From NCBI GenBank assembly GCA_023386315.1, contig JAEWJZ010000008.1, positions 1-64,000 of the forward strand: a stretch of DNA of 64,000 nucleotides, read 5' to 3'. A program made the translations under genes and the position numbers. The DNA comes from Bacillota bacterium (lineage in GTDB: Bacteria > Bacillota > Clostridia > Lachnospirales > Lachnospiraceae). Shown in pieces: positions 1 to 64,000 of this stretch. The first letter of the stretch is position 1, and the number at the start of each line of letters is the position of its first letter. The notes beneath the pieces are model-generated. The model had not been told where the DNA came from. It saw only the letters and a program-made list of their open reading frames with translations, and ran no database searches.

Positions 1-480
1 GCCCTTATACGGCTCAGGTCTTCTCTTATCTCTGATTTCAGCAGCGTACTGGCCAACTTTTTCTTTATCAATACCTCTAACGAAGATGATGTTCTGACCT
101 TCCATGGTAGCTTCAATACCTTCTGGATCTTCCATTTCTACCGGATGAGAATAGCCAAGGGAAAGAACAAGCTTATTACCCTGCTTCTGAGCTCTGTAAC
201 CAACACCGTTGATTTCAAGCTTTTTCTCATATCCTGCAGTAACACCAACGATCATGTTGTTGACTAAGGTTCTTGTAAGACCGTGTAAAGATTTCATCTT
301 CTTTAAATCGTTTGGTCTTGTTACAACGATATGACCATCTTCTTCTTTGATTGTCATCTCTGTAGGTAATACTCTCTCAAGAGTTCCCTTAGGACCTTTT
401 ACAGTCACTTTATTATTTTCTGCAATTTCAACAGTTACTCCTGCTGGAATAGCGATAGGCATTCTTCCTATACGTGACAT
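1..480 (-). CDS. rplF: 50S ribosomal protein L6, C-terminus cut by window edge
   Basis: L6 binds 23S rRNA near the factor-binding site of the large subunit. The 160 visible codons start [15 protein letters not shown], a typical L6 N-terminus, and run through to the conserved [13 protein letters not shown] stretch. About 20 C-terminal residues lie beyond the left edge. A clear AAGGAGG site sits just upstream of the ATG at 480. It is the last visible gene of the spc part of the ribosomal operon and follows rpsH after a long structured spacer. Identity is certain; only the end is missing. Confidence 0.97.
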
Positions 481-671
481 GCCGTCTACCTCCTTAAATT
501 TTCGGAGGGAATCTGTGCGTTCCCTCTGTTTTCAGATGCATTGAGCACTTGGCGTCTGTTTTTTAGACGCTTACGTGCGAAAGCACTCCTCGACACTCAG
601 CGTGCCCCGCTCTATCGGGTATAGCGAGGTTTTCCACGAGCTTAGTGACGATGGAGTTTCCTCTTTGTTAG
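481..671 (-). other. Structured spacer between rpsH and rplF
   Basis: No gene is seen. The spacer holds several inverted repeats: GAGGGAA/TTCCCTC (505-511 with 520-526), GCGTCT/AGACGC (552-557 with 565-570) and GTGC/GCAC (575-578 with 583-586). None is followed by a run of T on the minus strand, so these are not ordinary terminators. They could be RNA-processing or translation-control structures within the operon; that role is inference. Confidence 0.5.
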
Positions 672-1073
672 TTACCAAACAAATGCAAGTACTTCTCCGC
701 CAACGCCCTGAGTGCGTGCTTCCTTATCGGTAATTACGCCCTGGTTTGTGGAAATGATTGCAGTTCCAAGACCGCCCAGTACTCTTGGCATTTCTTCCTT
801 GCTTGCATATACACGTAAGCCAGGTTTGGAAATTCTCTTGATACCTGTGATGATTTTTTCGTTTTTATCTTTACCGTATTTTAATGTGATCCGGATTGTC
901 TGGAACGCACCGTCTTCTACGATATCATATTTCTTAATGTATCCCTCTTTAACAAGGATATCAGCAATAGCTAATTTCATCTTGGATGAAGGTACATCTA
1001 CTGTATCATGTTTTGCAGTATTTGCATTACGGATTCTTGTAAGCATATCTGCGATTGGATCGCTCATTGTCAT
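672..1073 (-). CDS. rpsH: 30S ribosomal protein S8
   Basis: S8 is a primary 16S rRNA-binding protein of the central domain of the small subunit. In some bacteria it also represses the spc operon. The 133-residue protein starts [18 protein letters not shown], which is diagnostic, and ends in the conserved [11 protein letters not shown] tail. GGAGG lies about 10 nt upstream of the chosen ATG; a second in-frame ATG two codons later is possible. It follows rpsN by 24 nt. Confidence 0.98.
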
Positions 1074-1097
1074 TTTGAAATTGCCTCCTTCCTTATT

Positions 1098-1283
1098 TTA
1101 CCAGCTTGCTTTTTTAACGCCTGGGATCTGACCCTTATATGCTAATTCACGGAAGCAGATTCTGCAGATTCCGTATTTTCTTAAATAAGCATGCGGACGA
1201 CCGCAGATTCTGCAACGATTGTATTCTCTTGTGGAGAATTTAGCAGGTCTCTGCTGTTTGATCTTCATTGAAGTCTTAGCCAT
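1098..1283 (-). CDS. rpsN: 30S ribosomal protein S14, zinc-binding type Z
   Basis: This is the short 61-residue S14 of the 30S head. It carries the two zinc-binding pairs CRIC and CRIC (near residues 24-27 and 40-43), so it is the Zn-dependent (C+) form rather than the longer Zn-free form. It starts [16 protein letters not shown] and ends [11 protein letters not shown], both typical of type Z. It lies between rplE and rpsH, the standard spc order. Zinc-type S14 can be replaced by a paralogue under zinc shortage; no such paralogue is in this window. Confidence 0.97.
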
Positions 1284-1299
1284 GGATTAATTCCTCCTA

Positions 1300-1839
1300 C
1301 TATTTTGCAAATGGCATGTTGAATAATGTCAAAAGTTCACGGGCTTCTTCGTCTGTCTTAGCGGTAGTAACAAATATAATGTCCATACCTCTTACCTTGT
1401 CAACTTTATCGTATTCAATTTCAGGGAAAATAAGCTGCTCTTTGATACCAAGTGCATAGTTTCCTCTGCCATCAAATGCGTTAGGATTTACACCTCTAAA
1501 GTCACGTACACGTGGAAGTGCAAGGTTGATCAGACGATCAGCAAACTCATACATTCTCTGTCCGCGTAAGGTAACTTTACATCCGATTGGCATACCTTCT
1601 CTAAGTTTAAAGTTAGCAACTGACTTTTTAGCTTTTGTTAAAACTGCCTTCTGACCGGAGATGATTTCTAAATCTCTTACTGCAGAGTCTAAAATCTTGG
1701 CATTTTCCTTTGCTTCACCAATACCCATATTGATGACAATCTTATCTAACTTCGGTACTTCCATGATGTTCTTATATCCAAATTTCTTGATCATAGCTTC
1801 TACGATCTCTGACTGGTACGTATCTTTTAATCTAGCCAA
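1300..1839 (-). CDS. rplE: 50S ribosomal protein L5
   Basis: L5 binds 5S rRNA and forms part of the bridge between the subunits. The 179-residue length is normal. It starts [24 protein letters not shown] and has the conserved [14 protein letters not shown] ([10 protein letters not shown]) and [15 protein letters not shown] segments. It lies 21 nt downstream of rplX and 16 nt upstream of rpsN in the spc order. An AGGAGGAA site precedes the ATG. Confidence 0.98.
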
Positions 1840-1860
1840 TTTTTATTCCTCCTCTCCGAA

Positions 1861-2166
1861 TTAATCAATTACTTTTCCGGTTGCTTTCGCAACACGGACT
1901 TTTTTGCCGTCTTTTACTTCAAAGCCGACTCTGGTTGCTTTTCCGTCAACAACAAGCATTACATTGGAGATATCAAGTGCAGCTTCTTTCTGTACGATAC
2001 CGCCCTGTGGGTTTCCAGCGCCTGGTTTCACATGCTTTGTAATCATGTTAACGCCTTCTACTACCACTCTGTTATTCTTCGTATCTACATGAAGAACTTT
2101 ACCCTGTTTGTCTCTATCTTTTCCTGCGATAACCTTTACAAGGTCATCTCTTTTAATTTTATGCAC
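1861..2166 (-). CDS. rplX: 50S ribosomal protein L24
   Basis: L24 is an assembly-initiating 23S rRNA-binding protein. The 101-residue product starts with a KOW-type segment ([20 protein letters not shown]) and has the conserved MITKHVKP and [16 protein letters not shown] stretches. It is followed by rplE after 21 nt and preceded by rplN after 14 nt, as expected in the spc operon. A GGAGGTG site precedes the start. Confidence 0.97.
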
Positions 2167-2180
2167 AGTCCGACACCTCC

Positions 2181-2549
2181 TTATAATACTTCTGGAGCTA
2201 AGGAAACAATTTTCATGAACTGTTTCTCTCTTAACTCTCTGGCAACCGGTCCAAAGATACGTGTTCCTTTTGGAGTCTTGTCATCTTTGATAATTACGGC
2301 AGCATTCTCATCGAACTTGATATATGATCCGTCTTTACGGCGTGCGCCCTTTACAGAACGTACAACAACGGCTTTCACAACGTCGCCTTTCTTCACAACA
2401 CCGCCAGGTGTTGCATCTTTTACGCTGGCAACGATAACATCACCAATATTAGCATATCTTCTTGTAGATCCGCCCATAACACGGATACAAAGAAGCTCTT
2501 TTGCACCGGTATTGTCGGCAACCCTTAATCTGGTTTCCTGCTGAATCAT
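2181..2549 (-). CDS. rplN: 50S ribosomal protein L14
   Basis: L14 sits at the subunit interface. The reading frame is open for 21 codons further upstream, but the conserved protein starts [19 protein letters not shown], so the ATG at 2549 is chosen; it is preceded by a GGAAGGAGT site. This gives 122 residues, the family length. The conserved [11 protein letters not shown] and [10 protein letters not shown] segments are present. It follows rpsQ by 26 nt. Confidence 0.97.
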
Positions 2550-2575
2550 GCCTGTTACTCCTTCCTGGAAATAAA

Positions 2576-2830
2576 TTATTTCGCTCTTTCGATAATTTCC
2601 ACAAGTCTCCATCTCTTGTCTTTGGACAGCGGTCTTGTTTCCATAACTTTTACTGTATCGCCCATGTTGCAGTCATTCTTCTCATCATGTGCTTTTAATT
2701 TATACGTTCTTTTTACGATCTTGCCGTATAAAGGATGTTCTACATGGTCTTCAATCGCTACAACAATGGTCTTATCCATCTTGTTGCTAACAACCTTACC
2801 AGTACGGGTTTTTCTAAGATTTCTTTCCAC
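2576..2830 (-). CDS. rpsQ: 30S ribosomal protein S17
   Basis: S17 is an early-binding 16S rRNA protein with an OB fold. The 84-residue product has the conserved [20 protein letters not shown] opening and the [20 protein letters not shown] motif. It lies between rpmC and rplN, the standard order. The spacer to rpmC (2831-2926) is longer than usual and has a near-perfect alternating AC/GT hairpin. Confidence 0.97.
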
Positions 2831-2884
2831 GTTCTGTATTCTCCTTTCGAGTTTTGGCCTTTCATGGCCCCAATCTATAAGTTA

Positions 2885-2905
2885 ACACACACTCGTGTGT
2901 GTCAT
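2885..2905 (-). repeat. AC/GT hairpin in the rpmC-rpsQ spacer, shares a 12-mer with the rpsJ leader
   Basis: ACACACAC (2885-2892) is followed by TC and then GTGTGTGT (2895-2902), a tight inverted repeat. The right arm and flank, CGTGTGTGTCAT (2894-2905), occurs again at 8191-8202 in the leader of rpsJ, also next to an inverted repeat. The shared 12-mer is seen directly; a shared function is inference. Confidence 0.55.
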
Positions 2906-2926
2906 GCTTTTTTAATAAGCTGCAAC

Positions 2927-3139
2927 TTAAGCTAATTTAGCCTTCTCAGTTATAACAGTCTGAATTCTGGCAATGTTTTTGCGAACCTCTTTGATACGGC
3001 TTGTGTTATCAAGCTGGTTGGTTGCATTCTGGAATCTTAAGTTGAAAAGTTCTTTCTTTGCAGCTACTAATTCTACATTCAGCTCGGCAACTGATTTTCC
3101 TTTTAATTCTTCAACATATTTATTCATTTTCACTGTCAT
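2927..3139 (-). CDS. rpmC: 50S ribosomal protein L29
   Basis: L29 lies at the peptide exit tunnel near the docking site for trigger factor and SRP. The 70-residue helical product contains [20 protein letters not shown] and the conserved [27 protein letters not shown]. The ATG at 3139 overlaps the rplP stop codon (ATGA), indicating translational coupling; an internal ATG four codons later would give a 66-residue form closer to the usual length. Confidence 0.95.
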
Positions 3140-3561
3140 TCACCGCCTTCTAAATCTGCTTTAGCAGCAATTTTACATCTGCATGGTAACTTGTGCATAG
3201 CAAGACGTAAAGCTTCACGTGCTGTTTCTTCAGGTACTCCAGCGATTTCGAATAATACACGACCTGGTTTTACTACTGCTACCCAGTATTCCAGAGCGCC
3301 CTTACCGGAACCCATTCGGGTTTCTGCTGGCTTTGCTGTTACAGGCTTATCCGGGAAAATCTTGATCCAGACTTTACCGCCACGCTTAATATAACGGGTC
3401 ATGGCAACACGGGCTGCCTCGATCTGATTTGATTTGATCCAACATGGGTCTAAAGCGACTAAACCGAACTCACCACTGCTGATTGTATTGCCTCTTAAAG
3501 CTTTACCAGCCATGCTTCCACGGAACTGTTTACGACGCTTAACTCTCTTAGGCATTAACAT
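3136..3561 (-). CDS. rplP: 50S ribosomal protein L16
   Basis: L16 helps position tRNA in the A and P sites. The 141-residue length is standard, and the start [17 protein letters not shown] and the segments [21 protein letters not shown] and [19 protein letters not shown] are family hallmarks (split here only for length). The start overlaps the last base of the rpsC stop (TAATG) and its stop overlaps the rpmC start, so three genes are translationally coupled. Confidence 0.97.
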
Positions 3562-4217
3562 TATTTATCGCTCCCTTCCTTTTTTCCTTTAGTTGGAAGT
3601 ACTTCGCCATTGTAGATCCATACCTTCACACCGATCTTACCGAAGGTAGTATCTGCCTCTGCGAAACCATAGTCAATATCTGCTCTGAGTGTCTGTAACG
3701 GAATGGTTCCTTCGCTGTAGAACTCAGTACGAGCCATATCAGCGCCGCCAAGACGTCCTGCAACTGCAGTCTTAATTCCTTTGATACCTGACTTCATGGA
3801 ACGTCCCATGGTAGACTTCATAGCACGACGGAAGGATACACGATTCTCTAACTGCTGTGCGATGGACTCAGCAACTAACTGAGCGTCTTTGTCTGGTCTT
3901 TTGATTTCTTTGATATCAACAAATAATTTTTTATCTGTAAGCTTCTGAACTTCTGCTTTGATTTTTTCAATCTCAGCTCCACCCTTACCGATTACTACAC
4001 CAGGTTTTGCTGTGTGAATAACAACTTTAACGCGGTCAGATGCACGTTCAATTTCAATATTAGAAATGCCGGCGCTGTATAATTTCTTCTTCAGGAATTT
4101 TCTGATCGCATAGTCTTCTACTAAGTTGTCTGCGAAATCAGCTTCAGCATACCATTTTGAGTCCCAGTCTTTAATAACACCGACTCTTAAGCCGTGTGGA
4201 TTAACTTTCTGTCCCAT
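3561..4217 (-). CDS. rpsC: 30S ribosomal protein S3
   Basis: S3 lines the mRNA entry channel. The 218-residue product has the N-terminal [20 protein letters not shown] signature, a KH domain with the GVVIGKGG loop (about residues 75-82), and the C-terminal [13 protein letters not shown] and [15 protein letters not shown] motifs. It follows rplV by 11 nt and is coupled to rplP. A strong AAGGAGGCAA site precedes the ATG. Confidence 0.98.
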
Positions 4218-4228
4218 TATTTGCCTCC

Positions 4229-4615
4229 TTATCTTTCATTAAGCACGATGGTGATGTGGCTCATTCTCTTTTCGATTCTGTAAGCGCGGCCCTGTGCTCT
4301 TGGTTTTACTCTCTTCATTGTCGGTCCCTTGTTTGCAAAACACTCTTCTACATAAAGTTTTGCCGGGTCCATACCGTTATTGTTCTCAGCATTTGCAATT
4401 GCTGATTTTAATAACTTCTCTATTAAAGTAGAAGCATATCTGGGATTGTAAGTTACAATACCAAGTGCTGAAACAGCATCTTTGCCTCTGATGGCATCTA
4501 ATACAAAGCATGCCTTCTGAACCGAAACCCTAGCATAGGATAACTTTGCTGACGGTCTTGTGTCCTTCTGGGCATTTCTCTCTCTCTTAATCTGGCTTCT
4601 ATGTCCCTTAGCCAT
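4229..4615 (-). CDS. rplV: 50S ribosomal protein L22
   Basis: L22 reaches into the nascent peptide exit tunnel. The 128-residue product has [23 protein letters not shown] and the tunnel-facing [20 protein letters not shown] beta-hairpin. The start [14 protein letters not shown] is preceded by AAAGGAGG. It is separated from rpsS by 77 nt that contain an imperfect inverted repeat with several wobble or mismatched pairs. Confidence 0.97.
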
Positions 4616-4692
4616 TGGTGAATCCTCCTTTCAACTTTAACGCCCTTTGGGAATCCTCAAATAAGAATACCCGGAGGGTGTCTGCTTCTCTA

Positions 4693-4974
4693 TTACTTAC
4701 GACCTGATTTCTTCTCGTCTTTTCCATGTCCTCTGTAAGTTCTGGTAGCAACGAATTCACCCAGTTTATGTCCAACCATATCCTCTGTAACATATACCGG
4801 AACGTGTTTTCTGCCATCATGAACTGCAATTGTATGTCCAACCATCTGCGGGAAGATTGTAGAACGGCGAGACCAAGTCTTAATTACCTGCTTCTGTCCT
4901 GCTGCGTTCATAGCATCTACTTTTTTCAGTAAATGAGCATCTGCAAATGGTCCTTTTTTAAGTGAGCGAGCCAT
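4693..4974 (-). CDS. rpsS: 30S ribosomal protein S19
   Basis: S19 is a 30S head protein that contacts S13 and the A-site tRNA. The 93-residue product starts [20 protein letters not shown] and contains the signature [24 protein letters not shown] region followed by [18 protein letters not shown]. It follows rplB by 19 nt and is preceded by a GGAGG site. Confidence 0.98.
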
Positions 4975-4993
4975 AGGTTCTAACCTCCTTCAA

Positions 4994-5842
4994 TTATTTA
5001 ACGGTCTTTCCATCTCTTCTTCTAACGATTAATCTGTTAGACTGCTTGTTTTTCTTTCTGGTCTTTAAGCCAAGTGCCGGTTTGCCCCATGGTGTAGATG
5101 GACCTGGACGTCCGATACCAGTCTTACCTTCACCACCACCGTGTGGATGGTCATTGGGGTTCATAACAGAACCGCGAACGGTAGGACGGAATCCCATGTG
5201 ACGTTTTCTACCAGCTTTACCGATATTGATCAGGTTATGATCGCCGTTTCCAACAACACCGATCGTAGCTCTGCAGTTGATCGGAACCATTCTCATCTCG
5301 CCGGAAGGTAAACGAAGAGTTGCATATTTTCCTTCTTTCGCCATTAACTGTGCGCTGTTACCAGCAGAACGAACCAGCTGTCCGCCTTTTCCTGGGTAAA
5401 GCTCAATGTTATGAACCTGAGCACCAACCGGGATCTTGCTTAATGGAAGGCAGTTACCTACTTTTGCTTCTGCAGTCTCGCCGCTCATAACAGTCATTCC
5501 GTCTGTTAATCCAGCTGGAGCAAGGATATAAGCCTTTGTTCCGTCTACATAGCTGATCAGTGCGATATTAGCAGTTCTGTTCGGATCGTATTCTACACCG
5601 ATGACAGTTGCTGCAATGCCGTCCTTGCTGTTTCTCTTAAAGTCAATGATTCTATATTTTCTTTTAACGCCGCCTCCGCGATGTCTTACAGTAATTTTAC
5701 CCTGGTTATTACGGCCGGCTGTTTTCTTAATAGTTTTGCTGATTAAGGATTTCTCAGGAGTTGACTTTGTGATTTCGCTGAAATCAGATCCGGTCATTTG
5801 TCTTCTGGAAGGGGTATATGGGTTATACTTTTTGATTCCCAT
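4994..5842 (-). CDS. rplB: 50S ribosomal protein L2
   Basis: L2 is essential for subunit association and peptidyl transferase activity. The 282-residue length fits. It starts [21 protein letters not shown] and contains the conserved [16 protein letters not shown] and, near the C-terminus, [20 protein letters not shown], which carries the functional histidine. It follows rplW after a 173-nt spacer, longer than is usual in this operon. Confidence 0.98.
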
Positions 5843-6015
5843 TTTGTATCTCCTTTCTATTTTCTAGTCCACGCCTTTTGGACATCAAGGTATACCAGTA
5901 TGGTGTTTCAACGCCACCTGGCGTATCTTGTTTATTGTGATATAATGTTCATCACTCAGGTAACTGAAAATCGTTGACGCCGGGCCCGAATGACTTCATG
6001 CCAAGCGTTCCGATC
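5843..6015 (-). other. Structured spacer between rplW and rplB
   Basis: No gene is seen. On the minus strand it can fold: CAAG and ATAC pair with GTAT and CTTG, enclosing a GCC-AGGT-GGC hairpin around 5910-5926. No T-run follows, so it is not a plain terminator. The rplB ribosome-binding site (AAAGGAG) is at the low-coordinate end. Confidence 0.4.
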
Positions 6016-6315
6016 TTACAGTCCTTCGAAAATTTCGATATCTTTGCTGTCAGCTGTTAACTGAACGATTGCTTTCTTAGTCTTAGATGTCTTACCGAAG
6101 GTTGTTCCTCTTCTTTTGGTCTTTCCGTCTAAGTTCATGGTGTTCACGCTGGCTACCTTGGTGCCTGGGAACATCTTCTCAACAGCTTCCTTGATCATCG
6201 TCTTATTCGCATCTGTGTGCACTAAAAATGTGTACTTTTTAGAAGCCATAGCGTTCATGCTCTTCTCAGTTACGATTGGTTTCTGAATCACGTCGTAATA
6301 TTTAATATCTGCCAT
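6016..6315 (-). CDS. rplW: 50S ribosomal protein L23
   Basis: L23 is at the exit tunnel and docks trigger factor and SRP. The 99-residue product has [17 protein letters not shown] and the [21 protein letters not shown] segment typical of L23. Its ATG overlaps the rplD stop by one base, so the two are coupled. Confidence 0.97.
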
Positions 6316-6935
6316 TATGCGTACACCTCCTCGATTGCTGCGACAGCAGTCTTGGTAGCAACAACTGTGTTATACTTTAAGATATCGTAAACATTGATTG
6401 TGTTAACAAAAGCAGTCTTAACAGCAGCGATGTTTCTTGCGCTCATTACTGTGTTAGTGCTGTCGTCTCCAACAACTACAAGAGCCTTGGATACCTTTAA
6501 GTTATCTAATACAGCCTGGAATTTCTTTGTCTTGATTTCATCAAACTTTAACTCATCAACAACGATGAACTTATTGTCGTTCACTCTGCTGGTCAGTGCG
6601 GATTTAAGAGCAAGTCTCTTTTCCTTCTTGTTCAGTCTGATTGTATAATCTCTTGGTGTTGGTGCGAATACAACTCCGCCGCCTGTCCACTGAGGAGATC
6701 TTGTTGAACCCTGTCTGGCATGACCGGTTCCTTTCTGTTTCCACGGTTTTCTACCGCCGCCGGATACTTCAGCGCGTGTTTTAGCCTTCTGTGTTCCCTG
6801 GCGTTTATTTGCAAGCTGGCTTACGACTGCCATGTGTACAAGGTGCTCATTAACTTCTACACCAAACACTGCATCGCTTAACTCTAATGTGCCAACTTCT
6901 TTACCTTCCATATTGTAAACAGATACGTTTGCCAT
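6315..6935 (-). CDS. rplD: 50S ribosomal protein L4
   Basis: L4 has a globular domain and a loop that reaches the exit tunnel. In enterobacteria it also represses the S10 operon. The 206-residue product has the hallmark loop [20 protein letters not shown] followed by [15 protein letters not shown] (about residues 55-92). It starts [19 protein letters not shown] with AAAGGAGG upstream and follows rplC by 29 nt. Confidence 0.97.
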
Positions 6936-6964
6936 CTGTGTAATCCTCCTTTCTTATAAAAGCA

Positions 6965-7600
6965 TTAGTTAGCTGCTTTTACTGTTTCCTTGATTGTTAC
7001 TAAAGACTTCTTAGGTCCTGGTATCGCACCCTTAACCAAAATCAAATTGTTTTCTGCATCAACTCTTACAATTTCAAGGTTCTGGATTGTTACCTTCTTG
7101 TTACCCATTTGTCCAGGCATCTTTTTGCCCTTGAATACCTTGCTCGGATCAGAACATGCACCGTTGGAACCTGCATGACGATGGAACTTGGAACCGTGAG
7201 CCATAGGTCCTCTGGACTGTCCGTGTCTCTTAATAGCACCCTGGAAACCTTTACCTTTGGAGATTGCGGTTGCATCAATCTTATCGCCTGCAGCGAAGAC
7301 TTCTGCTTTGATTTCATCTTTTACAGAATACTCAGAAGCATTCTCGAACTTAAATTCTCTTACAAATCTCTTGTAAGATACACCAGCCTTATCAAAATGG
7401 CCTTTTAATGGTTTGGTGACGAGTTTTTCTCTCTTATCAACATAACCAACCTGTACTGCATTGTAACCATCATTCTCAACCGTCTTAACCTGTGTTACTA
7501 CACAAGGACCAGCCTGAAGAACTGTTACTGGAGTTAATACTCCGTTTTCATTGAAGATCTGTGTCATTCCGACTTTGGTAGCTAAAATACCCTTCTTCAT
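6965..7600 (-). CDS. rplC: 50S ribosomal protein L3
   Basis: L3 is an early assembly protein near the peptidyl transferase centre. The 211-residue product starts [20 protein letters not shown] and has the conserved [22 protein letters not shown] loop region and the [13 protein letters not shown] tail motif. AGGAGGTAA precedes the ATG. It is separated from rpsJ by a long 209-nt spacer. Confidence 0.98.
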
Positions 7601-7809
7601 GTTTTTACCTCCTGGTTGTTAATTCTACAGCGGATTGCTTTCGCAATCATCCTAGAACAGTCCAATATACGTGGAACACTATGACTCCCGCGGCTGCCTT
7701 ATAAGTAAATGCTTCCGCTCCCGGAGATGTTGATTCCTTAGAGGAAAAAGTGTTGCTTCTATATTAAAACCCTTCAGGACCTTACCTAAATTGTTTCTTC
7801 CGATGAAGA
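7601..7809 (-). other. Long spacer between rpsJ and rplC with a GNRA-type hairpin
   Basis: No gene is seen in 209 nt. On the minus strand GATTGC-GAAA-GCAATC (near 7632-7647) forms a 6-bp stem with a GAAA tetraloop, close upstream of rplC. No T-run follows. A further weak repeat (CTCCCGGAG-like, near 7710-7720) is possible. Spacing of this size between rpsJ and rplC is unusual; a regulatory role is inference. Confidence 0.4.
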
Positions 7810-8127
7810 TTATTTGTTCTTCATCTTGATATCGATATACACCCCTGCCGGCATTTCCAGTCTGGATAATGCATCAACAGTTTTTTGGCTTGGTGTAATG
7901 ATATCGATGAGTCTCTTATGCGTTCTCTGCTCGAACTGCTCTCTGGAATCTTTGTACTTGTGAACCGCTCTTAAGATAGTTACCACTTCCTTCTTAGTTG
8001 GTAACGGCACCGGTCCGCTCACTTTTGATCCTGTCTTTTTTACAGTGTCGATGATTTTGCCTGCAGACTGATCAACTAACTGATGATCATACGCCTTTAA
8101 TGTGATTCTCATTACTTGACTTGCCAT
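7810..8127 (-). CDS. rpsJ: 30S ribosomal protein S10 / NusE
   Basis: S10 is a 30S head protein and, with NusB, the antitermination factor NusE. The frame is open for another 36 codons upstream, but the conserved protein begins [20 protein letters not shown]; the ATG at 8127 has AAAAGGAGG upstream and gives 105 residues, the family length. The segments [19 protein letters not shown] and [21 protein letters not shown] are diagnostic. It is first in the S10 operon. Confidence 0.97.
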
Positions 8128-8349
8128 AAAAAAAGTCGCCTCCTTTTCGCACTTAGTAGAAGTACGACAAGCGGTGACTGTACACGTTCCCGTGTGTGTC
8201 ATTCTAGACCCACACTGACTATCCGTTTGAAACAAACAGAATTTTAAATTGTACAGTGACTTGTCGCCAGTTTCCTAACTTGACATTCGCTCCACGGAAA
8301 ACCTGCTTTTCAGCAGCAACCTCACGTTTCACAGCTATCATGCCACAGC
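8128..8349 (-). promoter_or_regulatory. Probable untranslated leader of the S10 operon
   Basis: About 220 nt separate the proposed promoter from rpsJ. Two small hairpins are visible: CTGCT-GAAA-AGCAG on the minus strand (8303-8316) and ACACG/CGTGT (8182-8186 with 8191-8195). The latter carries the CGTGTGTGTCAT 12-mer also found between rpmC and rpsQ. S10 leaders are sites of L4 feedback in enterobacteria; that this leader works in a similar way is not shown. Confidence 0.4.
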
Positions 8350-8355
8350 CTTAAC

Positions 8356-8384
8356 AGAATACCATATTTTCCATGGTAATGCAA
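8356..8384 (-). promoter_or_regulatory. Candidate sigma-A promoter for the S10 operon
   Basis: On the minus strand TTGCAT (8384-8379), a 17-nt spacer and TATTCT (8361-8356) with a TGG extended -10. It lies just past the terminator of the upstream gene. The match is moderate. Confidence 0.5.
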
Positions 8385-8395
8385 GTACTTTTTTC

Positions 8396-8432
8396 AAAAA
8401 AAACGCAAAATCTGTTTTTTTCAGATTCTGCG
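8396..8432 (-). terminator. Intrinsic terminator of the cell-wall repeat protein gene
   Basis: CGCAGAATCTG and CAGATTTTGCG (minus strand; 8422-8432 and 8404-8414) form an 11-bp stem followed by eight T. It ends the unit of the 8450-9802 gene and separates it from the S10 promoter. Confidence 0.85.
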
Positions 8433-8449
8433 CCTTTTATAACTAATGT

Positions 8450-9802
8450 TTACCTCCAGACTGGTTCAGAAGGTTCTATTCCTTCATTCCCAGAAGGATT
8501 TTGCTCATCCACTTTTAAAAGAGTTCCATTGCTGGCTGTCTTATATTTTACACCATCTGAACTTTTTACAGTTGTATTCTTGGATACCTTGCCTGACGTG
8601 TTCACGACGTACGTAGTTTTTGTACTGCCTGTGGGAATGGCGATCGGCTCATATTTGGCACCCTCATCTGCACATTGGAGTTTTCCCATATAATAGAGAT
8701 AACCATCTTTGACTCCTGTATAACCTCTGCCGCTGTCACTGAAATAATACGTGCATTCGTTCCCGTCCGCTTCTGTTACCTTGACTTTTCCCTTCTGCAT
8801 GCTGCTGGTCTTTTTATCCCCGAAATAAAAGGTTGCATACTCAGAACTGCTAACAATCTTAAGTTTTTGAAGGCCATAAATAGGAACACCCAGATCATTG
8901 AACAAATATGTTTTGTCCTTGATCTTTACCAGGTTGGAAGTACTTGCCTCCCCCTCTTTCGGACCGGCTTTGGGAATTCCTGTACCGGAAAAATAAAACC
9001 ACTCCACACTCTCTTCATAACCGGTTATATCCTGAGGCGGCTCTATGGAATACCAACCTTCCCGCAGCTTTCCATTGGGATCATAATATTTGTAATTCTG
9101 GATCTCATATTCCGCATTGTCAACTCCGACCTTCTTCCAGCCGGTCTGAAGCGCACCTTTATCATCAAAACAGTATGCGATTCCATCAATCTTGTAAGTA
9201 CCATAATCTCCAGAGAAATCCCTAGGCACATATTTTTTGCCATTGTCGTTAAAATAGTACCAGTATTTACCTTCATCTGTATCTCCAGGCGAGATCCGGC
9301 CTTCGTCGCTGCTGTCCGGCGGATAAAGCTTCTGCCAGCCCGTCTTCATGACTCCGTCCGCTCCGGTATAATACATGTCGTCAAGAATCCAGCCCGTCAG
9401 CATCTCGCCGTTGGAATCAAAGTAGTACCACTTATTGTCGATCTTAGACCAGTTATCCATAATCGCTTTTCCGCTGCTGCCAAAATAATACCACTTATAC
9501 TCATTGCCGCTGGAATCCTTAAACTTCATCCATTTATCCGTTACCAAAATACCGTTGGAATCCATATAATAAGTGTTCTCAACCCAGGTATTGACTGCCA
9601 TCTCACCATTGCTGTCTAAATATCTCCACAAATTATCCGCACCCTTTTTCCAGGTGTTGCTTACTTTACCACCGCTTGAATCATAATACACCCAGGTGCT
9701 GCCTGACTGCGACCACCCCTCTGCCGCCCAGGTGTCCAAAGATGCCGCTCCGACTGTCAGCATGGCAGCTGCCGCCAGTACAATGAGACCTTTTCTTTTC
9801 AT
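8450..9802 (-). CDS. Secreted cell-wall-binding repeat protein
   Basis: This 450-residue protein has a signal peptide (MKRKGLIVLAAAAMLTVGAA, likely cut after WAAE region) and then almost only aromatic/glycine repeats of about 20 residues of the CW-binding/choline-binding type, such as WVYYDSSGGKVSNTW, WYYFGSSGKAIMDNW and WYYFDSNGEMLTGW. No catalytic domain is seen. The C-terminal 80 residues (VNTSGKVSKNTTVKSSDG) are less repetitive and resemble the end of the paralogue at 48893-50644. Family knowledge suggests binding to choline, teichoic acid or glycan in the wall; the ligand here is unknown. It has its own promoter and terminator. Confidence 0.85.
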   Translation of the reverse strand: MKRKGLIVLAAAAMLTVGAASLDTWAAEGWSQSGSTWVYYDSSGGKVSNTWKKGADNLWRYLDSNGEMAVNTWVENTYYMDSNGILVTDKWMKFKDSSGNEYKWYYFGSSGKAIMDNWSKIDNKWYYFDSNGEMLTGWILDDMYYTGADGVMKTGWQKLYPPDSSDEGRISPGDTDEGKYWYYFNDNGKKYVPRDFSGDYGTYKIDGIAYCFDDKGALQTGWKKVGVDNAEYEIQNYKYYDPNGKLREGWYSIEPPQDITGYEESVEWFYFSGTGIPKAGPKEGEASTSNLVKIKDKTYLFNDLGVPIYGLQKLKIVSSSEYATFYFGDKKTSSMQKGKVKVTEADGNECTYYFSDSGRGYTGVKDGYLYYMGKLQCADEGAKYEPIAIPTGSTKTTYVVNTSGKVSKNTTVKSSDGVKYKTASNGTLLKVDEQNPSGNEGIEPSEPVWR

Positions 9803-9843
9803 ATTTTCACTCCTTACAGGGATTTCCTTTTTTGCTATAATTT

Positions 9844-9872
9844 ATTTTAACAATTAATCTTAGATTATTCAA
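9844..9872 (-). promoter_or_regulatory. Sigma-A promoter of the cell-wall repeat protein gene
   Basis: TTGAAT (9872-9867), 17-nt spacer, TAAAAT (9849-9844) with an extended TGT on the minus strand, about 40 nt upstream of the ATG. Confidence 0.6.
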
Positions 9873-9937
9873 CTGTTTTAATCTTTCAATTCTATTACAA
9901 AATTATTGCCGTCTTATATATACGTCTGTTTTAGCAG

Positions 9938-9984
9938 AAAAACAGCAATGCCGGTATGGGGTTTACAACCAGCCATACCGGCAT
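9938..9984 (-). terminator. Intrinsic terminator of the small gene at 10.0-10.2 kb
   Basis: A 12-bp stem ATGCCGGTATGG/CCATACCGGCAT (minus strand; 9973-9984 with 9948-9959) with a 13-nt loop, then TTGCTGTTTTT. It closes a transcription unit of only about 250 nt. Confidence 0.8.
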
Positions 9985-10000
9985 ATCCTGCCTTTCTGAT

Positions 10001-10214
10001 CTATTTAAAATATCTATCTGCAGCAGTTATTTCTCCCGCAGCAATTTCCACGCCCGCAGCATGATCCGCACCTTCTGCAGCATCCTGAGCGGTTACAGCA
10101 GCGCCTGTTACAGCCGTTGCTGCAGATCCAGCCGCAGCCGTTACAACCCCGCCAGTTGCACCAGTAATTGCACCCGAAACAGCCGAAAGAAAATCCCATC
10201 CGGAAACAGCCCAT
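10001..10214 (-). CDS. Tiny gene of uncertain frame: Cys-rich 66 aa in frame, or Ala/Gly-rich 70 aa after a 1-nt shift
   Basis: A TATAAT box, an AAGAGGTG ribosome-binding site 8 nt before an ATG (10214) and a strong terminator mark a real short transcription unit. Read directly from the ATG it encodes 66 residues with 19 cysteines, many as CC pairs (stop at 10014). In the +1 frame the same DNA encodes a more protein-like Ala/Gly/Thr/Val-rich sequence with glycine-zipper spacing ending ITAADRYFK (stop at 10001), with mostly G-first codons as in genuine coding DNA, but it has no start codon. Removing one G from the ATGGGC start would give MAVSGWDFLSAVSGAITG, exactly 70 residues. So this is a Cys-rich peptide gene, a gene frameshifted by one G (mutation or sequencing error), or a recoded gene. 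I recognise no family. Confidence 0.55.
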
Positions 10215-10238
10215 AAGTCTTACACCTCTTTGCTTAAC

Positions 10239-10244
10239 ATTATA
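10239..10244 (-). promoter_or_regulatory. -10 box of the small gene
   Basis: TATAAT on the minus strand, 25 nt upstream of the ATG at 10214. No convincing -35 was found at 16-18 nt, so an activator or another sigma factor may be involved. Confidence 0.45.
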
Positions 10245-10267
10245 CTATAATATATAGAACCATCAGA

Positions 10268-10286
10268 CAAGGTGTGAATCACCTTG
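10268..10286. promoter_or_regulatory. Inverted repeat overlapping the methyltransferase -35
   Basis: CAAGGTG-TGAAT-CACCTTG, a perfect 7-bp inverted repeat between the divergent small gene and methyltransferase gene. Its right arm overlaps the -35 box at 10284-10289, so it could be an operator. No regulator can be assigned. Confidence 0.45.
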
Positions 10287-10312
10287 ACGCTAAAAGCTCC
10301 ATCCAGTATAAT
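10284..10312 (+). promoter_or_regulatory. Sigma-A promoter of the methyltransferase gene
   Basis: TTGACG, 17-nt spacer, TATAAT: a near-consensus promoter 57 nt upstream of the ATG. Confidence 0.75.
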
Positions 10313-10368
10313 CATAGAATCATGAAGATAGATTATGTATTTATATAGAAAGAAAGGCGGCATCAAGT

Positions 10369-11238
10369 ATGTGGATTGCAGACGGCTGGAAAGATTATGA
10401 AGTAATAGATTGTTCAGAGGGTGAAAAATTAGAGCGGTGGGGAAATTACCTCCTGGTTCGTCCGGATCCTCAGGTCATCTGGTCCACTCCCAAAAAGGAA
10501 CCAGGCTGGGCAAAGATGAACGGCCATTACCACCGCAGTGCAAAGGGAGGCGGAGAATGGGAATTCTTTCATCTGCCGGAACAATGGACCATCAGCTATA
10601 AAGAATTAACATTTCAGCTGAAGCCCTTCAGCTTTAAGCATACAGGACTTTTTCCGGAACAGGCTGCCAACTGGGATTGGTTCGGTGATAAAATAAAGAG
10701 TGCAGGACGGCCTGTAAAAGTACTGAATTTATTTGCATATACCGGTGGAGCAACTCTTGCAGCTGCTAAGGCAGGCGCTGTTGTTACCCATGTGGATGCT
10801 TCTAAGGGTATGGTTGGATGGGCCAGGGAAAATGCACGCTCATCAGGCCTTGAATCCGCTTCTATCCGGTGGATTGTTGATGACTGTGTTAAGTTCGTTG
10901 AACGGGAAATCAGAAGAGGCAATCATTATGATGCGATTATTATGGATCCTCCGTCTTATGGCAGAGGACCAAAAGGGGAAATCTGGAAGATAGAAGATTC
11001 CATCTATCCATTCTTAAAGCTCTGTTCTCAGCTTTTGTCCAATACTCCTTTGTTCTTCCTTATCAACTCCTATACCACCGGACTGGCTCCGTCTGTTCTG
11101 TCCTATATGATTTCCACAGAGATCACAAAGAAATTCGGCGGAAGCGTTTTATCCGACGAAGTGGGACTTCCAGTGAAAAGCTCCGGGCTTATTCTCCCAT
11201 GCGGAGCTTCCGGAAGATGGTCCGCTGACCGCACCTAG
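10369..11238 (+). CDS. Class I SAM-dependent methyltransferase, RlmI-like
   Basis: The 289-residue protein has a Rossmann methyltransferase domain: the SAM-binding LNLFAYTGGATLAAAKAGA (about residues 119-137), an acidic HVDASKGMVGWARENA loop, and the catalytic-type IIMDPPSYGRGPKGE motif (about 190-204). These match COG1092 enzymes such as RlmI, which methylate C5 of a cytosine in 23S rRNA. Here the N-terminal 100 residues do not look like the PUA domain of RlmI, so the substrate is uncertain; rRNA is the best guess. AAAGGCGG precedes the ATG. It ends 11 nt from the convergent acyltransferase gene. Confidence 0.85.
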   Translation: MWIADGWKDYEVIDCSEGEKLERWGNYLLVRPDPQVIWSTPKKEPGWAKMNGHYHRSAKGGGEWEFFHLPEQWTISYKELTFQLKPFSFKHTGLFPEQAANWDWFGDKIKSAGRPVKVLNLFAYTGGATLAAAKAGAVVTHVDASKGMVGWARENARSSGLESASIRWIVDDCVKFVEREIRRGNHYDAIIMDPPSYGRGPKGEIWKIEDSIYPFLKLCSQLLSNTPLFFLINSYTTGLAPSVLSYMISTEITKKFGGSVLSDEVGLPVKSSGLILPCGASGRWSADRT

Positions 11239-11249
11239 AATAAGCAGAA

Positions 11250-12287
11250 TCAGCGCCCTCCATTAAACAGGCACCAGACCGTAGACAGATATTTTCTTAA
11301 AAAGGAACTGGTGATACAGCTGAAAAGAATACAAAAAACCGGCATAATAATATACAGGCCAATGGTTACAGCAGGAATCGGCGGGAGCAGCAATGCTCCC
11401 GTTTTATTGATTAACCGCACCACAGAAAAATGTGTGGCATACAGATAAAAATTCTGTTTCATCCAGTCATTTGCCTCTTTTAAGTATCTGCCGGGAACCA
11501 TGAGCCACAGACTTACAGGCATCAGGAACCTGAAACATACCGTAGAGGCAGCAATCTCTCCCTTCACATTACCGGGAATATCTATGTTCTTCGCCAGACA
11601 GGCAGCAAGAAAAAGAACGGCTCCCACTGCAATATGCTTCCTGCTAAAAGATCTTTCAACAATATCTTTTCCATGAATCGCTGCATATGCCCCGAAAGTA
11701 TAATAAAACAAAGCATCCAGATTTAAAAACGGAAGTGCACCTCCCATATAGATTACCGCGAGAATCCCCGCAAGCAAAAACCTGCCAATTTCTTTTTTTC
11801 TTACAGCCATGTATATCACCGGAGCAAGAAGGACAAGAAGGAGCAGCTGATTTAAATACCAGAAGACATAATTATAGGAATAATGGAGCACTGCCAGCGC
11901 TGCTTCCTGAAAGTTAAAGGGAATTCTTCCTTTACCGATTACCCTGGAAATAAAGGGAATCCGGCTGCCGATCACATAGCCCAGATAGTAAAGAAGGTTC
12001 CACATAATATAAGGAACCAGAATGCTGCGGATTCTGGAATTCCATTTGACCCATAACTTCTCCATTGTAAATCCCCGAAAAAATAAATAGGAAGATATTA
12101 AAAAGAATCCCGGAACTGCGATCTGGGCTACAGTGTCTCCCCAGAAACGCTCCAGCATATCCACCCGGTAAGCTATTGCGGTCTTCCCCAGAAATAAGAC
12201 TGCATTATAAGAATGAACCCATATTACAAGAATACTATATAGAAATGTAAACCAGATTACCTTGTTGCGGAAATATTTTTCTTCCAT
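11250..12287 (-). CDS. Integral membrane acyltransferase, family 3
   Basis: A 345-residue polytopic membrane protein with about ten hydrophobic segments, starting MEEKYFRNKVIWFTFLYSIL. The segment VIWVHSYNAVLFLGK in TM1 and the Arg-rich cytoplasmic WNSRIRSILVPYIMWNLLYY are typical of acyltransferase family 3 (OatA/NolL/OpgC superfamily), which O-acylate sugars at the cell envelope; the histidine in TM1 is the expected catalytic residue. The frame is open 12 codons further, but AGAGAGGTG sits before the ATG at 12287. It follows rpiR closely, so it may modify a sialic-acid-like or other amino sugar; that link is inference. Confidence 0.8.
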   Translation of the reverse strand: MEEKYFRNKVIWFTFLYSILVIWVHSYNAVLFLGKTAIAYRVDMLERFWGDTVAQIAVPGFFLISSYLFFRGFTMEKLWVKWNSRIRSILVPYIMWNLLYYLGYVIGSRIPFISRVIGKGRIPFNFQEAALAVLHYSYNYVFWYLNQLLLLVLLAPVIYMAVRKKEIGRFLLAGILAVIYMGGALPFLNLDALFYYTFGAYAAIHGKDIVERSFSRKHIAVGAVLFLAACLAKNIDIPGNVKGEIAASTVCFRFLMPVSLWLMVPGRYLKEANDWMKQNFYLYATHFSVVRLINKTGALLLPPIPAVTIGLYIIMPVFCILFSCITSSFLRKYLSTVWCLFNGGR

Positions 12288-12316
12288 TGGGTTCACCTCT
12301 CTTTCCTGCATATCTA

Positions 12317-13171
12317 TCAGCACATTTTATCCAGTACAGACGAAGATACCCTCTCATTGACCTGATTACAGGTTTCAAAATACCTTCTGTAATATTCCGT
12401 ATACATTAAATCAATCAAAAAAAGCTGGCTGATCTCCGAGGATGTAGACCCTCCCTGCAAAGGTCCTTCATTGGCTCCGCAAAGCAGGGTTACATCAGAA
12501 AAAGAGGTAAGAGGTGACTTTACAAACCGGGTGATACAGATGGTCGCAGCTCCTGCTCTCTTTGCAAGCTCTGCCACATGAATAGTATCTTTTGTTGCGC
12601 CTGAATAGGAAAATATGACAGCCGCTTCTCCTTCTCCCATCATGGAAGCTACCATTGCCTGCATATGGGAATCAGATACACAGGATACCTTGGGTTCAAT
12701 CCTTAAGAACTTGTTAGCAGCCTTCATGGCAGAAAGCATACTGGCTCCCACTCCAAAAAAGCAAATCCTCTTTGCTTCGTGAAGATACTGGATTACACGG
12801 TCAAAGCTATCCTCATTTAATAACGAGTATGTCTCTTCAAGTGCACTCATATTTGTATTGAGTACTTTCCTTGATACCTCTGCAAAAGAATCCTTAAGGC
12901 TGATGTCTCCCTCTAAACGCCCCTGCCCGGTGGTTTCATCATGCAGACTTAAAGACAGCTGCATTTTAAATTCCTGATACCCTTTCAACTCCAAAGTCTT
13001 ACAAAAGCGAAATACACTGGTATCTCCTACTTCACAAGCTTCTGCCAGATCAGTAATTGACATAAACAACACCTCTCTGTAGTTTTGAAGAATATAATCC
13101 GCCACCTTTTTCTCAGCCTTTGTAAACTGATTATATTCTGCACGAATTCTGGTTAAAAAATCACCTTTCAT
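12317..13171 (-). CDS. MurR/RpiR-family transcriptional regulator
   Basis: The 284-residue protein has an N-terminal RpiR helix-turn-helix (MKGDFLTRIRAEYNQFTKAE to about residue 77, with MSITDLAEACEVGDTSVFRFCKTL) and a SIS sugar-phosphate-binding domain from about residue 110 (RICFFGVGASMLSAMKAANKF and VIFSYSGATKDTIHVAELAK). The ATG at 13171 has GGGAGAGACGGAG upstream; it lies 11 nt inside the nanE frame, so the two genes are coupled. In many Firmicutes RpiR proteins next to nanE control sialic acid or ManNAc-6-P use, sensing an amino-sugar phosphate. Confidence 0.9.
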   Translation of the reverse strand: MKGDFLTRIRAEYNQFTKAEKKVADYILQNYREVLFMSITDLAEACEVGDTSVFRFCKTLELKGYQEFKMQLSLSLHDETTGQGRLEGDISLKDSFAEVSRKVLNTNMSALEETYSLLNEDSFDRVIQYLHEAKRICFFGVGASMLSAMKAANKFLRIEPKVSCVSDSHMQAMVASMMGEGEAAVIFSYSGATKDTIHVAELAKRAGAATICITRFVKSPLTSFSDVTLLCGANEGPLQGGSTSSEISQLFLIDLMYTEYYRRYFETCNQVNERVSSSVLDKMC

Positions 13172-13895
13172 CACTCCGTCTCTCCCTTTTATCTGTTTTT
13201 CCTCCAGTGCGGCACTTTGCACCGGTTATAAAATCACGGGTTATCTCTCTTGGTCTTGTAATGGCACTTCCAACCACTGCCGCCCATGCGCCCGCTTTGA
13301 ATGCTTCTTTCAACTGTTCCGGGGTTTTAATACCGCCTTCTGCAATCACGGATTTCCCGCTGTCAGAAGAAAGCCGTTTTATCAGATCCAGATTTGGAAG
13401 AACCGCATTTCTGGTATACTGGGTATAACCACTTAAGGTCGTTCCGATAAAATCAATTCCCAGACTGGCAGCAAGCATCCCTTCCTCGTAATCGGAACAA
13501 TCCGCCATGAAAAGCTGATCCGGATATTTTGATCTGATCTCTATAATAAAATCTTCCAGCTTCTGTCCATCCGGACGTAGTCTTCGTGTACAGTCCATGG
13601 CAATAATGTCTACCCCCTCTGAAACCAAAGCTGCCACTTCTCTGATGGTTGGCGTAATAACTGTCTCAGAACCTTTGTATTTCTGTTTTATAATACCTAT
13701 TATAGGCAAGTCCGCCGTATTCTTTATTTCACGTATATCAGATATGGTATTGGCGCGGATACCAGCCGCTCCGCCTTCCATGGCTGCATAGGCCATACGG
13801 GACATAATATAAGAGCTGAAAAGAGGCTCATCCGGCAGCGCCTGACACGATACAATCAATCCTCCTGCCAGAAGGCTGTATACTGCTTTATCCAT
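13161..13895 (-). CDS. nanE: N-acetylmannosamine-6-phosphate 2-epimerase
   Basis: NanE converts ManNAc-6-P to GlcNAc-6-P in sialic acid and ManNAc catabolism. The 244-residue TIM-barrel protein starts MDKAVYSLLAGGLIVSCQAL with the conserved PDEPL, then GGAAGIRANTISDI, LPIIGIIKQKY, IDIIAMDCTRRLRP, FMADCSDYEEG and a C-terminal VIAEGGIKTPEQLKEAFKAGAWAVVVGS-like phosphate-binding segment. An AGGAGG site precedes the ATG at 13895. No nanA or nanK is in the window, so the rest of the pathway is elsewhere or the enzyme serves another amino sugar. Confidence 0.92.
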   Translation of the reverse strand: MDKAVYSLLAGGLIVSCQALPDEPLFSSYIMSRMAYAAMEGGAAGIRANTISDIREIKNTADLPIIGIIKQKYKGSETVITPTIREVAALVSEGVDIIAMDCTRRLRPDGQKLEDFIIEIRSKYPDQLFMADCSDYEEGMLAASLGIDFIGTTLSGYTQYTRNAVLPNLDLIKRLSSDSGKSVIAEGGIKTPEQLKEAFKAGAWAAVVGSAITRPREITRDFITGAKCRTGGKTDKRERRSDER

Positions 13896-13923
13896 TAACC
13901 TTCCTCCTGTTCTAACCAAAGTA

Positions 13924-13953
13924 ATCATATCACAGATGAAAAAGATATTTCAA
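13924..13953 (-). promoter_or_regulatory. Promoter of the nanE operon
   Basis: TTGAAA (13953-13948), 18-nt spacer, TATGAT (13929-13924) with an extended TGA, about 30 nt upstream of nanE. Confidence 0.65.
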
Positions 13954-14068
13954 TAAAAAGCAGTAAGAGACGGTTGTATTTTTATTTATTCTTTCAGGTT
14001 AATTTCAGTGTGTGAACACAAATAAGTGTTATACTTCTGATATATTCTACACTAAGGAGGAAATGAGA

Positions 14069-14545
14069 ATGGAGCTATCAGGAGTATCCGGTTCATCATC
14101 CTACGACCAGCTGCAGCAGCTTCAACTGCAAAAGGAAAAGGATAAAAAGGCGGCGGAACAGGCAGCCGCAGAAAGCGCACAGATCACAGCGGCGGGAACT
14201 GCAACAGATAAGACCTTTGAAGCCGCAGTTCAAAGCACATCTCAAAATATTGATACGCTGGAAATCAGTCCTGAAGGAAGGGCATATCAACAGAAAATGC
14301 AGGCACCGCCTGCACCAGCCGATTCCACCGTTTCAGAAACTTCATCTACAGACAGTACAAAGTCCACCACAGTTTTAACCAGCCTGACAGAAGAAGAAAT
14401 CAGTACGCTTGTTGATGAAGGAACCATCACACAGGCAGAGGCCAATGCTGAGCTGGCGAGACGGGCTGCTTTAAAAGAGGCAGAAAATAATCAGAAAAAC
14501 AGCAGTTCGCATACAGAAAATCCTGAAATAGACGATGAGGAATGA
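14069..14545 (+). CDS. Hypothetical Gln/Ala/Ser-rich protein
   Basis: The 158-residue product starts MELSGVSGSSSYDQLQQLQL; AAGGAGG lies 8 nt before this ATG, while earlier in-frame ATGs are too close to or before it. No signal peptide or membrane segment is seen. It has a charged Gln/Lys/Ala-rich coiled-coil-like N-terminus, the phrase DTLEISPEGRAYQQKM (about residues 75-90), a Ser/Thr-rich linker and an EEEISTLVDEGTITQAEANAEL segment. Similar LEISPEG phrases occur in small proteins of Clostridia but I cannot assign a function. A hairpin terminator follows, so it is a single-gene unit. Confidence 0.7.
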   Translation: MELSGVSGSSSYDQLQQLQLQKEKDKKAAEQAAAESAQITAAGTATDKTFEAAVQSTSQNIDTLEISPEGRAYQQKMQAPPAPADSTVSETSSTDSTKSTTVLTSLTEEEISTLVDEGTITQAEANAELARRAALKEAENNQKNSSSHTENPEIDDEE

Positions 14546-14554
14546 TATGATCAG

Positions 14555-14577
14555 CAGCCCGGCATTATGCCGGGCTG
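14555..14577 (+). terminator. Hairpin terminator of the hypothetical gene
   Basis: CAGCCCGGCA-TTA-TGCCGGGCTG, a 10-bp GC-rich stem followed by a short TTTCAT tract; a weak U-tract but a strong stem. Confidence 0.65.
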
Positions 14578-14690
14578 TTTCATAATAAAAATTAATATTA
14601 TTTTCACATAATTTTACAGCAAACAGCGTAGGGTTTATGATATAATAAGGAAATCGCAAAGATAGTTTATTTTATAAGGAGTAAAAAATC

Positions 14691-15989
14691 ATGAAAAAGA
14701 TAATCCGCGCTGCATGCCTGTCCCTCGCAATACTATTTGCAGGGTCTTCACTCTGGATGAATCCCCTGTTAACGGACGGCAGATCAGACGCATCAGGTGA
14801 ACCGCTTCATATATTTTCAAAAGATGAGGGACAAGACTTACATGTTATGGCACTGGGACCCGGACTGAACAATCTCTCTCCGTCTGACGAGTTTTCCACT
14901 TATCAGTGGGGTCTGAAAAATGACGGGGAATTTCGTCTCATCGAACTGGAGCAGAAATTTAAGTATGTAGATAATCTATATAGTGAAGTTAACAGCGGAG
15001 GCGGTCTGACAATTCCCAAACCAGGTCCCGGCAACTATGAAGCGAAAGTTACCCATGCAGTTCCAGGTGTGGACATTAACATCCAGCCGGCCTGGGCTCT
15101 CTACGATCAGGCTCAAAACAAACGATCCGTTATCGTTGCAATCATTGACACAGGTATTGATATCAGCCATCAGGAACTGCATAATGCCATTTGGACTAAC
15201 CCGGGTGAGACAGACGGAGACGGCATTGACAACGATGGCAATGGTTATGTGGATGATATTCATGGCTGGAATTTCTATTCAAACAATAATAAGCTCTTCT
15301 CCGGAAGCGAGGACAGTCACGGGACCCATGCGGCCGGAACCATCAGCGCAGCCAGAGGCGCCCATGGAATAGCCGGCATTACGGATAATAATTACGTAAA
15401 AATTATGCCGTTAAAAGCACTGGGAGGAAAAGAAGGAGTGGGTTCTCCTGCCGCCGTTATTAAAGCGATCCACTATGCAGAAGAAAAAGGTGCTTCTATC
15501 TGTAATTTAAGTATGGGAACAACGGGCTACAGTGAAGAACTCGCCCAGACAATCAAGAATTCCAAAATGCTTTTTGTTGTTTCCTGCGGCAACGGAGGAG
15601 TATCCGGTCTTGGTTATGATACAGATGTATATCCGGTGTATCCTGCCTCCCTTCCATATGACAACATTATATCTGTGGCAAACATCCTGTTTGACGGAAC
15701 ATTGAGTAAGGATTCTAATTATGGAGCTGCAAGTGTGGATATCGCTGCTCCCGGAACTTATATTTTAAGTACAATTCCAGATAATTCCTATGGATATATG
15801 AGCGGCACTTCCATGGCTGCTCCTATGGTGACAGGTGTTGCAGCCATGCTCTATTCCTACCGGGCAGATATAAACCTGGGTGACGTAAAAAGTATCATCT
15901 TAAACTCCAGCAGAAAGATGGATACACTTTCAGGCAAAGTTGCAAGCGGAGGGCTTCTGGATGCTTTCAGTGCCCTGAACTGGCATTAA
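14691..15989 (+). CDS. Secreted subtilisin-like serine protease (S8)
   Basis: The 432-residue protein begins with a signal peptide (MKKIIRAACLSLAILFAGSS), has a pro-region of about 110 residues, and then a peptidase S8 domain. The catalytic triad is visible: Asp153 in VAIIDTGID, His213 in DSHGTHAAGT and Ser374 in SGTSMAAPMVTG, with the oxyanion Asn301 in SCGNGG. All active-site residues are intact. A calcium-loop-like DGDGIDNDGNGYVDDIHGWNF precedes the His motif, typical of secreted clostridial S8 proteases. AAGGAG lies upstream of the ATG, and a TATAAT with extended TGA is at 14641. Substrate unknown. Confidence 0.92.
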   Translation: MKKIIRAACLSLAILFAGSSLWMNPLLTDGRSDASGEPLHIFSKDEGQDLHVMALGPGLNNLSPSDEFSTYQWGLKNDGEFRLIELEQKFKYVDNLYSEVNSGGGLTIPKPGPGNYEAKVTHAVPGVDINIQPAWALYDQAQNKRSVIVAIIDTGIDISHQELHNAIWTNPGETDGDGIDNDGNGYVDDIHGWNFYSNNNKLFSGSEDSHGTHAAGTISAARGAHGIAGITDNNYVKIMPLKALGGKEGVGSPAAVIKAIHYAEEKGASICNLSMGTTGYSEELAQTIKNSKMLFVVSCGNGGVSGLGYDTDVYPVYPASLPYDNIISVANILFDGTLSKDSNYGAASVDIAAPGTYILSTIPDNSYGYMSGTSMAAPMVTGVAAMLYSYRADINLGDVKSIILNSSRKMDTLSGKVASGGLLDAFSALNWH

Positions 15990-15992
15990 TTT

Positions 15993-16028
15993 AAAAAACT
16001 GCGCAGTGATAAGCTGTGCAGTTTTTTT
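15993..16028. terminator. Bidirectional terminator between the protease and motB
   Basis: AACTGCGCAG/CTGTGCAGTT stem (15997-16006 with 16014-16023) flanked by A6 on the left and T7 on the right, so it can end both the plus-strand protease gene and the minus-strand motAB operon. Confidence 0.85.
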
Positions 16029-16052
16029 ATAAACTATAGCAGGATAGATTCA

Positions 16053-16865
16053 CTATTTAACAAGCGGCTCTTCCAGGTTATTGTATTTTGAACTAAGAAT
16101 TATAATATCAATACGCCGGTTTTTTGTTCTGCCCTCAGTTGTTGTATTATCTGCAACAGGTTTAAATTCACCGTAACCCACTGCAATCAGCTTACTGGGA
16201 GGATAATTACATTTATTGATGAAGAGCTTAACAACATTCACGGCTCTTGCAGTAGACAGCTCCCAGTTAGACGGATAAGCACTTCGACTAATAGGTACAT
16301 TATCAGTGTGACCCTCAATACGTATAAAGTTATCAACCGTATTTAACAGACTGGCTACTTCAATTAAAGTATCCTCGCTCTGTTTTTTTATATCTGCACT
16401 GCCTGAATCAAAAAGAATGGCGTCATTCAGTCTTATGACAAGACCTCTCATATCAATCATCGTTGAGACAGACTGATCCATACCTTCATCGTGTAACCTT
16501 GTATCAATTTCATTCTTCAGGTTTTCCAGCTTTTTAAGTTCATATTCACCAAAAAAACTTTCCAGCTCACTTTCAGTCTCAATATTTAGCGGTCCGCCCA
16601 CCGGAGCTGCCTCAGATGTTGTACTGTTCACAATAGGTGCGGATCCTCCCAATCCGGAACCCGAACCCTGACCCGTATAATCGTTATTCATCATGGAAGA
16701 GGAGAACACCTGCGATATCTGCTGTGCTTTTTGAGCATCAATCTTACTAACGGCAAAAAGGACGATGAAAACTGCCAGCAACAATGTCATCAAATCTGAA
16801 TACGGCAGAAGCCATGCCTCTCCAGCTTCCTCTTCCTGATGTATCTGCTCTCTCTTTTTTGACAT
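16053..16865 (-). CDS. motB: Flagellar stator protein MotB
   Basis: MotB anchors the stator to peptidoglycan and forms the ion channel with MotA. The 270-residue protein has a short basic N-terminus, one TM helix with the ion-binding Asp24 in LLPYSDLMTLLLAVFIVLFA, a Gly/Ser linker with the plug region, and a C-terminal OmpA-like peptidoglycan-binding domain (IRIEGHTDNVPIS about residue 182, NWELSTARAVNVVKLFI, KNRRIDIII). It follows motA by 11 nt. Whether the stator uses protons or sodium cannot be decided here. No flagellar genes are adjacent. Confidence 0.92.
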   Translation of the reverse strand: MSKKREQIHQEEEAGEAWLLPYSDLMTLLLAVFIVLFAVSKIDAQKAQQISQVFSSSMMNNDYTGQGSGSGLGGSAPIVNSTTSEAAPVGGPLNIETESELESFFGEYELKKLENLKNEIDTRLHDEGMDQSVSTMIDMRGLVIRLNDAILFDSGSADIKKQSEDTLIEVASLLNTVDNFIRIEGHTDNVPISRSAYPSNWELSTARAVNVVKLFINKCNYPPSKLIAVGYGEFKPVADNTTTEGRTKNRRIDIIILSSKYNNLEEPLVK

Positions 16866-16876
16866 ATGTAATCACC

Positions 16877-17662
16877 TTATTCCTTCTTATTCTGCTCTTC
16901 AATCTTCTTCTGCTTATATTTAGGAAGAGATGCCAGTAACTTCTCCCTGAGCACATAAGGTGAATCTCCATGCTGCATGGATACAATCCCTTTTAGGATA
17001 ATTTCTTTTGCCATAACTTCCTGCTGGCTTTTTACCTTTAGTTTTTTTGCAAATGGATTCCATAATACATAGCCGGTAAATATACCAAGGATCGTTGCGA
17101 TAAATGCGGCAGCAATCGCTTCCGCCATTCTTTCCGTATCATTGATTGAGGACATGGCAGCAATCAGACCAAAAACTGCACCCAGAACACCCAGGGTAGG
17201 AGCATAGGTACCAGCGGATGAAAAGATGCTGGCATTGATTTCATGACGCTTTTCCATGGCACTGATTTCAGTTTCCAGAATTTCTTCGATCACCTCTTCC
17301 CCTGTTCCATCAACAAGCAGACGAACTCCTTTTTTCAGGAATGGATCCTCAAGCTCTTCTGCCTTTGCCTCCAGAGATAAAAGCCCCTCAGAGCGCGCTT
17401 TCTTTGATAAATCATACATCAGTTCTATCATTTCTGCTTCTGACTGACCTTTTTGCTTTGTAAAAAGAATCCTGAACAGAGATCCGATTGCTTTGATATT
17501 CTCTCCCGGAAATGAATTTAGAATAGTGGCAACCGTACCCACAATAATAACAAAGAATGCTGCAGGATTCAAAAGAACAGCAAAATTAATGTGCTTAAAA
17601 ATCATGGCACCTACAACAGCAATAATACCGACTATAACGCCAAGTATGGTAGTTATCTCCAT
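16877..17662 (-). CDS. motA: Flagellar stator protein MotA
   Basis: The 261-residue protein has four TM segments, two at the N-terminus (GVIVGIIAVVGAMIF, NPAAFFVIIVGTVATILNSF) and two after a cytoplasmic loop (TYAPTLGVLGAVFGLIAAMS, IAAAFIATILGIFTGYVLWNPF). The P-containing GTYAPTLGVLGAV motif and the A-to-F boundary match MotA. The loop bears charged residues that contact FliG. AAAGGAG precedes the ATG. It forms a two-gene operon with motB and suggests a motile organism. Confidence 0.92.
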   Translation of the reverse strand: MEITTILGVIVGIIAVVGAMIFKHINFAVLLNPAAFFVIIVGTVATILNSFPGENIKAIGSLFRILFTKQKGQSEAEMIELMYDLSKKARSEGLLSLEAKAEELEDPFLKKGVRLLVDGTGEEVIEEILETEISAMEKRHEINASIFSSAGTYAPTLGVLGAVFGLIAAMSSINDTERMAEAIAAAFIATILGIFTGYVLWNPFAKKLKVKSQQEVMAKEIILKGIVSMQHGDSPYVLREKLLASLPKYKQKKIEEQNKKE

Positions 17663-17796
17663 ATTTTCTCCTTTGAGTTTTCAATTATAAGTGGTTTGTA
17701 TGTCAGGATCTGGCAATCCCTTTGTGTCCAACCCGTTATAGTATAATATATTTGACGCCACTCTTGTGTTTCATAATTGTTAAAATTCGAATAAAG

Positions 17797-17827
17797 AAAA
17801 AAGCTGCCATGAATATTCATGACAGCT
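17797..17827 (-). terminator. Terminator of the DUF5722 gene
   Basis: A 13-bp near-perfect stem, AGCTGTCATGAAT/ATTCATGGCAGCT on the minus strand (802-827 region), followed by six T. Confidence 0.85.
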
Positions 17828-17833
17828 GTACAT

Positions 17834-19507
17834 TTATTTCTCTAATGATTTCCATTTGAAGTTGGGAACCACATCGGACCATTTCTGTATTCCGATTATG
17901 GATTTGGCAAACTCAGTCGTTTCCAAAGTACTCTTTTTCTTATCTATATCGTGGAACACCTGCCAGATCTTGCGCCGTTTTGTTGCCACAATATCATCTC
18001 CCTTATTCATGTCACAGGCCCAAAGCCCAAAGGCAAGACCACTTCTTACCTCCAGCGGAGCGTCAACCTGACGGCTTAAGATGTAAGCATCAATATAAGG
18101 ATTGCTGTCAACCATGTAATAAGAATAAGCATAAGCCGCAGCCTGTATCTGGGAAACATCTTCTCCCGACTGGGTCTTTGCAGTAAATCCCTGTTCAGTC
18201 AGTATAATGTGCCTTACCTCGCCAGTAGGGGATTTCAAGCTGTCCTGAGCCATATAATCAGTCAAAGTGGTTAAATTCTTAAAATTAATAACCGGAGAAC
18301 TAAAATCGTTCTTAATCAGTCCGGTTTTATCATCATCCCAGAATTCCGGTTCTGTCATGGGGCATGGATATGGATGATAGGATAATCCCCAGTCCATCTG
18401 TCCCTGTTCGTTAGCAATGGAATTAAATGAATCAACTATTTGCCTGCCGCCGTATTTCAGTTTATTATCAATCTCATTATTCCAGTTATAATCCAGTGAG
18501 TAATAAACTCTGTCATTGGCGCTGGTGCTTTTAATTGCAGTATAGAATACACGAAATGCATTTTGATAGGCCTGGACATAGCTGGTTAAATCCCTGGCCC
18601 CCACATAGTTCCACTGCTGATTATTAATTTCATTTCCTATAATCCAGTTGGATATCTTTCCGTACTTGGGATTGGTTCCGTTATAACGCTCTGCAAGAAA
18701 TGATGCGATAGCTCTTGTCTGTTCAAATCCCTCCGGAGTAGCAGAATTGAACATATAATAGAATGCCTTGGAACTCTTCTTGGTTCCCGGATAAATCAGA
18801 TCAGGAGCCGAATCATTCCAGCCGTTCAAAATAATAGCAGTTACCGTCATGCCTTTTCCTGACAAGGCACTGATTGTCTCATCATAACTCTTAATGGCAT
18901 TGGTATCAAAATGATAAGTCTTGCCGTCATATTGATAATCAATTCCCTGACCCAGAATCTGATGGAATGAGATATTCGTTGCAACATGCTTCACTCCCAG
19001 TTCAAATGCATCTCCCAGCATATTAAGCTGAATGTTCAAACCTTTTTTTGTAAGAGGATCACTAAATTTATTCTTGTTTGCAGCCACTGCCTCCGGATTG
19101 GTAATGTAATGAGGCTTGCTGACAGGTATGTATTTGCTGCCATCCCAGACTGCCACAACAAATTTACTGTAGAGCCTGTCCTGTAACGTATTACGGTTTA
19201 ATGAAAAAGTGAATGCGGCAGAATCTCCCAAAGATGCTTTTGCTGCGTAATCAGTTCTTCCTTCCAAACTGTTTTGATAGGGCTGAAGCTCCACCAGATA
19301 AAGTACACCGTCAGTTCCCTGAGCAGGTGCGTGATTAGAAACTTTTACTGTTACGCTGGTTAAATCCGAATTAACGAGACAGGACTGGATTACAGCCTGA
19401 TCATCCGAAAACACTTCATCCGCTAACGAAACGAAAGCAGAGGCACAGCATAAAAATCCAGCCGCCAAAAGTCCGGTAAAGACTCTGCTTATTTTAATTT
19501 TTTTCAT
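17834..19507 (-). CDS. Secreted DUF5722-type protein, putative glycoside hydrolase
   Basis: The 557-residue protein has a signal peptide (MKKIKISRVFTGLLAAGFLC, cleavage near SLADE), an N-terminal beta-rich domain of about 130 residues, then a TIM-barrel-like domain. Two glutamates sit in glycosidase clan A style positions: Glu293 in SNWIIGNEINNQQWN (acid/base-like) and Glu438 in HIILTEQGF (nucleophile-like), with WGLSYHPYPCP between. This arrangement matches the DUF5722 family, whose substrate is unknown. Glycosidase activity is therefore inference. It is monocistronic with its own promoter and an upstream inverted repeat. Confidence 0.75.
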   Translation of the reverse strand: MKKIKISRVFTGLLAAGFLCCASAFVSLADEVFSDDQAVIQSCLVNSDLTSVTVKVSNHAPAQGTDGVLYLVELQPYQNSLEGRTDYAAKASLGDSAAFTFSLNRNTLQDRLYSKFVVAVWDGSKYIPVSKPHYITNPEAVAANKNKFSDPLTKKGLNIQLNMLGDAFELGVKHVATNISFHQILGQGIDYQYDGKTYHFDTNAIKSYDETISALSGKGMTVTAIILNGWNDSAPDLIYPGTKKSSKAFYYMFNSATPEGFEQTRAIASFLAERYNGTNPKYGKISNWIIGNEINNQQWNYVGARDLTSYVQAYQNAFRVFYTAIKSTSANDRVYYSLDYNWNNEIDNKLKYGGRQIVDSFNSIANEQGQMDWGLSYHPYPCPMTEPEFWDDDKTGLIKNDFSSPVINFKNLTTLTDYMAQDSLKSPTGEVRHIILTEQGFTAKTQSGEDVSQIQAAAYAYSYYMVDSNPYIDAYILSRQVDAPLEVRSGLAFGLWACDMNKGDDIVATKRRKIWQVFHDIDKKKSTLETTEFAKSIIGIQKWSDVVPNFKWKSLEK

Positions 19508-19548
19508 CTTCGCATTCCCTCCATGCAGTCATAATCAGATACCCTACA

Positions 19549-19577
19549 ATGATACCTAATTTCCCTCATTTTTACAA
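19549..19577 (-). promoter_or_regulatory. Promoter of the DUF5722 gene
   Basis: TTGTAA (19577-19572), 17-nt spacer, TATCAT (19554-19549) on the minus strand, about 42 nt upstream of the ATG. Confidence 0.55.
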
Positions 19578-19583
19578 TAACGT

Positions 19584-19607
19584 TTTTATTACGTATTTGT
19601 AATAAAA
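19584..19607. promoter_or_regulatory. Perfect inverted repeat upstream of the DUF5722 promoter
   Basis: TTTTATTAC-GTATTT-GTAATAAAA: 9-bp arms, 6-nt spacer, ending 7 nt upstream of the -35 box. The position suits an activator-binding site. No T-run follows, so it is not a terminator. Confidence 0.5.
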
Positions 19608-19646
19608 CCTTAAGGCACAGAAATGCAGACTTCACTCCTGAATATT

Positions 19647-19686
19647 AAAAAGCCGAAACCCTCATAAACAAAGGGCTCGGCTTTTT
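19647..19686 (-). terminator. Terminator of tuf and the str operon
   Basis: AGCCGA/TCGGCT outer stem with an inner CCCT/AGGG, followed by TTTTT on the minus strand. Confidence 0.8.
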
Positions 19687-19693
19687 AATTTAA

Positions 19694-20887
19694 TTATTCA
19701 ACGATAGTAGCAACTCTACCTGAACCTACTGTACGTCCGCCTTCACGAATAGCGAAACGAAGACCCTGCTCCATAGCGATTGGGTGGATCAGTTCAACAG
19801 ACATTTCTACGTTATCGCCAGGCATACACATCTCTGTGCCAGCTGGTAAATCGCAAACACCAGTTACGTCAGTTGTTCTGAAGTAGAACTGAGGTCTGTA
19901 ATTGTTGAAGAAAGGAGTATGACGTCCGCCTTCATCTTTTGTCAGAACGTAAACCTGAGCTGTAAATTTCTTATGGCATTTTACAGAACCTGGTTTAACA
20001 AGACACTGTCCTCTTTCGATTTCAGTTCTCTGAACACCACGAAGTAATGCACCGATGTTATCACCAGCCTGAGCTTCGTCAAGTAACTTACGGAACATTT
20101 CGATACCGGTTACAACAACTTTACGTGTCTCTTCATGGATACCAATGATTTCAACTTCATCAGATACATGTAATGTACCACGCTCTACTCTACCTGTAGC
20201 AACAGTACCACGACCTGTGATGGAGAAAACGTCCTCGATAGGCATTAAGAATGGCTTATCTGTTTCACGAACCGGATCAGGAATCCAGCTGTCTACTGCA
20301 GCCATTAATTCCAGAACTTTATCGCCCCAAGTACCAGCCGGATCTTCAAGAGCCTTTAAAGCAGAACCCTGGATGATTGGTGTATCATCGCCTGGGAATT
20401 CATACTCGTTTAACAGCTCACGGATTTCCATGTCTACTAACTCAAGTAACTCAGCATCGTCAACCATATCGCACTTGTTCATGAATACAACGATGTAAGG
20501 AACGCCTACCTGACGGGAAAGCAGGATGTGCTCTCTTGTCTGAGCCATAACACCATCGGTAGCAGCTACAACTAAGATAGCGCCGTCCATCTGAGCAGCA
20601 CCAGTGATCATATTCTTAACGTAGTCAGCATGTCCTGGGCAGTCAACGTGTGCATAGTGTCTTTTCTCTGTCTCATACTCAACGTGAGAAGTAGAGATAG
20701 TAATACCACGCTCTCTCTCTTCTGGAGCCTTATCGATGTTCTCGAAAGCTACTGCCTGTCCAGTACCTAATCTCTCATGAAGTGTCTTTGTGATAGCAGC
20801 TGTTAAAGTTGTTTTACCGTGGTCAACGTGACCGATGGTACCGATGTTACAATGGGTTTTGTTTCTTTCAAACTTAGCTTTAGCCAT
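19694..20887 (-). CDS. tuf: Elongation factor Tu
   Basis: EF-Tu delivers aminoacyl-tRNA to the ribosome. The 397-residue protein has G1 GHVDHGKTT (about residues 19-27), the switch I ERERGITI segment, G3 DCPGHADY, G4 NKCD and G5 GSALKAL, then domains II and III ending GRVATIVE. It is last in the str operon but also has its own strong promoter (20950-20978), a common arrangement for high expression. It ends with an intrinsic terminator. Confidence 0.99.
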
Positions 20888-20949
20888 TTTATAACGTCCT
20901 CCTTAATTTATGCTCTTTCTGAGCTTAATTTTATGTTAGGCTGTTTTTT

Positions 20950-20978
20950 ATTATATGCTATTTGTGCACTATTTTCAA
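20950..20978 (-). promoter_or_regulatory. Strong tuf promoter in the fusA-tuf spacer
   Basis: TTGAAA (20978-20973), 17-nt spacer, TATAAT (20955-20950), about 60 nt upstream of tuf. Confidence 0.8.
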
Positions 20979-20989
20979 GCCTATTTGAG

Positions 20990-21021
20990 GGATTCCGGGC
21001 GGACTTCGCAGCCCGGAATCC
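20990..21021 (-). other. GC-rich hairpin between fusA and tuf
   Basis: GGATTCCGGGC and GCCCGGAATCC form an 11-bp stem with a 10-nt loop, just after the fusA stop and just upstream of the tuf promoter. No T-run follows on the minus strand. It may be a processing site, an RNA 3' stabiliser or a weak terminator. Confidence 0.55.
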
Positions 21022-21039
21022 AGTGGAACCTGTTAGGAA

Positions 21040-23160
21040 TTATTTGCCCTTTTTCTCTGTAAGAACTTTTTCCTGGATATTCTTCGGTACCTGCTCATAT
21101 TTCTCGAAGAACATAGAGAAGTTACCGCGGCCCTGGGTTCTGGACCGTAAATCTGTGGAATAACCAAACATCTCGGAAAGCGGAACGTATGCTTTGATCA
21201 TCTTACCGCCGCCGATGTCTTCCATACCTTCGATACGGCCACGGCGGGAGTTGATATCACCGATAACGTCGCCCATATATTCTTCCGGCATAGTTACTTC
21301 CACTTTCATGATCGGTTCAAGAAGAATGGAACCGCCCTTGTTCATCGCATCCTTAAATGCCATGGAACCGGCAATGTGGAATGCCATTTCACTGGAATCG
21401 ACTTCATGGTAGGAACCGTCGTATACAGTAGCTTTTACACCTACTACAGGGAATCCGCCAAGAATACCAGCCTTGGTTGCTTCCTCAATACCTTCCCCAA
21501 CTGCAGGAATGTACTCTTTCGGAATAGCACCGCCGACAACAGCTGACTCGAACTTGAACAGTTCTTCGCCGTTGGCATCCATAGGCTCAAAGCGAACCTT
21601 ACAGTGACCGTACTGACCACGTCCACCAGACTGTTTTGCATACTTGCTGTCAACATCAACTGGCTTTGTAAAGGTTTCCTTGTAAGCAACCTGAGGAGCA
21701 CCTACGTTTGCTTCTACGTTAAACTCACGAAGCAGACGGTCAACGATGATCTCAAGATGAAGCTCACCCATACCGGAAATGATAACCTGACCAGTTTCCT
21801 GATTGGTTTTTGCACGGAATGTAGGATCTTCTTCAGCAAGCTTTGCCAAAGCCTCGCCCATCTTGCCCTGACCAGCTTTGGTCTTTGGCTCGATCGCGAT
21901 ATCGATAACAGGCTCTGGGAATTCCATGGATTCAAGAATTACCGGATGCTGTTCATCACAGATGGTATCACCAGTTGTGGTAACTTTAAAACCAACAGCT
22001 GCTGCAATATCACCAGAATATACTTTGTCTAACTCACTTCTCTTGTTCGCATGCATCTGAAGGATACGTCCAACACGCTCTTTTTTGCCCTTTGTTGCAT
22101 TCAGTACATAGGAACCGGAATTCATAATACCGGAATATACACGGAAGAACGCAAGCTTTCCAACGAACGGGTCAGTCATAATCTTAAATGCAAGTGCTGA
22201 GAACGGTTCTTCATCAGAAGAATGACGTTCAATTTCGTTGCCATCCATATCAACACCCTTAATAGAAGGAATGTCAGTAGGAGCCGGCATAAATTCAAGA
22301 ATTGCATCAAGGAGCTTCTGAACACCTTTGTTTCTGTATGCGCTTCCGCAGCATACAGGAATGGCTTTGCACTCACAGGTTGCAGTTCTTAAACCTTTCT
22401 TTAATTCTTCAATAGAAGGCTCTTCACCCTCTAAGAACTGCATCATCAGATCATCATCTAATTCGCAGATCTTCTCTACTAACTCTCCACGGTAAAGCTC
22501 TGCATCGTCTTTCATATCCTCAGGGATATCAACAACAGAGATATCATCACCCTTGTCATCGTTGTAGATATATGCTTTCATCTCAAACAGATCGATAATT
22601 CCCTTGAATTCATCTTCTGCTCCGATTGGAAGCTGGATGCAGATAGCGTTCTTGCCAAGACGGGTCTTGATCTGCTCTACTGCACCGAAAAAGTTTGCAC
22701 CCATGATATCCATCTTGTTGATGAATGCCATACGGGGTACGTTGTAGGTATCAGCCTGACGCCATACGTTCTCGGACTGTGGTTCAACACCGCCCTTTGC
22801 GCAGAATACGCCGACTGCACCATCGAGAACTCGAAGGGAGCGCTCTACTTCAACAGTAAAGTCAACGTGTCCTGGAGTATCAATAATATTGATACGATGC
22901 TCTAATGCACCTGGTTTTACCTTGGTGTTCTCATGCATGGTCCAGTGGCAGGTTGTAGCAGCTGAAGTAATTGTGATACCTCTTTCCTGTTCCTGCTCCA
23001 TCCAGTCCATGGTTGCAGTACCTTCATGAGTATCACCGATTTTGTAGTTTACACCAGTATAATAGAGGATACGCTCGGTTAATGTAGTCTTACCTGCATC
23101 AATGTGGGCCATAATACCAATATTTCTGGTTCTTTCCAATGGATATTCTCTTCCAGCCAA
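21040..23160 (-). CDS. fusA: Elongation factor G
   Basis: EF-G drives translocation and, with RRF, ribosome recycling. The 706-residue protein has the five GTPase motifs: AHIDAGKTT (about residues 18-26), [32 protein letters not shown] and the GSA motif, followed by domains II-V including [12 protein letters not shown] and the C-terminal [23 protein letters not shown]. It lies 15 nt after rpsG in the canonical str order. An AGGAGG site precedes the ATG. Confidence 0.99.
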
Positions 23161-23175
23161 AGCTTTTTCCTCCTA

Positions 23176-23676
<501 letters not shown>

Positions 23677-23823
23677 TCATACGAATAAACAGCTATTCAT
23701 TAGATCCTCGGTACTCACAAACATTGAAGTTGCGTTCGCGCTCGGTTTCTATCTATATAATCCTGCAACCTACAGGTTCAATATCTAAAGTCCGGCACTA
23801 GAAATTCAAATGTGTGGTATTAA

Positions 23824-24243
23824 TTATTTTTTCTCTTTAGGTCTCTTAGCACCGTATTTGGAACGAGCCTGTCTTCTGTTCGCTACTCCTGCAGTATCCA
23901 GTGTACCTCTAACGATATGATATCTGGTACCTGGTAAGTCTTTTACTCTACCGCCGCGAATTAAAACAACGCTATGCTCCTGAAGGTTGTGACCCTCACC
24001 CGGGATATAGCTTGTTACTTCGATTCCGTTTGAAAGACGAACTCTGGCGATCTTTCTGAGAGCAGAGTTAGGTTTCTTAGGGGTTGCAGTTTTAACTGCT
24101 GTACAAACGCCTCTCTTCTGAGGAGCAGAAATGTCAGTCGCCTTTTTCTGTAAAGAGTTGTAACCCTTCTGCAGAGCTGGTGCTGTGGATTTCTTAACGC
24201 CTGTCTGTCTTCCCTTTCTTACTAACTGGTTAAATGTTGGCAT
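23824..24243 (-). CDS. rpsL: 30S ribosomal protein S12
   Basis: S12 is in the decoding centre. The 139-residue protein starts [15 protein letters not shown]; the ATG at 24243 is better spaced from the AGGAGGTG site than one three codons earlier. It has the [20 protein letters not shown] and [20 protein letters not shown] motifs with the usual lysines, so no streptomycin-resistance substitution is evident. First gene of the str operon. Confidence 0.98.
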
Positions 24244-24334
24244 TCCATTCACCTCCTGTGATATTGTCTGTGGTTGCTGTCATCTTCAGCTTAATTTACG
24301 CACAAAAACATGACGCGTTTATGCACGCCTAATC

Positions 24335-24363
24335 ATTATATACATATTGTTTTTTTTTGTCAA
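24335..24363 (-). promoter_or_regulatory. Perfect-consensus promoter of the str operon
   Basis: TTGACA (24363-24358), 17-nt A-rich spacer, TATAAT (24340-24335) on the minus strand: an exact sigma-A consensus about 90 nt upstream of rpsL. Confidence 0.9.
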
Positions 24364-24390
24364 GGTTTTCTTTTTTAGATATATTTGCAT

Positions 24391-24427
24391 AAAAATGGAC
24401 CGCCGCAACAGGAATTTACGGCAGTCC
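24391..24427 (-). terminator. Terminator of the sugar-transport operon
   Basis: GGACTGCCG/CGGCGGTCC 9-bp stem (24419-24427 with 24397-24405) followed by ATTTTT on the minus strand. Confidence 0.75.
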
Positions 24428-24441
24428 GGATTTTTTTATTT

Positions 24442-25704
24442 TTATTCCTTCAGTTCTTTCAGCTTTTCGTTAATCAGACCATCCATTTCTTCTGTATACT
24501 GATCGACTGACTGCTTACCTGCAAGAACCTCCACCAGCTTGTCGCGAAGATCTCCCTGAACAGCTCCGGTCAGAGCCTGATACCCCCACTCTGCTCCCGG
24601 ACGTGATGAAGTCGCAGCCAGTTCTTTTGAAAATATATTAAAATATTCTTTGCCAAAGGCATAGTTTAAACTCTCATTTCCTTTTACCTGAGATAAGTAG
24701 CTGTTTTCTTCACAGTACTTCGCGTTATTCTCAGCCTTAGAGATCCATTCAATGAATTCTGCCGCTTCCTTTTCCACTCCTGTATTCTGAAAAGCAGCCA
24801 GATACTTTCCTCCTGGTACGGAAGAGCGTACTGCTTCTTTTGGAAGATAGGTCACTCCCCATTCGAAGTCAGTAATCTGATCTTTGTAATTGGCAATCAT
24901 CCAGCTTCCGGAAAAATGCATTGCTACCTGGCCGGTGCGGAATAAATTGTTGGGGTTTTCAGAGCCAAGCCATACAGAGGAAGGTACAATTCCTTCATCA
25001 TGAAGATCTTTAAAAAATTGTATTGCATGTTTATTTTCTTCCGTATTGAAATCTGCAGCATTCAGTTCCTTATTTAAAAGGCCGCCGCCTGCCTGGTAAA
25101 GAAGAGTTGAAAACCGCTGAGGCGATTTATCATATACAAGACCGTATTTGCAGCCTCCTTTTTCCATTACTGTCTTCATGGCTGCCTTCCACTCCTCCCA
25201 TGTCCAGATCTCATCCTCTGACTGGGGTACAGAAACACCTGCCTTTTCAAAAGCGGTTTTATTATAAATAAGTCCATTGGCGGTTACATCCATAGGCGCT
25301 GCCAGCACCTTGTCATCAAAAACAAATTTCAAGCCTTCCCCAAAGCTGTTTACAAACTCATCTTTATTTGAAACGTATTGCCCCAGATCAACCAGCTGGT
25401 TCTGAAACGGTCCTAAGTTAGTGAGCCTGGCAATGGCAGGCGCTTCTTTTCCATTGATCATGTTCTTAATCTTGCTCTCCAGATCAGAATAAGGAACCTC
25501 AATCAGCTCGATTTTAATGTCCGGATGCTCTTTCATGTACTCATCAGCAAGCTTCATGAAAGATTCTCCTTCCTTGTTGTCACTGAACCACACAACATCA
25601 AGCTTCTTCTCTTTGCTTTCTGCCTGTTTTCCCCCGCCGGAACAGCCTGTTAAGGTTCCAAGCGCCAATGCCCCCATAAGCAGCCACGATACCGTTTTTT
25701 TCAT
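24442..25704 (-). CDS. Sugar ABC transporter solute-binding lipoprotein
   Basis: A 420-residue family 1 extracellular solute-binding protein. It starts MKKTVSWLLMGALALGTLTG followed by the lipobox Cys and a Gly/Ser linker, so it is anchored to the membrane outside. The segments WFSDNKEGESFMKLADEYMKEHPDIKIELIEVP (about 38-70), MHFSGSWMIANYK and PGGKYLAAF are typical of the MalE/UgpB group. It is last in the operon with the two permeases, and an extended TGATAAAAT at 25737-25745 may give it extra transcription. The substrate is probably an oligosaccharide from uronate-containing glycan, judging by the neighbouring GH105. Confidence 0.9.
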   Translation of the reverse strand: MKKTVSWLLMGALALGTLTGCSGGGKQAESKEKKLDVVWFSDNKEGESFMKLADEYMKEHPDIKIELIEVPYSDLESKIKNMINGKEAPAIARLTNLGPFQNQLVDLGQYVSNKDEFVNSFGEGLKFVFDDKVLAAPMDVTANGLIYNKTAFEKAGVSVPQSEDEIWTWEEWKAAMKTVMEKGGCKYGLVYDKSPQRFSTLLYQAGGGLLNKELNAADFNTEENKHAIQFFKDLHDEGIVPSSVWLGSENPNNLFRTGQVAMHFSGSWMIANYKDQITDFEWGVTYLPKEAVRSSVPGGKYLAAFQNTGVEKEAAEFIEWISKAENNAKYCEENSYLSQVKGNESLNYAFGKEYFNIFSKELAATSSRPGAEWGYQALTGAVQGDLRDKLVEVLAGKQSVDQYTEEMDGLINEKLKELKE

Positions 25705-25784
25705 AAAACACCTCTCCTTTGTTATTTAGTATGTTCATTTTATCATTTACAGCAGAACAAAAACCTCATATTTCAGACATGAAA

Positions 25785-26705
25785 TCATTCTTTTTTGCTT
25801 TCTTTTGACTGGGCGTACTTTTTCGGTGTAATTCCGGTCATTTTTTTAAATACAGAGATGAAATGACTGTCGCTGTTATAAGAAAGCTCAAGTGCAACAT
25901 CGGTAACAGAGTGTCCTTCCTTTAAAAGAGCCTTTGCAGCAATAATCTTCTGATTTGCTATATACTGGGTCAGAGTAAATCCCGTTTCTTTTTTGAAATA
26001 ATGGCTTAAATAATACCGGTTCATATAAAATCTGCGGGAAATCTCATTTAAATCCAGCCGTTCTTCTACATGAGATGCAATGTACTTCTTCAACTGCTCG
26101 ATTCTCTCCCGGTAAAGGACAGGATCCTTAAATTCCTCTTCCAGCTTTTCTTCAAACTCCTGAGCAGGTTTATTTTTTTCTTTTTCCATAAAGAACTGGT
26201 ACATCTCATTGACAGAAGCAATCAGCTCCAGTATGGACAGCTTAATTCTCACGGTTGATTCCGCCCTGTCCCTGTTTTCCGAATGAATGCTTTGTTCTAT
26301 TTTCTCAAAAAGCTTTTCCACTTTTCGAAGATTTTCCCCTCCTAAATGGAGACGATGCAGAAATGGATCAGGACGGTTCTCAAAGAATCGTGAAAATTCA
26401 TAATGGAACACCTCTGCCATATGGCTTAACAGCTCCGGCTCAAACATGAGAACATATCTGTGATAAGTTTTTTCTGTGCCGCAGCTGGTACGGTGATATT
26501 CCTTATTGTTAATAAGAAATAAGTCTCCCGATCTCACATGGTAAGTGCGGTTTCCAATTTCCATTAAAGCTCCATCCGTGAGAAACAGGATAATTTCATA
26601 CTGGTTGTGAAAATGGAAACCCTGCATTGCCCAGTTTTCAGAGCCTCCATGGAAATAATACAATGAGTCAAATTCTTCAAAAAAAACCCGTTCTTTCATC
26701 TTCAC
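25785..26705 (-). CDS. AraC-family transcriptional regulator
   Basis: The 306-residue protein has an N-terminal cupin-like sensor (FHFHNQYEIILFLTDGALME, RSGDLFLINNKEYHR) and a C-terminal AraC double helix-turn-helix: LDLNEISRRFYMNRYYLSHYF (about residues 217-237) and SVTDVALELSYNSDSHFISVFK, then the FKKMTGITPKKYAQ signature. The first codon is GTG at 26705, favoured by the spacing from AAGGGA. It lies 12 nt after the GH105 gene inside the sugar operon and probably activates it in response to a sugar. Confidence 0.92.
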   Translation of the reverse strand: MKMKERVFFEEFDSLYYFHGGSENWAMQGFHFHNQYEIILFLTDGALMEIGNRTYHVRSGDLFLINNKEYHRTSCGTEKTYHRYVLMFEPELLSHMAEVFHYEFSRFFENRPDPFLHRLHLGGENLRKVEKLFEKIEQSIHSENRDRAESTVRIKLSILELIASVNEMYQFFMEKEKNKPAQEFEEKLEEEFKDPVLYRERIEQLKKYIASHVEERLDLNEISRRFYMNRYYLSHYFKKETGFTLTQYIANQKIIAAKALLKEGHSVTDVALELSYNSDSHFISVFKKMTGITPKKYAQSKESKKE

Positions 26706-26717
26706 AACCAGTCCCTT

Positions 26718-27815
26718 CTAATGCCAGTAATTATTCATGGCCTCTTGCAGCACTAAGATCATAAGTGCCTGTCCATAGGTCATCGGGCAGCACGGTATTG
26801 TCTTGTAAAATTCTCCGTTCAGTCCGATTGGAGTCCCGTAGGAAACATTTTTAACAGTCCCGTCTTCTTCCATGTAATTCAAAAGATTATTCATTCCCTG
26901 TTCAATTAACTCCTGATAATCTTTTTTCTTTAATATTCCAAGGCGCACTCCCTTCATAATGCCATACAGGAATGCGGCACTGCAGGATATCTCTATATAG
27001 GAAGAGTCATCGTTTATGATAGTATGCCATAAGCCGGTTTCCGGGTCCGCATACCGTTTCAGTGCCTCTACCTGATTTTCATATACATTTAAAAAATACC
27101 GTTTCAGGCCTTCATCCACAGGAATGTCTTCCAAAAGCTCCATGATCACAATCGTATACCAGCAGTTTCCTCTTCCCCATAGAACTTCACCGTAGTTATC
27201 ATTTCTCTTAAAGTTAAAACCATGGTAAAACAGCCCCTCTTCTTTATTTAACAAATATTTAATATGAGAAAGGATCTGATAGTCTGCCTCATCATAATAA
27301 TCGTTCCGTCCAAGGATTTTACCGGCTCTGGCCAGAAACAAAACTGCCATAAACAGCGTGTCAATCAATATCTCGCTATCATTGGCACTTCCTGTGATCA
27401 TATGCTGAAAGCAGCCATCTCCTGTCCGGATCAGTTTCTGGTCCTTCATAATCCAGTCAGACCAGTCCCTGATAAACTCCAGATATTCCGGTTTACCGGT
27501 TTCTTCATACAGATAAGTGAGGGTGAGCATGGGAGATGTGGTATTCACATTATGCTCAAGTATCCCTTCCCTGATCCGATTGTCATACCAGTCAGTTATA
27601 AAATCCAGAATCTCCTTTTTCTGACTAACTTCATAATATTTATAAAGTCCGAATATACCCACTCCCTGGGGCCATTCCCAGCAGTTAAAATCAATCAGGC
27701 TGATTGGATATATTTCCTTCATTCCATTATTTCTTAAAACCATCATCTTTTCTGATACCAGGTTTAATTTTTCTTCCAATGTCTTTAAATCTATCACGTC
27801 GTCCTGTTCCTCCAT
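26718..27815 (-). CDS. GH88/GH105-like unsaturated uronyl hydrolase
   Basis: The 365-residue protein is an alpha/alpha toroid of the GH88/GH105 type (YteR/YesR group). Recognisable parts are CWEWPQGVGIFGLYKYYEVS (about residues 45-64), MLTLTYLYEETGKPEYLEF, the DSEILIDTLFMAVLFLAR stretch with the likely active Asp, YHGFNFKRNDNYGEVLWGRG and NCWYTIVIMELL. These enzymes remove the unsaturated uronic acid left by polysaccharide lyases, e.g. from rhamnogalacturonan. There is no signal peptide, so it acts in the cytoplasm on imported oligosaccharides. Its start overlaps the upstream 832-codon gene by 22 nt. Confidence 0.87.
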   Translation of the reverse strand: MEEQDDVIDLKTLEEKLNLVSEKMMVLRNNGMKEIYPISLIDFNCWEWPQGVGIFGLYKYYEVSQKKEILDFITDWYDNRIREGILEHNVNTTSPMLTLTYLYEETGKPEYLEFIRDWSDWIMKDQKLIRTGDGCFQHMITGSANDSEILIDTLFMAVLFLARAGKILGRNDYYDEADYQILSHIKYLLNKEEGLFYHGFNFKRNDNYGEVLWGRGNCWYTIVIMELLEDIPVDEGLKRYFLNVYENQVEALKRYADPETGLWHTIINDDSSYIEISCSAAFLYGIMKGVRLGILKKKDYQELIEQGMNNLLNYMEEDGTVKNVSYGTPIGLNGEFYKTIPCCPMTYGQALMILVLQEAMNNYWH

Positions 27816-30292
27816 CTGATTGTGCCTTCTACTGTTTCCGGGTAATGGTAAACAGTTTCCCCGTTGACCTTTAATATGTTTTCTGTCTCAAGAAGATACT
27901 CTGTCCCTTTTTCATCCGTAACAAGAGTACTGTTTCCGTTCATGGTGATGCTAAGATTCTTAAAAGCCAGTAAGACATCGTCCAGACTTTGGTTTTCTCT
28001 CAGGCATCCTACCCGTACCACCCAGACATTGTCTCTGCCCTGGCTGATAAATTCCCGGAACTGGTTCGGTCCGTGTTCCTGTATGGCGAGTCCCTGAAGG
28101 GCCTTTACGGCAATATAGGCTCCATCCTTTTCCAGTACCACTACCCCCTCCTCGCCCTTATAGTGGGAAAATGCACTGATGGGAATGTAAGCATGAGTAT
28201 AACCGATCCGCTCTTCTTCCTCAATATGATATCTTAAAATTGCAGTATTTTCGAATTGTGCGCCCAGCGGAAGCACTCCGTTACCCGCCCAGAAATTAGG
28301 TCTTCCGCTTCCATATGGAAATGATTCCCCCGGGTGATTGATAAACAGCTGCGCTGTCTCATCTAAAGCTGCCTGTAAAATATGCTCCTGATATCCTTTC
28401 TGAAAAGGTTTAAAACCCACAGCTGTTGACAGAAGGGCACGGCTGTTTTTATAAAGATAGAGATTGACATGATTTTCAAATCCCTGGGTGTTCTGAAAAA
28501 TCATCTCTGCATCTTCCTTTAAAACAGCATACTTTTTATACTCCTCCGGGGGCTGATAATTTCCAAGTACAAGTGGAATGTATCCAATACACGCTCTGTT
28601 TAAGTAGCCCGCATTGTATGCAACATAAAGCAGAGAGGTAGTTCCCGCATTGTAATTTCCCTTCATTTCCTTTTCATAGCTGCGGCCAAAGCTCGTCATC
28701 ACAGCTCCCTTATGGGCATTGACTGCCAGGGAATAAAAAATCATATCCAGAGCCTTTTCTGCTTTTTTATGCAGAGGATTTTCTTCATCAGTCAGATTGT
28801 AAAGGGTACCGATTCCAAGTACATCCACAGGGATATATGCATTGGAATTCCATTCTGTAATGAATTCCCGGAAAAAGTCGTCAAACCACTGATGAAGCAG
28901 TTCTTCTCCCCTTGCCTTTACCTCTTCCCCCCTTCTGCCGCTGTTAATAAAAGTGCGTTCAGGCAGGTAGGATCCGGTTAAATACTGACAGCAATGGAAC
29001 AGGAGAGCATGATTTTCACTGAAAAACCACATCACATCGTCACCCGGCTCATCAATCCAGTATCTGTAATTTACCATGGCTTCTTCCAAAGCTTCCTTTA
29101 GCGCATCAGAAATACGGCTGTTAAAAACCCGGTAAATATAAATCATGATAATAAAATGAAAATCCGAACAGTCCTTTCTGTTTCTGACTCCCTCCAGCTC
29201 TTCCAGCAAAATGGTTTCTGCCCGCTGGTATTCCCGGTTCATAAAAAGCAAAGCTGCCGCCTTATAGGTATTGTCCGGTGCAAAGCGGATCACTGTGTCT
29301 AATGCCAGTTTTTTGCGTACGTTGCCATCTTCATTTCCGCTTAAAAGAAATTCTTCTCTCACCAGCTGATTTCCTATTTTTCTCTTTATGCAGATTCCCT
29401 GACAGGTAACTACAGCAGTAAAATAGTAGTATCCCGGTGAAATATCATCTGAATGGAATAATTCCAGCCCCTTTTGTTCAGGCTTCATAGTATACTTTCT
29501 GGTTTCTATAAGCTTCCACGAATGTTCCATTTTTTCAATAAATTCACCCGGTGTTACAACGATCTCCAGGTCAAGGGAAGTATCAAACGGATTATTAAGA
29601 TTCATTTTCAGAAGTTCGCTGATATAAGCTTCTTTATCAAAGCTCATTGCGTTTAACATCTGCTCTGTTTTTGTTAAAATGCCCTCATTTACCTCTTCTT
29701 TAACAGGGATGAGAATTTTTAAATCTGCTCCTCCCAGCCGTTTCATTCGAAAATAGTAATCCGTATCACGCTCCGCCAGATCATCAAGGCACACCACAAG
29801 TGAGTTTTCCCCTTTTAGCAGAGGAATGGAAACCACTGTTTTCTTTACCATATTTCTGGTAAATGGTGTGAAATCGCAGATGAGCTGCTCATTAACCCAG
29901 ACCGTTAATCCCCCGCATGTCTCCAGTTCAAAATCTATGGTTTCTTTCCTATCACACCAGAGCATGGTAAAGCCATACATTCTTAAATAAGTTGGACGGT
30001 AATAAAAACCTGAAGCATCCACTCCCGGATTTCCAAATGGAAAGTATTGTTTCAGTTTGTCTCCATTTTTCATTTCTGCAAAATCAGGATATTCGGGAAC
30101 TTCACGTCTTCGTTCCTCAACAAATTCCCTGCGGCACGGATTTTCATGAATGGCGAATCCTTTCTTCAGCCATTCGTTCACCCTGCCGTTTAAGGTAGAT
30201 CTGGTAAATTCCCGGATCTGGGTATGAACCTCGCTTATGAGGAAGCGATTGACAAATCCTTCCGCAAACAGCGGATATTCCAAGTATTTCAT
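27794..30292 (-). CDS. Unrecognised 832-aa protein, carbohydrate-active-like
   Basis: I cannot assign a family. The protein has no signal peptide. Residues of about 95-190 look like a jelly-roll sugar-binding domain as found ahead of many glycosidases (FELETCGGLTVWVNEQLICD, then LLKGENSLVVCLDDLAERDT). The middle (about 340-620) is helix-rich with a SENHALLFHCCQYLTGSYLP segment recalling toroid glycosidases and lyases, and the end (about 640-832) is beta-rich with PFGNPG-like and SFPYGSGRPNFWAGNG phrases. It lies between the permease and the GH105 gene and overlaps the latter, so it probably cleaves or modifies the same imported oligosaccharide. A GGGAGG site precedes the ATG. Confidence 0.7.
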   Translation of the reverse strand: MKYLEYPLFAEGFVNRFLISEVHTQIREFTRSTLNGRVNEWLKKGFAIHENPCRREFVEERRREVPEYPDFAEMKNGDKLKQYFPFGNPGVDASGFYYRPTYLRMYGFTMLWCDRKETIDFELETCGGLTVWVNEQLICDFTPFTRNMVKKTVVSIPLLKGENSLVVCLDDLAERDTDYYFRMKRLGGADLKILIPVKEEVNEGILTKTEQMLNAMSFDKEAYISELLKMNLNNPFDTSLDLEIVVTPGEFIEKMEHSWKLIETRKYTMKPEQKGLELFHSDDISPGYYYFTAVVTCQGICIKRKIGNQLVREEFLLSGNEDGNVRKKLALDTVIRFAPDNTYKAAALLFMNREYQRAETILLEELEGVRNRKDCSDFHFIIMIYIYRVFNSRISDALKEALEEAMVNYRYWIDEPGDDVMWFFSENHALLFHCCQYLTGSYLPERTFINSGRRGEEVKARGEELLHQWFDDFFREFITEWNSNAYIPVDVLGIGTLYNLTDEENPLHKKAEKALDMIFYSLAVNAHKGAVMTSFGRSYEKEMKGNYNAGTTSLLYVAYNAGYLNRACIGYIPLVLGNYQPPEEYKKYAVLKEDAEMIFQNTQGFENHVNLYLYKNSRALLSTAVGFKPFQKGYQEHILQAALDETAQLFINHPGESFPYGSGRPNFWAGNGVLPLGAQFENTAILRYHIEEEERIGYTHAYIPISAFSHYKGEEGVVVLEKDGAYIAVKALQGLAIQEHGPNQFREFISQGRDNVWVVRVGCLRENQSLDDVLLAFKNLSITMNGNSTLVTDEKGTEYLLETENILKVNGETVYHYPETVEGTIRWRNRTT

Positions 30293-30309
30293 GCTTTCTT
30301 TCCTCCCAT

Positions 30310-31143
30310 TTACTCTTTGACTCCGCCGGATGTCATACCGCCAATGATGTGGCTTTGCAGAGTTATAAACACAATAATTACCGGAATCATTGATATAACT
30401 GACATGGCTAAAAGGCTGTTCCAGTCAACCGAGTATTCACCGGAATAATTTGCAAGCGCAAGCTGTATGGTGTAGCGCTCCTTACTGTTGATGACCAGCT
30501 TTGGCCAGAGATAGTCGTTCCATCTCCACATAAAGGAAAAAATGCAGAGCACAGAAATTACCGGCTTGGCCAGAGGTAGCATAATCCGCGTTAAAATGCT
30601 GGTTTCCGAAGCTCCGTCAATTCTTGCTGCTTCCATGTAGGCATCAGGAATCCCCACGTAATACTGTCTTACCAGGAATACGGCAGTCGGCGACGCTACG
30701 GCTGGAATAATCAGTCCCCATAAGCTATTGTAAAGACCGGTTGACACAATTACCTTGAATATGGGAATCATAATGACCTCCAGCGGAATCATCAGGGTTG
30801 CCAGTACGATGCCAAATAAAATTTTATCTCCCTTAAACCGGTATTTTGCAAAAGCATATCCCGACATCACATTCACCACAATGGTAAGAAAAGTGGCAGC
30901 AACACTGGTAAATACTGTATTGAGAAAATAGATGCCGAAATGCCCCTCCTCCAATGCCTTCTGGTAATTGGAAAAGGATGGATTCTTTCCAATAAGGCTT
31001 GGCGGCCAGGAAAACAGTTCTCCTGTACTTTTAAAAGAAGAGCCGATCACCCATAGAATTGGCATCAGAAATAAAAAGGATAAAATAAGCAGAATCGCCC
31101 ATGTTACTCCGCTTAAGAAATATTTTCTGCTCTTAGTCTGCAT
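30310..31143 (-). CDS. Sugar ABC transporter permease, MalG type
   Basis: The 277-residue permease has six TM segments and the ATPase-docking EAA loop (YMEAARIDGASETSILTRIM, about residues 183-202) followed by LPLAKPVISVL. The start MQTKSRKYFLSGVTWAILLI fits MalG/CUT1 proteins. It overlaps the end of the MalF-type gene by 11 nt. No ATPase gene is in the operon; CUT1 systems of Firmicutes often share one (MsmX type). Confidence 0.92.
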   Translation of the reverse strand: MQTKSRKYFLSGVTWAILLILSFLFLMPILWVIGSSFKSTGELFSWPPSLIGKNPSFSNYQKALEEGHFGIYFLNTVFTSVAATFLTIVVNVMSGYAFAKYRFKGDKILFGIVLATLMIPLEVIMIPIFKVIVSTGLYNSLWGLIIPAVASPTAVFLVRQYYVGIPDAYMEAARIDGASETSILTRIMLPLAKPVISVLCIFSFMWRWNDYLWPKLVINSKERYTIQLALANYSGEYSVDWNSLLAMSVISMIPVIIVFITLQSHIIGGMTSGGVKE

Positions 31144-32008
31144 CCTGCTCGCCTCCCCTGTTTACTTTAAACTGTACCACTGTAAACATTGCCAGCAGCA
31201 CGAACAGGATCATCGTCATCGCACTGGCATACCCCATCTGGTTTTTCTCAAATCCAGTTTCCTGAATCGTCTGCACCATAAATTTGGTAGCACCTGCAGG
31301 TCCGCCCTGGGTGAGAGCATATACCAAAGGATATGTTTTTATAATGGTAACTGTGGATAAAACCAGGACCAGAAGACTGGTCGGTTTTAAAAGCGGCAGT
31401 GTAATATAGCGGAACTGGTGAAAAAACCCCGCCCCGTCAATTTTTGCTGCCTCATAATAGGTCTCGGAAATTGCCTTAATACCGGATATAAACATGACCA
31501 TATAATAACCGGACATGCTCCATGCAGTCACAAAAATTACCACTGCCATGGAATAATTCTGATCCGTAAGCCATTTAACAGGAGATCGTCCCATAACAGT
31601 AAGAAGATAATTGATTACCCCGAATTCTTCTCCCAGAAGGAACCTCCAGGTCAGCCCTACGATAATGCTGGAAATCATCGTTGGCCAGTAAAATACAGCC
31701 CGAAAGAAATCATTTCCTTTTCTGGCACCTGACAGCAGCAGTGCCAGTCCCATAGCTGATACATACACCAGAGGAACTGATACCCCGGTGAAGAAAATGG
31801 TACGGAGAAAAGAATCCCAGAATCCCCGGTCTGAAAACAGCTTGATATAATTTTTGATCCCCACAAATATCTGGGGATTAACTCCATCCCACTTTGTCAA
31901 TGATATCCACAACCCATTTAATGCCGGAAAGAACAAAAACAGGCCGAATATAAATAAAGTAGGAGCAAGCATCAGATAAGGAAATGCCTTCCGCTCAAAC
32001 TTCCTCAT
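31133..32008 (-). CDS. Sugar ABC transporter permease, MalF type
   Basis: The 291-residue permease starts MRKFERKAFPYLMLAPTLFI and has six TM segments with the EAA loop YYEAAKIDGAGFFHQFRYIT followed by LPLLKPTSLL (about residues 190-220). This is the first gene of the operon, which then runs through the MalG-type permease, the 832-aa protein, GH105, AraC and the binding protein. AAGGAGGT precedes the ATG. Confidence 0.92.
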   Translation of the reverse strand: MRKFERKAFPYLMLAPTLFIFGLFLFFPALNGLWISLTKWDGVNPQIFVGIKNYIKLFSDRGFWDSFLRTIFFTGVSVPLVYVSAMGLALLLSGARKGNDFFRAVFYWPTMISSIIVGLTWRFLLGEEFGVINYLLTVMGRSPVKWLTDQNYSMAVVIFVTAWSMSGYYMVMFISGIKAISETYYEAAKIDGAGFFHQFRYITLPLLKPTSLLVLVLSTVTIIKTYPLVYALTQGGPAGATKFMVQTIQETGFEKNQMGYASAMTMILFVLLAMFTVVQFKVNRGGEQDAD

Positions 32009-32031
32009 TGTTTTTACCTCCTTTTTTTATG

Positions 32032-32037
32032 ATTATA
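32032..32037 (-). promoter_or_regulatory. Extended -10 of the sugar operon
   Basis: TGCTATAAT on the minus strand, 24 nt upstream of the ATG at 32008. A TTGATT lies 19 nt further, a poor spacing, which fits a promoter needing an activator such as the AraC protein. Confidence 0.5.
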
Positions 32038-32107
32038 GCATTAAAAAATAGGAAAAAATCAAGTTTAATTATGCAAATATTATAGATTATTGTCTTTTCC
32101 ATAAAAG

Positions 32108-32141
32108 AAAAAACGCCCTGACAGACATAGCCTGTCAGGGC
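32108..32141 (-). terminator. Terminator of rpoBC
   Basis: GCCCTGACAG/CTGTCAGGGC 10-bp stem (132-141 with 115-124) with a T6 tract on the minus strand, 10 nt past the rpoC stop. Confidence 0.9.
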
Positions 32142-32151
32142 ATCTTCATTC

Positions 32152-35100
32152 TTATTCTTCTATTTCACCTTCGCTGATGGCTAAAATCTCCTCTGCATCA
32201 TCAAAGCTGTCATCCGATAACAGAATCTCATCATCTTCAGTCAAAAGGATCTCATCATCTTCCTCAAAAGCAGCATCTGTACTTAAGTTAATGGTACGGT
32301 AGCGTTTCATGCCTGTACCGGCAGGAATCGGTTTACCGATGATAACGTTCTCTTTTAATCCGATTAAATGATCCACTTTACCGTTAATTGCAGCTTCCGT
32401 AAGAACCTTTGTAGTCTCCTGGAAGGAAGCAGCTGACAGGAATGAATCGGTAGCCAGAGATGCTTTGGTGATACCAAGCATTACCTGCTTTCCGTCTGCC
32501 GGCTCTTTGCCCTCTGCAAGAAGCGCTTCATTTAAATCATTATAGTCAAGAACGTCCATAGAAGTTCCCGGAAGAACATCACTGTCTCCGCTCTCTTCTA
32601 TTTTGATCTTCTTAAGCATCTGTCTTACGATCATCTCAACGTGCTTATCATTAATCTCAACACCCTGCAGACGGTATACACGCTGTACTTCCTGGATCAT
32701 ATAATCCTGTACGGCACGAACACCCTTGATCTTTAAGATGTCATGAGGATTTACACTACCTTCAGTCAGCTCATCACCGGCCTCCAGCACCTGGCCATCC
32801 TGAACCTTGATTCTGGAACCATAAGGGATCAGATAGGTCTTAGAATTACCTGTCTCGTTCTCAGTAATGATAATTTCACGTTTCTTTTTCGTATCTTTTA
32901 TGGCAACAACACCGCTGAATTCTGCAATGATTGCAAGACCCTTTGGCTTACGTGCCTCAAAAAGCTCCTCGACACGGGGAAGACCCTGTGTAATATCACC
33001 TCCGGCAACACCGCCGGTATGGAACGTACGCATGGTCAGCTGTGTACCAGGCTCTCCGATGGACTGAGCTGCAATAATTCCGACAGCCTCACCTACCTGA
33101 ACCGGCTGTCCGGTTGCCATGTTGGCTCCGTAACATTTTGCGCAGACACCCATATGGGATTTGCAGGTAAGGACGTTGCGGATCTTAATGGAATCACGTC
33201 CCAGCTTATTGAGTACTTTCATAACAGCTGCAGCACGCTTTGGAGTACACATATGATTTGCTTTTACTATCACTTCACCTGTATCTGGATCAGTAATGGT
33301 TTCTGCAATAAATCTTCCTGTAATACGCTCTTCCAGGCTTTCAATCGTCTCCTGACCATCGGTAAATGCCTTAATCTCCATAAACGGAATATCCTTACCC
33401 TCACAGCAGTCGATTTCCCGGATAATCATATCCTGGGATACGTCTACCAGACGTCTGGTCAGATAACCGGAGTCGGCAGTTCGAAGCGCTGTATCGGAAA
33501 GTCCCTTACGTGCTCCGTGAGCAGAGATAAAGTACTCCAATACGTCAAGACCTTCACGGAAGTTGGACTTAATGGGGAGCTCGATGGTGTGACCGGTTGT
33601 ATCTGCCATAAGTCCACGCATACCTGCCAGCTGTTTGATCTGTTTATCAGAACCACGGGCTCCGGAATCAGCCATCATGTAGATGTTGTTATACTTATCA
33701 AGACCTGTCAGCAGGTCATGAGTCAGCTGATCATCAGTGGATTTCCATGTGTCAATTACTTCTTTATAACGCTCTTCCTCTGTGATAAGACCACGGCGGA
33801 AGTTCTTTGCAATCTGGTCAACCGTTGCCTGCGCATCTGCGATCAGCTTTGGCTTGCTCTCCGGCACGGTCATGTCGGAAATGGATACGGTCATAGCCGC
33901 TCTCGTAGAATACTTATAACCGATTGCCTTGATATCATCTAATGTTTCAGCTGTCTGAACAGCACCGTGTACATTAATTACTTTTTCAAGAATCTGCTTC
34001 AACTGCTTCTTTCCTACATGGAAATCAACCTCTACAACAAGCTCATTGCCTGGAACGGAACGGTCTACAAAGCCTAAATCCTGAGGTACAATCTCATTGA
34101 AAATGAAACGTCCCACTGTGGATTCCACCACACCTGTCTTAATCGTACCATCAGGCATCTTCTTGGTAACTCTTGCCTTGATTCTGGAATGAAGGGTAAC
34201 TGCCTGGTTTTCATAAGCAAGAATTGCTTCGTTTATGCTCTTGAAAACCATTCCTTCTCCCTTGGCACCAGGCCGTTCCTGTGTCAGGTAGTAGATACCA
34301 AGGACCATATCCTGAGATGGAACCGCAACAGGGCCACCGTCAGAAGGCTTCAGTAAGTTATTCGGAGAGAGCAGAAGGAAACGGCACTCTGCCTGGGCTT
34401 CAACGGAAAGAGGCAGATGAACCGCCATCTGGTCCCCATCAAAGTCAGCATTAAATGCGGTACAAACAAGAGGATGAAGCTTAATTGCCTTACCTTCTAC
34501 CAGAATCGGCTCAAACGCCTGGATACCCAGTCTGTGGAGGGTAGGCGCACGGTTTAACATAACCGGATGCTCTTTGATTACATCCTCCAGAACATCCCAT
34601 ACCTCTGTCTGAAGACGTTCCACCATCTTCTTTGCATTCTTAATATTGTGTGCAGTACCATTGGAAACAAGTTCTTTCATAACGAAAGGCTTGAATAACT
34701 CAATCGCCATCTCTTTTGGAAGACCACACTGGTAGATCTTAAGTTCCGGTCCTACTACGATAACGGAACGTCCGGAGTAGTCAACACGCTTACCCAAAAG
34801 GTTCTGGCGGAAACGTCCCTGTTTACCCTTTAACATATCGGATAAAGACTTTAAGGCACGGTTTCCTGGTCCGGTTACCGGTCTTCCCCGTCTGCCGTTG
34901 TCGATCAATGCATCAACTGCTTCCTGAAGCATACGCTTTTCATTCCGGACAATGATGTCCGGTGCGCCAAGCTCTAAGAGACGGGCCAGACGGTTATTAC
35001 GGTTAATAATTCTTCTGTATAAATCATTTAAGTCGGAAGTGGCGAAACGGCCGCCGTCCAGCTGTACCATAGGACGGATATCAGGAGGAATAACAGGAAC

Positions 35101-35811
35101 AACTGTCATGATCATCCACTCCGGTAAGTTACCGGAGTTGCGGAATGCTTCCACAACTTCCAGTCTCTTGATAATTCTGGCACGCTTCTGTCCGGTTGAG
35201 TCCTTTAAGCCCTTCTTTAAATCCGCAGAATCTTTTTCAAGATCTATGGAGTGAAGGAGTTCTAAAATAGCTTCAGCACCCATTCCCACGCGGAAAGAAC
35301 CATAACCGTACTTATCCACTTCTTCCCGGTATTCTTTCTCTGATAAAACCTGCTTATACTGAAGGCCTGTATTTCCCGCATCCAGAACAACGTAAGAGGC
35401 AAAATACAGTACCTTCTCCAGTGTTCTCGGTGAAATATCAAGGATCAGACCCATACGGCTTGGTATTCCTTTAAAATACCAGATATGGGAAACAGGGGCA
35501 GCGAGCTGGATATGACCCATACGCTCTCTTCTGACGCTGGCTTTTGTTACTTCAACCCCGCATCGGTCACAGATAACGCCTTTATACCGGATCTTTTTAT
35601 ATTTGCCGCAATGACATTCCCAGTCCTTGCTTGGTCCGAAAATCCGTTCACAGAACAAACCGTCTTTTTCCGGTTTTAATGTTCTGTAGTTAATCGTCTC
35701 AGGCTTTTTTACCTCGCCATGGGACCATTCCAGAATTTTCTCCGGAGATGCCAGACCGATCTTTATGGCATCAAATGTCATCGGGTGGTAAGTTTCATTA
35801 TTTTCAGGCAT
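32152..35811 (-). CDS. rpoC: RNA polymerase beta' subunit
   Basis: The 1219-residue protein has the N-terminal zinc site ([20 protein letters not shown], about residues 69-88), the catalytic [15 protein letters not shown] with three Asp ligands of the active-site magnesium, the bridge helix/trigger loop region ([20 protein letters not shown]) and the second zinc site [13 protein letters not shown]. The C-terminus is strongly acidic, with a repeated DDEILL, which is longer than in Bacillus. It follows rpoB by 18 nt. An antisense open frame over it is a shadow. Confidence 0.99.
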
Positions 35812-35829
35812 GAGCGGTTCTCCCTTCTA

Positions 35830-38800
35830 TTATTCTTCGTCTGAATCGTCAAATTCTACGTCATCGAAATCCTCAAAAGAATCGTCGATACCGTCCGCAT
35901 CCTCTTCTTCATCAACATTTACCAGTTCATCATCCTTGAATTCCTGTTTCTGATAACCGTAGTCACCAAAGGATTCCTCGTTATGGTAATGTTTGTCGCC
36001 TTCAATGATGGATCTTAAATCAGTTTCTTCATAATCCATGCTTTCAGCAATCTGAACCTCTGTATTATCGTCACGCAGCACTCTTACATCGAGGGCCAGT
36101 GACTGAAGTTCCTTTAACAATACCTTGAAAGATTCCGGAATTCCAGGCTCAGGAATATTTTCACCCTTTATGATGGCTTCATAGGTCTTCACACGTCCTA
36201 CCACGTCATCGGATTTCACTGTCATGATCTCCTGCAGTGTATAGGAAGCGCCATATGCCTCCAGAGCCCAAACCTCCATCTCTCCGAAACGCTGGCCGCC
36301 GAACTGAGCTTTACCGCCCAGAGGCTGCTGTGTAACCAGTGAGTATGGTCCGGTAGAACGGGCATGGATCTTATCATCAACCAGATGGTGCAGTTTCAGA
36401 TAATGCATGTGTCCGATGGTAACTGCACTGTCAAAGTATTCTCCGGTCCGTCCGTCACGGAGGCGGACTTTTCCGTCTCTGCTGAGCGGAACCCCCTTCC
36501 ACAGGCCTCTATGCTCTAAATGTTCTCCCAGATATTCAATTACATCAGGTCTTAAGGAATCTTTATATTTTTCCTGGAAGTCTTCCCACTCCATATTTAC
36601 GTAGTCGTTGGCTACATCCAGGGTATCCATAATATCAATCTCGTTTGCTCCGTCAAATACCGGTGTGGATACGTTAAATCCAAGTGCTCTTGCAGCAAGA
36701 CTTAAGTGGATCTCCAGCACCTGACCGATGTTCATACGGGAAGGCACGCCCAGTGGGTTCAATACAATATCAAGAGGACGGCCGTTTGGCAGAAATGGCA
36801 TATCTTCTACCGGAAGCACACGGGAAACAACACCCTTGTTACCATGACGTCCAGCCATCTTATCACCAACAGAAATTTTTCTCTTCTGTGCGATGTAAAT
36901 GCGGACAGTCTGGTTCACACCCGGTGAAAGCTCGTCACCATTTTCTCTGGTAAACACTTTTGCATCAACGATGATACCATAAGCACCGTGGGGCACCTTT
37001 AAGGAAGTATCACGTACTTCTCTTGCCTTCTCACCGAAGATGGCACGTAAAAGTCTCTCTTCTGCTGTCAGTTCAGTCTCTCCCTTTGGAGTTACCTTAC
37101 CAACAAGGATATCTCCTGCACGGACTTCCGCACCGATACGGATAATTCCTCTTTCGTCCAGATCCTTTAACGCATCCTCGCCGACACCAGGAACGTCACG
37201 GGTGATTTCTTCCGGTCCCAACTTGGTATCGCGGGCTTCTGCCTCGTATTCCTCGATATGGACAGAAGTATAAACGTCTTCCTGTACCAGTCTCTCACTC
37301 AAGAGAACCGCATCCTCGTAGTTATAACCTTCCCAGGTCATGAATCCGATCAGCGGATTCTTGCCGAGAGCAATCTCACCTTTTTGTGTGGAAGGACCGT
37401 CAGCAATAACGTCTCCCTTTGCTATATGATTATTCTTAAATACGATTGGCTTCTGGTTGTAACAGTTGGACTGGTTGCTTCTCTTAAACTTGGTTAAACG
37501 GTAAACATCCTTTCCGCCGTCAGAATCTCTTTTGATAATAATTTCATTGGAAGCGGAACGCTCTACCACACCGGAGTTTCTTGCAACGACGCACACACCG
37601 GAGTCAACGGCAGCTTTCGCTTCCATACCGGTTCCTACAACAGGAGCGTCGGTTGTGAGTAACGGAACGGCCTGACGCTGCATGTTTGATCCCATGAGCG
37701 CACGGTTCGCATCATCGTTTTCCAGGAAGGGGATCATGGCTGTCGCAACGGAGAATACCATCTTCGGAGAAACGTCCATCAAATCAATGTTCTTTCTCTG
37801 GAATTCGGATGTCTCCTCACGGAAACGTCCGGAAATATTCTTATGAATGAAGTGTCCGTCTTCATCAAGAGGCTCATTCGCCTGAGCAACAACAAAGTTA
37901 TCTTCTTCATCTGCTGTTAAGTAAACAACCTCATCGGTAACCACCGGATTGTTTGCATTGGTCTTATCTACCACGCGGTAAGGCGCCTCAACGAAACCAT
38001 ACTGATTTACTCTCGCATAGGTAGCGAGGGAGTTGATCAGACCAATGTTAGGACCTTCTGGTGTCTCAATCGGGCACATACGTCCGTAATGGGTATAGTG
38101 AACGTCTCGAACCTCGAATCCGGCACGGTCTCTGGAAAGACCACCAGGTCCCAGGGCGGATAAACGTCTCTTATGGGTAAGCTCAGCAAGCGGGTTATTC
38201 TGGTCCATGAACTGGGACAGCTGGGAACTGCCGAAGAATTCCTTAACAGCCGCAGTAACCGGCTTAATATTAATCAGAGACTGGGGTGTAATGCCATCCA
38301 TATCCTGTGTTGTCATACGCTCGCGGACTACACGTTCCATTCTGGACAGACCGATCCGGTACTGATTCTGCAGCAGTTCTCCTACCGCACGGATTCTTCT
38401 GTTGCCCAGATGATCGATGTCATCTGCGTTTCCGACTTCTTCTTCCAGATGCATGTTATAGTTGATGGAAGCAAGAATATCTTCTTTTGTAATATGCTTG
38501 GGAATCAGTTCATTCACATGTCTGTGAAGAGCCTTCTTTAATGCTTCTTCATCGTCGCTTCCAACTTCTGACAGAATTTTTTCAAGGGCAGGATAGAATA
38601 CTAATTCTGTAATCCCAGCATCCTTTGGATCAAATTTTACATGTGCTGACAAGTCAACCATTAAGTTGGAAAGAACTTTCTGTTTGCGCTCCACGCCTTC
38701 CAGCCATACGAAAGGAACAGCTGCATTCTGGATGTCTGTCGCAAGCTGCTTGTCTACAGTCGTTCCAGCCTCAGCTAAGATTTCGCCGGTTGTGGTATCC

Positions 38801-39696
38801 ACCACATTCTCAGCCAGAACATGACCTGTTATACGGTTTTTAAAATGAAGCTTTTTATTGAATTTATATCGTCCGACTTTGGCCAGATCGTACCGTCTTG
38901 GGTCGAAGAACATACTATTTAACAAACTTTCAGCACTATCAACAGATAAAGGTTCACCTGGGCGGATCTTTTTATATAATTCCAATAAGCCGTCCTGGTA
39001 ATTATCAGAAGTATCTTTACCAAAACTGGCCAGTAATTTGGGTTCCTCACCGAACAATTCAATGATCTCTGCATTGGTACCAAAACCAAGAGCACGGATC
39101 AGAACAGTTACCGGAACCTTTCTGGTTCTGTCCACACGTACGTAGAAGATGTCATTGGAGTCAGTCTCATACTCCAGCCATGCACCACGGTTTGGAATTA
39201 CCGTACATGCATATAATTCCTTACCTACCTTGTCGTGTTCGATACCATAATATATACCTGGGGAACGTACCAGCTGGCTAACAATGACTCGTTCGGCACC
39301 GTTAATCACGAAGGAACCGGTATCTGTCATAAGCGGAAGATCACCCATGAAGATCTCATGTTCATTAATTTCATCTTTATCTTTATTGCAAAGCCTTACT
39401 TTTACCTTTAAAGGAGCTGCGTAAGTTGCATCTCGTTCTTTGCATTCTTCTATTGTGTACTTGATGTCATCCTTACATAATGTAAAATCGACAAACTCAA
39501 GACTTAAGTGTCCAGCAAAGTCTGCAATTGGAGAGATGTCTTCAAAGACTTCCTTCAATCCTTCATCAAGGAACCACTGATAGGAATTCTTCTGAATCTC
39601 AATCAGGTTTGGCATCTCAAGCACTTCTTTTTGTCTTGAGAAACTCATTCTCAGGCTCTTACCGGCCGGGACCGGACGCATTCTGCTTTTCTCCAT
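35830..39696 (-). CDS. rpoB: RNA polymerase beta subunit
   Basis: The 1288-residue protein includes the rifampicin pocket [20 protein letters not shown] followed by [11 protein letters not shown], with the usual Asp, His and Ser, so no classical resistance change is seen. The [15 protein letters not shown] and C-terminal [18 protein letters not shown] motifs are intact. The last ~45 residues are an acidic tail (Asp/Glu-rich), giving a product longer than the ~1190 residues of Bacillus. Its promoter is divergent from that of the 39905 gene. Confidence 0.99.
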
Positions 39697-39787
39697 TGAC
39701 GTTTCACCCCTGTTTTCTTTCTATTCATTTCTGTTTTGGGCATAAATGTCCCATTAAGGCACACAAAGCCACAATAGTGCACATTCC

Positions 39788-39816
39788 ATAATATCATAGT
39801 GCTGTCAAGGTGTCAA
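39788..39816 (-). promoter_or_regulatory. Promoter of rpoBC
   Basis: TTGACA (39816-39811), 17-nt spacer, TATTAT (39793-39788) with an extended TGA, about 90 nt upstream of rpoB. Confidence 0.8.
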
Positions 39817-39827
39817 GCATTTTTTAC

Positions 39828-39856
39828 TTGTATTTCCCAGTAAAATGTGTTATACT
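39828..39856 (+). promoter_or_regulatory. Promoter of the small membrane protein gene
   Basis: TTGTAT, 17-nt spacer, TATACT with extended TGT. Its -35 lies only 11 nt from the -35 of the divergent rpoB promoter. Confidence 0.65.
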
Positions 39857-39904
39857 ATTGCAGATAGGCCCAATTTACAATATGAACTATTGGAGGTATT
39901 CCCG

Positions 39905-40354
39905 GTGAGCACATTTTTAAACGTATTATTAGTGATTCTTTTCATCGTAGTGATAGCTCTGGCAGTCCTTTACTTTCTTGGAAGAAAGCTGGAAAAGCGT
40001 CAGGTAGAACAGCAGCAGGCACTGGAAGCTGCGGCACAAACCGTTTCCATGCTTGTAATTGATAAGAAAAAGATGAGACTAAAGGATGCCGGGCTCCCAA
40101 AGATTGTGTATGAACAAACACCAAAGTACATGCGCCGTACCAAGCTGCCGATCGTAAAAGCAAAGGTCGGTCCAAAGGTGATGACATTAATTGCAGATGC
40201 AAAGGTTTTCGACGTGCTTCCTGTTAAGACAGAGGCAAAGGTTGTGATTAGCGGTATCTACATAACCGAAATCAAAAGCCTCCGCGGCAAAGCAGTTCCT
40301 CCGGCGCCAAAGAAGAAATCTTTTTGGGACAGGTTTAAAAAGAACAATCATTAG
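39905..40354 (+). CDS. Membrane-anchored hypothetical protein
   Basis: A GTG start at 39905, 8 nt after TGGAGG, gives 149 residues beginning VSTFLNVLLVILFIVVIALA, a single N-terminal TM helix with YFLGRKLEKRQVEQQQALEA after it as a charged coiled stretch. The rest is a small beta-rich cytoplasmic domain (DKKKMRLKDAGLPKIVYEQT, KAKVGPKVMTLIADAKVFDV) and a basic tail. It resembles proteins found beside rpoB in Lachnospiraceae genomes, but I know no function. It is monocistronic with a promoter and terminator. Confidence 0.75.
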   Translation: MSTFLNVLLVILFIVVIALAVLYFLGRKLEKRQVEQQQALEAAAQTVSMLVIDKKKMRLKDAGLPKIVYEQTPKYMRRTKLPIVKAKVGPKVMTLIADAKVFDVLPVKTEAKVVISGIYITEIKSLRGKAVPPAPKKKSFWDRFKKNNH

Positions 40355-40392
40355 ACTGGTTACGATTCTTATCACCGGAACGTCTGTGACAG

Positions 40393-40430
40393 ATGCCGAT
40401 GAGCGATTAAATTCGTTCATCGGCATTTTT
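40393..40430 (+). terminator. Terminator of the membrane protein gene
   Basis: ATGCCGATGAGCG/CGTTCATCGGCAT 13-bp stem with an 8-nt loop followed by TTTTATT. Confidence 0.85.
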
Positions 40431-40474
40431 ATTAGTCTTTAATGGAAGTATTTCAAAAATGTCAGATAAATCTA

Positions 40475-40502
40475 TTGACATAGCGGAAATATATGATATA
40501 AT
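40475..40502 (+). promoter_or_regulatory. Promoter of the superoxide dismutase gene
   Basis: TTGACA, 16-nt spacer, TATAAT with extended TGA; near-perfect consensus. A GTTAG/CTAAC inverted repeat (around 40516-40531) follows in the leader and could be an operator or leader hairpin. Confidence 0.8.
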
Positions 40503-40586
40503 CAAGCTACAAGGTAGTTAGTGATAGCTAACCAAAATTCAAATACTACACTTAAATATAAATGAGAACCCGAAAGGAGAACCGCT

Positions 40587-41207
40587 ATGTTTGAACAAAT
40601 TTTATTACCTTATAAATATGAAGCTTTAGAACCCCATATCGATGCCCTTACAATGGAAACACACTATTCCAGGCATCATGCAGCTTATACAAAGAACTTA
40701 AATGATGCGGCACAGATTGCCGGAGTTGAGAATATGGACATTGTTTCCCTTCTCTCTTCTCTTGATCAGATTCCGGATGAAGCACTGAGAAAAACAATCA
40801 GGAATAATGGAGGTGGCTTTTATAACCACAACTTATACTTCTCCACTATGAGTCCTGATGGAGGCGGTGAACCTGAGGGTTCCCTAAAAGCAGCTTTGGA
40901 TGACGCTTTTGGAAGCTTTTCACAGTTTAAGGTCCAGTTAAGTGCACTGGCCGCCGGACAGTTTGGATCTGGCTGGGGATGGTTATCAGCCGACAAGACA
41001 GGAAAGCTTTTTCTTTCAGCAAGTCCCAACCAGGACAATCCGCTGATGGAAGGCAGCGGTAAAGTCCCCATACTGGGAATAGACGTCTGGGAACACGCCT
41101 ACTATCTTAAGTATAAGAATTTAAGAGCTGACTATATCAAGGCGTTCTTCGATGTAGTAAATTGGAAAGAAGTATCTAATAATTATGATAAAGTAATAAA
41201 AAGTTAA
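40587..41207 (+). CDS. sodA: Superoxide dismutase, Fe/Mn family
   Basis: The enzyme turns superoxide into hydrogen peroxide and oxygen. The 206-residue protein has the metal ligands of the family: His26 in METHYSRHHAAY, the His of GGGFYNHNLYF (about residue 80), and Asp and His in GIDVWEHAYYLKY (about 163-167). The GSGWGWLSAD segment is also typical. Fe versus Mn use cannot be told by eye. AAAGGAG precedes the ATG. It is a single-gene unit with its own strong promoter. Confidence 0.95.
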   Translation: MFEQILLPYKYEALEPHIDALTMETHYSRHHAAYTKNLNDAAQIAGVENMDIVSLLSSLDQIPDEALRKTIRNNGGGFYNHNLYFSTMSPDGGGEPEGSLKAALDDAFGSFSQFKVQLSALAAGQFGSGWGWLSADKTGKLFLSASPNQDNPLMEGSGKVPILGIDVWEHAYYLKYKNLRADYIKAFFDVVNWKEVSNNYDKVIKS

Positions 41208-41219
41208 ACATAACATTAA

Positions 41220-41247
41220 GGAGGGAGAACAAATCTGTTTTCCCTCC
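41220..41247. terminator. Hairpin between sodA and the RND gene, probable shared terminator
   Basis: GGAGGGAGAACA/TGTTTTCCCTCC, a 12-bp stem with a 4-nt loop. T-tracts on both sides are weak, but it sits between two convergent genes. Confidence 0.6.
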
Positions 41248-41286
41248 TCTGTTTTACTATCAAAAATGTTTGTTTATCAGTTTAAA

Positions 41287-44200
41287 TCAGTCACATACCA
41301 GCTCACCTTCACCACCGATTTTCTTGCGGCCCATTTTATAAACAGCGCGGTAGAATGTCGGAAGCAAAAGAAGTGTTAAAGCTGTAGATGCAAGTAATCC
41401 ACCCACGTTAACCAAAGCGAGTCCCTGCATCATCTTTCCCGATTTACCATATGCAAGTGCATTGGGAACCATGGATATGACTGTGGTCAGGGTAGTCATG
41501 AAAATAGGTCTCATACGGATTGCACCTGCTTCCACCAGAGCTTTGTCTAACGGCATTTCTCCCAGCATTTGGTTAACCGTCTCAACATACAGGATACCAT
41601 TATTTACAACGGTACCGACAAGCATCAAAAATCCCAGCATGGATACCATATCAATCGGGCAGTCAGCAGAATACAGCAGACCGAAAGAACCGATCAGACT
41701 GAACGGAATCGAAGTCATTACCATAGCAGAATATTTAGGTGACTCAAACTGAATCGCCATAACAATAAATACCAGGAAAATACCAGTGATTAAAGCGCCT
41801 CCCAATGCTGCAAGCTCTTCATTCATTATTTTATCCAGATCATTGGTCATAGGCTTCACGCCTGCCGGCAGTTTCCAATCTTTTACAAATTTTTTAACAT
41901 CATTTTCCGCAGTTTTCATATATTCTGCCTGAGGCTGCATGGTAATGGCAACCTTATATTGTTTATCCTTTCGCTCAATCTGCCTCGGACTGTCTTTATA
42001 ATAGATATCAGCCAGATCGCTGAGCGGAAGCGTTGTTCCTGTGGCGGTTGTAATCATCATTCCCTGCAGATCCTCTATAGCATCATATTTATCCGGAGCA
42101 TACTCCACCTTAACATCAATATCGTCTCCGTCAACACGAATTGTTGATGATTTAATTCCGCTTAAACTGGAATATACATTGGAACCGATTACAGCCGGAG
42201 TCAATCCCTCTGCCTGTGCTTTTACCGGGTCAACACGTACTTTTACAACAGGAGCTGCGTTCTCCACGCTTGAATGAACCTGCATAACATCTTTTCTCTT
42301 TTGCAGCTCAGCAACCAAATCTGCACTGGCTTTTTTCAGTGTCTCATAGTTGGTACTCTGCAGGTCAATCTCAATTTCATCGCCAGACTGCATGGCACTG
42401 GACATGGTAGTACTTCCTTCTTTTAAAGTTACGGAACAATCTTTAAAATCCGTCATCTTCCCTCTCCACTTATCAATTACCTGATCTGTGGTAAGTTTCC
42501 GTCCATCTTTCAGATAAGCATTCAGGGTTACATCACTGTCAGATTTTATGCTCAATCCTCCGGAACCATAAGTTATGAGATAATGATCTACATTTTCATC
42601 CTTGGAGACAAAATCTTCCAGACCTGCTACTGACTGATTAATGGCATCAACAGAAAGACCTGGCTTTGTTTTTATAGTCATACTGACAATACCCTCATCT
42701 ACAGATGTCATTAAATCCACTCTCAGCTTGGAAGCCATTCCAAATGCAGCTGCTAAAAGCAATATACTTAACCCAAATACCAGCTTCGTCTTGGTTATAA
42801 GGGTAGGAATGTGTTTTCTATACCAGTTCTGCAAAGACTTTATAAGACCGTTTACCGGAGCCTTTTCTTTTTCTACCGGGTGCCAGTGTACAAAGCTTAA
42901 CGGCACAATTGTTACGGCTGAAAATAAAGATGCAGTCATACAAAATACAATCGTATAACCCAGCTGTTTGAATAGCTGTCCTGACATACCGCTTAGAAAG
43001 ACCAGAGGTAAAAATACTACGCAGGTCGTGATTGTACCGCCGGTAATGGACCCTACCATGATCCGGCTGCCTTCAATCGCAGCATCATAGTAATTTCTCG
43101 TTTCTTTTGCGCGGAAACATCCATCCAAAACATTGATGGAGTTATCAACCATCATACCTACACCAAGCACCAGCGATGTCAGGGAAATAACATTTAAAGA
43201 AAAGCCCATGGCACTCATACAAATCAGGGACAGCACCACGGATATGGGAATAGAGGTACCTACAATGACGGATGCTCTTAAATCTCCGTAAAACAGCCAT
43301 AGTATAATCATGGATAGGATAATAGCCATGACCATGGTTTCCACTACGTTTGATATGGAATCCATAATTACATCGCTGGAATCATTAACGACCGTAATAT
43401 TAACGCCTGGATTTTCAGCTAATATCTCTCCGATTTGTTCGGATACCTGTTTGGAAACTTCAATCGCAGTGGCGTCAGACTGCTTCTTTATATCAAGAGA
43501 AATGATGTTTTCTCCGTTATAACGTCCGATAGAATCCTTATCTTCCAGGGCATCAAATACATCTGCAATATCAGATAAATGTATGGTATCCCCGTTTGCC
43601 AGCGGGACTGCAATCTTTTTTAAGCTTTCTGTATTATCATAATCATTTCCCACACTGACATTGAGATTTTGTCTGCCAACATCAATATCTCCGGCAGGAA
43701 TTGTAAAATCTGCAGCACCCACTATTTTAGCAACTGCCGGCATGTTTAAATGATACTGTTTTAATTTTTCCGGATCCAGCTGAACGCTTACATAACTTTC
43801 CTGTCCGCCGGCAATGGATACTTCACTGACTGAGCTGAGTTTTTCAAACTCCGGAACGATTTTATTATCCACATATGTATACAGATTTTGACCTACATTT
43901 CCGCTGACTGCCAGTGTAACTGCAGCTTCTGAAGTCAGATTTAATTCCAGAATTTTGGGTTCCTCAATATCATCAGGCATATCATTACGGATTCCATCGA
44001 TTGCTTTTTTCAGATTAATATAAGCTGTATCGATGTTTGTTCCGTATTCATACTTTACTAATACAATTGATACATTCTCTTTTGAATAAGAGTTAATGGT
44101 ATCAACGCCATCCAGAGATGATATGGCGTCTTCCTGCTTGGTAGTAATTAAGTCATTTACATCCTCCGGGCTGGCTCCCACATAAACAGTACCGATAACC

Positions 44201-44337
44201 AGCATGGGAAGATCCATTTCAGGAGTGAGTTCTACTTTTGTTCCCAATAAAGACTGAATTCCAAAATAAGCGATCGTAATCAGGCAGAGTATGATCGTTA
44301 CAGGCCTTTTTACTGCAAATTTTGTCAAATTAACCAT
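41287..44337 (-). CDS. RND efflux transporter, cluster 1
   Basis: A 1016-residue pump of the AcrB/HAE-type RND superfamily. It starts MVNLTKFAVKRPVTIILCLI, has TM1, a large extracytoplasmic porter domain, TM2-6, a second porter domain and TM7-12, the usual duplicated 12-TM layout. TM4 carries GVGMMVDNSINVLDGCFR; in AcrB this place has two Asp, here Asp-Asn. The ATG is 1 nt past the stop of the adaptor gene, so they are coupled. Substrate unknown; drug or lipid export is typical. Highly similar by eye to the pump at 59603. Confidence 0.92.
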   Translation of the reverse strand: MVNLTKFAVKRPVTIILCLITIAYFGIQSLLGTKVELTPEMDLPMLVIGTVYVGASPEDVNDLITTKQEDAISSLDGVDTINSYSKENVSIVLVKYEYGTNIDTAYINLKKAIDGIRNDMPDDIEEPKILELNLTSEAAVTLAVSGNVGQNLYTYVDNKIVPEFEKLSSVSEVSIAGGQESYVSVQLDPEKLKQYHLNMPAVAKIVGAADFTIPAGDIDVGRQNLNVSVGNDYDNTESLKKIAVPLANGDTIHLSDIADVFDALEDKDSIGRYNGENIISLDIKKQSDATAIEVSKQVSEQIGEILAENPGVNITVVNDSSDVIMDSISNVVETMVMAIILSMIILWLFYGDLRASVIVGTSIPISVVLSLICMSAMGFSLNVISLTSLVLGVGMMVDNSINVLDGCFRAKETRNYYDAAIEGSRIMVGSITGGTITTCVVFLPLVFLSGMSGQLFKQLGYTIVFCMTASLFSAVTIVPLSFVHWHPVEKEKAPVNGLIKSLQNWYRKHIPTLITKTKLVFGLSILLLAAAFGMASKLRVDLMTSVDEGIVSMTIKTKPGLSVDAINQSVAGLEDFVSKDENVDHYLITYGSGGLSIKSDSDVTLNAYLKDGRKLTTDQVIDKWRGKMTDFKDCSVTLKEGSTTMSSAMQSGDEIEIDLQSTNYETLKKASADLVAELQKRKDVMQVHSSVENAAPVVKVRVDPVKAQAEGLTPAVIGSNVYSSLSGIKSSTIRVDGDDIDVKVEYAPDKYDAIEDLQGMMITTATGTTLPLSDLADIYYKDSPRQIERKDKQYKVAITMQPQAEYMKTAENDVKKFVKDWKLPAGVKPMTNDLDKIMNEELAALGGALITGIFLVFIVMAIQFESPKYSAMVMTSIPFSLIGSFGLLYSADCPIDMVSMLGFLMLVGTVVNNGILYVETVNQMLGEMPLDKALVEAGAIRMRPIFMTTLTTVISMVPNALAYGKSGKMMQGLALVNVGGLLASTALTLLLLPTFYRAVYKMGRKKIGGEGELVCD

Positions 44338-44338
44338 A

Positions 44339-45460
44339 CTATTCACCTACCTTCGAGTCCGCATTGGCAGGTGTCACTGTCTCTTCTTCCGAATCCTGCG
44401 CTTTATTATCTTCTCCCAGCAGAACCTCCGTTCCATCAATCAGTTCATTGCTCCAACTGGTTATCACCTTGCTGTCATTTGTAATTCCGGATGTTACTTC
44501 CATTTTTTCGTTATCATATATTCCAGTAGAAATTTCTGTTTTTCTTGCAGTTCCATTATCGTAACAGTAAACAAAGGGCACCCCTGCATCGTAGCTTACA
44601 GCATCAACCGGAATTGTCATGACTCCTGCTGCCTTACTCATGACAACAGTAATTTTGACCCTTGTTCCCGTTGTCAGACCTTTTGAATCAGCAAGCACTG
44701 ACTTTACGTCGTAGAGACCGGTTTCGCCATTAACCACTGAACTGATTTCCGTAACCGTTCCTTCATATTTCACTCCATTTTTTTCTACTGATATGGAGTC
44801 GTTAACCGCCATATTCTGTAAAGTCTTTTCTGTAATTCCAAACGTTATCTGAATCTGGTTTGTTCCTGAAATTTTACAGATTTCTGATCCCACCGCAATA
44901 TGGTCATGTGGTTCAACCGTTCGCGATTCTATCACACCGCTGATGGGAGCAGTCACTGTGGTATATTCAAGCTGCAGATCATACTGGTTTTTTGCTGCAT
45001 CATATTTCAGCTTTGCATTATTTGCAGCATTCTGAGCCTGCTCCAGTGTCTCATGGGATACCGCACCGGTGGAATAAAGTGCCTCTGTTCTGGCAAGTGT
45101 ATTGTGGCTGTCACTAACCGCTATGGCTGCAGAATCTACATTAATTTTTAAGGTTGTTAAAGCATCTGAATCAATTTTGCAAAGAGGCTGGCCGGCTTCT
45201 ACCATGTCTCCTGCGCGGAAATAAACCTCCAGTACTTCTCCATTCATTTTAGGCATCACGTTTGCCTTTAACTCAGGCTCCACTGTTCCCGTTAAGTCCG
45301 TGTACAGGATTATATCCCCTGTCTGAGGCTGCTCTACTGACACAAGAGGCCGTGTTTCATACGGTATTTCTTCCTTTTTCTTCCCAAAAATACTAAATCC
45401 GATGATTCCGGCCGCTATTATTATAATTGCACCAAAAGCCAGTTTTTTCTTACTCTTCAT
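44339..45460 (-). CDS. RND membrane-fusion (periplasmic adaptor) protein, cluster 1
   Basis: The 373-residue protein has an N-terminal TM anchor (KLAFGAIIIIAAGIIGFSIF), a lipoyl/biotinyl half (VMPKMNGEVLEVYFRAGDMV, TVTAPISGVIESRTVEPHDH) around an alpha-hairpin, and C-terminal beta-barrel and membrane-proximal domains. This is the AcrA/HlyD adaptor layout. The ATG at 45460 has AAAGGAATATGAG upstream. It lies between the TolC-like and RND genes, all in one operon. In diderm cells such proteins bridge pump and TolC; here the outer membrane is expected to be absent. Confidence 0.92.
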   Translation of the reverse strand: MKSKKKLAFGAIIIIAAGIIGFSIFGKKKEEIPYETRPLVSVEQPQTGDIILYTDLTGTVEPELKANVMPKMNGEVLEVYFRAGDMVEAGQPLCKIDSDALTTLKINVDSAAIAVSDSHNTLARTEALYSTGAVSHETLEQAQNAANNAKLKYDAAKNQYDLQLEYTTVTAPISGVIESRTVEPHDHIAVGSEICKISGTNQIQITFGITEKTLQNMAVNDSISVEKNGVKYEGTVTEISSVVNGETGLYDVKSVLADSKGLTTGTRVKITVVMSKAAGVMTIPVDAVSYDAGVPFVYCYDNGTARKTEISTGIYDNEKMEVTSGITNDSKVITSWSNELIDGTEVLLGEDNKAQDSEEETVTPANADSKVGE

Positions 45461-45516
45461 CTCATATTCCTTTCTCAAAATCCCTTGATGTAAACTTTAT
45501 GCTAATCATCTGAGTT

Positions 45517-46740
45517 TTAAAAATCCAGTATTCCCTGCGTTGCCCAGTAATATAGCTCCATAGCCTGGCGCAGAGACAGATCAGCATTTGTTTTATCCCC
45601 GTCTGCCTGATAGTAAGACAGCATTTGTCCCAAATACTCTATCTGACTGATGGAACCGTTCTGCATTTGTACTTCAGTTGCATTTTTTATAATAACTGCC
45701 TGGTCATATGCAGTGCGGGCCGCCTCACAGTTTTTCTTCTTTTCCATAATGTCCTGATACAGCTGTTCCATCTGAATTGACAGGTTCTGTTCCATCTGTT
45801 CCTCATTGCGGAATTTTGATTTCACTCTGGTCGTGCTTCTGTCTGTTTTCCTGTGCCGTTCATCAATTAACGTATAATTATTGCGGATTGCCGACGCTGT
45901 ATCCTCCTGCAGATTCAATTCATCAATTTTACTTAAATCCACTGGGGGAACAGTCTGAATCTGAGGCATTTCCTCCCCTGTCCAGCCTGTCAGCAGTTTT
46001 AGAGTTGATCCCAGATTTTCCACGGTATTTTCAAGGCTGGCAAGCGAGCTTTCTGCAGACAGGAGATTTTTTTTTGCGGCAATCACCTCTGCATCCGTCG
46101 CCATACCCAGACCCTGCATAGAGACAGTTGCAGAATAAAGTTTTTCGTACATTTCCGTCATAGTCTGCAGTGTTTTTTTCTGAGCTGAAGCCATATTGTA
46201 GCCGATCATTGCCTGCTGGGCTCCATTGGTCAGCTGTTTTGCACCTTTCCTGACCGGTTCATAGGAAGAGGCGTCGGATTTGGTGTTATCATTATAGGCT
46301 CTGCTGATCTTATCACCGGCGCTTTTCATGGCCTTTTCATAGGCCCGGAGAGTGGCATACAGGATCTGGCCATCCATTGTGGCCAGACCTCCTTCATCCC
46401 TTACATCATCCGCGTCATCTTTAAAATCTTCTGCATCATGGTAGGCTGCCATATACTGATCCTTCACATCATCCATAGCAGACCAGTACATCTCATTTGC
46501 AGAAACCATATTGGGATTAAACAGCTTAATTCTGTCTCCCAGTTCGTCATATTCCAGAACATTATCCTGAATCAATTCCCACTGTTTTTCATTATATCCA
46601 TCCGGGACCGCATTTTCTGCTTTTCCAGGCTCTTTCATACCAGCTGCAAATACCGGCAGCACCATGGCATTTCCCGCCATGGATACAATAGCAGCTGTAA
46701 GCAGGACAGCATGCCACTTATTACTCATTTTCCAACGCAT
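45517..46740 (-). CDS. TolC-like outer-membrane-efflux family protein, type B, cluster 1
   Basis: The 407-residue protein has a signal peptide (MSNKWHAVLLTAAIVSMAGN, cut near VFAAG) and is long-helical, with heptad-like Lys/Glu/Ala stretches and the repeated-half pattern of the TolC family (TMTEMYEKLYSATVSMQGLG MATDAEVIAAKKNLL region, and VQMQNGSISQIEYLGQMLSY near the end). The N-terminal QWELIQDNVLEYDELGDRIK phrase is shared with the other three TolC-like proteins here. AAGGAGG lies 8 nt before the ATG. It is a paralogue of 57108-58325. Confidence 0.85.
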   Translation of the reverse strand: MRWKMSNKWHAVLLTAAIVSMAGNAMVLPVFAAGMKEPGKAENAVPDGYNEKQWELIQDNVLEYDELGDRIKLFNPNMVSANEMYWSAMDDVKDQYMAAYHDAEDFKDDADDVRDEGGLATMDGQILYATLRAYEKAMKSAGDKISRAYNDNTKSDASSYEPVRKGAKQLTNGAQQAMIGYNMASAQKKTLQTMTEMYEKLYSATVSMQGLGMATDAEVIAAKKNLLSAESSLASLENTVENLGSTLKLLTGWTGEEMPQIQTVPPVDLSKIDELNLQEDTASAIRNNYTLIDERHRKTDRSTTRVKSKFRNEEQMEQNLSIQMEQLYQDIMEKKKNCEAARTAYDQAVIIKNATEVQMQNGSISQIEYLGQMLSYYQADGDKTNADLSLRQAMELYYWATQGILDF

Positions 46741-46753
46741 GATTTTATCCTCC

Positions 46754-47890
46754 TTACTGTACGGATGCCATACCGTTCACTGACCAGTTATACATTTCCA
46801 TGGTCCAGAACCAATCCATATCTGCAATTTTTAACGCATTCTGTTTTGCCAGATAATCCGTCTGCTGCTGCAAATATTCCAGCTGTCCGATGGTGCCCAG
46901 ACTGTTTTTCTGTGATGCGATTTCCATTTTTCTTGATTCTTCCTCTAAAGCACTTTGTGCTTCTTTATAAGCAACTTCAGCCTGCAAAACATCACGGTAT
47001 TTCTTATCCAGATCTGTACCTATTTTTTCTTTATTATCCTTGATCTTAATCCGATAAGAGTCTTTCACCACTTCTGATACTGCATTTTCCAGCTTTCTCT
47101 GGTTCATTTTAAGCTCATAATTACTATCAGCTGCTTTGGAATAATCTGAATCAGGATTCATATTGGAAATTCTTGCCGGATCTGCCGCCGGTATCTGTCT
47201 CATATCAGGGGAAGCCTGGTATCCCCAGCCCAGCATGACGCAAAGGGTCTGTTTCAGCTTACTGATGGATGCTTCTGTCTGAATAACAGCAGTCTCTGTT
47301 TTTTGGAGATTATTCCTGGCATTCAGCACATCCACATTTGTTGAGGATCCGATATCTCTCTGAACTTCTGTCACCCGAAGCACTTCTGTGAGCAGTTTCT
47401 GATTCTGTTTTAGGACTTCCAGGTTAAGAATGGACTTATAATAAGAAATCATGTTAGACTGTGCCATAATGGCCAGATTTTTTTCGGTCTGGAGATTGGA
47501 ATACCTCATTACCTCTAAGTCAAACACATTATCATCTGCTTTTTTCTCCAATGACCGGGCCTGCGCCTCTGCCATGGCATCTGCCAGGTCATCGTCACCA
47601 GTTATGTTACCCCGAAGGTCAGCCGCATCATCCCGATACGACCGTGCAACATCATCTGCGGTGGGATCATCTCTCTGCTTGGAATATTCTACCTGGTTAT
47701 TTAAGACCGTCGCATTATATTCATGAATCAAATCTTCTATTTCTCCGTATTCCATGGTATTGTCACGAAGTTTCTCCCATTCTGTATCTGAACGGGCAAA
47801 TGTGGGACTGGCCAATGCTTCTTTCGGATAAGACAGCAAAGCAGCCGTTAACAGAATCAGTAAAAATTGCATCTTTTTTTTATTCGTCAT
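46754..47890 (-). CDS. TolC-like outer-membrane-efflux family protein, type A, cluster 1
   Basis: About 378 residues, starting MTNKKKMQFLLILLTAALLS as a signal peptide (an ATG two codons earlier is possible). The mature part has EWEKLRDNTMEYGEIEDLIH, then long helices with VQRDIGSSTNVDVLNARNNL and the late IASQKNSLGTIGQLEYLQQQ, the two-fold repeated pattern of TolC family proteins. It is the type A partner of the type B gene 14 nt downstream, and a paralogue of 58330-59478. It is the first gene after tetR. Confidence 0.85.
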   Translation of the reverse strand: MTNKKKMQFLLILLTAALLSYPKEALASPTFARSDTEWEKLRDNTMEYGEIEDLIHEYNATVLNNQVEYSKQRDDPTADDVARSYRDDAADLRGNITGDDDLADAMAEAQARSLEKKADDNVFDLEVMRYSNLQTEKNLAIMAQSNMISYYKSILNLEVLKQNQKLLTEVLRVTEVQRDIGSSTNVDVLNARNNLQKTETAVIQTEASISKLKQTLCVMLGWGYQASPDMRQIPAADPARISNMNPDSDYSKAADSNYELKMNQRKLENAVSEVVKDSYRIKIKDNKEKIGTDLDKKYRDVLQAEVAYKEAQSALEEESRKMEIASQKNSLGTIGQLEYLQQQTDYLAKQNALKIADMDWFWTMEMYNWSVNGMASVQ

Positions 47891-47983
47891 CACCATTATT
47901 CCTTTCCTATAGTTGAGGTTAACCATACCTTAAATTGACTTAAATAATATTTCTGTACTCATTTCGGCAGCCTCACTTTATAT

Positions 47984-48009
47984 ACAAATGTAAGTTAATT
48001 GACATTTGT
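47984..48009. promoter_or_regulatory. Candidate operator upstream of the TolC/RND operon, cluster 1
   Basis: ACAAATGT-N10-ACATTTGT, 8-bp perfect arms, about 95 nt upstream of the type A TolC-like gene. The right arm lies in TGACATTTGTTA, which resembles the palindrome upstream of tetR (TGACAACTTGTCA). A link to the TetR protein is inference. Confidence 0.45.
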
Positions 48010-48098
48010 TATTTTTAGTGTAAGATAATTTTAGTATTATTTCAAGAATCAAAAGATGTTACAATGTAAATTAAGAGACAAATCTTATCAATCTGTTT

Positions 48099-48123
48099 CC
48101 GAAAAGGAAGAAACTGCCAATCT
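48099..48123 (-). terminator. Weak terminator after tetR
   Basis: GGAAGA/TCTTCC stem followed by TTTT on the minus strand, just after the tetR stop. Short stem; may allow read-through into the pump operon. Confidence 0.4.
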
Positions 48124-48127
48124 TCCT

Positions 48128-48757
48128 TTATGCTCTTCTGCGGACCCCCTCTTCTATTACCTGGAACTGATATTTAACCGCATGGAGAATCTCATCTATA
48201 TCCGCTGATTCCATAAAATACATGGACATGGATTTTGCCACAAGGAAAAGCAGAAGTTCCAGTAATTCTGACAGTTCTCCACTGCTTGAAACCGGGCAGA
48301 CAATATGATCCAGCTTCTCAAAACAGTAACGGACCAGTTCCTGTTCTTCTTTACTCTTATTAAAAAAATCCTTGAAGCCTATCATGCTTGTTTCTGTCAT
48401 CAATTTTGCATCTAAAAATATATTTTTGTAGAATATAAAATCCTGCTGCTCCCGTCCGAAATTGATCAATACCAGGATTGAATTCCAAAATACCTGATAA
48501 ATATTACCTTCGCATAATTCAAGATTTTGAAAAAACCACCGTTTGCAGGTTTCCTGAAAATCACGCAGCAGATAAGCAAGCAAATCTTCCTTATCATCAA
48601 AATAAGTATAAAAACTTCCCCTGGAGATATCAGCCTCTTTTATAATCTGGTTTATCGAGACATCGGAAAAGGAAAATTTTGAAAATTCACGAATTGCCGC
48701 ACGTTTTATTGTTTCACGTTTAATATCAGGCAAATGTAAAAAACGTTGTGTTGGCAT
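48128..48757 (-). CDS. TetR-family transcriptional regulator, cluster 1
   Basis: The 209-residue protein has an N-terminal TetR helix-turn-helix: IKRAAIREFSKFSFSDVSIN followed by QIIKEADISRGSFYTYFDDK and EDLLAYLL (about residues 17-65). The C-terminal helical domain is a putative ligand pocket. The ATG at 48757 follows GGAAGGA; a GTG four codons earlier is possible. It lies upstream of the TolC/MFP/RND genes on the same strand, so it probably represses them. A perfect palindrome lies in its own promoter region. Confidence 0.92.
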   Translation of the reverse strand: MPTQRFLHLPDIKRETIKRAAIREFSKFSFSDVSINQIIKEADISRGSFYTYFDDKEDLLAYLLRDFQETCKRWFFQNLELCEGNIYQVFWNSILVLINFGREQQDFIFYKNIFLDAKLMTETSMIGFKDFFNKSKEEQELVRYCFEKLDHIVCPVSSSGELSELLELLLFLVAKSMSMYFMESADIDEILHAVKYQFQVIEEGVRRRA

Positions 48758-48776
48758 AAGTCCTTCCACCTTCTTA

Positions 48777-48782
48777 ATTATA
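48777..48782 (-). promoter_or_regulatory. -10 box of tetR
   Basis: TATAAT on the minus strand, 20 nt upstream of the ATG at 48757; no good -35 was found. Confidence 0.4.
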
Positions 48783-48808
48783 AAAAATTCCTAAACTTTA
48801 TTAAAAAA

Positions 48809-48823
48809 ATGACAACTTGTCAT
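48809..48823. promoter_or_regulatory. Perfect palindrome upstream of tetR, candidate TetR operator
   Basis: ATGACAACTTGTCAT: 7-bp arms around one central base, about 27 nt upstream of the tetR -10 box. The size and place fit a TetR autoregulatory operator. Confidence 0.55.
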
Positions 48824-48832
48824 CTTATAGTC

Positions 48833-48863
48833 AAAACATATGGCGGAAAATATCCGCCATATG
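48833..48863 (-). terminator. Terminator of the second cell-wall repeat protein gene
   Basis: CATATGGCGGA/TCCGCCATATG 11-bp stem followed by TTTT on the minus strand. Confidence 0.8.
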
Positions 48864-48892
48864 TTATATGTGAAACCTTTGTCAGAGCATAA

Positions 48893-50644
48893 TTAGCTTT
48901 CTACGTAGAGAGCTGTGATATCATTACCCTTCTGATCGTAGCAACGGTCATCGCCATCTTTTGCTTTATGCTTATTTTTCTGAACAGTACCAGAAGTATT
49001 TACAAGTTTGTAGGTAATACCGGCCTTTCTGGCTGCCTCGTAGTTGATATTGTAATATTCATCATATTTATCTTTATCATTTAACATGCTGTCATTACGT
49101 ACAAGCCAGCTCTTGCCGTCTGCACTTGCCTTACCTTCTGCCTCCAGATCATCCATAAACTCATCTGTATCCAGAATGCTGTATCTTGTCTTTGTGGATC
49201 CGCCCTCTTTTGTCTCTTTAATCTTGACTACAGAGTACTTATCATCCTTATCAGCCTCTAAAAGCATACCTGCCATATAGTACTTGTCATCATCAATGCC
49301 AGTCTTACCTGCACCCTTAAAGGTACCTGACTTGTTAAAGAAGAAGTTGAAGGTTTCTCCATCAATTTCAACACTCTGTTTATTTGTCTTCATGGAGCCG
49401 TCATTACCGTTGCCAAAGTTATAGCAGTAGTAACCTTCATCCAGCCAGTGATTTGCATTATCCTTGAAACGGTCTTCTGTATCAAATGGGAAATCATCAT
49501 CATCATCATCTATAATATCAATGATATCCTTGTTAGGATTATCCTCTTCGAATTTATAGAATTTCAAACCGTCCTTCATTCTTCCCTTTGTATCAAAGGC
49601 ATACTTCTTACCGTTAATGGTTTTGATTTCACCTGAAACCAGCTGTCCTTCATTATCGGAATAGTACCAGTAATCTTCATCATCATTATATTTCTCTAAA
49701 TGCAGATTCTCATCCGGAACAACTTTAAACCAGCCCTTGGTAATTCTTGCACCATCTTCTGGAGAACCGAAATATCTCCATTCTCTGGTGTAATCATTGG
49801 CGCCCTGTCCTGTAGAAGCTGTTGCAGAAGTAGCGTTTGCTTTTGTTGCAGTTGCATCCCAGAGAATCCACTCTGCGTTCATACGGCCCCACTCATCAAA
49901 GCTGTACTTTTTGCCATTGATGGTTTTTCCGTCTTTACTTGTCTGCTTCTTACCGTTGCTCTTAAACCAGAACCAACGCTCCTGCTCTTCATCATCAAAG
50001 GTATTATGGCTGGAAACTCTGGCATTGCCATCTTTGGCAGCATCATCGTAATCATCGTCGGTAATCTCAATGGTAGCCCAGCCTGTTGTCTTTGCTCCGT
50101 CATCTTCTTTACCGCAATAATAAATTCCTTCTTTCCATGCATCATCGCCGGTTTCTCTTTCACCATCATCGTTAACCCAGCCGAAAAGCATCTTGCCTTC
50201 GTCATCAAAGATATATTCTTTGCCGTTAACGGATTTAAAGGAAGCTGTATCGCTGCTGGTAGAGCTCTTGTAAGCTTTACCATTGGAGCCAAAATAGTAC
50301 CAGTTATTTACAGGCTCGTCATCGTCATCGCTGCCGTCATAATCTTCATTCTCCATGGATACCCATTTATTGGTTACCATAGCACCGTTCTCGTCTACAT
50401 AGTAGTATTCATCATCGTATTCTACAATAACATCAGTGGCCATCTCGCCGCTATCGTTTAAGTAGAACCAGTTGTCACCAGACTTCGCCCACTTCTCTGT
50501 TTCTTTGTCTCCGCTTCTGTTGTAGTACACCCATGTACCGTTCTCTTCCTGCCAGCCAGTAGCTGCGAAAGAAGACATGGAAGCACCTAATGCCAGCAGT
50601 GCTGCTGTAGATAAAACAGCAACTAATTTGGTCTGCTTTCTCAT
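48893..50644 (-). CDS. Secreted cell-wall-binding repeat protein, acidic
   Basis: The 583-residue protein has a signal peptide (MRKQTKLVAVLSTAALLALG, cut near SFAAT) and then many cell-wall-binding repeats (WVYYNRSGDKETEKW, NWFYLNDSGEMATD, YYYVDENGAMVTNKW, KSNGKKQTSKDG, YSFDEWGRMNAEW). It is very rich in Asp, with a run of acidic residues near residue 385. No catalytic domain is seen. The C-terminal KLVNTSGTVQKNKHKAKDGD matches the end of the paralogue at 8450-9802. It is divergent from the tyrosine recombinase pair. The wall ligand is unknown. Confidence 0.85.
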   Translation of the reverse strand: MRKQTKLVAVLSTAALLALGASMSSFAATGWQEENGTWVYYNRSGDKETEKWAKSGDNWFYLNDSGEMATDVIVEYDDEYYYVDENGAMVTNKWVSMENEDYDGSDDDDEPVNNWYYFGSNGKAYKSSTSSDTASFKSVNGKEYIFDDEGKMLFGWVNDDGERETGDDAWKEGIYYCGKEDDGAKTTGWATIEITDDDYDDAAKDGNARVSSHNTFDDEEQERWFWFKSNGKKQTSKDGKTINGKKYSFDEWGRMNAEWILWDATATKANATSATASTGQGANDYTREWRYFGSPEDGARITKGWFKVVPDENLHLEKYNDDEDYWYYSDNEGQLVSGEIKTINGKKYAFDTKGRMKDGLKFYKFEEDNPNKDIIDIIDDDDDDFPFDTEDRFKDNANHWLDEGYYCYNFGNGNDGSMKTNKQSVEIDGETFNFFFNKSGTFKGAGKTGIDDDKYYMAGMLLEADKDDKYSVVKIKETKEGGSTKTRYSILDTDEFMDDLEAEGKASADGKSWLVRNDSMLNDKDKYDEYYNINYEAARKAGITYKLVNTSGTVQKNKHKAKDGDDRCYDQKGNDITALYVES

Positions 50645-50801
50645 AATAAATGCACTCTCCTTTTTTCTTTTTGAAATAATTTAGGTGAAATTCCTAATTG
50701 CATCACATGGCTATTATACTTCTAATATTGGAAATTATCGAAAGCAAAACCAGTTTTAGCCACTATTTATGCTTTATTTTTACTATTTTTTCGAATTTTT
50801 C

Positions 50802-50830
50802 TTGATTTTTTAATGAACAGTTTATATACT
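50802..50830 (+). promoter_or_regulatory. Promoter of the recombinase pair
   Basis: TTGATT, 17-nt spacer, TATACT, 46 nt upstream of the first recombinase ATG. Confidence 0.65.
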
Positions 50831-50875
50831 TGTGTTAAACTGTATTTGTTTGATTCTAAAAGGAGATGGAAAGAT

Positions 50876-51739
50876 ATGACGAAAGGAAACGTAATAACCG
50901 AAATTACAACCGAGAACAAAAGCGTCGTAGAGCAAAGCCTTGATGATTTCCAAAAATATTTGAAAATCAACAATATGTCTGCAAATACCATTCACGTATA
51001 TTTGTTTGCAGCAAGACAGTTTCTTGACCGATACCATGTGATCAGCCATGATAATCTCATGCTCTATAAGTGCTACTTAATGGAGCATTACAAGCCTCAG
51101 ACAGTAAATTTGAGAATCAGGGCGCTGAACTGCTACATGGAATCTTTAAAGCTTTCTTCTTCAAAAATGCTGATGATACGCGTCCAGCAGAAAACGTTCC
51201 TGGAGAACATTATCAGCCAGGCAGACTATGAGTATTTAAAAAACTGCCTCATCCGTGATGGAAACATGCTGTATTATTTTGTGATCCGGTTTATGGCTGC
51301 TACCGGAGTTCGGGTCAGTGAACTTGTAATGACAAAAGTGGAACATGTAAAATGCGGACATATGGATATTTACTCCAAGGATAACAAAATAAGAAGAATT
51401 TACTTTCCTAAAAGCCTGCGCGTGGAAGCACTTAAATGGCTGGGGCAGATCAACCGTGTCAGCGGATACGTCTTCTTAAACCGATACGGGGAACCAATCA
51501 CTCCTGCCGGAATACGCGGACAGCTTAAAAAATTTACCGCGCTTTACGGGCTGGATCCAAAGGTCGTTTACCCCCACTCCTTCCGTCATCGTTTTGCAAA
51601 AAATTTTATTGAGAAATGCGGAGATATCTCCATGCTTTCTGATATTTTAGGTCATGAAAGTATTGAAACAACAAGAATTTACTTACATAGAAGCAGTACG
51701 GAACAAAAACAGATCGTTAATCAGATTGTGAATTGGTAG
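50876..51739 (+). CDS. Tyrosine recombinase, first of a tandem pair
   Basis: A 287-residue XerC/D-like recombinase with an N-terminal SAM-like DNA-binding domain (DDFQKYLKINNMSANTIHVY, about residues 23-42) and a C-terminal catalytic domain. All catalytic residues are present: Arg146 (GVRVSEL), a Lys in the YSKDNKIRRIYFP beta-hairpin, His234 and Arg237 (YPHSFRHRFAKNF), His260 (LGHESIETT) and nucleophile Tyr269 (RIYLHRSS). The ATG at 50876 follows AAAGGAG; upstream in-frame codons lack a site. The close paralogue starts 6 nt later. No phage or ICE genes are near, so integration or DNA inversion are both open. Confidence 0.9.
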   Translation: MTKGNVITEITTENKSVVEQSLDDFQKYLKINNMSANTIHVYLFAARQFLDRYHVISHDNLMLYKCYLMEHYKPQTVNLRIRALNCYMESLKLSSSKMLMIRVQQKTFLENIISQADYEYLKNCLIRDGNMLYYFVIRFMAATGVRVSELVMTKVEHVKCGHMDIYSKDNKIRRIYFPKSLRVEALKWLGQINRVSGYVFLNRYGEPITPAGIRGQLKKFTALYGLDPKVVYPHSFRHRFAKNFIEKCGDISMLSDILGHESIETTRIYLHRSSTEQKQIVNQIVNW

Positions 51740-51745
51740 GGAATT

Positions 51746-52591
51746 ATGTTAAATGAAGAATTATTGAATGAATTTAAGAAATATTTAAAGAAAAAAAATT
51801 TATCAGGTAACTCCATTACTGCCTATGCAGGCAGTGTGCGGCTTTTTTTCACCCTGTATGATGAGGTTACACCTGAGAATCTTCAACAGTATAAGAGCTA
51901 CTTAATTCCGCGATACCGCCCGGCAACCGTAAATCAGCGGATATATGCAATCAACCATTTTTCCCGTTTTCTGGCGGAGACAAGTGAAGCGGATTCCATT
52001 TTGTTGTCATCCTACCATCTCCCGTCTGTTAAAGTGCAGCAGAAAACTTTTCTGGACACGATTATTTCCAATGAAGATTATGAGATCTTTAAAGAGAGGC
52101 TGAAAGAAGAAAAGAATTATTTCTGGTACTTTATTGTACGCTTTCTAGCCGCTACAGGCGCCAGGGTCAGCGAACTGATTCAGATAAAGGAAGAGCATTT
52201 AAAGCTGGGTTATTTAGATCTGTATTCCAAGGGAGGAAAGATACGGCGTATCTACTTTCCTGATTCCCTTTGTGAAGAGGCACTGGCATGGTGTGCGGAC
52301 CGCGGTGTCCGAAGCGGCTTTTTGTTTTTGAATAAAACAGGTCATTTGATTACCCCCAGGGGAATTAATTACCAGCTCAAGCATCTGGCCAGCCGCTATG
52401 GGATAGATCCTGATACGGTTTACCCCCATTCATTCCGGCATCGTTTTGCAAAGAATTTTTTAGCCCGCAATAATGACATCTCACTTCTTGCCGATTTAAT
52501 GGGGCACGAAAGCATCGAGACAACCAGAATCTACCTGACTCGTTCCAGCCAGGAACAACAACAGCTCCTTGACGAAATTATCACATGGTGA
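51746..52591 (+). CDS. Tyrosine recombinase, second of a tandem pair
   Basis: A 281-residue paralogue of the preceding protein with the same layout: N-terminal FKKYLKKKNLSGNSITAYAG, then Arg140 (GARVSEL), His228 and Arg231 (YPHSFRHRFAKNF), His254 (MGHESIETT) and Tyr263 (RIYLTRSS), all intact. Both share the GSVRLFF/ARQFL core-binding and VQQKTFL linker phrases, pointing to a tandem duplication. The 6-nt gap suggests co-translation. Pairs of such recombinases may act as a heterodimer on nonidentical half-sites, as XerC and XerD do; which site they use here is unknown. Confidence 0.9.
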   Translation: MLNEELLNEFKKYLKKKNLSGNSITAYAGSVRLFFTLYDEVTPENLQQYKSYLIPRYRPATVNQRIYAINHFSRFLAETSEADSILLSSYHLPSVKVQQKTFLDTIISNEDYEIFKERLKEEKNYFWYFIVRFLAATGARVSELIQIKEEHLKLGYLDLYSKGGKIRRIYFPDSLCEEALAWCADRGVRSGFLFLNKTGHLITPRGINYQLKHLASRYGIDPDTVYPHSFRHRFAKNFLARNNDISLLADLMGHESIETTRIYLTRSSQEQQQLLDEIITW

Positions 52592-52666
52592 GCGTATTTT
52601 TTTAATATTTTATGTTTCTTTTTTATTATTTTTGCGATATAATTTCAAAAAGGAGGATAAAACGCA

Positions 52667-53887
52667 ATGCTTATTTCTTTTCGGTTTAAAAACTTCCGTT
52701 CCTTTTTGGACGAGACATTTATCAATATGAAGGCAGTCACCTATAAAGAACTTCCTGATCACCTGATTCAAGCGGATAATCAGAAGCTGATAAAAACATT
52801 GGCTGTTTATGGACCCAATTCAAGCGGAAAAACCAACTTATTCCTTGCTATTGCCAGTTTTCACTCTTTAATTTTCTGGCAGCTTTTTCCCTCTCAGACG
52901 TCAAACCAAAATCGTTTCATTAATCTTTTACAGTTGACTTCCATGGACCGCATTGTTCCCCATTATCAGGACAATTCGGAAACTCATCCTACGGAAATGG
53001 AAATATCTTTTATTAGCAGCAACAGAATTTACGAATATGGTTTTTCCATCTGTTCACAAAACATCATAACGGAACACTTAACAGTCGATAACCATCTTGT
53101 ATTTTCACGAACTGCAGCGGAACTGTCCTACGGACGCTTCTACGAAAAATATATGCGTTCCAAAACAGTTATACGTCCGCATAGCAACCGGTTATTCTGT
53201 TCTATTTTATCTTCCCTGGATGTTCCTGAGATGACATCAATTATGAAACCTTTTGAAAACTTCTTTTCCTCTAAACTTCATTATTATTTTGATGATTTAG
53301 AGCTGCTTCAGATTCTTGGTAATACGCTAATGGATGGAAAGATATTTAAGATCCTTGAAAATCCGGAAGCCATCGAATTCAGCCTGTCCCAGCTTCGCAA
53401 GCTTGGGATACCTGTAGAAGACATTATTGTTGATAAGGGAATCCCAAAACTTGGATTTCTCACTAAATCCCGGTCAAGCGGCCAGTCATTCATCAAATAT
53501 ATGGACATTATGGAGATATCCTCAGGTACGCTGAAAAATCTGTTTATGTTTTTAAGAATTTATGAGTTGAGTCAGAATGGTGGTATCCTGATGATTGACA
53601 GCATATCCGGCGAATTTCACCCCGCTGTCACCAAATTTATAGTTGATTCCTTTCAGCAGGAATCTAACAAGAATGTACAGCTTATTTTCTCCACTCACGA
53701 TATCTCAATTTTAAATAACCAGCAGTTCAGACGTGATGAGGTGGCTTTTGTAGACATGAATGAATATGGGGAATCAAGACTCTACACCCTGGCAGATATC
53801 AAGGTCCGGTCAGATGCAAGCTTTTCCAAGGACTATCTTCTTGGAAAATACGGAGCTATTCCTCTTGTTAAGGATACAATCTTCTGA
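52667..53887 (+). CDS. AAA ATPase, RloA/OLD-like (AAA_15/21)
   Basis: The 406-residue protein has Walker A GPNSSGKT (residues 49-56) after the SFRFKNFRSF strand typical of RecF/OLD-like ATPases, an ABC-type signature-like EISSGTLKNLFMF, a Walker B-like GGILMIDSISGEFHP and the switch LIFSTHD. In this family the Walker B is normally followed by Glu (DE...LHP); here it is Asp-Ser. Family members such as RloA/AbiLii are anti-phage proteins that usually pair with a toxin such as RloB; no partner is adjacent. The start ATG follows AAGGAGG. The function is unknown. Confidence 0.8.
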   Translation: MLISFRFKNFRSFLDETFINMKAVTYKELPDHLIQADNQKLIKTLAVYGPNSSGKTNLFLAIASFHSLIFWQLFPSQTSNQNRFINLLQLTSMDRIVPHYQDNSETHPTEMEISFISSNRIYEYGFSICSQNIITEHLTVDNHLVFSRTAAELSYGRFYEKYMRSKTVIRPHSNRLFCSILSSLDVPEMTSIMKPFENFFSSKLHYYFDDLELLQILGNTLMDGKIFKILENPEAIEFSLSQLRKLGIPVEDIIVDKGIPKLGFLTKSRSSGQSFIKYMDIMEISSGTLKNLFMFLRIYELSQNGGILMIDSISGEFHPAVTKFIVDSFQQESNKNVQLIFSTHDISILNNQQFRRDEVAFVDMNEYGESRLYTLADIKVRSDASFSKDYLLGKYGAIPLVKDTIF

Positions 53888-53927
53888 TTATAAATGGGTT
53901 CAGGCTGCTTAAACAATCATTCTACAT

Positions 53928-53978
53928 AAAAAGAGCGTGTCGCAAAACTATTTACAAATGGTCTTGCAGCACGCTCTT
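53928..53978 (-). terminator. Terminator of the ddl-murI-DUF1934 operon, with alternative pairing
   Basis: AAGAGCGTG/CACGCTCTT outer stem with an inner GCAA/TTGC, followed by TTTTT on the minus strand. A second copy of the TGCAAAACTA arm nearer the gene (54008-54021) can pair with the same downstream arm, so two folds compete. Confidence 0.6.
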
Positions 53979-54024
53979 AATTTAAGGAAAAAATAAGACA
54001 TTCTGTTAGTTTTGCAACAGCCTT

Positions 54025-54471
54025 TTAACTCAGAAGATGAATATTGGCAGTATCCTTCGAACAGACCTCAAGCACAATATTACATTCTGAAACATGCTGG
54101 TAATTAATATCCAGGGTATAGTCCACCTGGACCTTTAAGCGGTCCTCTTCTTCAGCAATCCTGATATCATTGGTTCTGATCCCGATCATCAGCTCTCCAA
54201 ATGGCGTTGCATAACAGGAAATGTTTTTCTTTTCCTTTTCAAAGGTCATATGAACACTGGTGCTTCCTCTTTTTATGATATCCATTCCTGACCGGTGGAT
54301 CTTAATGGTGTTTCTGGTCACACCTTCCACCCCTTCCTGAACCTCATCATAAAGAATATAATGACTGCCGTTTTTCAAAAAATAATCGCCTCTTGTGATC
54401 ATTTCCACAGCCTGATTGTCATCTTCCACGATCTGTGCACCGCTGATACTGATCAGAACATCTCTTGTCAT
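54025..54471 (-). CDS. DUF1934 beta-barrel protein
   Basis: The 148-residue protein starts MTRDVLISISGAQIVEDDNQ and contains IKIHRSGMDIIKRGSTSVHM, matching the DUF1934 (YwiB-like, calycin-type beta-barrel) family. It has no signal peptide and no known activity. It is last in an operon with ddl and murI, 14 nt after murI, so a role tied to cell-wall precursor supply is possible but not shown. Confidence 0.85.
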   Translation of the reverse strand: MTRDVLISISGAQIVEDDNQAVEMITRGDYFLKNGSHYILYDEVQEGVEGVTRNTIKIHRSGMDIIKRGSTSVHMTFEKEKKNISCYATPFGELMIGIRTNDIRIAEEEDRLKVQVDYTLDINYQHVSECNIVLEVCSKDTANIHLLS

Positions 54472-54485
54472 AATGTATAACTCCT

Positions 54486-55304
54486 CTAAAACTCTTCTAT
54501 ATTTATTTGTCTCGTCTCTTTTACCTGGCCGGGAAGAATGGAAGCGGCAAAGCTTGTGAATTTTTCCGCCAGATCACTGACATAGAAATGATATTTATCA
54601 ATGCTGCTGCCGTCATGATTACAGATAAGGCCCTTTTCCTCCAGAACCTGCTTTAATTCCAGAGCTGTTTCATATGCCGGATTCACTAACGTAACTTCCG
54701 GTCCCATCAGCCTGCCCACCGTGGAACGAAGAAGTGGATAGTGGGTGCAGCCTAATATAAGTGTATCAATGTATTTGCCTTTTAATTCGCTTAAATATCT
54801 GGATGCGATTTCATCTGTAACGGAATCGTGAAGCAGGCCTTCCTCCACCAGAGGAACCAGAAGCGGACACGGCTTTCCTGTAACTTCAATGTCTTCCCGC
54901 ATTTCTTTTATCACTCTGGTATATACACCGCTTCTTATGGTTCCTTCGGTTCCAATGATGCCTATTTTTCCATTCTTAGTAGATTCAATCGCAGTTCTCG
55001 CTCCTGCGTGAATCACTCCGATGATGGGAATATCCAAATCATGTTCCACTGTTTCCAGTGCACAGGCAGTTGCCGTATTACAGGCAATTACAATTGCCTT
55101 TACATCCTGGGTCATCAGAAAGCGGATAATCTGTCTTGTAAAACGGATGACAGTACTGCAGGATTTGTTCCCATAGGGGACCCGTGCCGTATCACCGAAG
55201 TATACGATCCTTTCATCCGGCATCTGCCTCATGATCTCTCTTGCCACAGTAAGTCCGCCTACGCCGGAATCAAACACTCCAATGGGAGAATTTCTGTCTG
55301 CCAT
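54486..55304 (-). CDS. murI: Glutamate racemase
   Basis: MurI makes D-glutamate for peptidoglycan. The 272-residue protein has the two catalytic cysteines, Cys75 in IVIACNTATA and Cys186 in LILGCTHYPLL, and the FDSGVGGLTV N-terminal motif (residues 11-20). It starts MADRNSPIGVF. It lies 12 nt after ddl, so peptidoglycan D-amino acid genes are grouped. Confidence 0.96.
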   Translation of the reverse strand: MADRNSPIGVFDSGVGGLTVAREIMRQMPDERIVYFGDTARVPYGNKSCSTVIRFTRQIIRFLMTQDVKAIVIACNTATACALETVEHDLDIPIIGVIHAGARTAIESTKNGKIGIIGTEGTIRSGVYTRVIKEMREDIEVTGKPCPLLVPLVEEGLLHDSVTDEIASRYLSELKGKYIDTLILGCTHYPLLRSTVGRLMGPEVTLVNPAYETALELKQVLEEKGLICNHDGSSIDKYHFYVSDLAEKFTSFAASILPGQVKETRQINIEEF

Positions 55305-55316
55305 AACATCTGCTCC

Positions 55317-56381
55317 TTAATCGTCAAACCGGCTCAAAGCGTCTTCCATCAGACGGTCTACGAGCTGGTCCTTGCTTATTCCTGCTGCCTCCCAAAGCAT
55401 GGGATACATGCTGATTGCTGTAAATCCCGGCATTGTATTAATCTCGTTAAATACAACCGTTCCATCTTTCTTCACAAAAAAATCCACTCTTGCCAGCCCG
55501 GAGCCGTCCACTGCCTGAAATACAGCTATTGCTGCTTCTCTGACCCGTTGTGCTGCCCCCTCCGGCAATACCGGATCAATGACAGTTTTTGAGTCCGCAT
55601 TATGATACTTTGCGTCAAAGTCATAAAATTCTGCTGCCGCAAGAATCTCTCCCACACCAGAGGCCTTAACAGGCTGATTGCCGCCGCCCAGAACTGCGCA
55701 TTCGATTTCTCTGCCAACGATCATCTCTTCTACCAGAATCTTTCGGTCATGTCTGGCTGCTTCCAGTAATGCTTCCTCCAGTTCCTTCCGGTCTGACGCA
55801 CGGCTGACACCCTTTGAAGAACCCGCATTGGACGGCTTTACAAATACCGGATAATCAAACCGTTCTTCTACTCTGGCTAATACCTGCTCCATATTCTTTA
55901 ACTGATGACGCATAACTGGTACATAGGCAGCCTGCAAAACCCCCAGGTCATCTACAATAATCTTTGTATATAATTTATCCATGGAAACAGCAGAGGAAAG
56001 AACGCCGCATCCCACATATGGAATTCTGGAAAGCTCCAGAAGGCCCTGAACCGTTCCGTCTTCGCCCATAAGGCCGTGAAGCACCGGAAATACCACATCT
56101 GCCTTAACAAGCTCTGTCTTATTCCCATCAAGCAGTACAACCGCGCCCATTCCGGCGTCAGGTGAAAGAATGGCACTGATCCGTCCCTCTCTCCATGATC
56201 CGTCTTTGATTTCCTTTACGGATTCTGTTTTAATCCAGTGTCCTTCCTCAGTAATTCCGATCAAAAGCAGATTATATTTGTCTTTATTTATATGGTCTAT
56301 CACATTGACAACTGACATACAGGAAACGACGTGCTCCGATGACTGTCCGCCAAATAATACAACCGCAGTTTTCTTACTCAT
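55317..56381 (-). CDS. ddl: D-alanine--D-alanine ligase
   Basis: Ddl joins two D-alanines for the peptidoglycan stem. The 354-residue ATP-grasp protein starts MSKKTAVVLFGGQSSEHVVS; the ATG at 56381 follows AAGGAGACT. Motifs are DGTVQGLLELSRIPYVGCGV, FVKPSNAGSSKGVSRASDRK, REIECAVLGG and the metal-binding FNEINTMPGFT at the end. The usual ligase architecture is complete. It heads an operon with murI and DUF1934 and is divergent from spoIIR. Confidence 0.95.
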   Translation of the reverse strand: MSKKTAVVLFGGQSSEHVVSCMSVVNVIDHINKDKYNLLLIGITEEGHWIKTESVKEIKDGSWREGRISAILSPDAGMGAVVLLDGNKTELVKADVVFPVLHGLMGEDGTVQGLLELSRIPYVGCGVLSSAVSMDKLYTKIIVDDLGVLQAAYVPVMRHQLKNMEQVLARVEERFDYPVFVKPSNAGSSKGVSRASDRKELEEALLEAARHDRKILVEEMIVGREIECAVLGGGNQPVKASGVGEILAAAEFYDFDAKYHNADSKTVIDPVLPEGAAQRVREAAIAVFQAVDGSGLARVDFFVKKDGTVVFNEINTMPGFTAISMYPMLWEAAGISKDQLVDRLMEDALSRFDD

Positions 56382-56414
56382 TCCAGTCTCCTTAATAAAT
56401 TCTTGATTTACAGC

Positions 56415-56443
56415 GTTTATATTATAGCACATATGGTTACAAT
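56415..56443 (+). promoter_or_regulatory. Sigma-F-like promoter of spoIIR
   Basis: GTTTA (56415-56419), 15-nt spacer, GGTTACAAT (56435-56443). This matches the sigma-F pattern known from Bacillus (GYATA-N15-GGNNANANT) with one mismatch in the -35. It lies 33 nt before the spoIIR ATG and overlaps the divergent ddl promoter. Confidence 0.6.
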
Positions 56444-56448
56444 TACAA
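56421..56448 (-). promoter_or_regulatory. Sigma-A promoter of ddl
   Basis: On the minus strand TTGTAA (56448-56443), 16-nt spacer, TATAAT (56426-56421) with an extended TGC. It fully overlaps the spoIIR promoter on the other strand. Confidence 0.65.
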
Positions 56449-56476
56449 ATAGATTCCAGAAAAAAGGAGGAACCCT

Positions 56477-57130
56477 ATGAAACAGAAACGTGATTTATTC
56501 TTATGTATTACCTGCCTGCTCATTGCTTTTTTACTGACACTGGCAGATGGCAGATCAAATGATGAGGCCCTTGCCGCCCGGATCGCCCCTGAAATCCTGC
56601 GGTTTCATGTTTTGGCAAACAGCAATAGTACACAGGATCAGAATTTAAAGCTGAAAGTACGCACCATGCTTCTCAATTCAATATATGAAGACCTTGGCGA
56701 AAATGCATCCCTGGATGACACAAAAACCTATATCCGCTCCCATGAATCCACTCTGGAGAAAAAAGCAGAAAACTACATGAAGAACCTGGGATTTAATTAT
56801 CCTGCACATATGGAGCTGACAGATTGCTACTTTCCAACCAAAACCTATGGGGATATGGTGTTTCCCTGCGGAACCTATGAAGCCGTAAGGGTAAAAATAG
56901 GCGAAGGAAAAGGACACAACTGGTGGTGCGTCCTCTATCCTCCGCTCTGTTTTACGGATTCTTCCTATGCAGTCGTGCCGGATACCTCAAAAGAGATCCT
57001 GCGGCACTCCATAGATGAATCTGATTATTTAAAATTAAGAAAAGAACCTGTAAAAATCCATGTAAAGCTTAAAGTTTTGGATCTACTTCCTGTGAATAAA
57101 AAAACCGCTATTTCGCAGAATCCACAATGA
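56477..57130 (+). CDS. spoIIR: Stage II sporulation protein R
   Basis: SpoIIR is made in the forespore under sigma-F and triggers SpoIIGA to process sigma-E in the mother cell. The 217-residue protein has an N-terminal signal/TM segment (LFLCITCLLIAFLLTLADG) and the family's conserved IAPEILRFHVLANSNSTQDQ, GDMVFPCGTYEAVRVKIGEG and KGHNWWCVLYPPLCF stretches. It starts 11 nt after AAAAGGAGG. A sigma-F-like promoter precedes it. Its 3' end overlaps a convergent TolC-like gene by 23 nt. This strongly implies an endospore former. Confidence 0.95.
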   Translation: MKQKRDLFLCITCLLIAFLLTLADGRSNDEALAARIAPEILRFHVLANSNSTQDQNLKLKVRTMLLNSIYEDLGENASLDDTKTYIRSHESTLEKKAENYMKNLGFNYPAHMELTDCYFPTKTYGDMVFPCGTYEAVRVKIGEGKGHNWWCVLYPPLCFTDSSYAVVPDTSKEILRHSIDESDYLKLRKEPVKIHVKLKVLDLLPVNKKTAISQNPQ

Positions 57131-58325
57131 TTCCCTTTACAGCCCACTGGTAAGTAGTGTATGCCTGATACAGCTCTGCATATGCACTTTGCCTTGCACC
57201 CTCTGCCTGTAAAAATGCCATTTGAGACTGAAGATATGTAATTTTACTTAACATACCCATCTGAAAAGAACGCTCTGCTTTCCCTTTATCAAGCACTGCC
57301 TTCTCGTAGGAGGTATTGGCTGCTTCATAAGCGGTCTTTGCCTGCTTCAGATTCTGATAAAAAGATTGCATGGTGACTGCAACATTCTGTTCGCCTTCCG
57401 ATACTCTTGCCTTTTTATTTTCCATTCCCGTAGAAGTCTTATCGGAATTGGTACGGCGCATATCGATAAGGGCATAATTGTTGCTTATGGCTTTTGCTGT
57501 ATCGCTTTCAAGGTCCAGGTTGGAAATTGCTGACAGATCCAGTTCCGGGAGATCTCCTACATTTGGCAGAGAATCTAAGGAATACCCTGTCATTAGAGCC
57601 AGTGACCGCCGCAGACCATCAACCGTCTGTTCCAGGCTTAATACAGAAGCCTGGGTGGTAAGTACTTCCTTTTTTGCAGACAGGACATCATTTAGTGTTG
57701 CCGTACCAACTTGCTGACCTAATTGCTGAGCTTCATAAGCAGAATTACATACTTCCGATGCTTTTTGAAGCAGTGCCCGGTTTGCAACAGCGTTGTTATA
57801 TCCGATCATAAGCTGATCGGCATAATACTCATATTGCCTTGAGGCCTGTGTAATACCGGAGTTGATCTTGGAATTGGATTGGTTAAGAGTTTTAAGGGTC
57901 CATTGTAACTTATCAGTCTGGGTCTTTATACTTTTTACTGTTCCCTCTAAAACCTTATATACAGGGATTCCATCTTCATTAGTTATACCAGTTGGCTTAA
58001 GTTCCTTCGCCTGATCCTCAAGTTCCTTTATTTTATTTTTCATTTCGATTCCTACAAGCTCATTATAAACGTACTTAAGATTATCTATATTCGAATTGGC
58101 AGAATCCACTATATTCTGCAAATCCGGATTAAAATACCGGACCAGGTCGGAAAGTTCACCAAATTCTATGTTGCTGTCATTTAATTTACTCCACTGTTCC
58201 GCTGTTATTCCCTCAGGGATCGGTTTTTCTGCCTGCCCCGGTCCAACAGCTCCATATGCGGGAGAAACCGAGGAAGCCGTTAACAGCGTGGCCAAAAATA
58301 TTGGCCAAACTTTTTTATTTCTCAT
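57108..58325 (-). CDS. TolC-like outer-membrane-efflux family protein, type B, cluster 2
   Basis: The 405-residue protein has a signal peptide (MRNKKVWPIFLATLLTASSV, cut near AYGAV), then QWSKLNDSNIEFGELSDLVR and long helical segments with AQQLGQQVGTATLNDVLSAK and QMGMLSKITYLQSQMAFLQA, the two-halves pattern of TolC family proteins. It is the type B paralogue of 45517-46740. It lies 4 nt after the type A gene and ends inside the convergent spoIIR gene by 23 nt. Confidence 0.85.
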   Translation of the reverse strand: MRNKKVWPIFLATLLTASSVSPAYGAVGPGQAEKPIPEGITAEQWSKLNDSNIEFGELSDLVRYFNPDLQNIVDSANSNIDNLKYVYNELVGIEMKNKIKELEDQAKELKPTGITNEDGIPVYKVLEGTVKSIKTQTDKLQWTLKTLNQSNSKINSGITQASRQYEYYADQLMIGYNNAVANRALLQKASEVCNSAYEAQQLGQQVGTATLNDVLSAKKEVLTTQASVLSLEQTVDGLRRSLALMTGYSLDSLPNVGDLPELDLSAISNLDLESDTAKAISNNYALIDMRRTNSDKTSTGMENKKARVSEGEQNVAVTMQSFYQNLKQAKTAYEAANTSYEKAVLDKGKAERSFQMGMLSKITYLQSQMAFLQAEGARQSAYAELYQAYTTYQWAVKGIIVDSAK

Positions 58326-58329
58326 CTCA

Positions 58330-59478
58330 TCAGCCTCCTGCCGAAGCTAGCCCGTTAACAGCATTGTCATAGGTCTGGACCGCCTGAAATAATGTAAGCT
58401 GAGCCTTCTTCATCGAATTATCTTTTGTATTATATACATTCTTTTGCTTCATGTAATCAAGTCTGCTTAAAGTTCCGATCTGCTGCTTATGCTCTGCTGT
58501 CTCCATATTCTTACTTTCCAGCTCAAATTCTCCCTTTGCCTGTTCATAAGAGGCTTTGGCTTGCTGAACAGCCTGATAGTTCTTTACAATCTCAGATTTT
58601 ATATTCTGCTCATTGCTGAGAACCGTCCGCTTTAATGTTTCTTTCGTCAGTTCAGCCACCGCATTTTCCAGCTTTCTTTTATTGATTTTAAAAGTATAAT
58701 TTTTTTCCAGCGCAGCATCTTTATCTGTTTCCGGATTCATCGCAGCAATATGTTCAAAATCAACAGCCGGTATATCCCTGATTTCAGGTGTATCGCTATA
58801 CTTCCAGCCCAACATAACAAGAAGTTTTTGTCTTGTCTCTTCAATTGACCCGGTAAGTTTCTCAATTGAAGCCTGAGTGCTCTGAACACCTTCCTTGGCT
58901 GCAAGCACATCAGATAAGGTGGCCATTCCTGCACTTTGCTTTACAAGAATCGCCTGATATTGAGCTTCCATATATTCCAGGCTGTCTTTTGCTGACTCCA
59001 ACTCTAATTTCTGTTGAAAATATGATATCATAGAGGACTGAGCAGAAGCTACCAGGCCAGCTTCCTGCTGGTCATAGGTGAGTTGGTGCACAGTTATATC
59101 TTCAGTAACCTTATCTGCGGCCTCTTCTGCCTGAGCTGCAGCCACCTGAGCCTGCGCATCTGCCACTGGATCATCGCCAGAGACATTGCTTCTGGCATCA
59201 AACGCCGCATCACGGTAGTACTGAGCATATTGATCCCGGGTAACTTTATCATCTTTTTTCTTGTCACTGATATCGAGCTGATTCTTATGAACCGTTACAT
59301 TATACTCACGAATCAAACCTGCCAGTTCATCGTATTCCATCACATTATCTCTAAGCTTTGCCCACTCCTCAGCAGTCCTTGAAAACTCCGGATTTCCAGC
59401 CCAGACAGTCGATGCCGGTCCGGAGAAGGTCATCACGGCTGCCAGAGCAAATGCACCAATTTGTTTCCATTTCTTCAT
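58330..59478 (-). CDS. TolC-like outer-membrane-efflux family protein, type A, cluster 2
   Basis: The 382-residue protein has a signal peptide (MKKWKQIGAFALAAVMTFSG, cut near VWAGN) and EWAKLRDNVMEYDELAGLIR close to that of 46754-47890. The helices include LVKQSAGMATLSDVLAAKEG-like (ILVKQSAGMATLSDVLAAK) and HKQQIGTLSRLDYMKQKNVY. It has its own promoter in the gap after the RND gene, so the two TolC-like genes form a separate transcription unit in this cluster. Confidence 0.85.
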   Translation of the reverse strand: MKKWKQIGAFALAAVMTFSGPASTVWAGNPEFSRTAEEWAKLRDNVMEYDELAGLIREYNVTVHKNQLDISDKKKDDKVTRDQYAQYYRDAAFDARSNVSGDDPVADAQAQVAAAQAEEAADKVTEDITVHQLTYDQQEAGLVASAQSSMISYFQQKLELESAKDSLEYMEAQYQAILVKQSAGMATLSDVLAAKEGVQSTQASIEKLTGSIEETRQKLLVMLGWKYSDTPEIRDIPAVDFEHIAAMNPETDKDAALEKNYTFKINKRKLENAVAELTKETLKRTVLSNEQNIKSEIVKNYQAVQQAKASYEQAKGEFELESKNMETAEHKQQIGTLSRLDYMKQKNVYNTKDNSMKKAQLTLFQAVQTYDNAVNGLASAGG

Positions 59479-59503
59479 CCTAAATCCTCCTTAACTGGGA
59501 TTT

Positions 59504-59518
59504 TTAAACTATGTTTAA
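59504..59518. promoter_or_regulatory. Inverted repeat between the TolC promoter and start, cluster 2
   Basis: TTAAAC-TAT-GTTTAA, 6-bp arms, 3-nt spacer, between the -10 box and the type A TolC-like ATG, where it could be a repressor site. Confidence 0.4.
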
Positions 59519-59522
59519 GGTT

Positions 59523-59551
59523 ATCATATCACATTCTGTAAAAAGAGCCAA
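59523..59551 (-). promoter_or_regulatory. Promoter of the TolC-like pair, cluster 2
   Basis: TTGGCT (59551-59546), 17-nt spacer, TATGAT (59528-59523) with extended TGA on the minus strand. Confidence 0.6.
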
Positions 59552-59593
59552 GCCACATTCTTCCAAATCCCATACATCAATCAGCGTTTGCCA

Positions 59594-59616
59594 ACTGCCG
59601 GTTTAATCCGGCAGCT
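59594..59616 (-). other. Hairpin overlapping the stop of the cluster 2 RND gene
   Basis: CTGCCGG and CCGGCAG arms around the TAA stop codon (loop ATTAAA). No T-run follows. It may mark the 3' end or an RNA cleavage site before the TolC pair. Confidence 0.4.
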
Positions 59617-62600
59617 GGGTTTTATCTACTTTTCCGCTCATCAGTGAATAATAAACCGGAAGCATAAGCATCGATAATATGGTGGAAGCAGTAAGACCTC
59701 CCACGTTAACAAGCGCAAGTCCCTGCATTGTCTCAGTGTTGCGTCCGATTCCCAATGCCATAGGAACCATGGATACAATGGTGGTAAGGGTGGTCATCAA
59801 TATGGGACGAAGCCTGGTAGCTCCTGCTTCTATAAGGGAAGTATTCTTATCCATGGTAGCCCGATACTGGTTAACTGTATCGACATAGAGAATACCGGAG
59901 TTTACTACTGTACCTATCAGCATTAAAAATCCCAGAAGGGATGGCATACTGATTGCAACATCTGCCGCCAGCAGACAGGCAAAGGAGCCAATCAGACTGA
60001 AGGGGATGGTCGTCATAACCATCAGTGAGAACTTTGGTGACTCAAACTGAGCCGCCATTACCACAAAAATTAAAAATGTAGCTATCAAAATAGCTTTTAC
60101 CAGATTACCAAGCTCTTCCTGCATGGACTCATCTTCACTGTTTTTTGCTCTTGAGACTTTGTCGTTTAAGTATTTACTCACAACTTTACTGTCAAGCTCT
60201 TTAATCGCTGCAGCTTTATCCTTCTTCGTCTTAATAACATCAGTGAAAGATCCTGTAATCGTAACCTGATACTGTTTGTTTTTTCTGTTGATGGCAGTGG
60301 GGCTGTCTTCATAACCGATACTGGCAATATCAGTCAGCGCCACAGAACCACCTGTGGTGTTGGGTACCGTAACTCCCTCTACCTTTTCCAGTGTATCATA
60401 GGTTCCTTCCGGATATTCAACCTTTACATCCACATTCTGACCTTCTACATCCATGGTCGTGGCTTTCACACCACTTAACATTCCGTTCAGCATACCACCT
60501 ACTGTTGAAGGTGCCACACCCTCCGCTGCCGCCTTAATCGGGTCTACACTCACCTTTATAACTGGTGCTGCATTCTCAAGGTCGGAATGCACTTTAATCA
60601 TCTCTGGACGGCTGCTTAATTCAGCAACCATCTGGTCAGAGGTCTTTTTTAAATGGTCCAGCTGGGCGCTTTGAAGTATTACCTCAAAATCGTTGCCGCC
60701 TCCGCCTCCCATCTGGCTGACACTGGAGGTTGATTTTACGGTAACGTTACAATCTGGAATCTGGCCCATGAGTTTCTTCCATTTATTAACAACCTCATCT
60801 GTAGTGAGTGTTCTGTCACTCTTTAAATAAGCGGTCAAAGAACCGTTTGTTCCTCCGGCGAAACTGAGTTCACCTGATCCATAGCTGGCCATATAGGATT
60901 TTAAATCTGGTTCACTGGTGACGATTGCCTCCAGCTTTTTTAAAACCTGATCCGCTTCTTCGATCTTTAACCCCGGCTTCATCTTAGCAGTGATGGAAAT
61001 CGTTCCCTGATCCACCGAAGGCATAAGTTCAAAGCCCAGCTTTGTTGCAAATCCAAATGATGCGAATAATAACAATACTGAAAAGATCATGACAAGAGCC
61101 CGTCTTTTTAACAGCTTACCAACGATCTTTCTATAACCGTTCTGAAGAGCTTTTACAATTCCTCCCATTGGAGAATTCTGTCTTTCCACAGGGCAGAACC
61201 TGCTGTAGCATAAAGGAACAACTGTCAAAGCAGAGACAAAGGATGCCATCATACAAAAGACTATGGTATATCCAAGAGGCTTAAACAGCTGTCCTGTCAG
61301 ACCTTCCAAGAACGCCAGCGGGATAAACACAACGCAGGTGGTTAACGTTCCGCCGAGAATGGACTGCATGACAACACCGGTTCCTTCCAGGGCCGCTGAC
61401 AAATATTCCCTGAAACCAGTTCCTTTTTGTGAACGGAAACAACTCTCCAGTACAACGATGGAGTTATCTACCATCATACCGACGCCCAATACAATACTGC
61501 TCATGGTAATTACATTCAGTGAAAATCCCATGGCAGACATCATAATCAGTGATACGAGAATGGATACGGGTATGGAGCTTCCTACAATCAGAGACGCTTT
61601 AATATCCCCGAAAAAGAGGAAGATAATAACCATGGAAATAATAACAGCCATAATCATGGTATTTTTTACGCTGTTCAATGCGCTGGTAATCTGCTCACTG
61701 TTATCATCTACAACTACAATATCCAGATTAGGGTATTCACTTTTTAAAGAAGAAATCGTTTTAGTTACGGATCTGGATACATCAACCGCACTGTTTTTCT
61801 GCTGTTTGTTAATGGATAAGGTAATGGTATCTTCTCCATTATACCGGCCAATTGCTTTTTTCTTCTGGTTTGTTTCCGAAATATCTGCAATATCTTCCAT
61901 ATAGATAGTCTTTCCCTGGCTGATTACGACAGGTACTTTTTTCAGACTTTCCACAGTCTTTACTTCCACTCCGGTACTGACGGATAAATCTCTCTTCCCC
62001 ACTCCGGTATTACCCGCAGGATAAGTGAAATCTGCAGCTTTGATCGCCTGGCTGATCGAGTCCATATTAAGATGGTACTGTTTCATCTTTTCAGGCGAAA
62101 GAGTGACTCTGACATAGCCTTCCTCACCACCGCTAATATTGACGCTGGCAACAGATGATATCTTCTCAAGTTCTGGTACAATCTTATCATTTACATAGTT
62201 GTACAAATTGTTTTGTGAAGGATCATTCACTGACAAAGTCATGGATGGCATCTCATTGATGTTAAATTCCATAATGGACGGTTTTTCCACGTCCTTAGGC
62301 AGATCCACACTGTCCATTTTCTTTTTTAAATCATTATATGCCTTATTCATATCGGTACCGTAATTATATTCCATGTACACGATAGAAAGATTCTGCTGGG
62401 AACTGGACTGAACATTTTTAATCCCGGAAAGAGTACCCACCGACTCTTCAATTGGTTTGGTTACCAGATCGTTAATGTCTTCCGGACTCGCCCCCACATA
62501 AGTAGTCGTTACTAATAACATAGGGAAATTCATCTCCGGCGTCAGTTCCATCTTTGCTGAAAAAACAGATGACAGGCCGAATACAAGAAGGCATAAAACA

Positions 62601-62650
62601 GCTAATACGGCAGTTATGGGCCGCTTTAAAACAAATTTTGTCATTCCCAT
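59603..62650 (-). CDS. RND efflux transporter, cluster 2
   Basis: A 1015-residue RND pump of the AcrB/HAE type, starting MGMTKFVLKRPITAVLAVLC with the same 12-TM duplicated layout as the cluster 1 pump. TM4 has GVGMMVDNSIVVLESCFR, again Asp-Asn where AcrB has Asp-Asp. A Gly/Gly-rich VSQMGGGGGNDFEV stretch is in the second porter domain. AAGGAGG lies 7 nt before the ATG. It follows the adaptor gene by 12 nt. Substrate unknown. Confidence 0.92.
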   Translation of the reverse strand: MGMTKFVLKRPITAVLAVLCLLVFGLSSVFSAKMELTPEMNFPMLLVTTTYVGASPEDINDLVTKPIEESVGTLSGIKNVQSSSQQNLSIVYMEYNYGTDMNKAYNDLKKKMDSVDLPKDVEKPSIMEFNINEMPSMTLSVNDPSQNNLYNYVNDKIVPELEKISSVASVNISGGEEGYVRVTLSPEKMKQYHLNMDSISQAIKAADFTYPAGNTGVGKRDLSVSTGVEVKTVESLKKVPVVISQGKTIYMEDIADISETNQKKKAIGRYNGEDTITLSINKQQKNSAVDVSRSVTKTISSLKSEYPNLDIVVVDDNSEQITSALNSVKNTMIMAVIISMVIIFLFFGDIKASLIVGSSIPVSILVSLIMMSAMGFSLNVITMSSIVLGVGMMVDNSIVVLESCFRSQKGTGFREYLSAALEGTGVVMQSILGGTLTTCVVFIPLAFLEGLTGQLFKPLGYTIVFCMMASFVSALTVVPLCYSRFCPVERQNSPMGGIVKALQNGYRKIVGKLLKRRALVMIFSVLLLFASFGFATKLGFELMPSVDQGTISITAKMKPGLKIEEADQVLKKLEAIVTSEPDLKSYMASYGSGELSFAGGTNGSLTAYLKSDRTLTTDEVVNKWKKLMGQIPDCNVTVKSTSSVSQMGGGGGNDFEVILQSAQLDHLKKTSDQMVAELSSRPEMIKVHSDLENAAPVIKVSVDPIKAAAEGVAPSTVGGMLNGMLSGVKATTMDVEGQNVDVKVEYPEGTYDTLEKVEGVTVPNTTGGSVALTDIASIGYEDSPTAINRKNKQYQVTITGSFTDVIKTKKDKAAAIKELDSKVVSKYLNDKVSRAKNSEDESMQEELGNLVKAILIATFLIFVVMAAQFESPKFSLMVMTTIPFSLIGSFACLLAADVAISMPSLLGFLMLIGTVVNSGILYVDTVNQYRATMDKNTSLIEAGATRLRPILMTTLTTIVSMVPMALGIGRNTETMQGLALVNVGGLTASTILSMLMLPVYYSLMSGKVDKTQLPD

Positions 62651-62662
62651 TTTACCGCCTCC

Positions 62663-63805
62663 TTATTGTGCAGAAGCAGAAGTTTCTACCTCGGTTCCAT
62701 TGCCTTCTGTCGTCTCTGTTTCTGTTGTGGTTTCTTCCTTATTTTCTTCTGCCAGAGTCACTTTGGAGCCGTCATATAATTCGCTGGTCCATGTTGTGAT
62801 CACCTGATCATCTGGGCTGATCCCGGACTGAACCTCTGCAAATTCATTATTCGTAAGACCGATGGTAACTGCATTCTTTTTCAATGTTCCGTTGGAATAT
62901 GTATAAATAAATGGATCTCCTGACTCATAATAGACACTGTCAACCGGAACTGTAAGTACATTTTCGGCTTTCTGGGCAGTTACATAAAGCTTGACGGAGG
63001 TTCCGGTGGCAAGTGTATCCCCTGCGGGTATAGAAGCTTTCACTTTGAATAATCCGCTGCCGCTGTCAACCATGGTGCTTACTTCTGTTATGGTTGCTTC
63101 ATGATCTGTTCCGTTTTTCTCTACCCGGATTGCATCTCCGGCTTTTAATCCGCTTATAATCCGCTCTGATACATAAAAAGTAAGAGACTTTCCGCCATCT
63201 CCTGAAATTACGCAGATTGTTGTCTGGGGAGAGATCATATCGTGAAGGCTGATATCAAAGCTTTCCACTTTTCCCGAAATGGGTGCCGTCACCTGACTGC
63301 CTTCCAGCTGGTTATTATATAAAATCTTAGCATTCTCATATTGAAGTCTGGCAGTTTCCACCTTATCCACAGTGGACTGGTAATCTGCATCAGCCACATC
63401 TCCTGCAGCATGAAGAACCGTATAACGGTCTAAATTCCTCTTGGCATCCTCATATGTGATTCTGGAGGTTTCCATGGCAATCCGGGTACTTTCCACCTGT
63501 TTTGTATCAATCACGCAGAGAAGCTGACCTGCTGTTACTGTGTCTCCGGTCTTCACACCTATGTTTGTAACTTCGCCTGAGCCAAGAGGTGTCACATGAA
63601 CAATACTGTCCGGTTCAATAGTACCAATCAGTTCATTGCTGATTTCTATCGTGCGGGTCTGTGGTTTTTCGGCAGTTACCACCGGCGGCGCTTCTGCTAC
63701 CAGCTCTTCCTTGCCACCACTAAGAATCTTAGGCAGTACGAGCCCTGCGAGAACAGCCACTACGACTACAGTTCCTGCAATTATAAATACTTTTTTCTTT
63801 GTCAT
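62663..63805 (-). CDS. RND membrane-fusion (periplasmic adaptor) protein, cluster 2
   Basis: The 380-residue protein has an N-terminal TM helix (KVFIIAGTVVVVAVLAGLVL), a lipoyl half (VTPLGSGEVTNIGVKTGDTV, VTAPISGKVESFDISLHDMI) around a helical hairpin, beta-barrel and membrane-proximal domains, and a Thr/Glu-rich C-terminal tail. It resembles 44339-45460 in layout. AAGGAGC precedes the ATG. It is the first full gene of the cluster, following the probable TetR gene by about 40 nt. Confidence 0.92.
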   Translation of the reverse strand: MTKKKVFIIAGTVVVVAVLAGLVLPKILSGGKEELVAEAPPVVTAEKPQTRTIEISNELIGTIEPDSIVHVTPLGSGEVTNIGVKTGDTVTAGQLLCVIDTKQVESTRIAMETSRITYEDAKRNLDRYTVLHAAGDVADADYQSTVDKVETARLQYENAKILYNNQLEGSQVTAPISGKVESFDISLHDMISPQTTICVISGDGGKSLTFYVSERIISGLKAGDAIRVEKNGTDHEATITEVSTMVDSGSGLFKVKASIPAGDTLATGTSVKLYVTAQKAENVLTVPVDSVYYESGDPFIYTYSNGTLKKNAVTIGLTNNEFAEVQSGISPDDQVITTWTSELYDGSKVTLAEENKEETTTETETTEGNGTEVETSASAQ

Positions 63806-63848
63806 ATCAAGCTCCTTATTATCTTTTCAGTCAATAATATGATTCTAA

Positions 63849-64000
63849 TTACTTTTTTCGAATTCCATATTGTAATATCTCTAATTTTTCCTGGAATATT
63901 TTCTTAATTTTTTCTTCATCTTCCGGATGATGGAAGGTCCAGCTTATGCACCGGGCCAGTTCAATTATAATTAATGCGATCAATTGTCCAAATGTTTCAA
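63849..64000 (-). CDS. Probable TetR-family regulator, C-terminal end only
   Basis: The frame is open from the right edge for 49 codons to a stop at 63849, encoding a helical end ELARCISWTFHHPEDEEKIK and KIFQEKLEILQYGIRKK. The end and its position before an RND operon match the C-terminus of the TetR gene of cluster 1 (which ends QFQVIEEGVRRRA), so a TetR protein is likely. The DNA-binding part lies outside the window. Confidence 0.55.
   Translation of the reverse strand, partial: ETFGQLIALIIIELARCISWTFHHPEDEEKIKKIFQEKLEILQYGIRKK

Follow-up and report, generated by a model that had tools for sequence, protein, structure and literature searches.

Paired TolC-like proteins predicted to lack the outer-membrane barrel are encoded with RND efflux pumps in apparently single-membrane Lachnospiraceae

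Introduction

TolC is the textbook exit duct of the outer membrane, and the usual picture of Gram-positive pumps has the substrate released at the membrane face.

In tripartite pumps, the RLS motif (RxxxLxxxxxxS) at the tip of the adaptor hairpin binds the tips of TolC (excerpts of PMC3391258), and its conservation is not absolute (excerpts of PMC4446572). TolC-like proteins with tripartite operons are already known in monoderm Firmicutes; the accessible portions of Stubenrauch et al. 2022 (PMC8809574) present a single C. difficile protein, modelled by homology, in whose barrel a part is omitted, propose the S-layer as the site of such proteins, describe a C. difficile TolC-like protein that is shed together with an S-layer protein and, in the S6 legend, mention one operon (L. 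gingivalis) with two TolC-like genes. The words 'RLS' and 'hairpin' are absent from the main text of that paper. Beyond it, a search of titles and abstract openings, which covered no preprints and few subscription papers, returned no paired or barrel-less TolC in monoderms.

Here, we analyse a stretch of 64,000 nucleotides (the window) from a Bacillota bacterium of the Lachnospiraceae, in which an RND operon contains two TolC-like genes that we call type A and type B. We consider it probable that the operon encodes a functional tripartite efflux pump of the RND type in a monoderm host, whose helical duct has no barrel, reaches into the wall and is built from a dedicated A/B pair.

Results

The operon consists of five genes, all on the minus strand, in the transcription order TetR, OEP-A1, OEP-B1, MFP and RND, and the ORF list together with Pfam matches bears out the initial annotation, which had placed a regulator, two TolC-like proteins, an adaptor and a pump in one direction. 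The TetR-family regulator (48128..48757) matches TetR_N (PF00440, 8.9e-12) and, slightly below cut-off, PF17924 (1.4e-5); its start at 48757 is an ATG, while the ORF tool places the start at a GTG at 48769. OEP-A1 (46754..47926; OEP, PF02321, 4.6e-11) and OEP-B1 (45517..46740; PF02321, 3.1e-11) are predicted barrel-less TolC-like proteins with apparent signal peptides, called by eye from the sequence; the likely ATG start of OEP-A1 is internal, at 47890 or 47896. The membrane fusion protein or adaptor, MFP (44339..45478; HlyD_D23, PF16576, 4.2e-14), has an apparent N-terminal membrane anchor, reaches 201 bits against the NCBIfam RND_mfp cut-off of 94.9, and has MexJ, MexC, MexA and AcrA as relatives in the PDB. 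The RND permease (41287..44346) is full length, covering positions 2-1020 of the 1021 of the ACR_tran profile (8.9e-196). Permease, adaptor and duct genes, the gene set of a tripartite RND pump, are present together. The RND and OEP proteins score under their NCBIfam subfamily cut-offs (TIGR01844/TIGR01845 for the OEPs); all four OEPs of the window exceed the Pfam cut-off for PF02321 in the HMM search, in keeping with the four TolC-like proteins counted earlier, and homologues in Lacrimispora carry the name TolC family protein.

A second set at 57108-63805 on the same strand has a different gene order: adaptor (62663..63805, family match), RND permease (59603..62650; ACR_tran 2.8e-207), OEP-A2 (58330..59478; PF02321 8.8e-10) and OEP-B2 (57108..58325; PF02321 3.9e-9), the last two falling in the A and B clades of the tree, respectively. 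Many relatives have a TetR gene beside this cluster, at a place that the window stops short of. The operon arrangement was found again in 78 other loci, and the nearest genome (G001), which has 39% of sampled words in common with the window, carries A/B pairs on two contigs.

With M for the adaptor and R for the permease, the 78 loci comprise 39 with TetR-M-R-A-B, 19 with M-R-A-B, five with A-B alone, three with TetR-A-B-M-R, three with TetR-A-B and nine single odd or partial architectures. One of the TetR-A-B loci, L101, is a short contig. TetR-A-B is free of a pump within the fetched stretch in L103 and L105, and also in L146 and L151, while in L147 the A/B pair lies behind a MacA-like adaptor, which retains the strict RLS pattern defined below, and a split MacB (PF12704, PF02687, PF00005). 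Judged from these gene neighbourhoods, A/B pairs may not be confined to one pump each.

Upstream of the TetR gene lies an exact palindrome, ATGACAA-C-TTGTCAT (48809..48823), the sole match in the window, and L036, L037 and L039 have the variant ATGACAA-G-TTGTCAT in front of their copy of this gene; the shared form ATGACAA-N-TTGTCAT is likely the TetR operator. In the alignment, the same three loci are missing ~211 bp that separate TetR from OEP-A1 in the window (47906..48116), within which a repeat search located an imperfect inverted repeat of 13+13 bp (47984-48009).

Alignment-based single-chain models of A1 and B1, two of the four window OEPs, both contain the TolC alpha-barrel fold with two repeats and long helix hairpins, in agreement with the TolC-like assignment made from sequence. 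They match this fold from residue 57-62 through the chain end, with modest Foldseek TM-scores and large rmsd (A1 0.32-0.59 and B1 0.37-0.54, matches at E<=1e-3); the follow-up match lists were second looks at Foldseek matches, in which missing unrelated folds carry no weight. Neither model contains a strand of >=3 residues where four beta-strands per chain would build the outer-membrane barrel. Model and alignment place a helical acidic segment (residues 84-136; 47519..47677, minus strand) in A1 and a helical hairpin (residues 76-157; 46270..46515, minus strand) in B1 in lieu of the first barrel hairpin, and at the site of TolC's second barrel hairpin they have a short turn in A1 (residues 282-284; 47075..47083, minus strand) and a turn in B1 (residues 297-302; 45835..45852, minus strand); the second hairpin is absent in 82 of the 82 rows of the combined A and B alignment. 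The missing strands and the missing second hairpin support the conclusion that the barrel has been lost in the two modelled proteins, as the initial annotation had supposed, and that these are predicted TolC-family derivatives rather than outer-membrane channels. Hydropathy was rejected as proof of a far end outside the membrane: the type A segment and the matching CusC segment have similar hydropathy, the latter being equally hydrophilic (GRAVY -1.0) and merely less charged.

At the opposite, proximal end, the tips are conserved. A1 carries GSSTNVDV (47327..47350) and GTIGQLEY (46874..46897), each with its tip glycine in 41/41 A rows, and B1 carries GMATDAEV (46084..46107) and GSISQIEY (45634..45657), with the glycine in 41/41 and 38/41 B rows, respectively, all on the minus strand. 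Their putative docking partner, the RLS motif RTEALYSTGAVS at the tip of the adaptor hairpin (45056..45091, minus strand), is conserved among linked adaptors, and the adaptor of the second cluster has RYTVLHAAGDVA (63392-63427, minus strand) with A at the third position. Among 79 adaptors from A/B loci (2 from the window, 62 from the named loci and 15 from the family sample; 340-460 aa; scores >200 or >150), R and L are invariant (79/79 each), whereas the third position is occupied by S (59 adaptors) or A (20). The strict pattern R...L...G.[IVLM][STA] fits 77/79 of these and favours linked adaptors, since it was derived from them. Adaptors of L036, L040, L054, L092, L102 and L147 and two L152 fragments stood outside the set; the six that span the site carry the strict motif, and the two short fragments fall short of it.

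Control adaptors were drawn from 20 family genomes without A-type hits, of which 11 had an HlyD_D23 match; 26 loci were fetched and 25 counted, L179 being dropped for want of a profile hit. The strict pattern occurred in 1/25 control loci, inside the N-terminal membrane segment, and the loose pattern RxxxLxxxxxx[STA] in 6/25. Of these six, two have it close to the N-terminus and two seem to be copies of one locus; L184 and L185 resemble each other. The control set consists mostly of low-scoring adaptors from other subfamilies, which limits the contrast with A/B-linked adaptors. L175 offers the nearest comparison: this adaptor adjoins an RND permease and has neither the strict nor the loose motif; its stretch ends within the permease, and no A-type OEP was detected in its genome.

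These two conserved surfaces bear on the proposal that the TolC-like proteins have become soluble helical linkers, or a chaperone, in the wall space with no tunnel. Both models miss the barrel, a loose lipobox pattern is rare (7/76 A, 5/76 B) and LPxTG is absent from all 152 C-terminal ends examined (76 A and 76 B), as such a proposal would have it; yet the TolC fold extends over most of the chain, and the partner adaptors conserve the RLS motif. Because both docking sides are retained, the linker interpretation put forward in the initial annotation loses support, and we regard it as improbable beside a duct onto which the adaptor would dock.

A point that goes beyond that annotation is that A and B are distinct, conserved partners that nearly always occur together. 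Across the window and the 78 loci, a B copy lies directly downstream of A in 79/81 A copies, with a gap of -86 to 220 bp; of the other two copies, one belongs to a tandem array (L052) and one borders a contig end (L074). As the 78 loci had been found by searching for A, the genus and a 200-genus sample of the family were read as well. In the genus, A-type proteins were positive in 25/25 genomes, and 37/39 strong A hits, counted by eye, were paired, both exceptions lying within arrays of G002. Across the family, 19/200 sampled genera had A-type proteins (21 hits minus the weak G084 and G199, at ~20 bits in ORFs of 713 and 683 aa), in a census that scored <=9 first-look candidates per genome, so that absence is not absolute. 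Two OEP genes were present in 21/22 loci from 18 A-bearing family genomes, the remaining locus, L140, ending at a contig end; the fetched loci do not include G090:C141, where a contig begins with a partial hit. The Pfam OEP profile was rejected as a census tool in favour of an A profile: it also matches adaptor hairpins, including the window's own adaptor (E 0.0014) and OEP-positive ORFs of L126 and L131 that also match the adaptor, and its count of 44/61 OEP-positive genomes is therefore inflated.

The conservation also bears on whether these genes are non-functional leftovers of horizontal transfer. Signs of decay are the split RND ORFs in the relative L040 and, in another G001 region (L158), a truncated B-like ORF of 230 aa that stands by itself close to a contig end; against them, span, tips and motif are conserved in loci down to ~33% identity and all 25 genomes searched in the genus are positive, making decay a very improbable account of a set that we take to encode a working pump.

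Phylogenetically, A is monophyletic in both trees (support 97; 100/97), and B is a single clade in the first (99). In the second tree, B rows L086 and L097 and the second gene of L147 branch outside A plus the remaining B with middling support, which leaves a single origin of B less sure. Where gene order is swapped (L136, L155, L157), the tree follows the swap, the first gene joining B and the second joining A; L153 departs from this, with both proteins in the A clade. G050, from another family of the same order, has two pairs whose first genes form one separate clade and whose second genes form another, and forcing either clade together with A was rejected (p 0.0017 and 0.0016) in a tree test whose groups were named after the first tree was seen and which involves long branches. 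This rejection suggests a second origin of the paired design in G050, so that a two-part design may have arisen twice.

A closed tunnel and the mixing of A and B go beyond these single-chain models and are proposals. The simplest reading is that both paralogues would enter one duct, and we tentatively propose, at somewhat less than even confidence, that monoderm Lachnospiraceae use an obligate A+B all-helical TolC-family duct, either as a mixed ring or as two stacked storeys spanning a thick wall. Possible too, though we hold it in more doubt, is that A and B form two separate homotrimers, as alternative or differently used ducts. To our knowledge, the solved TolC-family channels are all homotrimers, the tips are kept in both types (with the second B glycine in 38 of 41 rows), and TetR-A-B loci occur with no pump in the fetched stretch; separate homotrimers, however, should lose one member more often than the near-constant adjacency of A and B allows, and the G050 family also has pairs of its own. 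If the joint A+B duct is real, we know of no earlier hetero-oligomer in the TolC family, and the pump would be one that crosses a wall rather than a membrane.

The host appears to be a single-membrane bacterium. SpoIIR (PF09551, 2.7e-48) and choline-type wall repeats (PF19127) lie beside the operon, as had been noted from the sequence, and the search for outer-membrane machinery covered relatives of the window's genome. Omp85/BamA was found in 0/61 related genomes (G001, 24 more of its genus, 12 of the family and 24 of the order) and 0/19 A-bearing genomes of the family sample, with the same model positive in 7/14 controls. LptD was found in 0/61, a weak test given a signal in only 2/14 controls. 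The monoderm host proposed earlier thus gains from the Omp85/BamA result and only weakly from LptD. A diderm host whose outer membrane is atypical would fit the TolC family as a normal outer-membrane marker; set against the Omp85 counts and the barrel absent from the models, it is extremely improbable.

SLH domains bear on where the far end of the duct may sit. At E<=1e-3, these occur in 16/19 A-bearing and 30/181 other genera (Fisher p 3.4e-9), at 1e-5 in 14/19 and 20/181, at 1e-6 in 12/19 and 17/181, and at 1e-9 in 6/19 and 14/181 (p 0.005), in statistics that treat genera as independent although they are not. CW_binding_2 was rejected as an S-layer marker, being present in 1/61 relatives. 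SLH domains are also found on enzymes, and their presence is not proof of an S-layer. The idea that an S-layer or SLH-anchored coat receives and anchors the end of the duct, along the lines of Stubenrauch et al. 2022, draws on the far greater frequency of SLH in A-bearing genera and on the shed C. difficile protein (excerpts of PMC8809574). On the other side, no SLH match was obtained in 3/19 A-bearing genomes (G149, G201, G208), several others have one weak match each, the excess shrinks at 1e-9 with genera that are not independent, and CW_binding_2 is just as scarce as stated. We consider an S-layer channel rather unlikely as the specific form of a wall-reaching duct; the SLH association itself extends what Stubenrauch et al. 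(PMC8809574) remarked on the S-layer.

Discussion

Taking the operon, the models and the conserved motifs together, we picture a pump in which the RND permease would pick up its substrate on the outer side of the membrane and hand it over through the adaptor ring, whose hairpin tips, bearing the RLS motif, would dock on the tips of a TolC-type helical tunnel. This tunnel would be a TolC derivative minus the outer-membrane barrel, a helical duct with charged helices at its far end. The loss of the barrel together with these helices suggests an opening outside any membrane, presumably in the zone of the peptidoglycan or S-layer, or past it.

If a barrel-less two-part TolC works in single-membrane cells, then tripartite efflux is not tied to the outer membrane, and the picture of release at the membrane face does not hold for some Lachnospiraceae, namely the A-bearing tenth or so (19/200) of the genera sampled. 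It would also be a natural example of how a protein of the outer membrane can be adapted to cells that have none, and what holds the far end of the duct, wall or S-layer, becomes directly testable.

Among known systems, AcrAB-TolC of E. coli resembles the window's operon in its RND permease, RLS-motif adaptor, two-repeat TolC fold, tip glycines and TetR-family regulator, but the window models are barrel-less, two TolC-like genes are present and an outer membrane is not indicated. The sequence of E. coli CusC, unlike the window OEPs, has barrel segments, with a second-repeat span of 121. MacAB-TolC finds its likeness in the A/B pair of L147 with its MacA-like adaptor and split MacB, whereas both window clusters are powered by RND. 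Closest are the TolC-like proteins of Stubenrauch et al. (PMC8809574, in the portions accessible), which share an OEP protein, a tripartite operon, a monoderm host, an altered hydrophilic barrel and no BAM. That study modelled one protein; the present analysis has two models without barrel strands, a family-wide A/B pair, an adaptor-motif test with control and a family-wide SLH test. The initial annotation had called the system under-described, which does not hold for the monoderm TolC-like phenomenon and the S-layer idea, both already in that paper, and does hold, as far as those portions go, for the new part, the paired, barrel-less form that keeps its docking sites.

Genomic setting of the pump genes

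A second complete set of A and B, the two types of barrel-less TolC-like protein (OEP), with membrane fusion protein adaptor and RND permease, was located in the window at 57108-63805 in the order adaptor-RND-A-B, and converges on the SpoIIR gene. In the operon at 41287-48757, the intergenic region between the TetR regulator gene and OEP-A1 carried an extra ~211 bp (47906-48116), which contained an imperfect inverted repeat and was absent from the aligned relatives L036, L037 and L039. Between TetR and the wall-repeat gene lay a perfect 13+13 bp inverted repeat (48835-48865), whose sequence appears terminator-like. Genes for a tandem pair of tyrosine recombinases and for an AAA_21 ATPase (50813-53887) adjoined the choline-repeat surface protein gene, a region possibly representing a site-specific inversion or a mobile element.

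Permeases and A/B pairs in other genomes

RND permease ORFs of 1109-1392 aa were found in loci L116, L117, L118, L119 and L121, with profile matches interrupted near position 200-230, suggesting from sequence an apparent extra stretch, and neither adaptor nor A/B OEP was matched within the fetched stretches, that of L116 being a short contig. At L175, an RND permease, incomplete because the fetched sequence stops within it, adjoined a long-coil adaptor in which the docking motif RxxxLxxxxxx[STA] (RLS) was not found, and its source genome G068 gave no A-type OEP hits. In one deposited genome (L040), the RND gene was broken up into five ORFs, a split that may be a sequencing error.

Loci L103, L105, L146 and L151 displayed the arrangement TetR-A-B, with no RND or adaptor match within the fetched stretches, and G050, from another family of the same taxonomic order, carried its own OEP genes as two tandem pairs (L128 and L129). 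At L147, the A/B pair followed an upstream MacAB-type ABC pump, the adaptor of which retained the RLS pattern.
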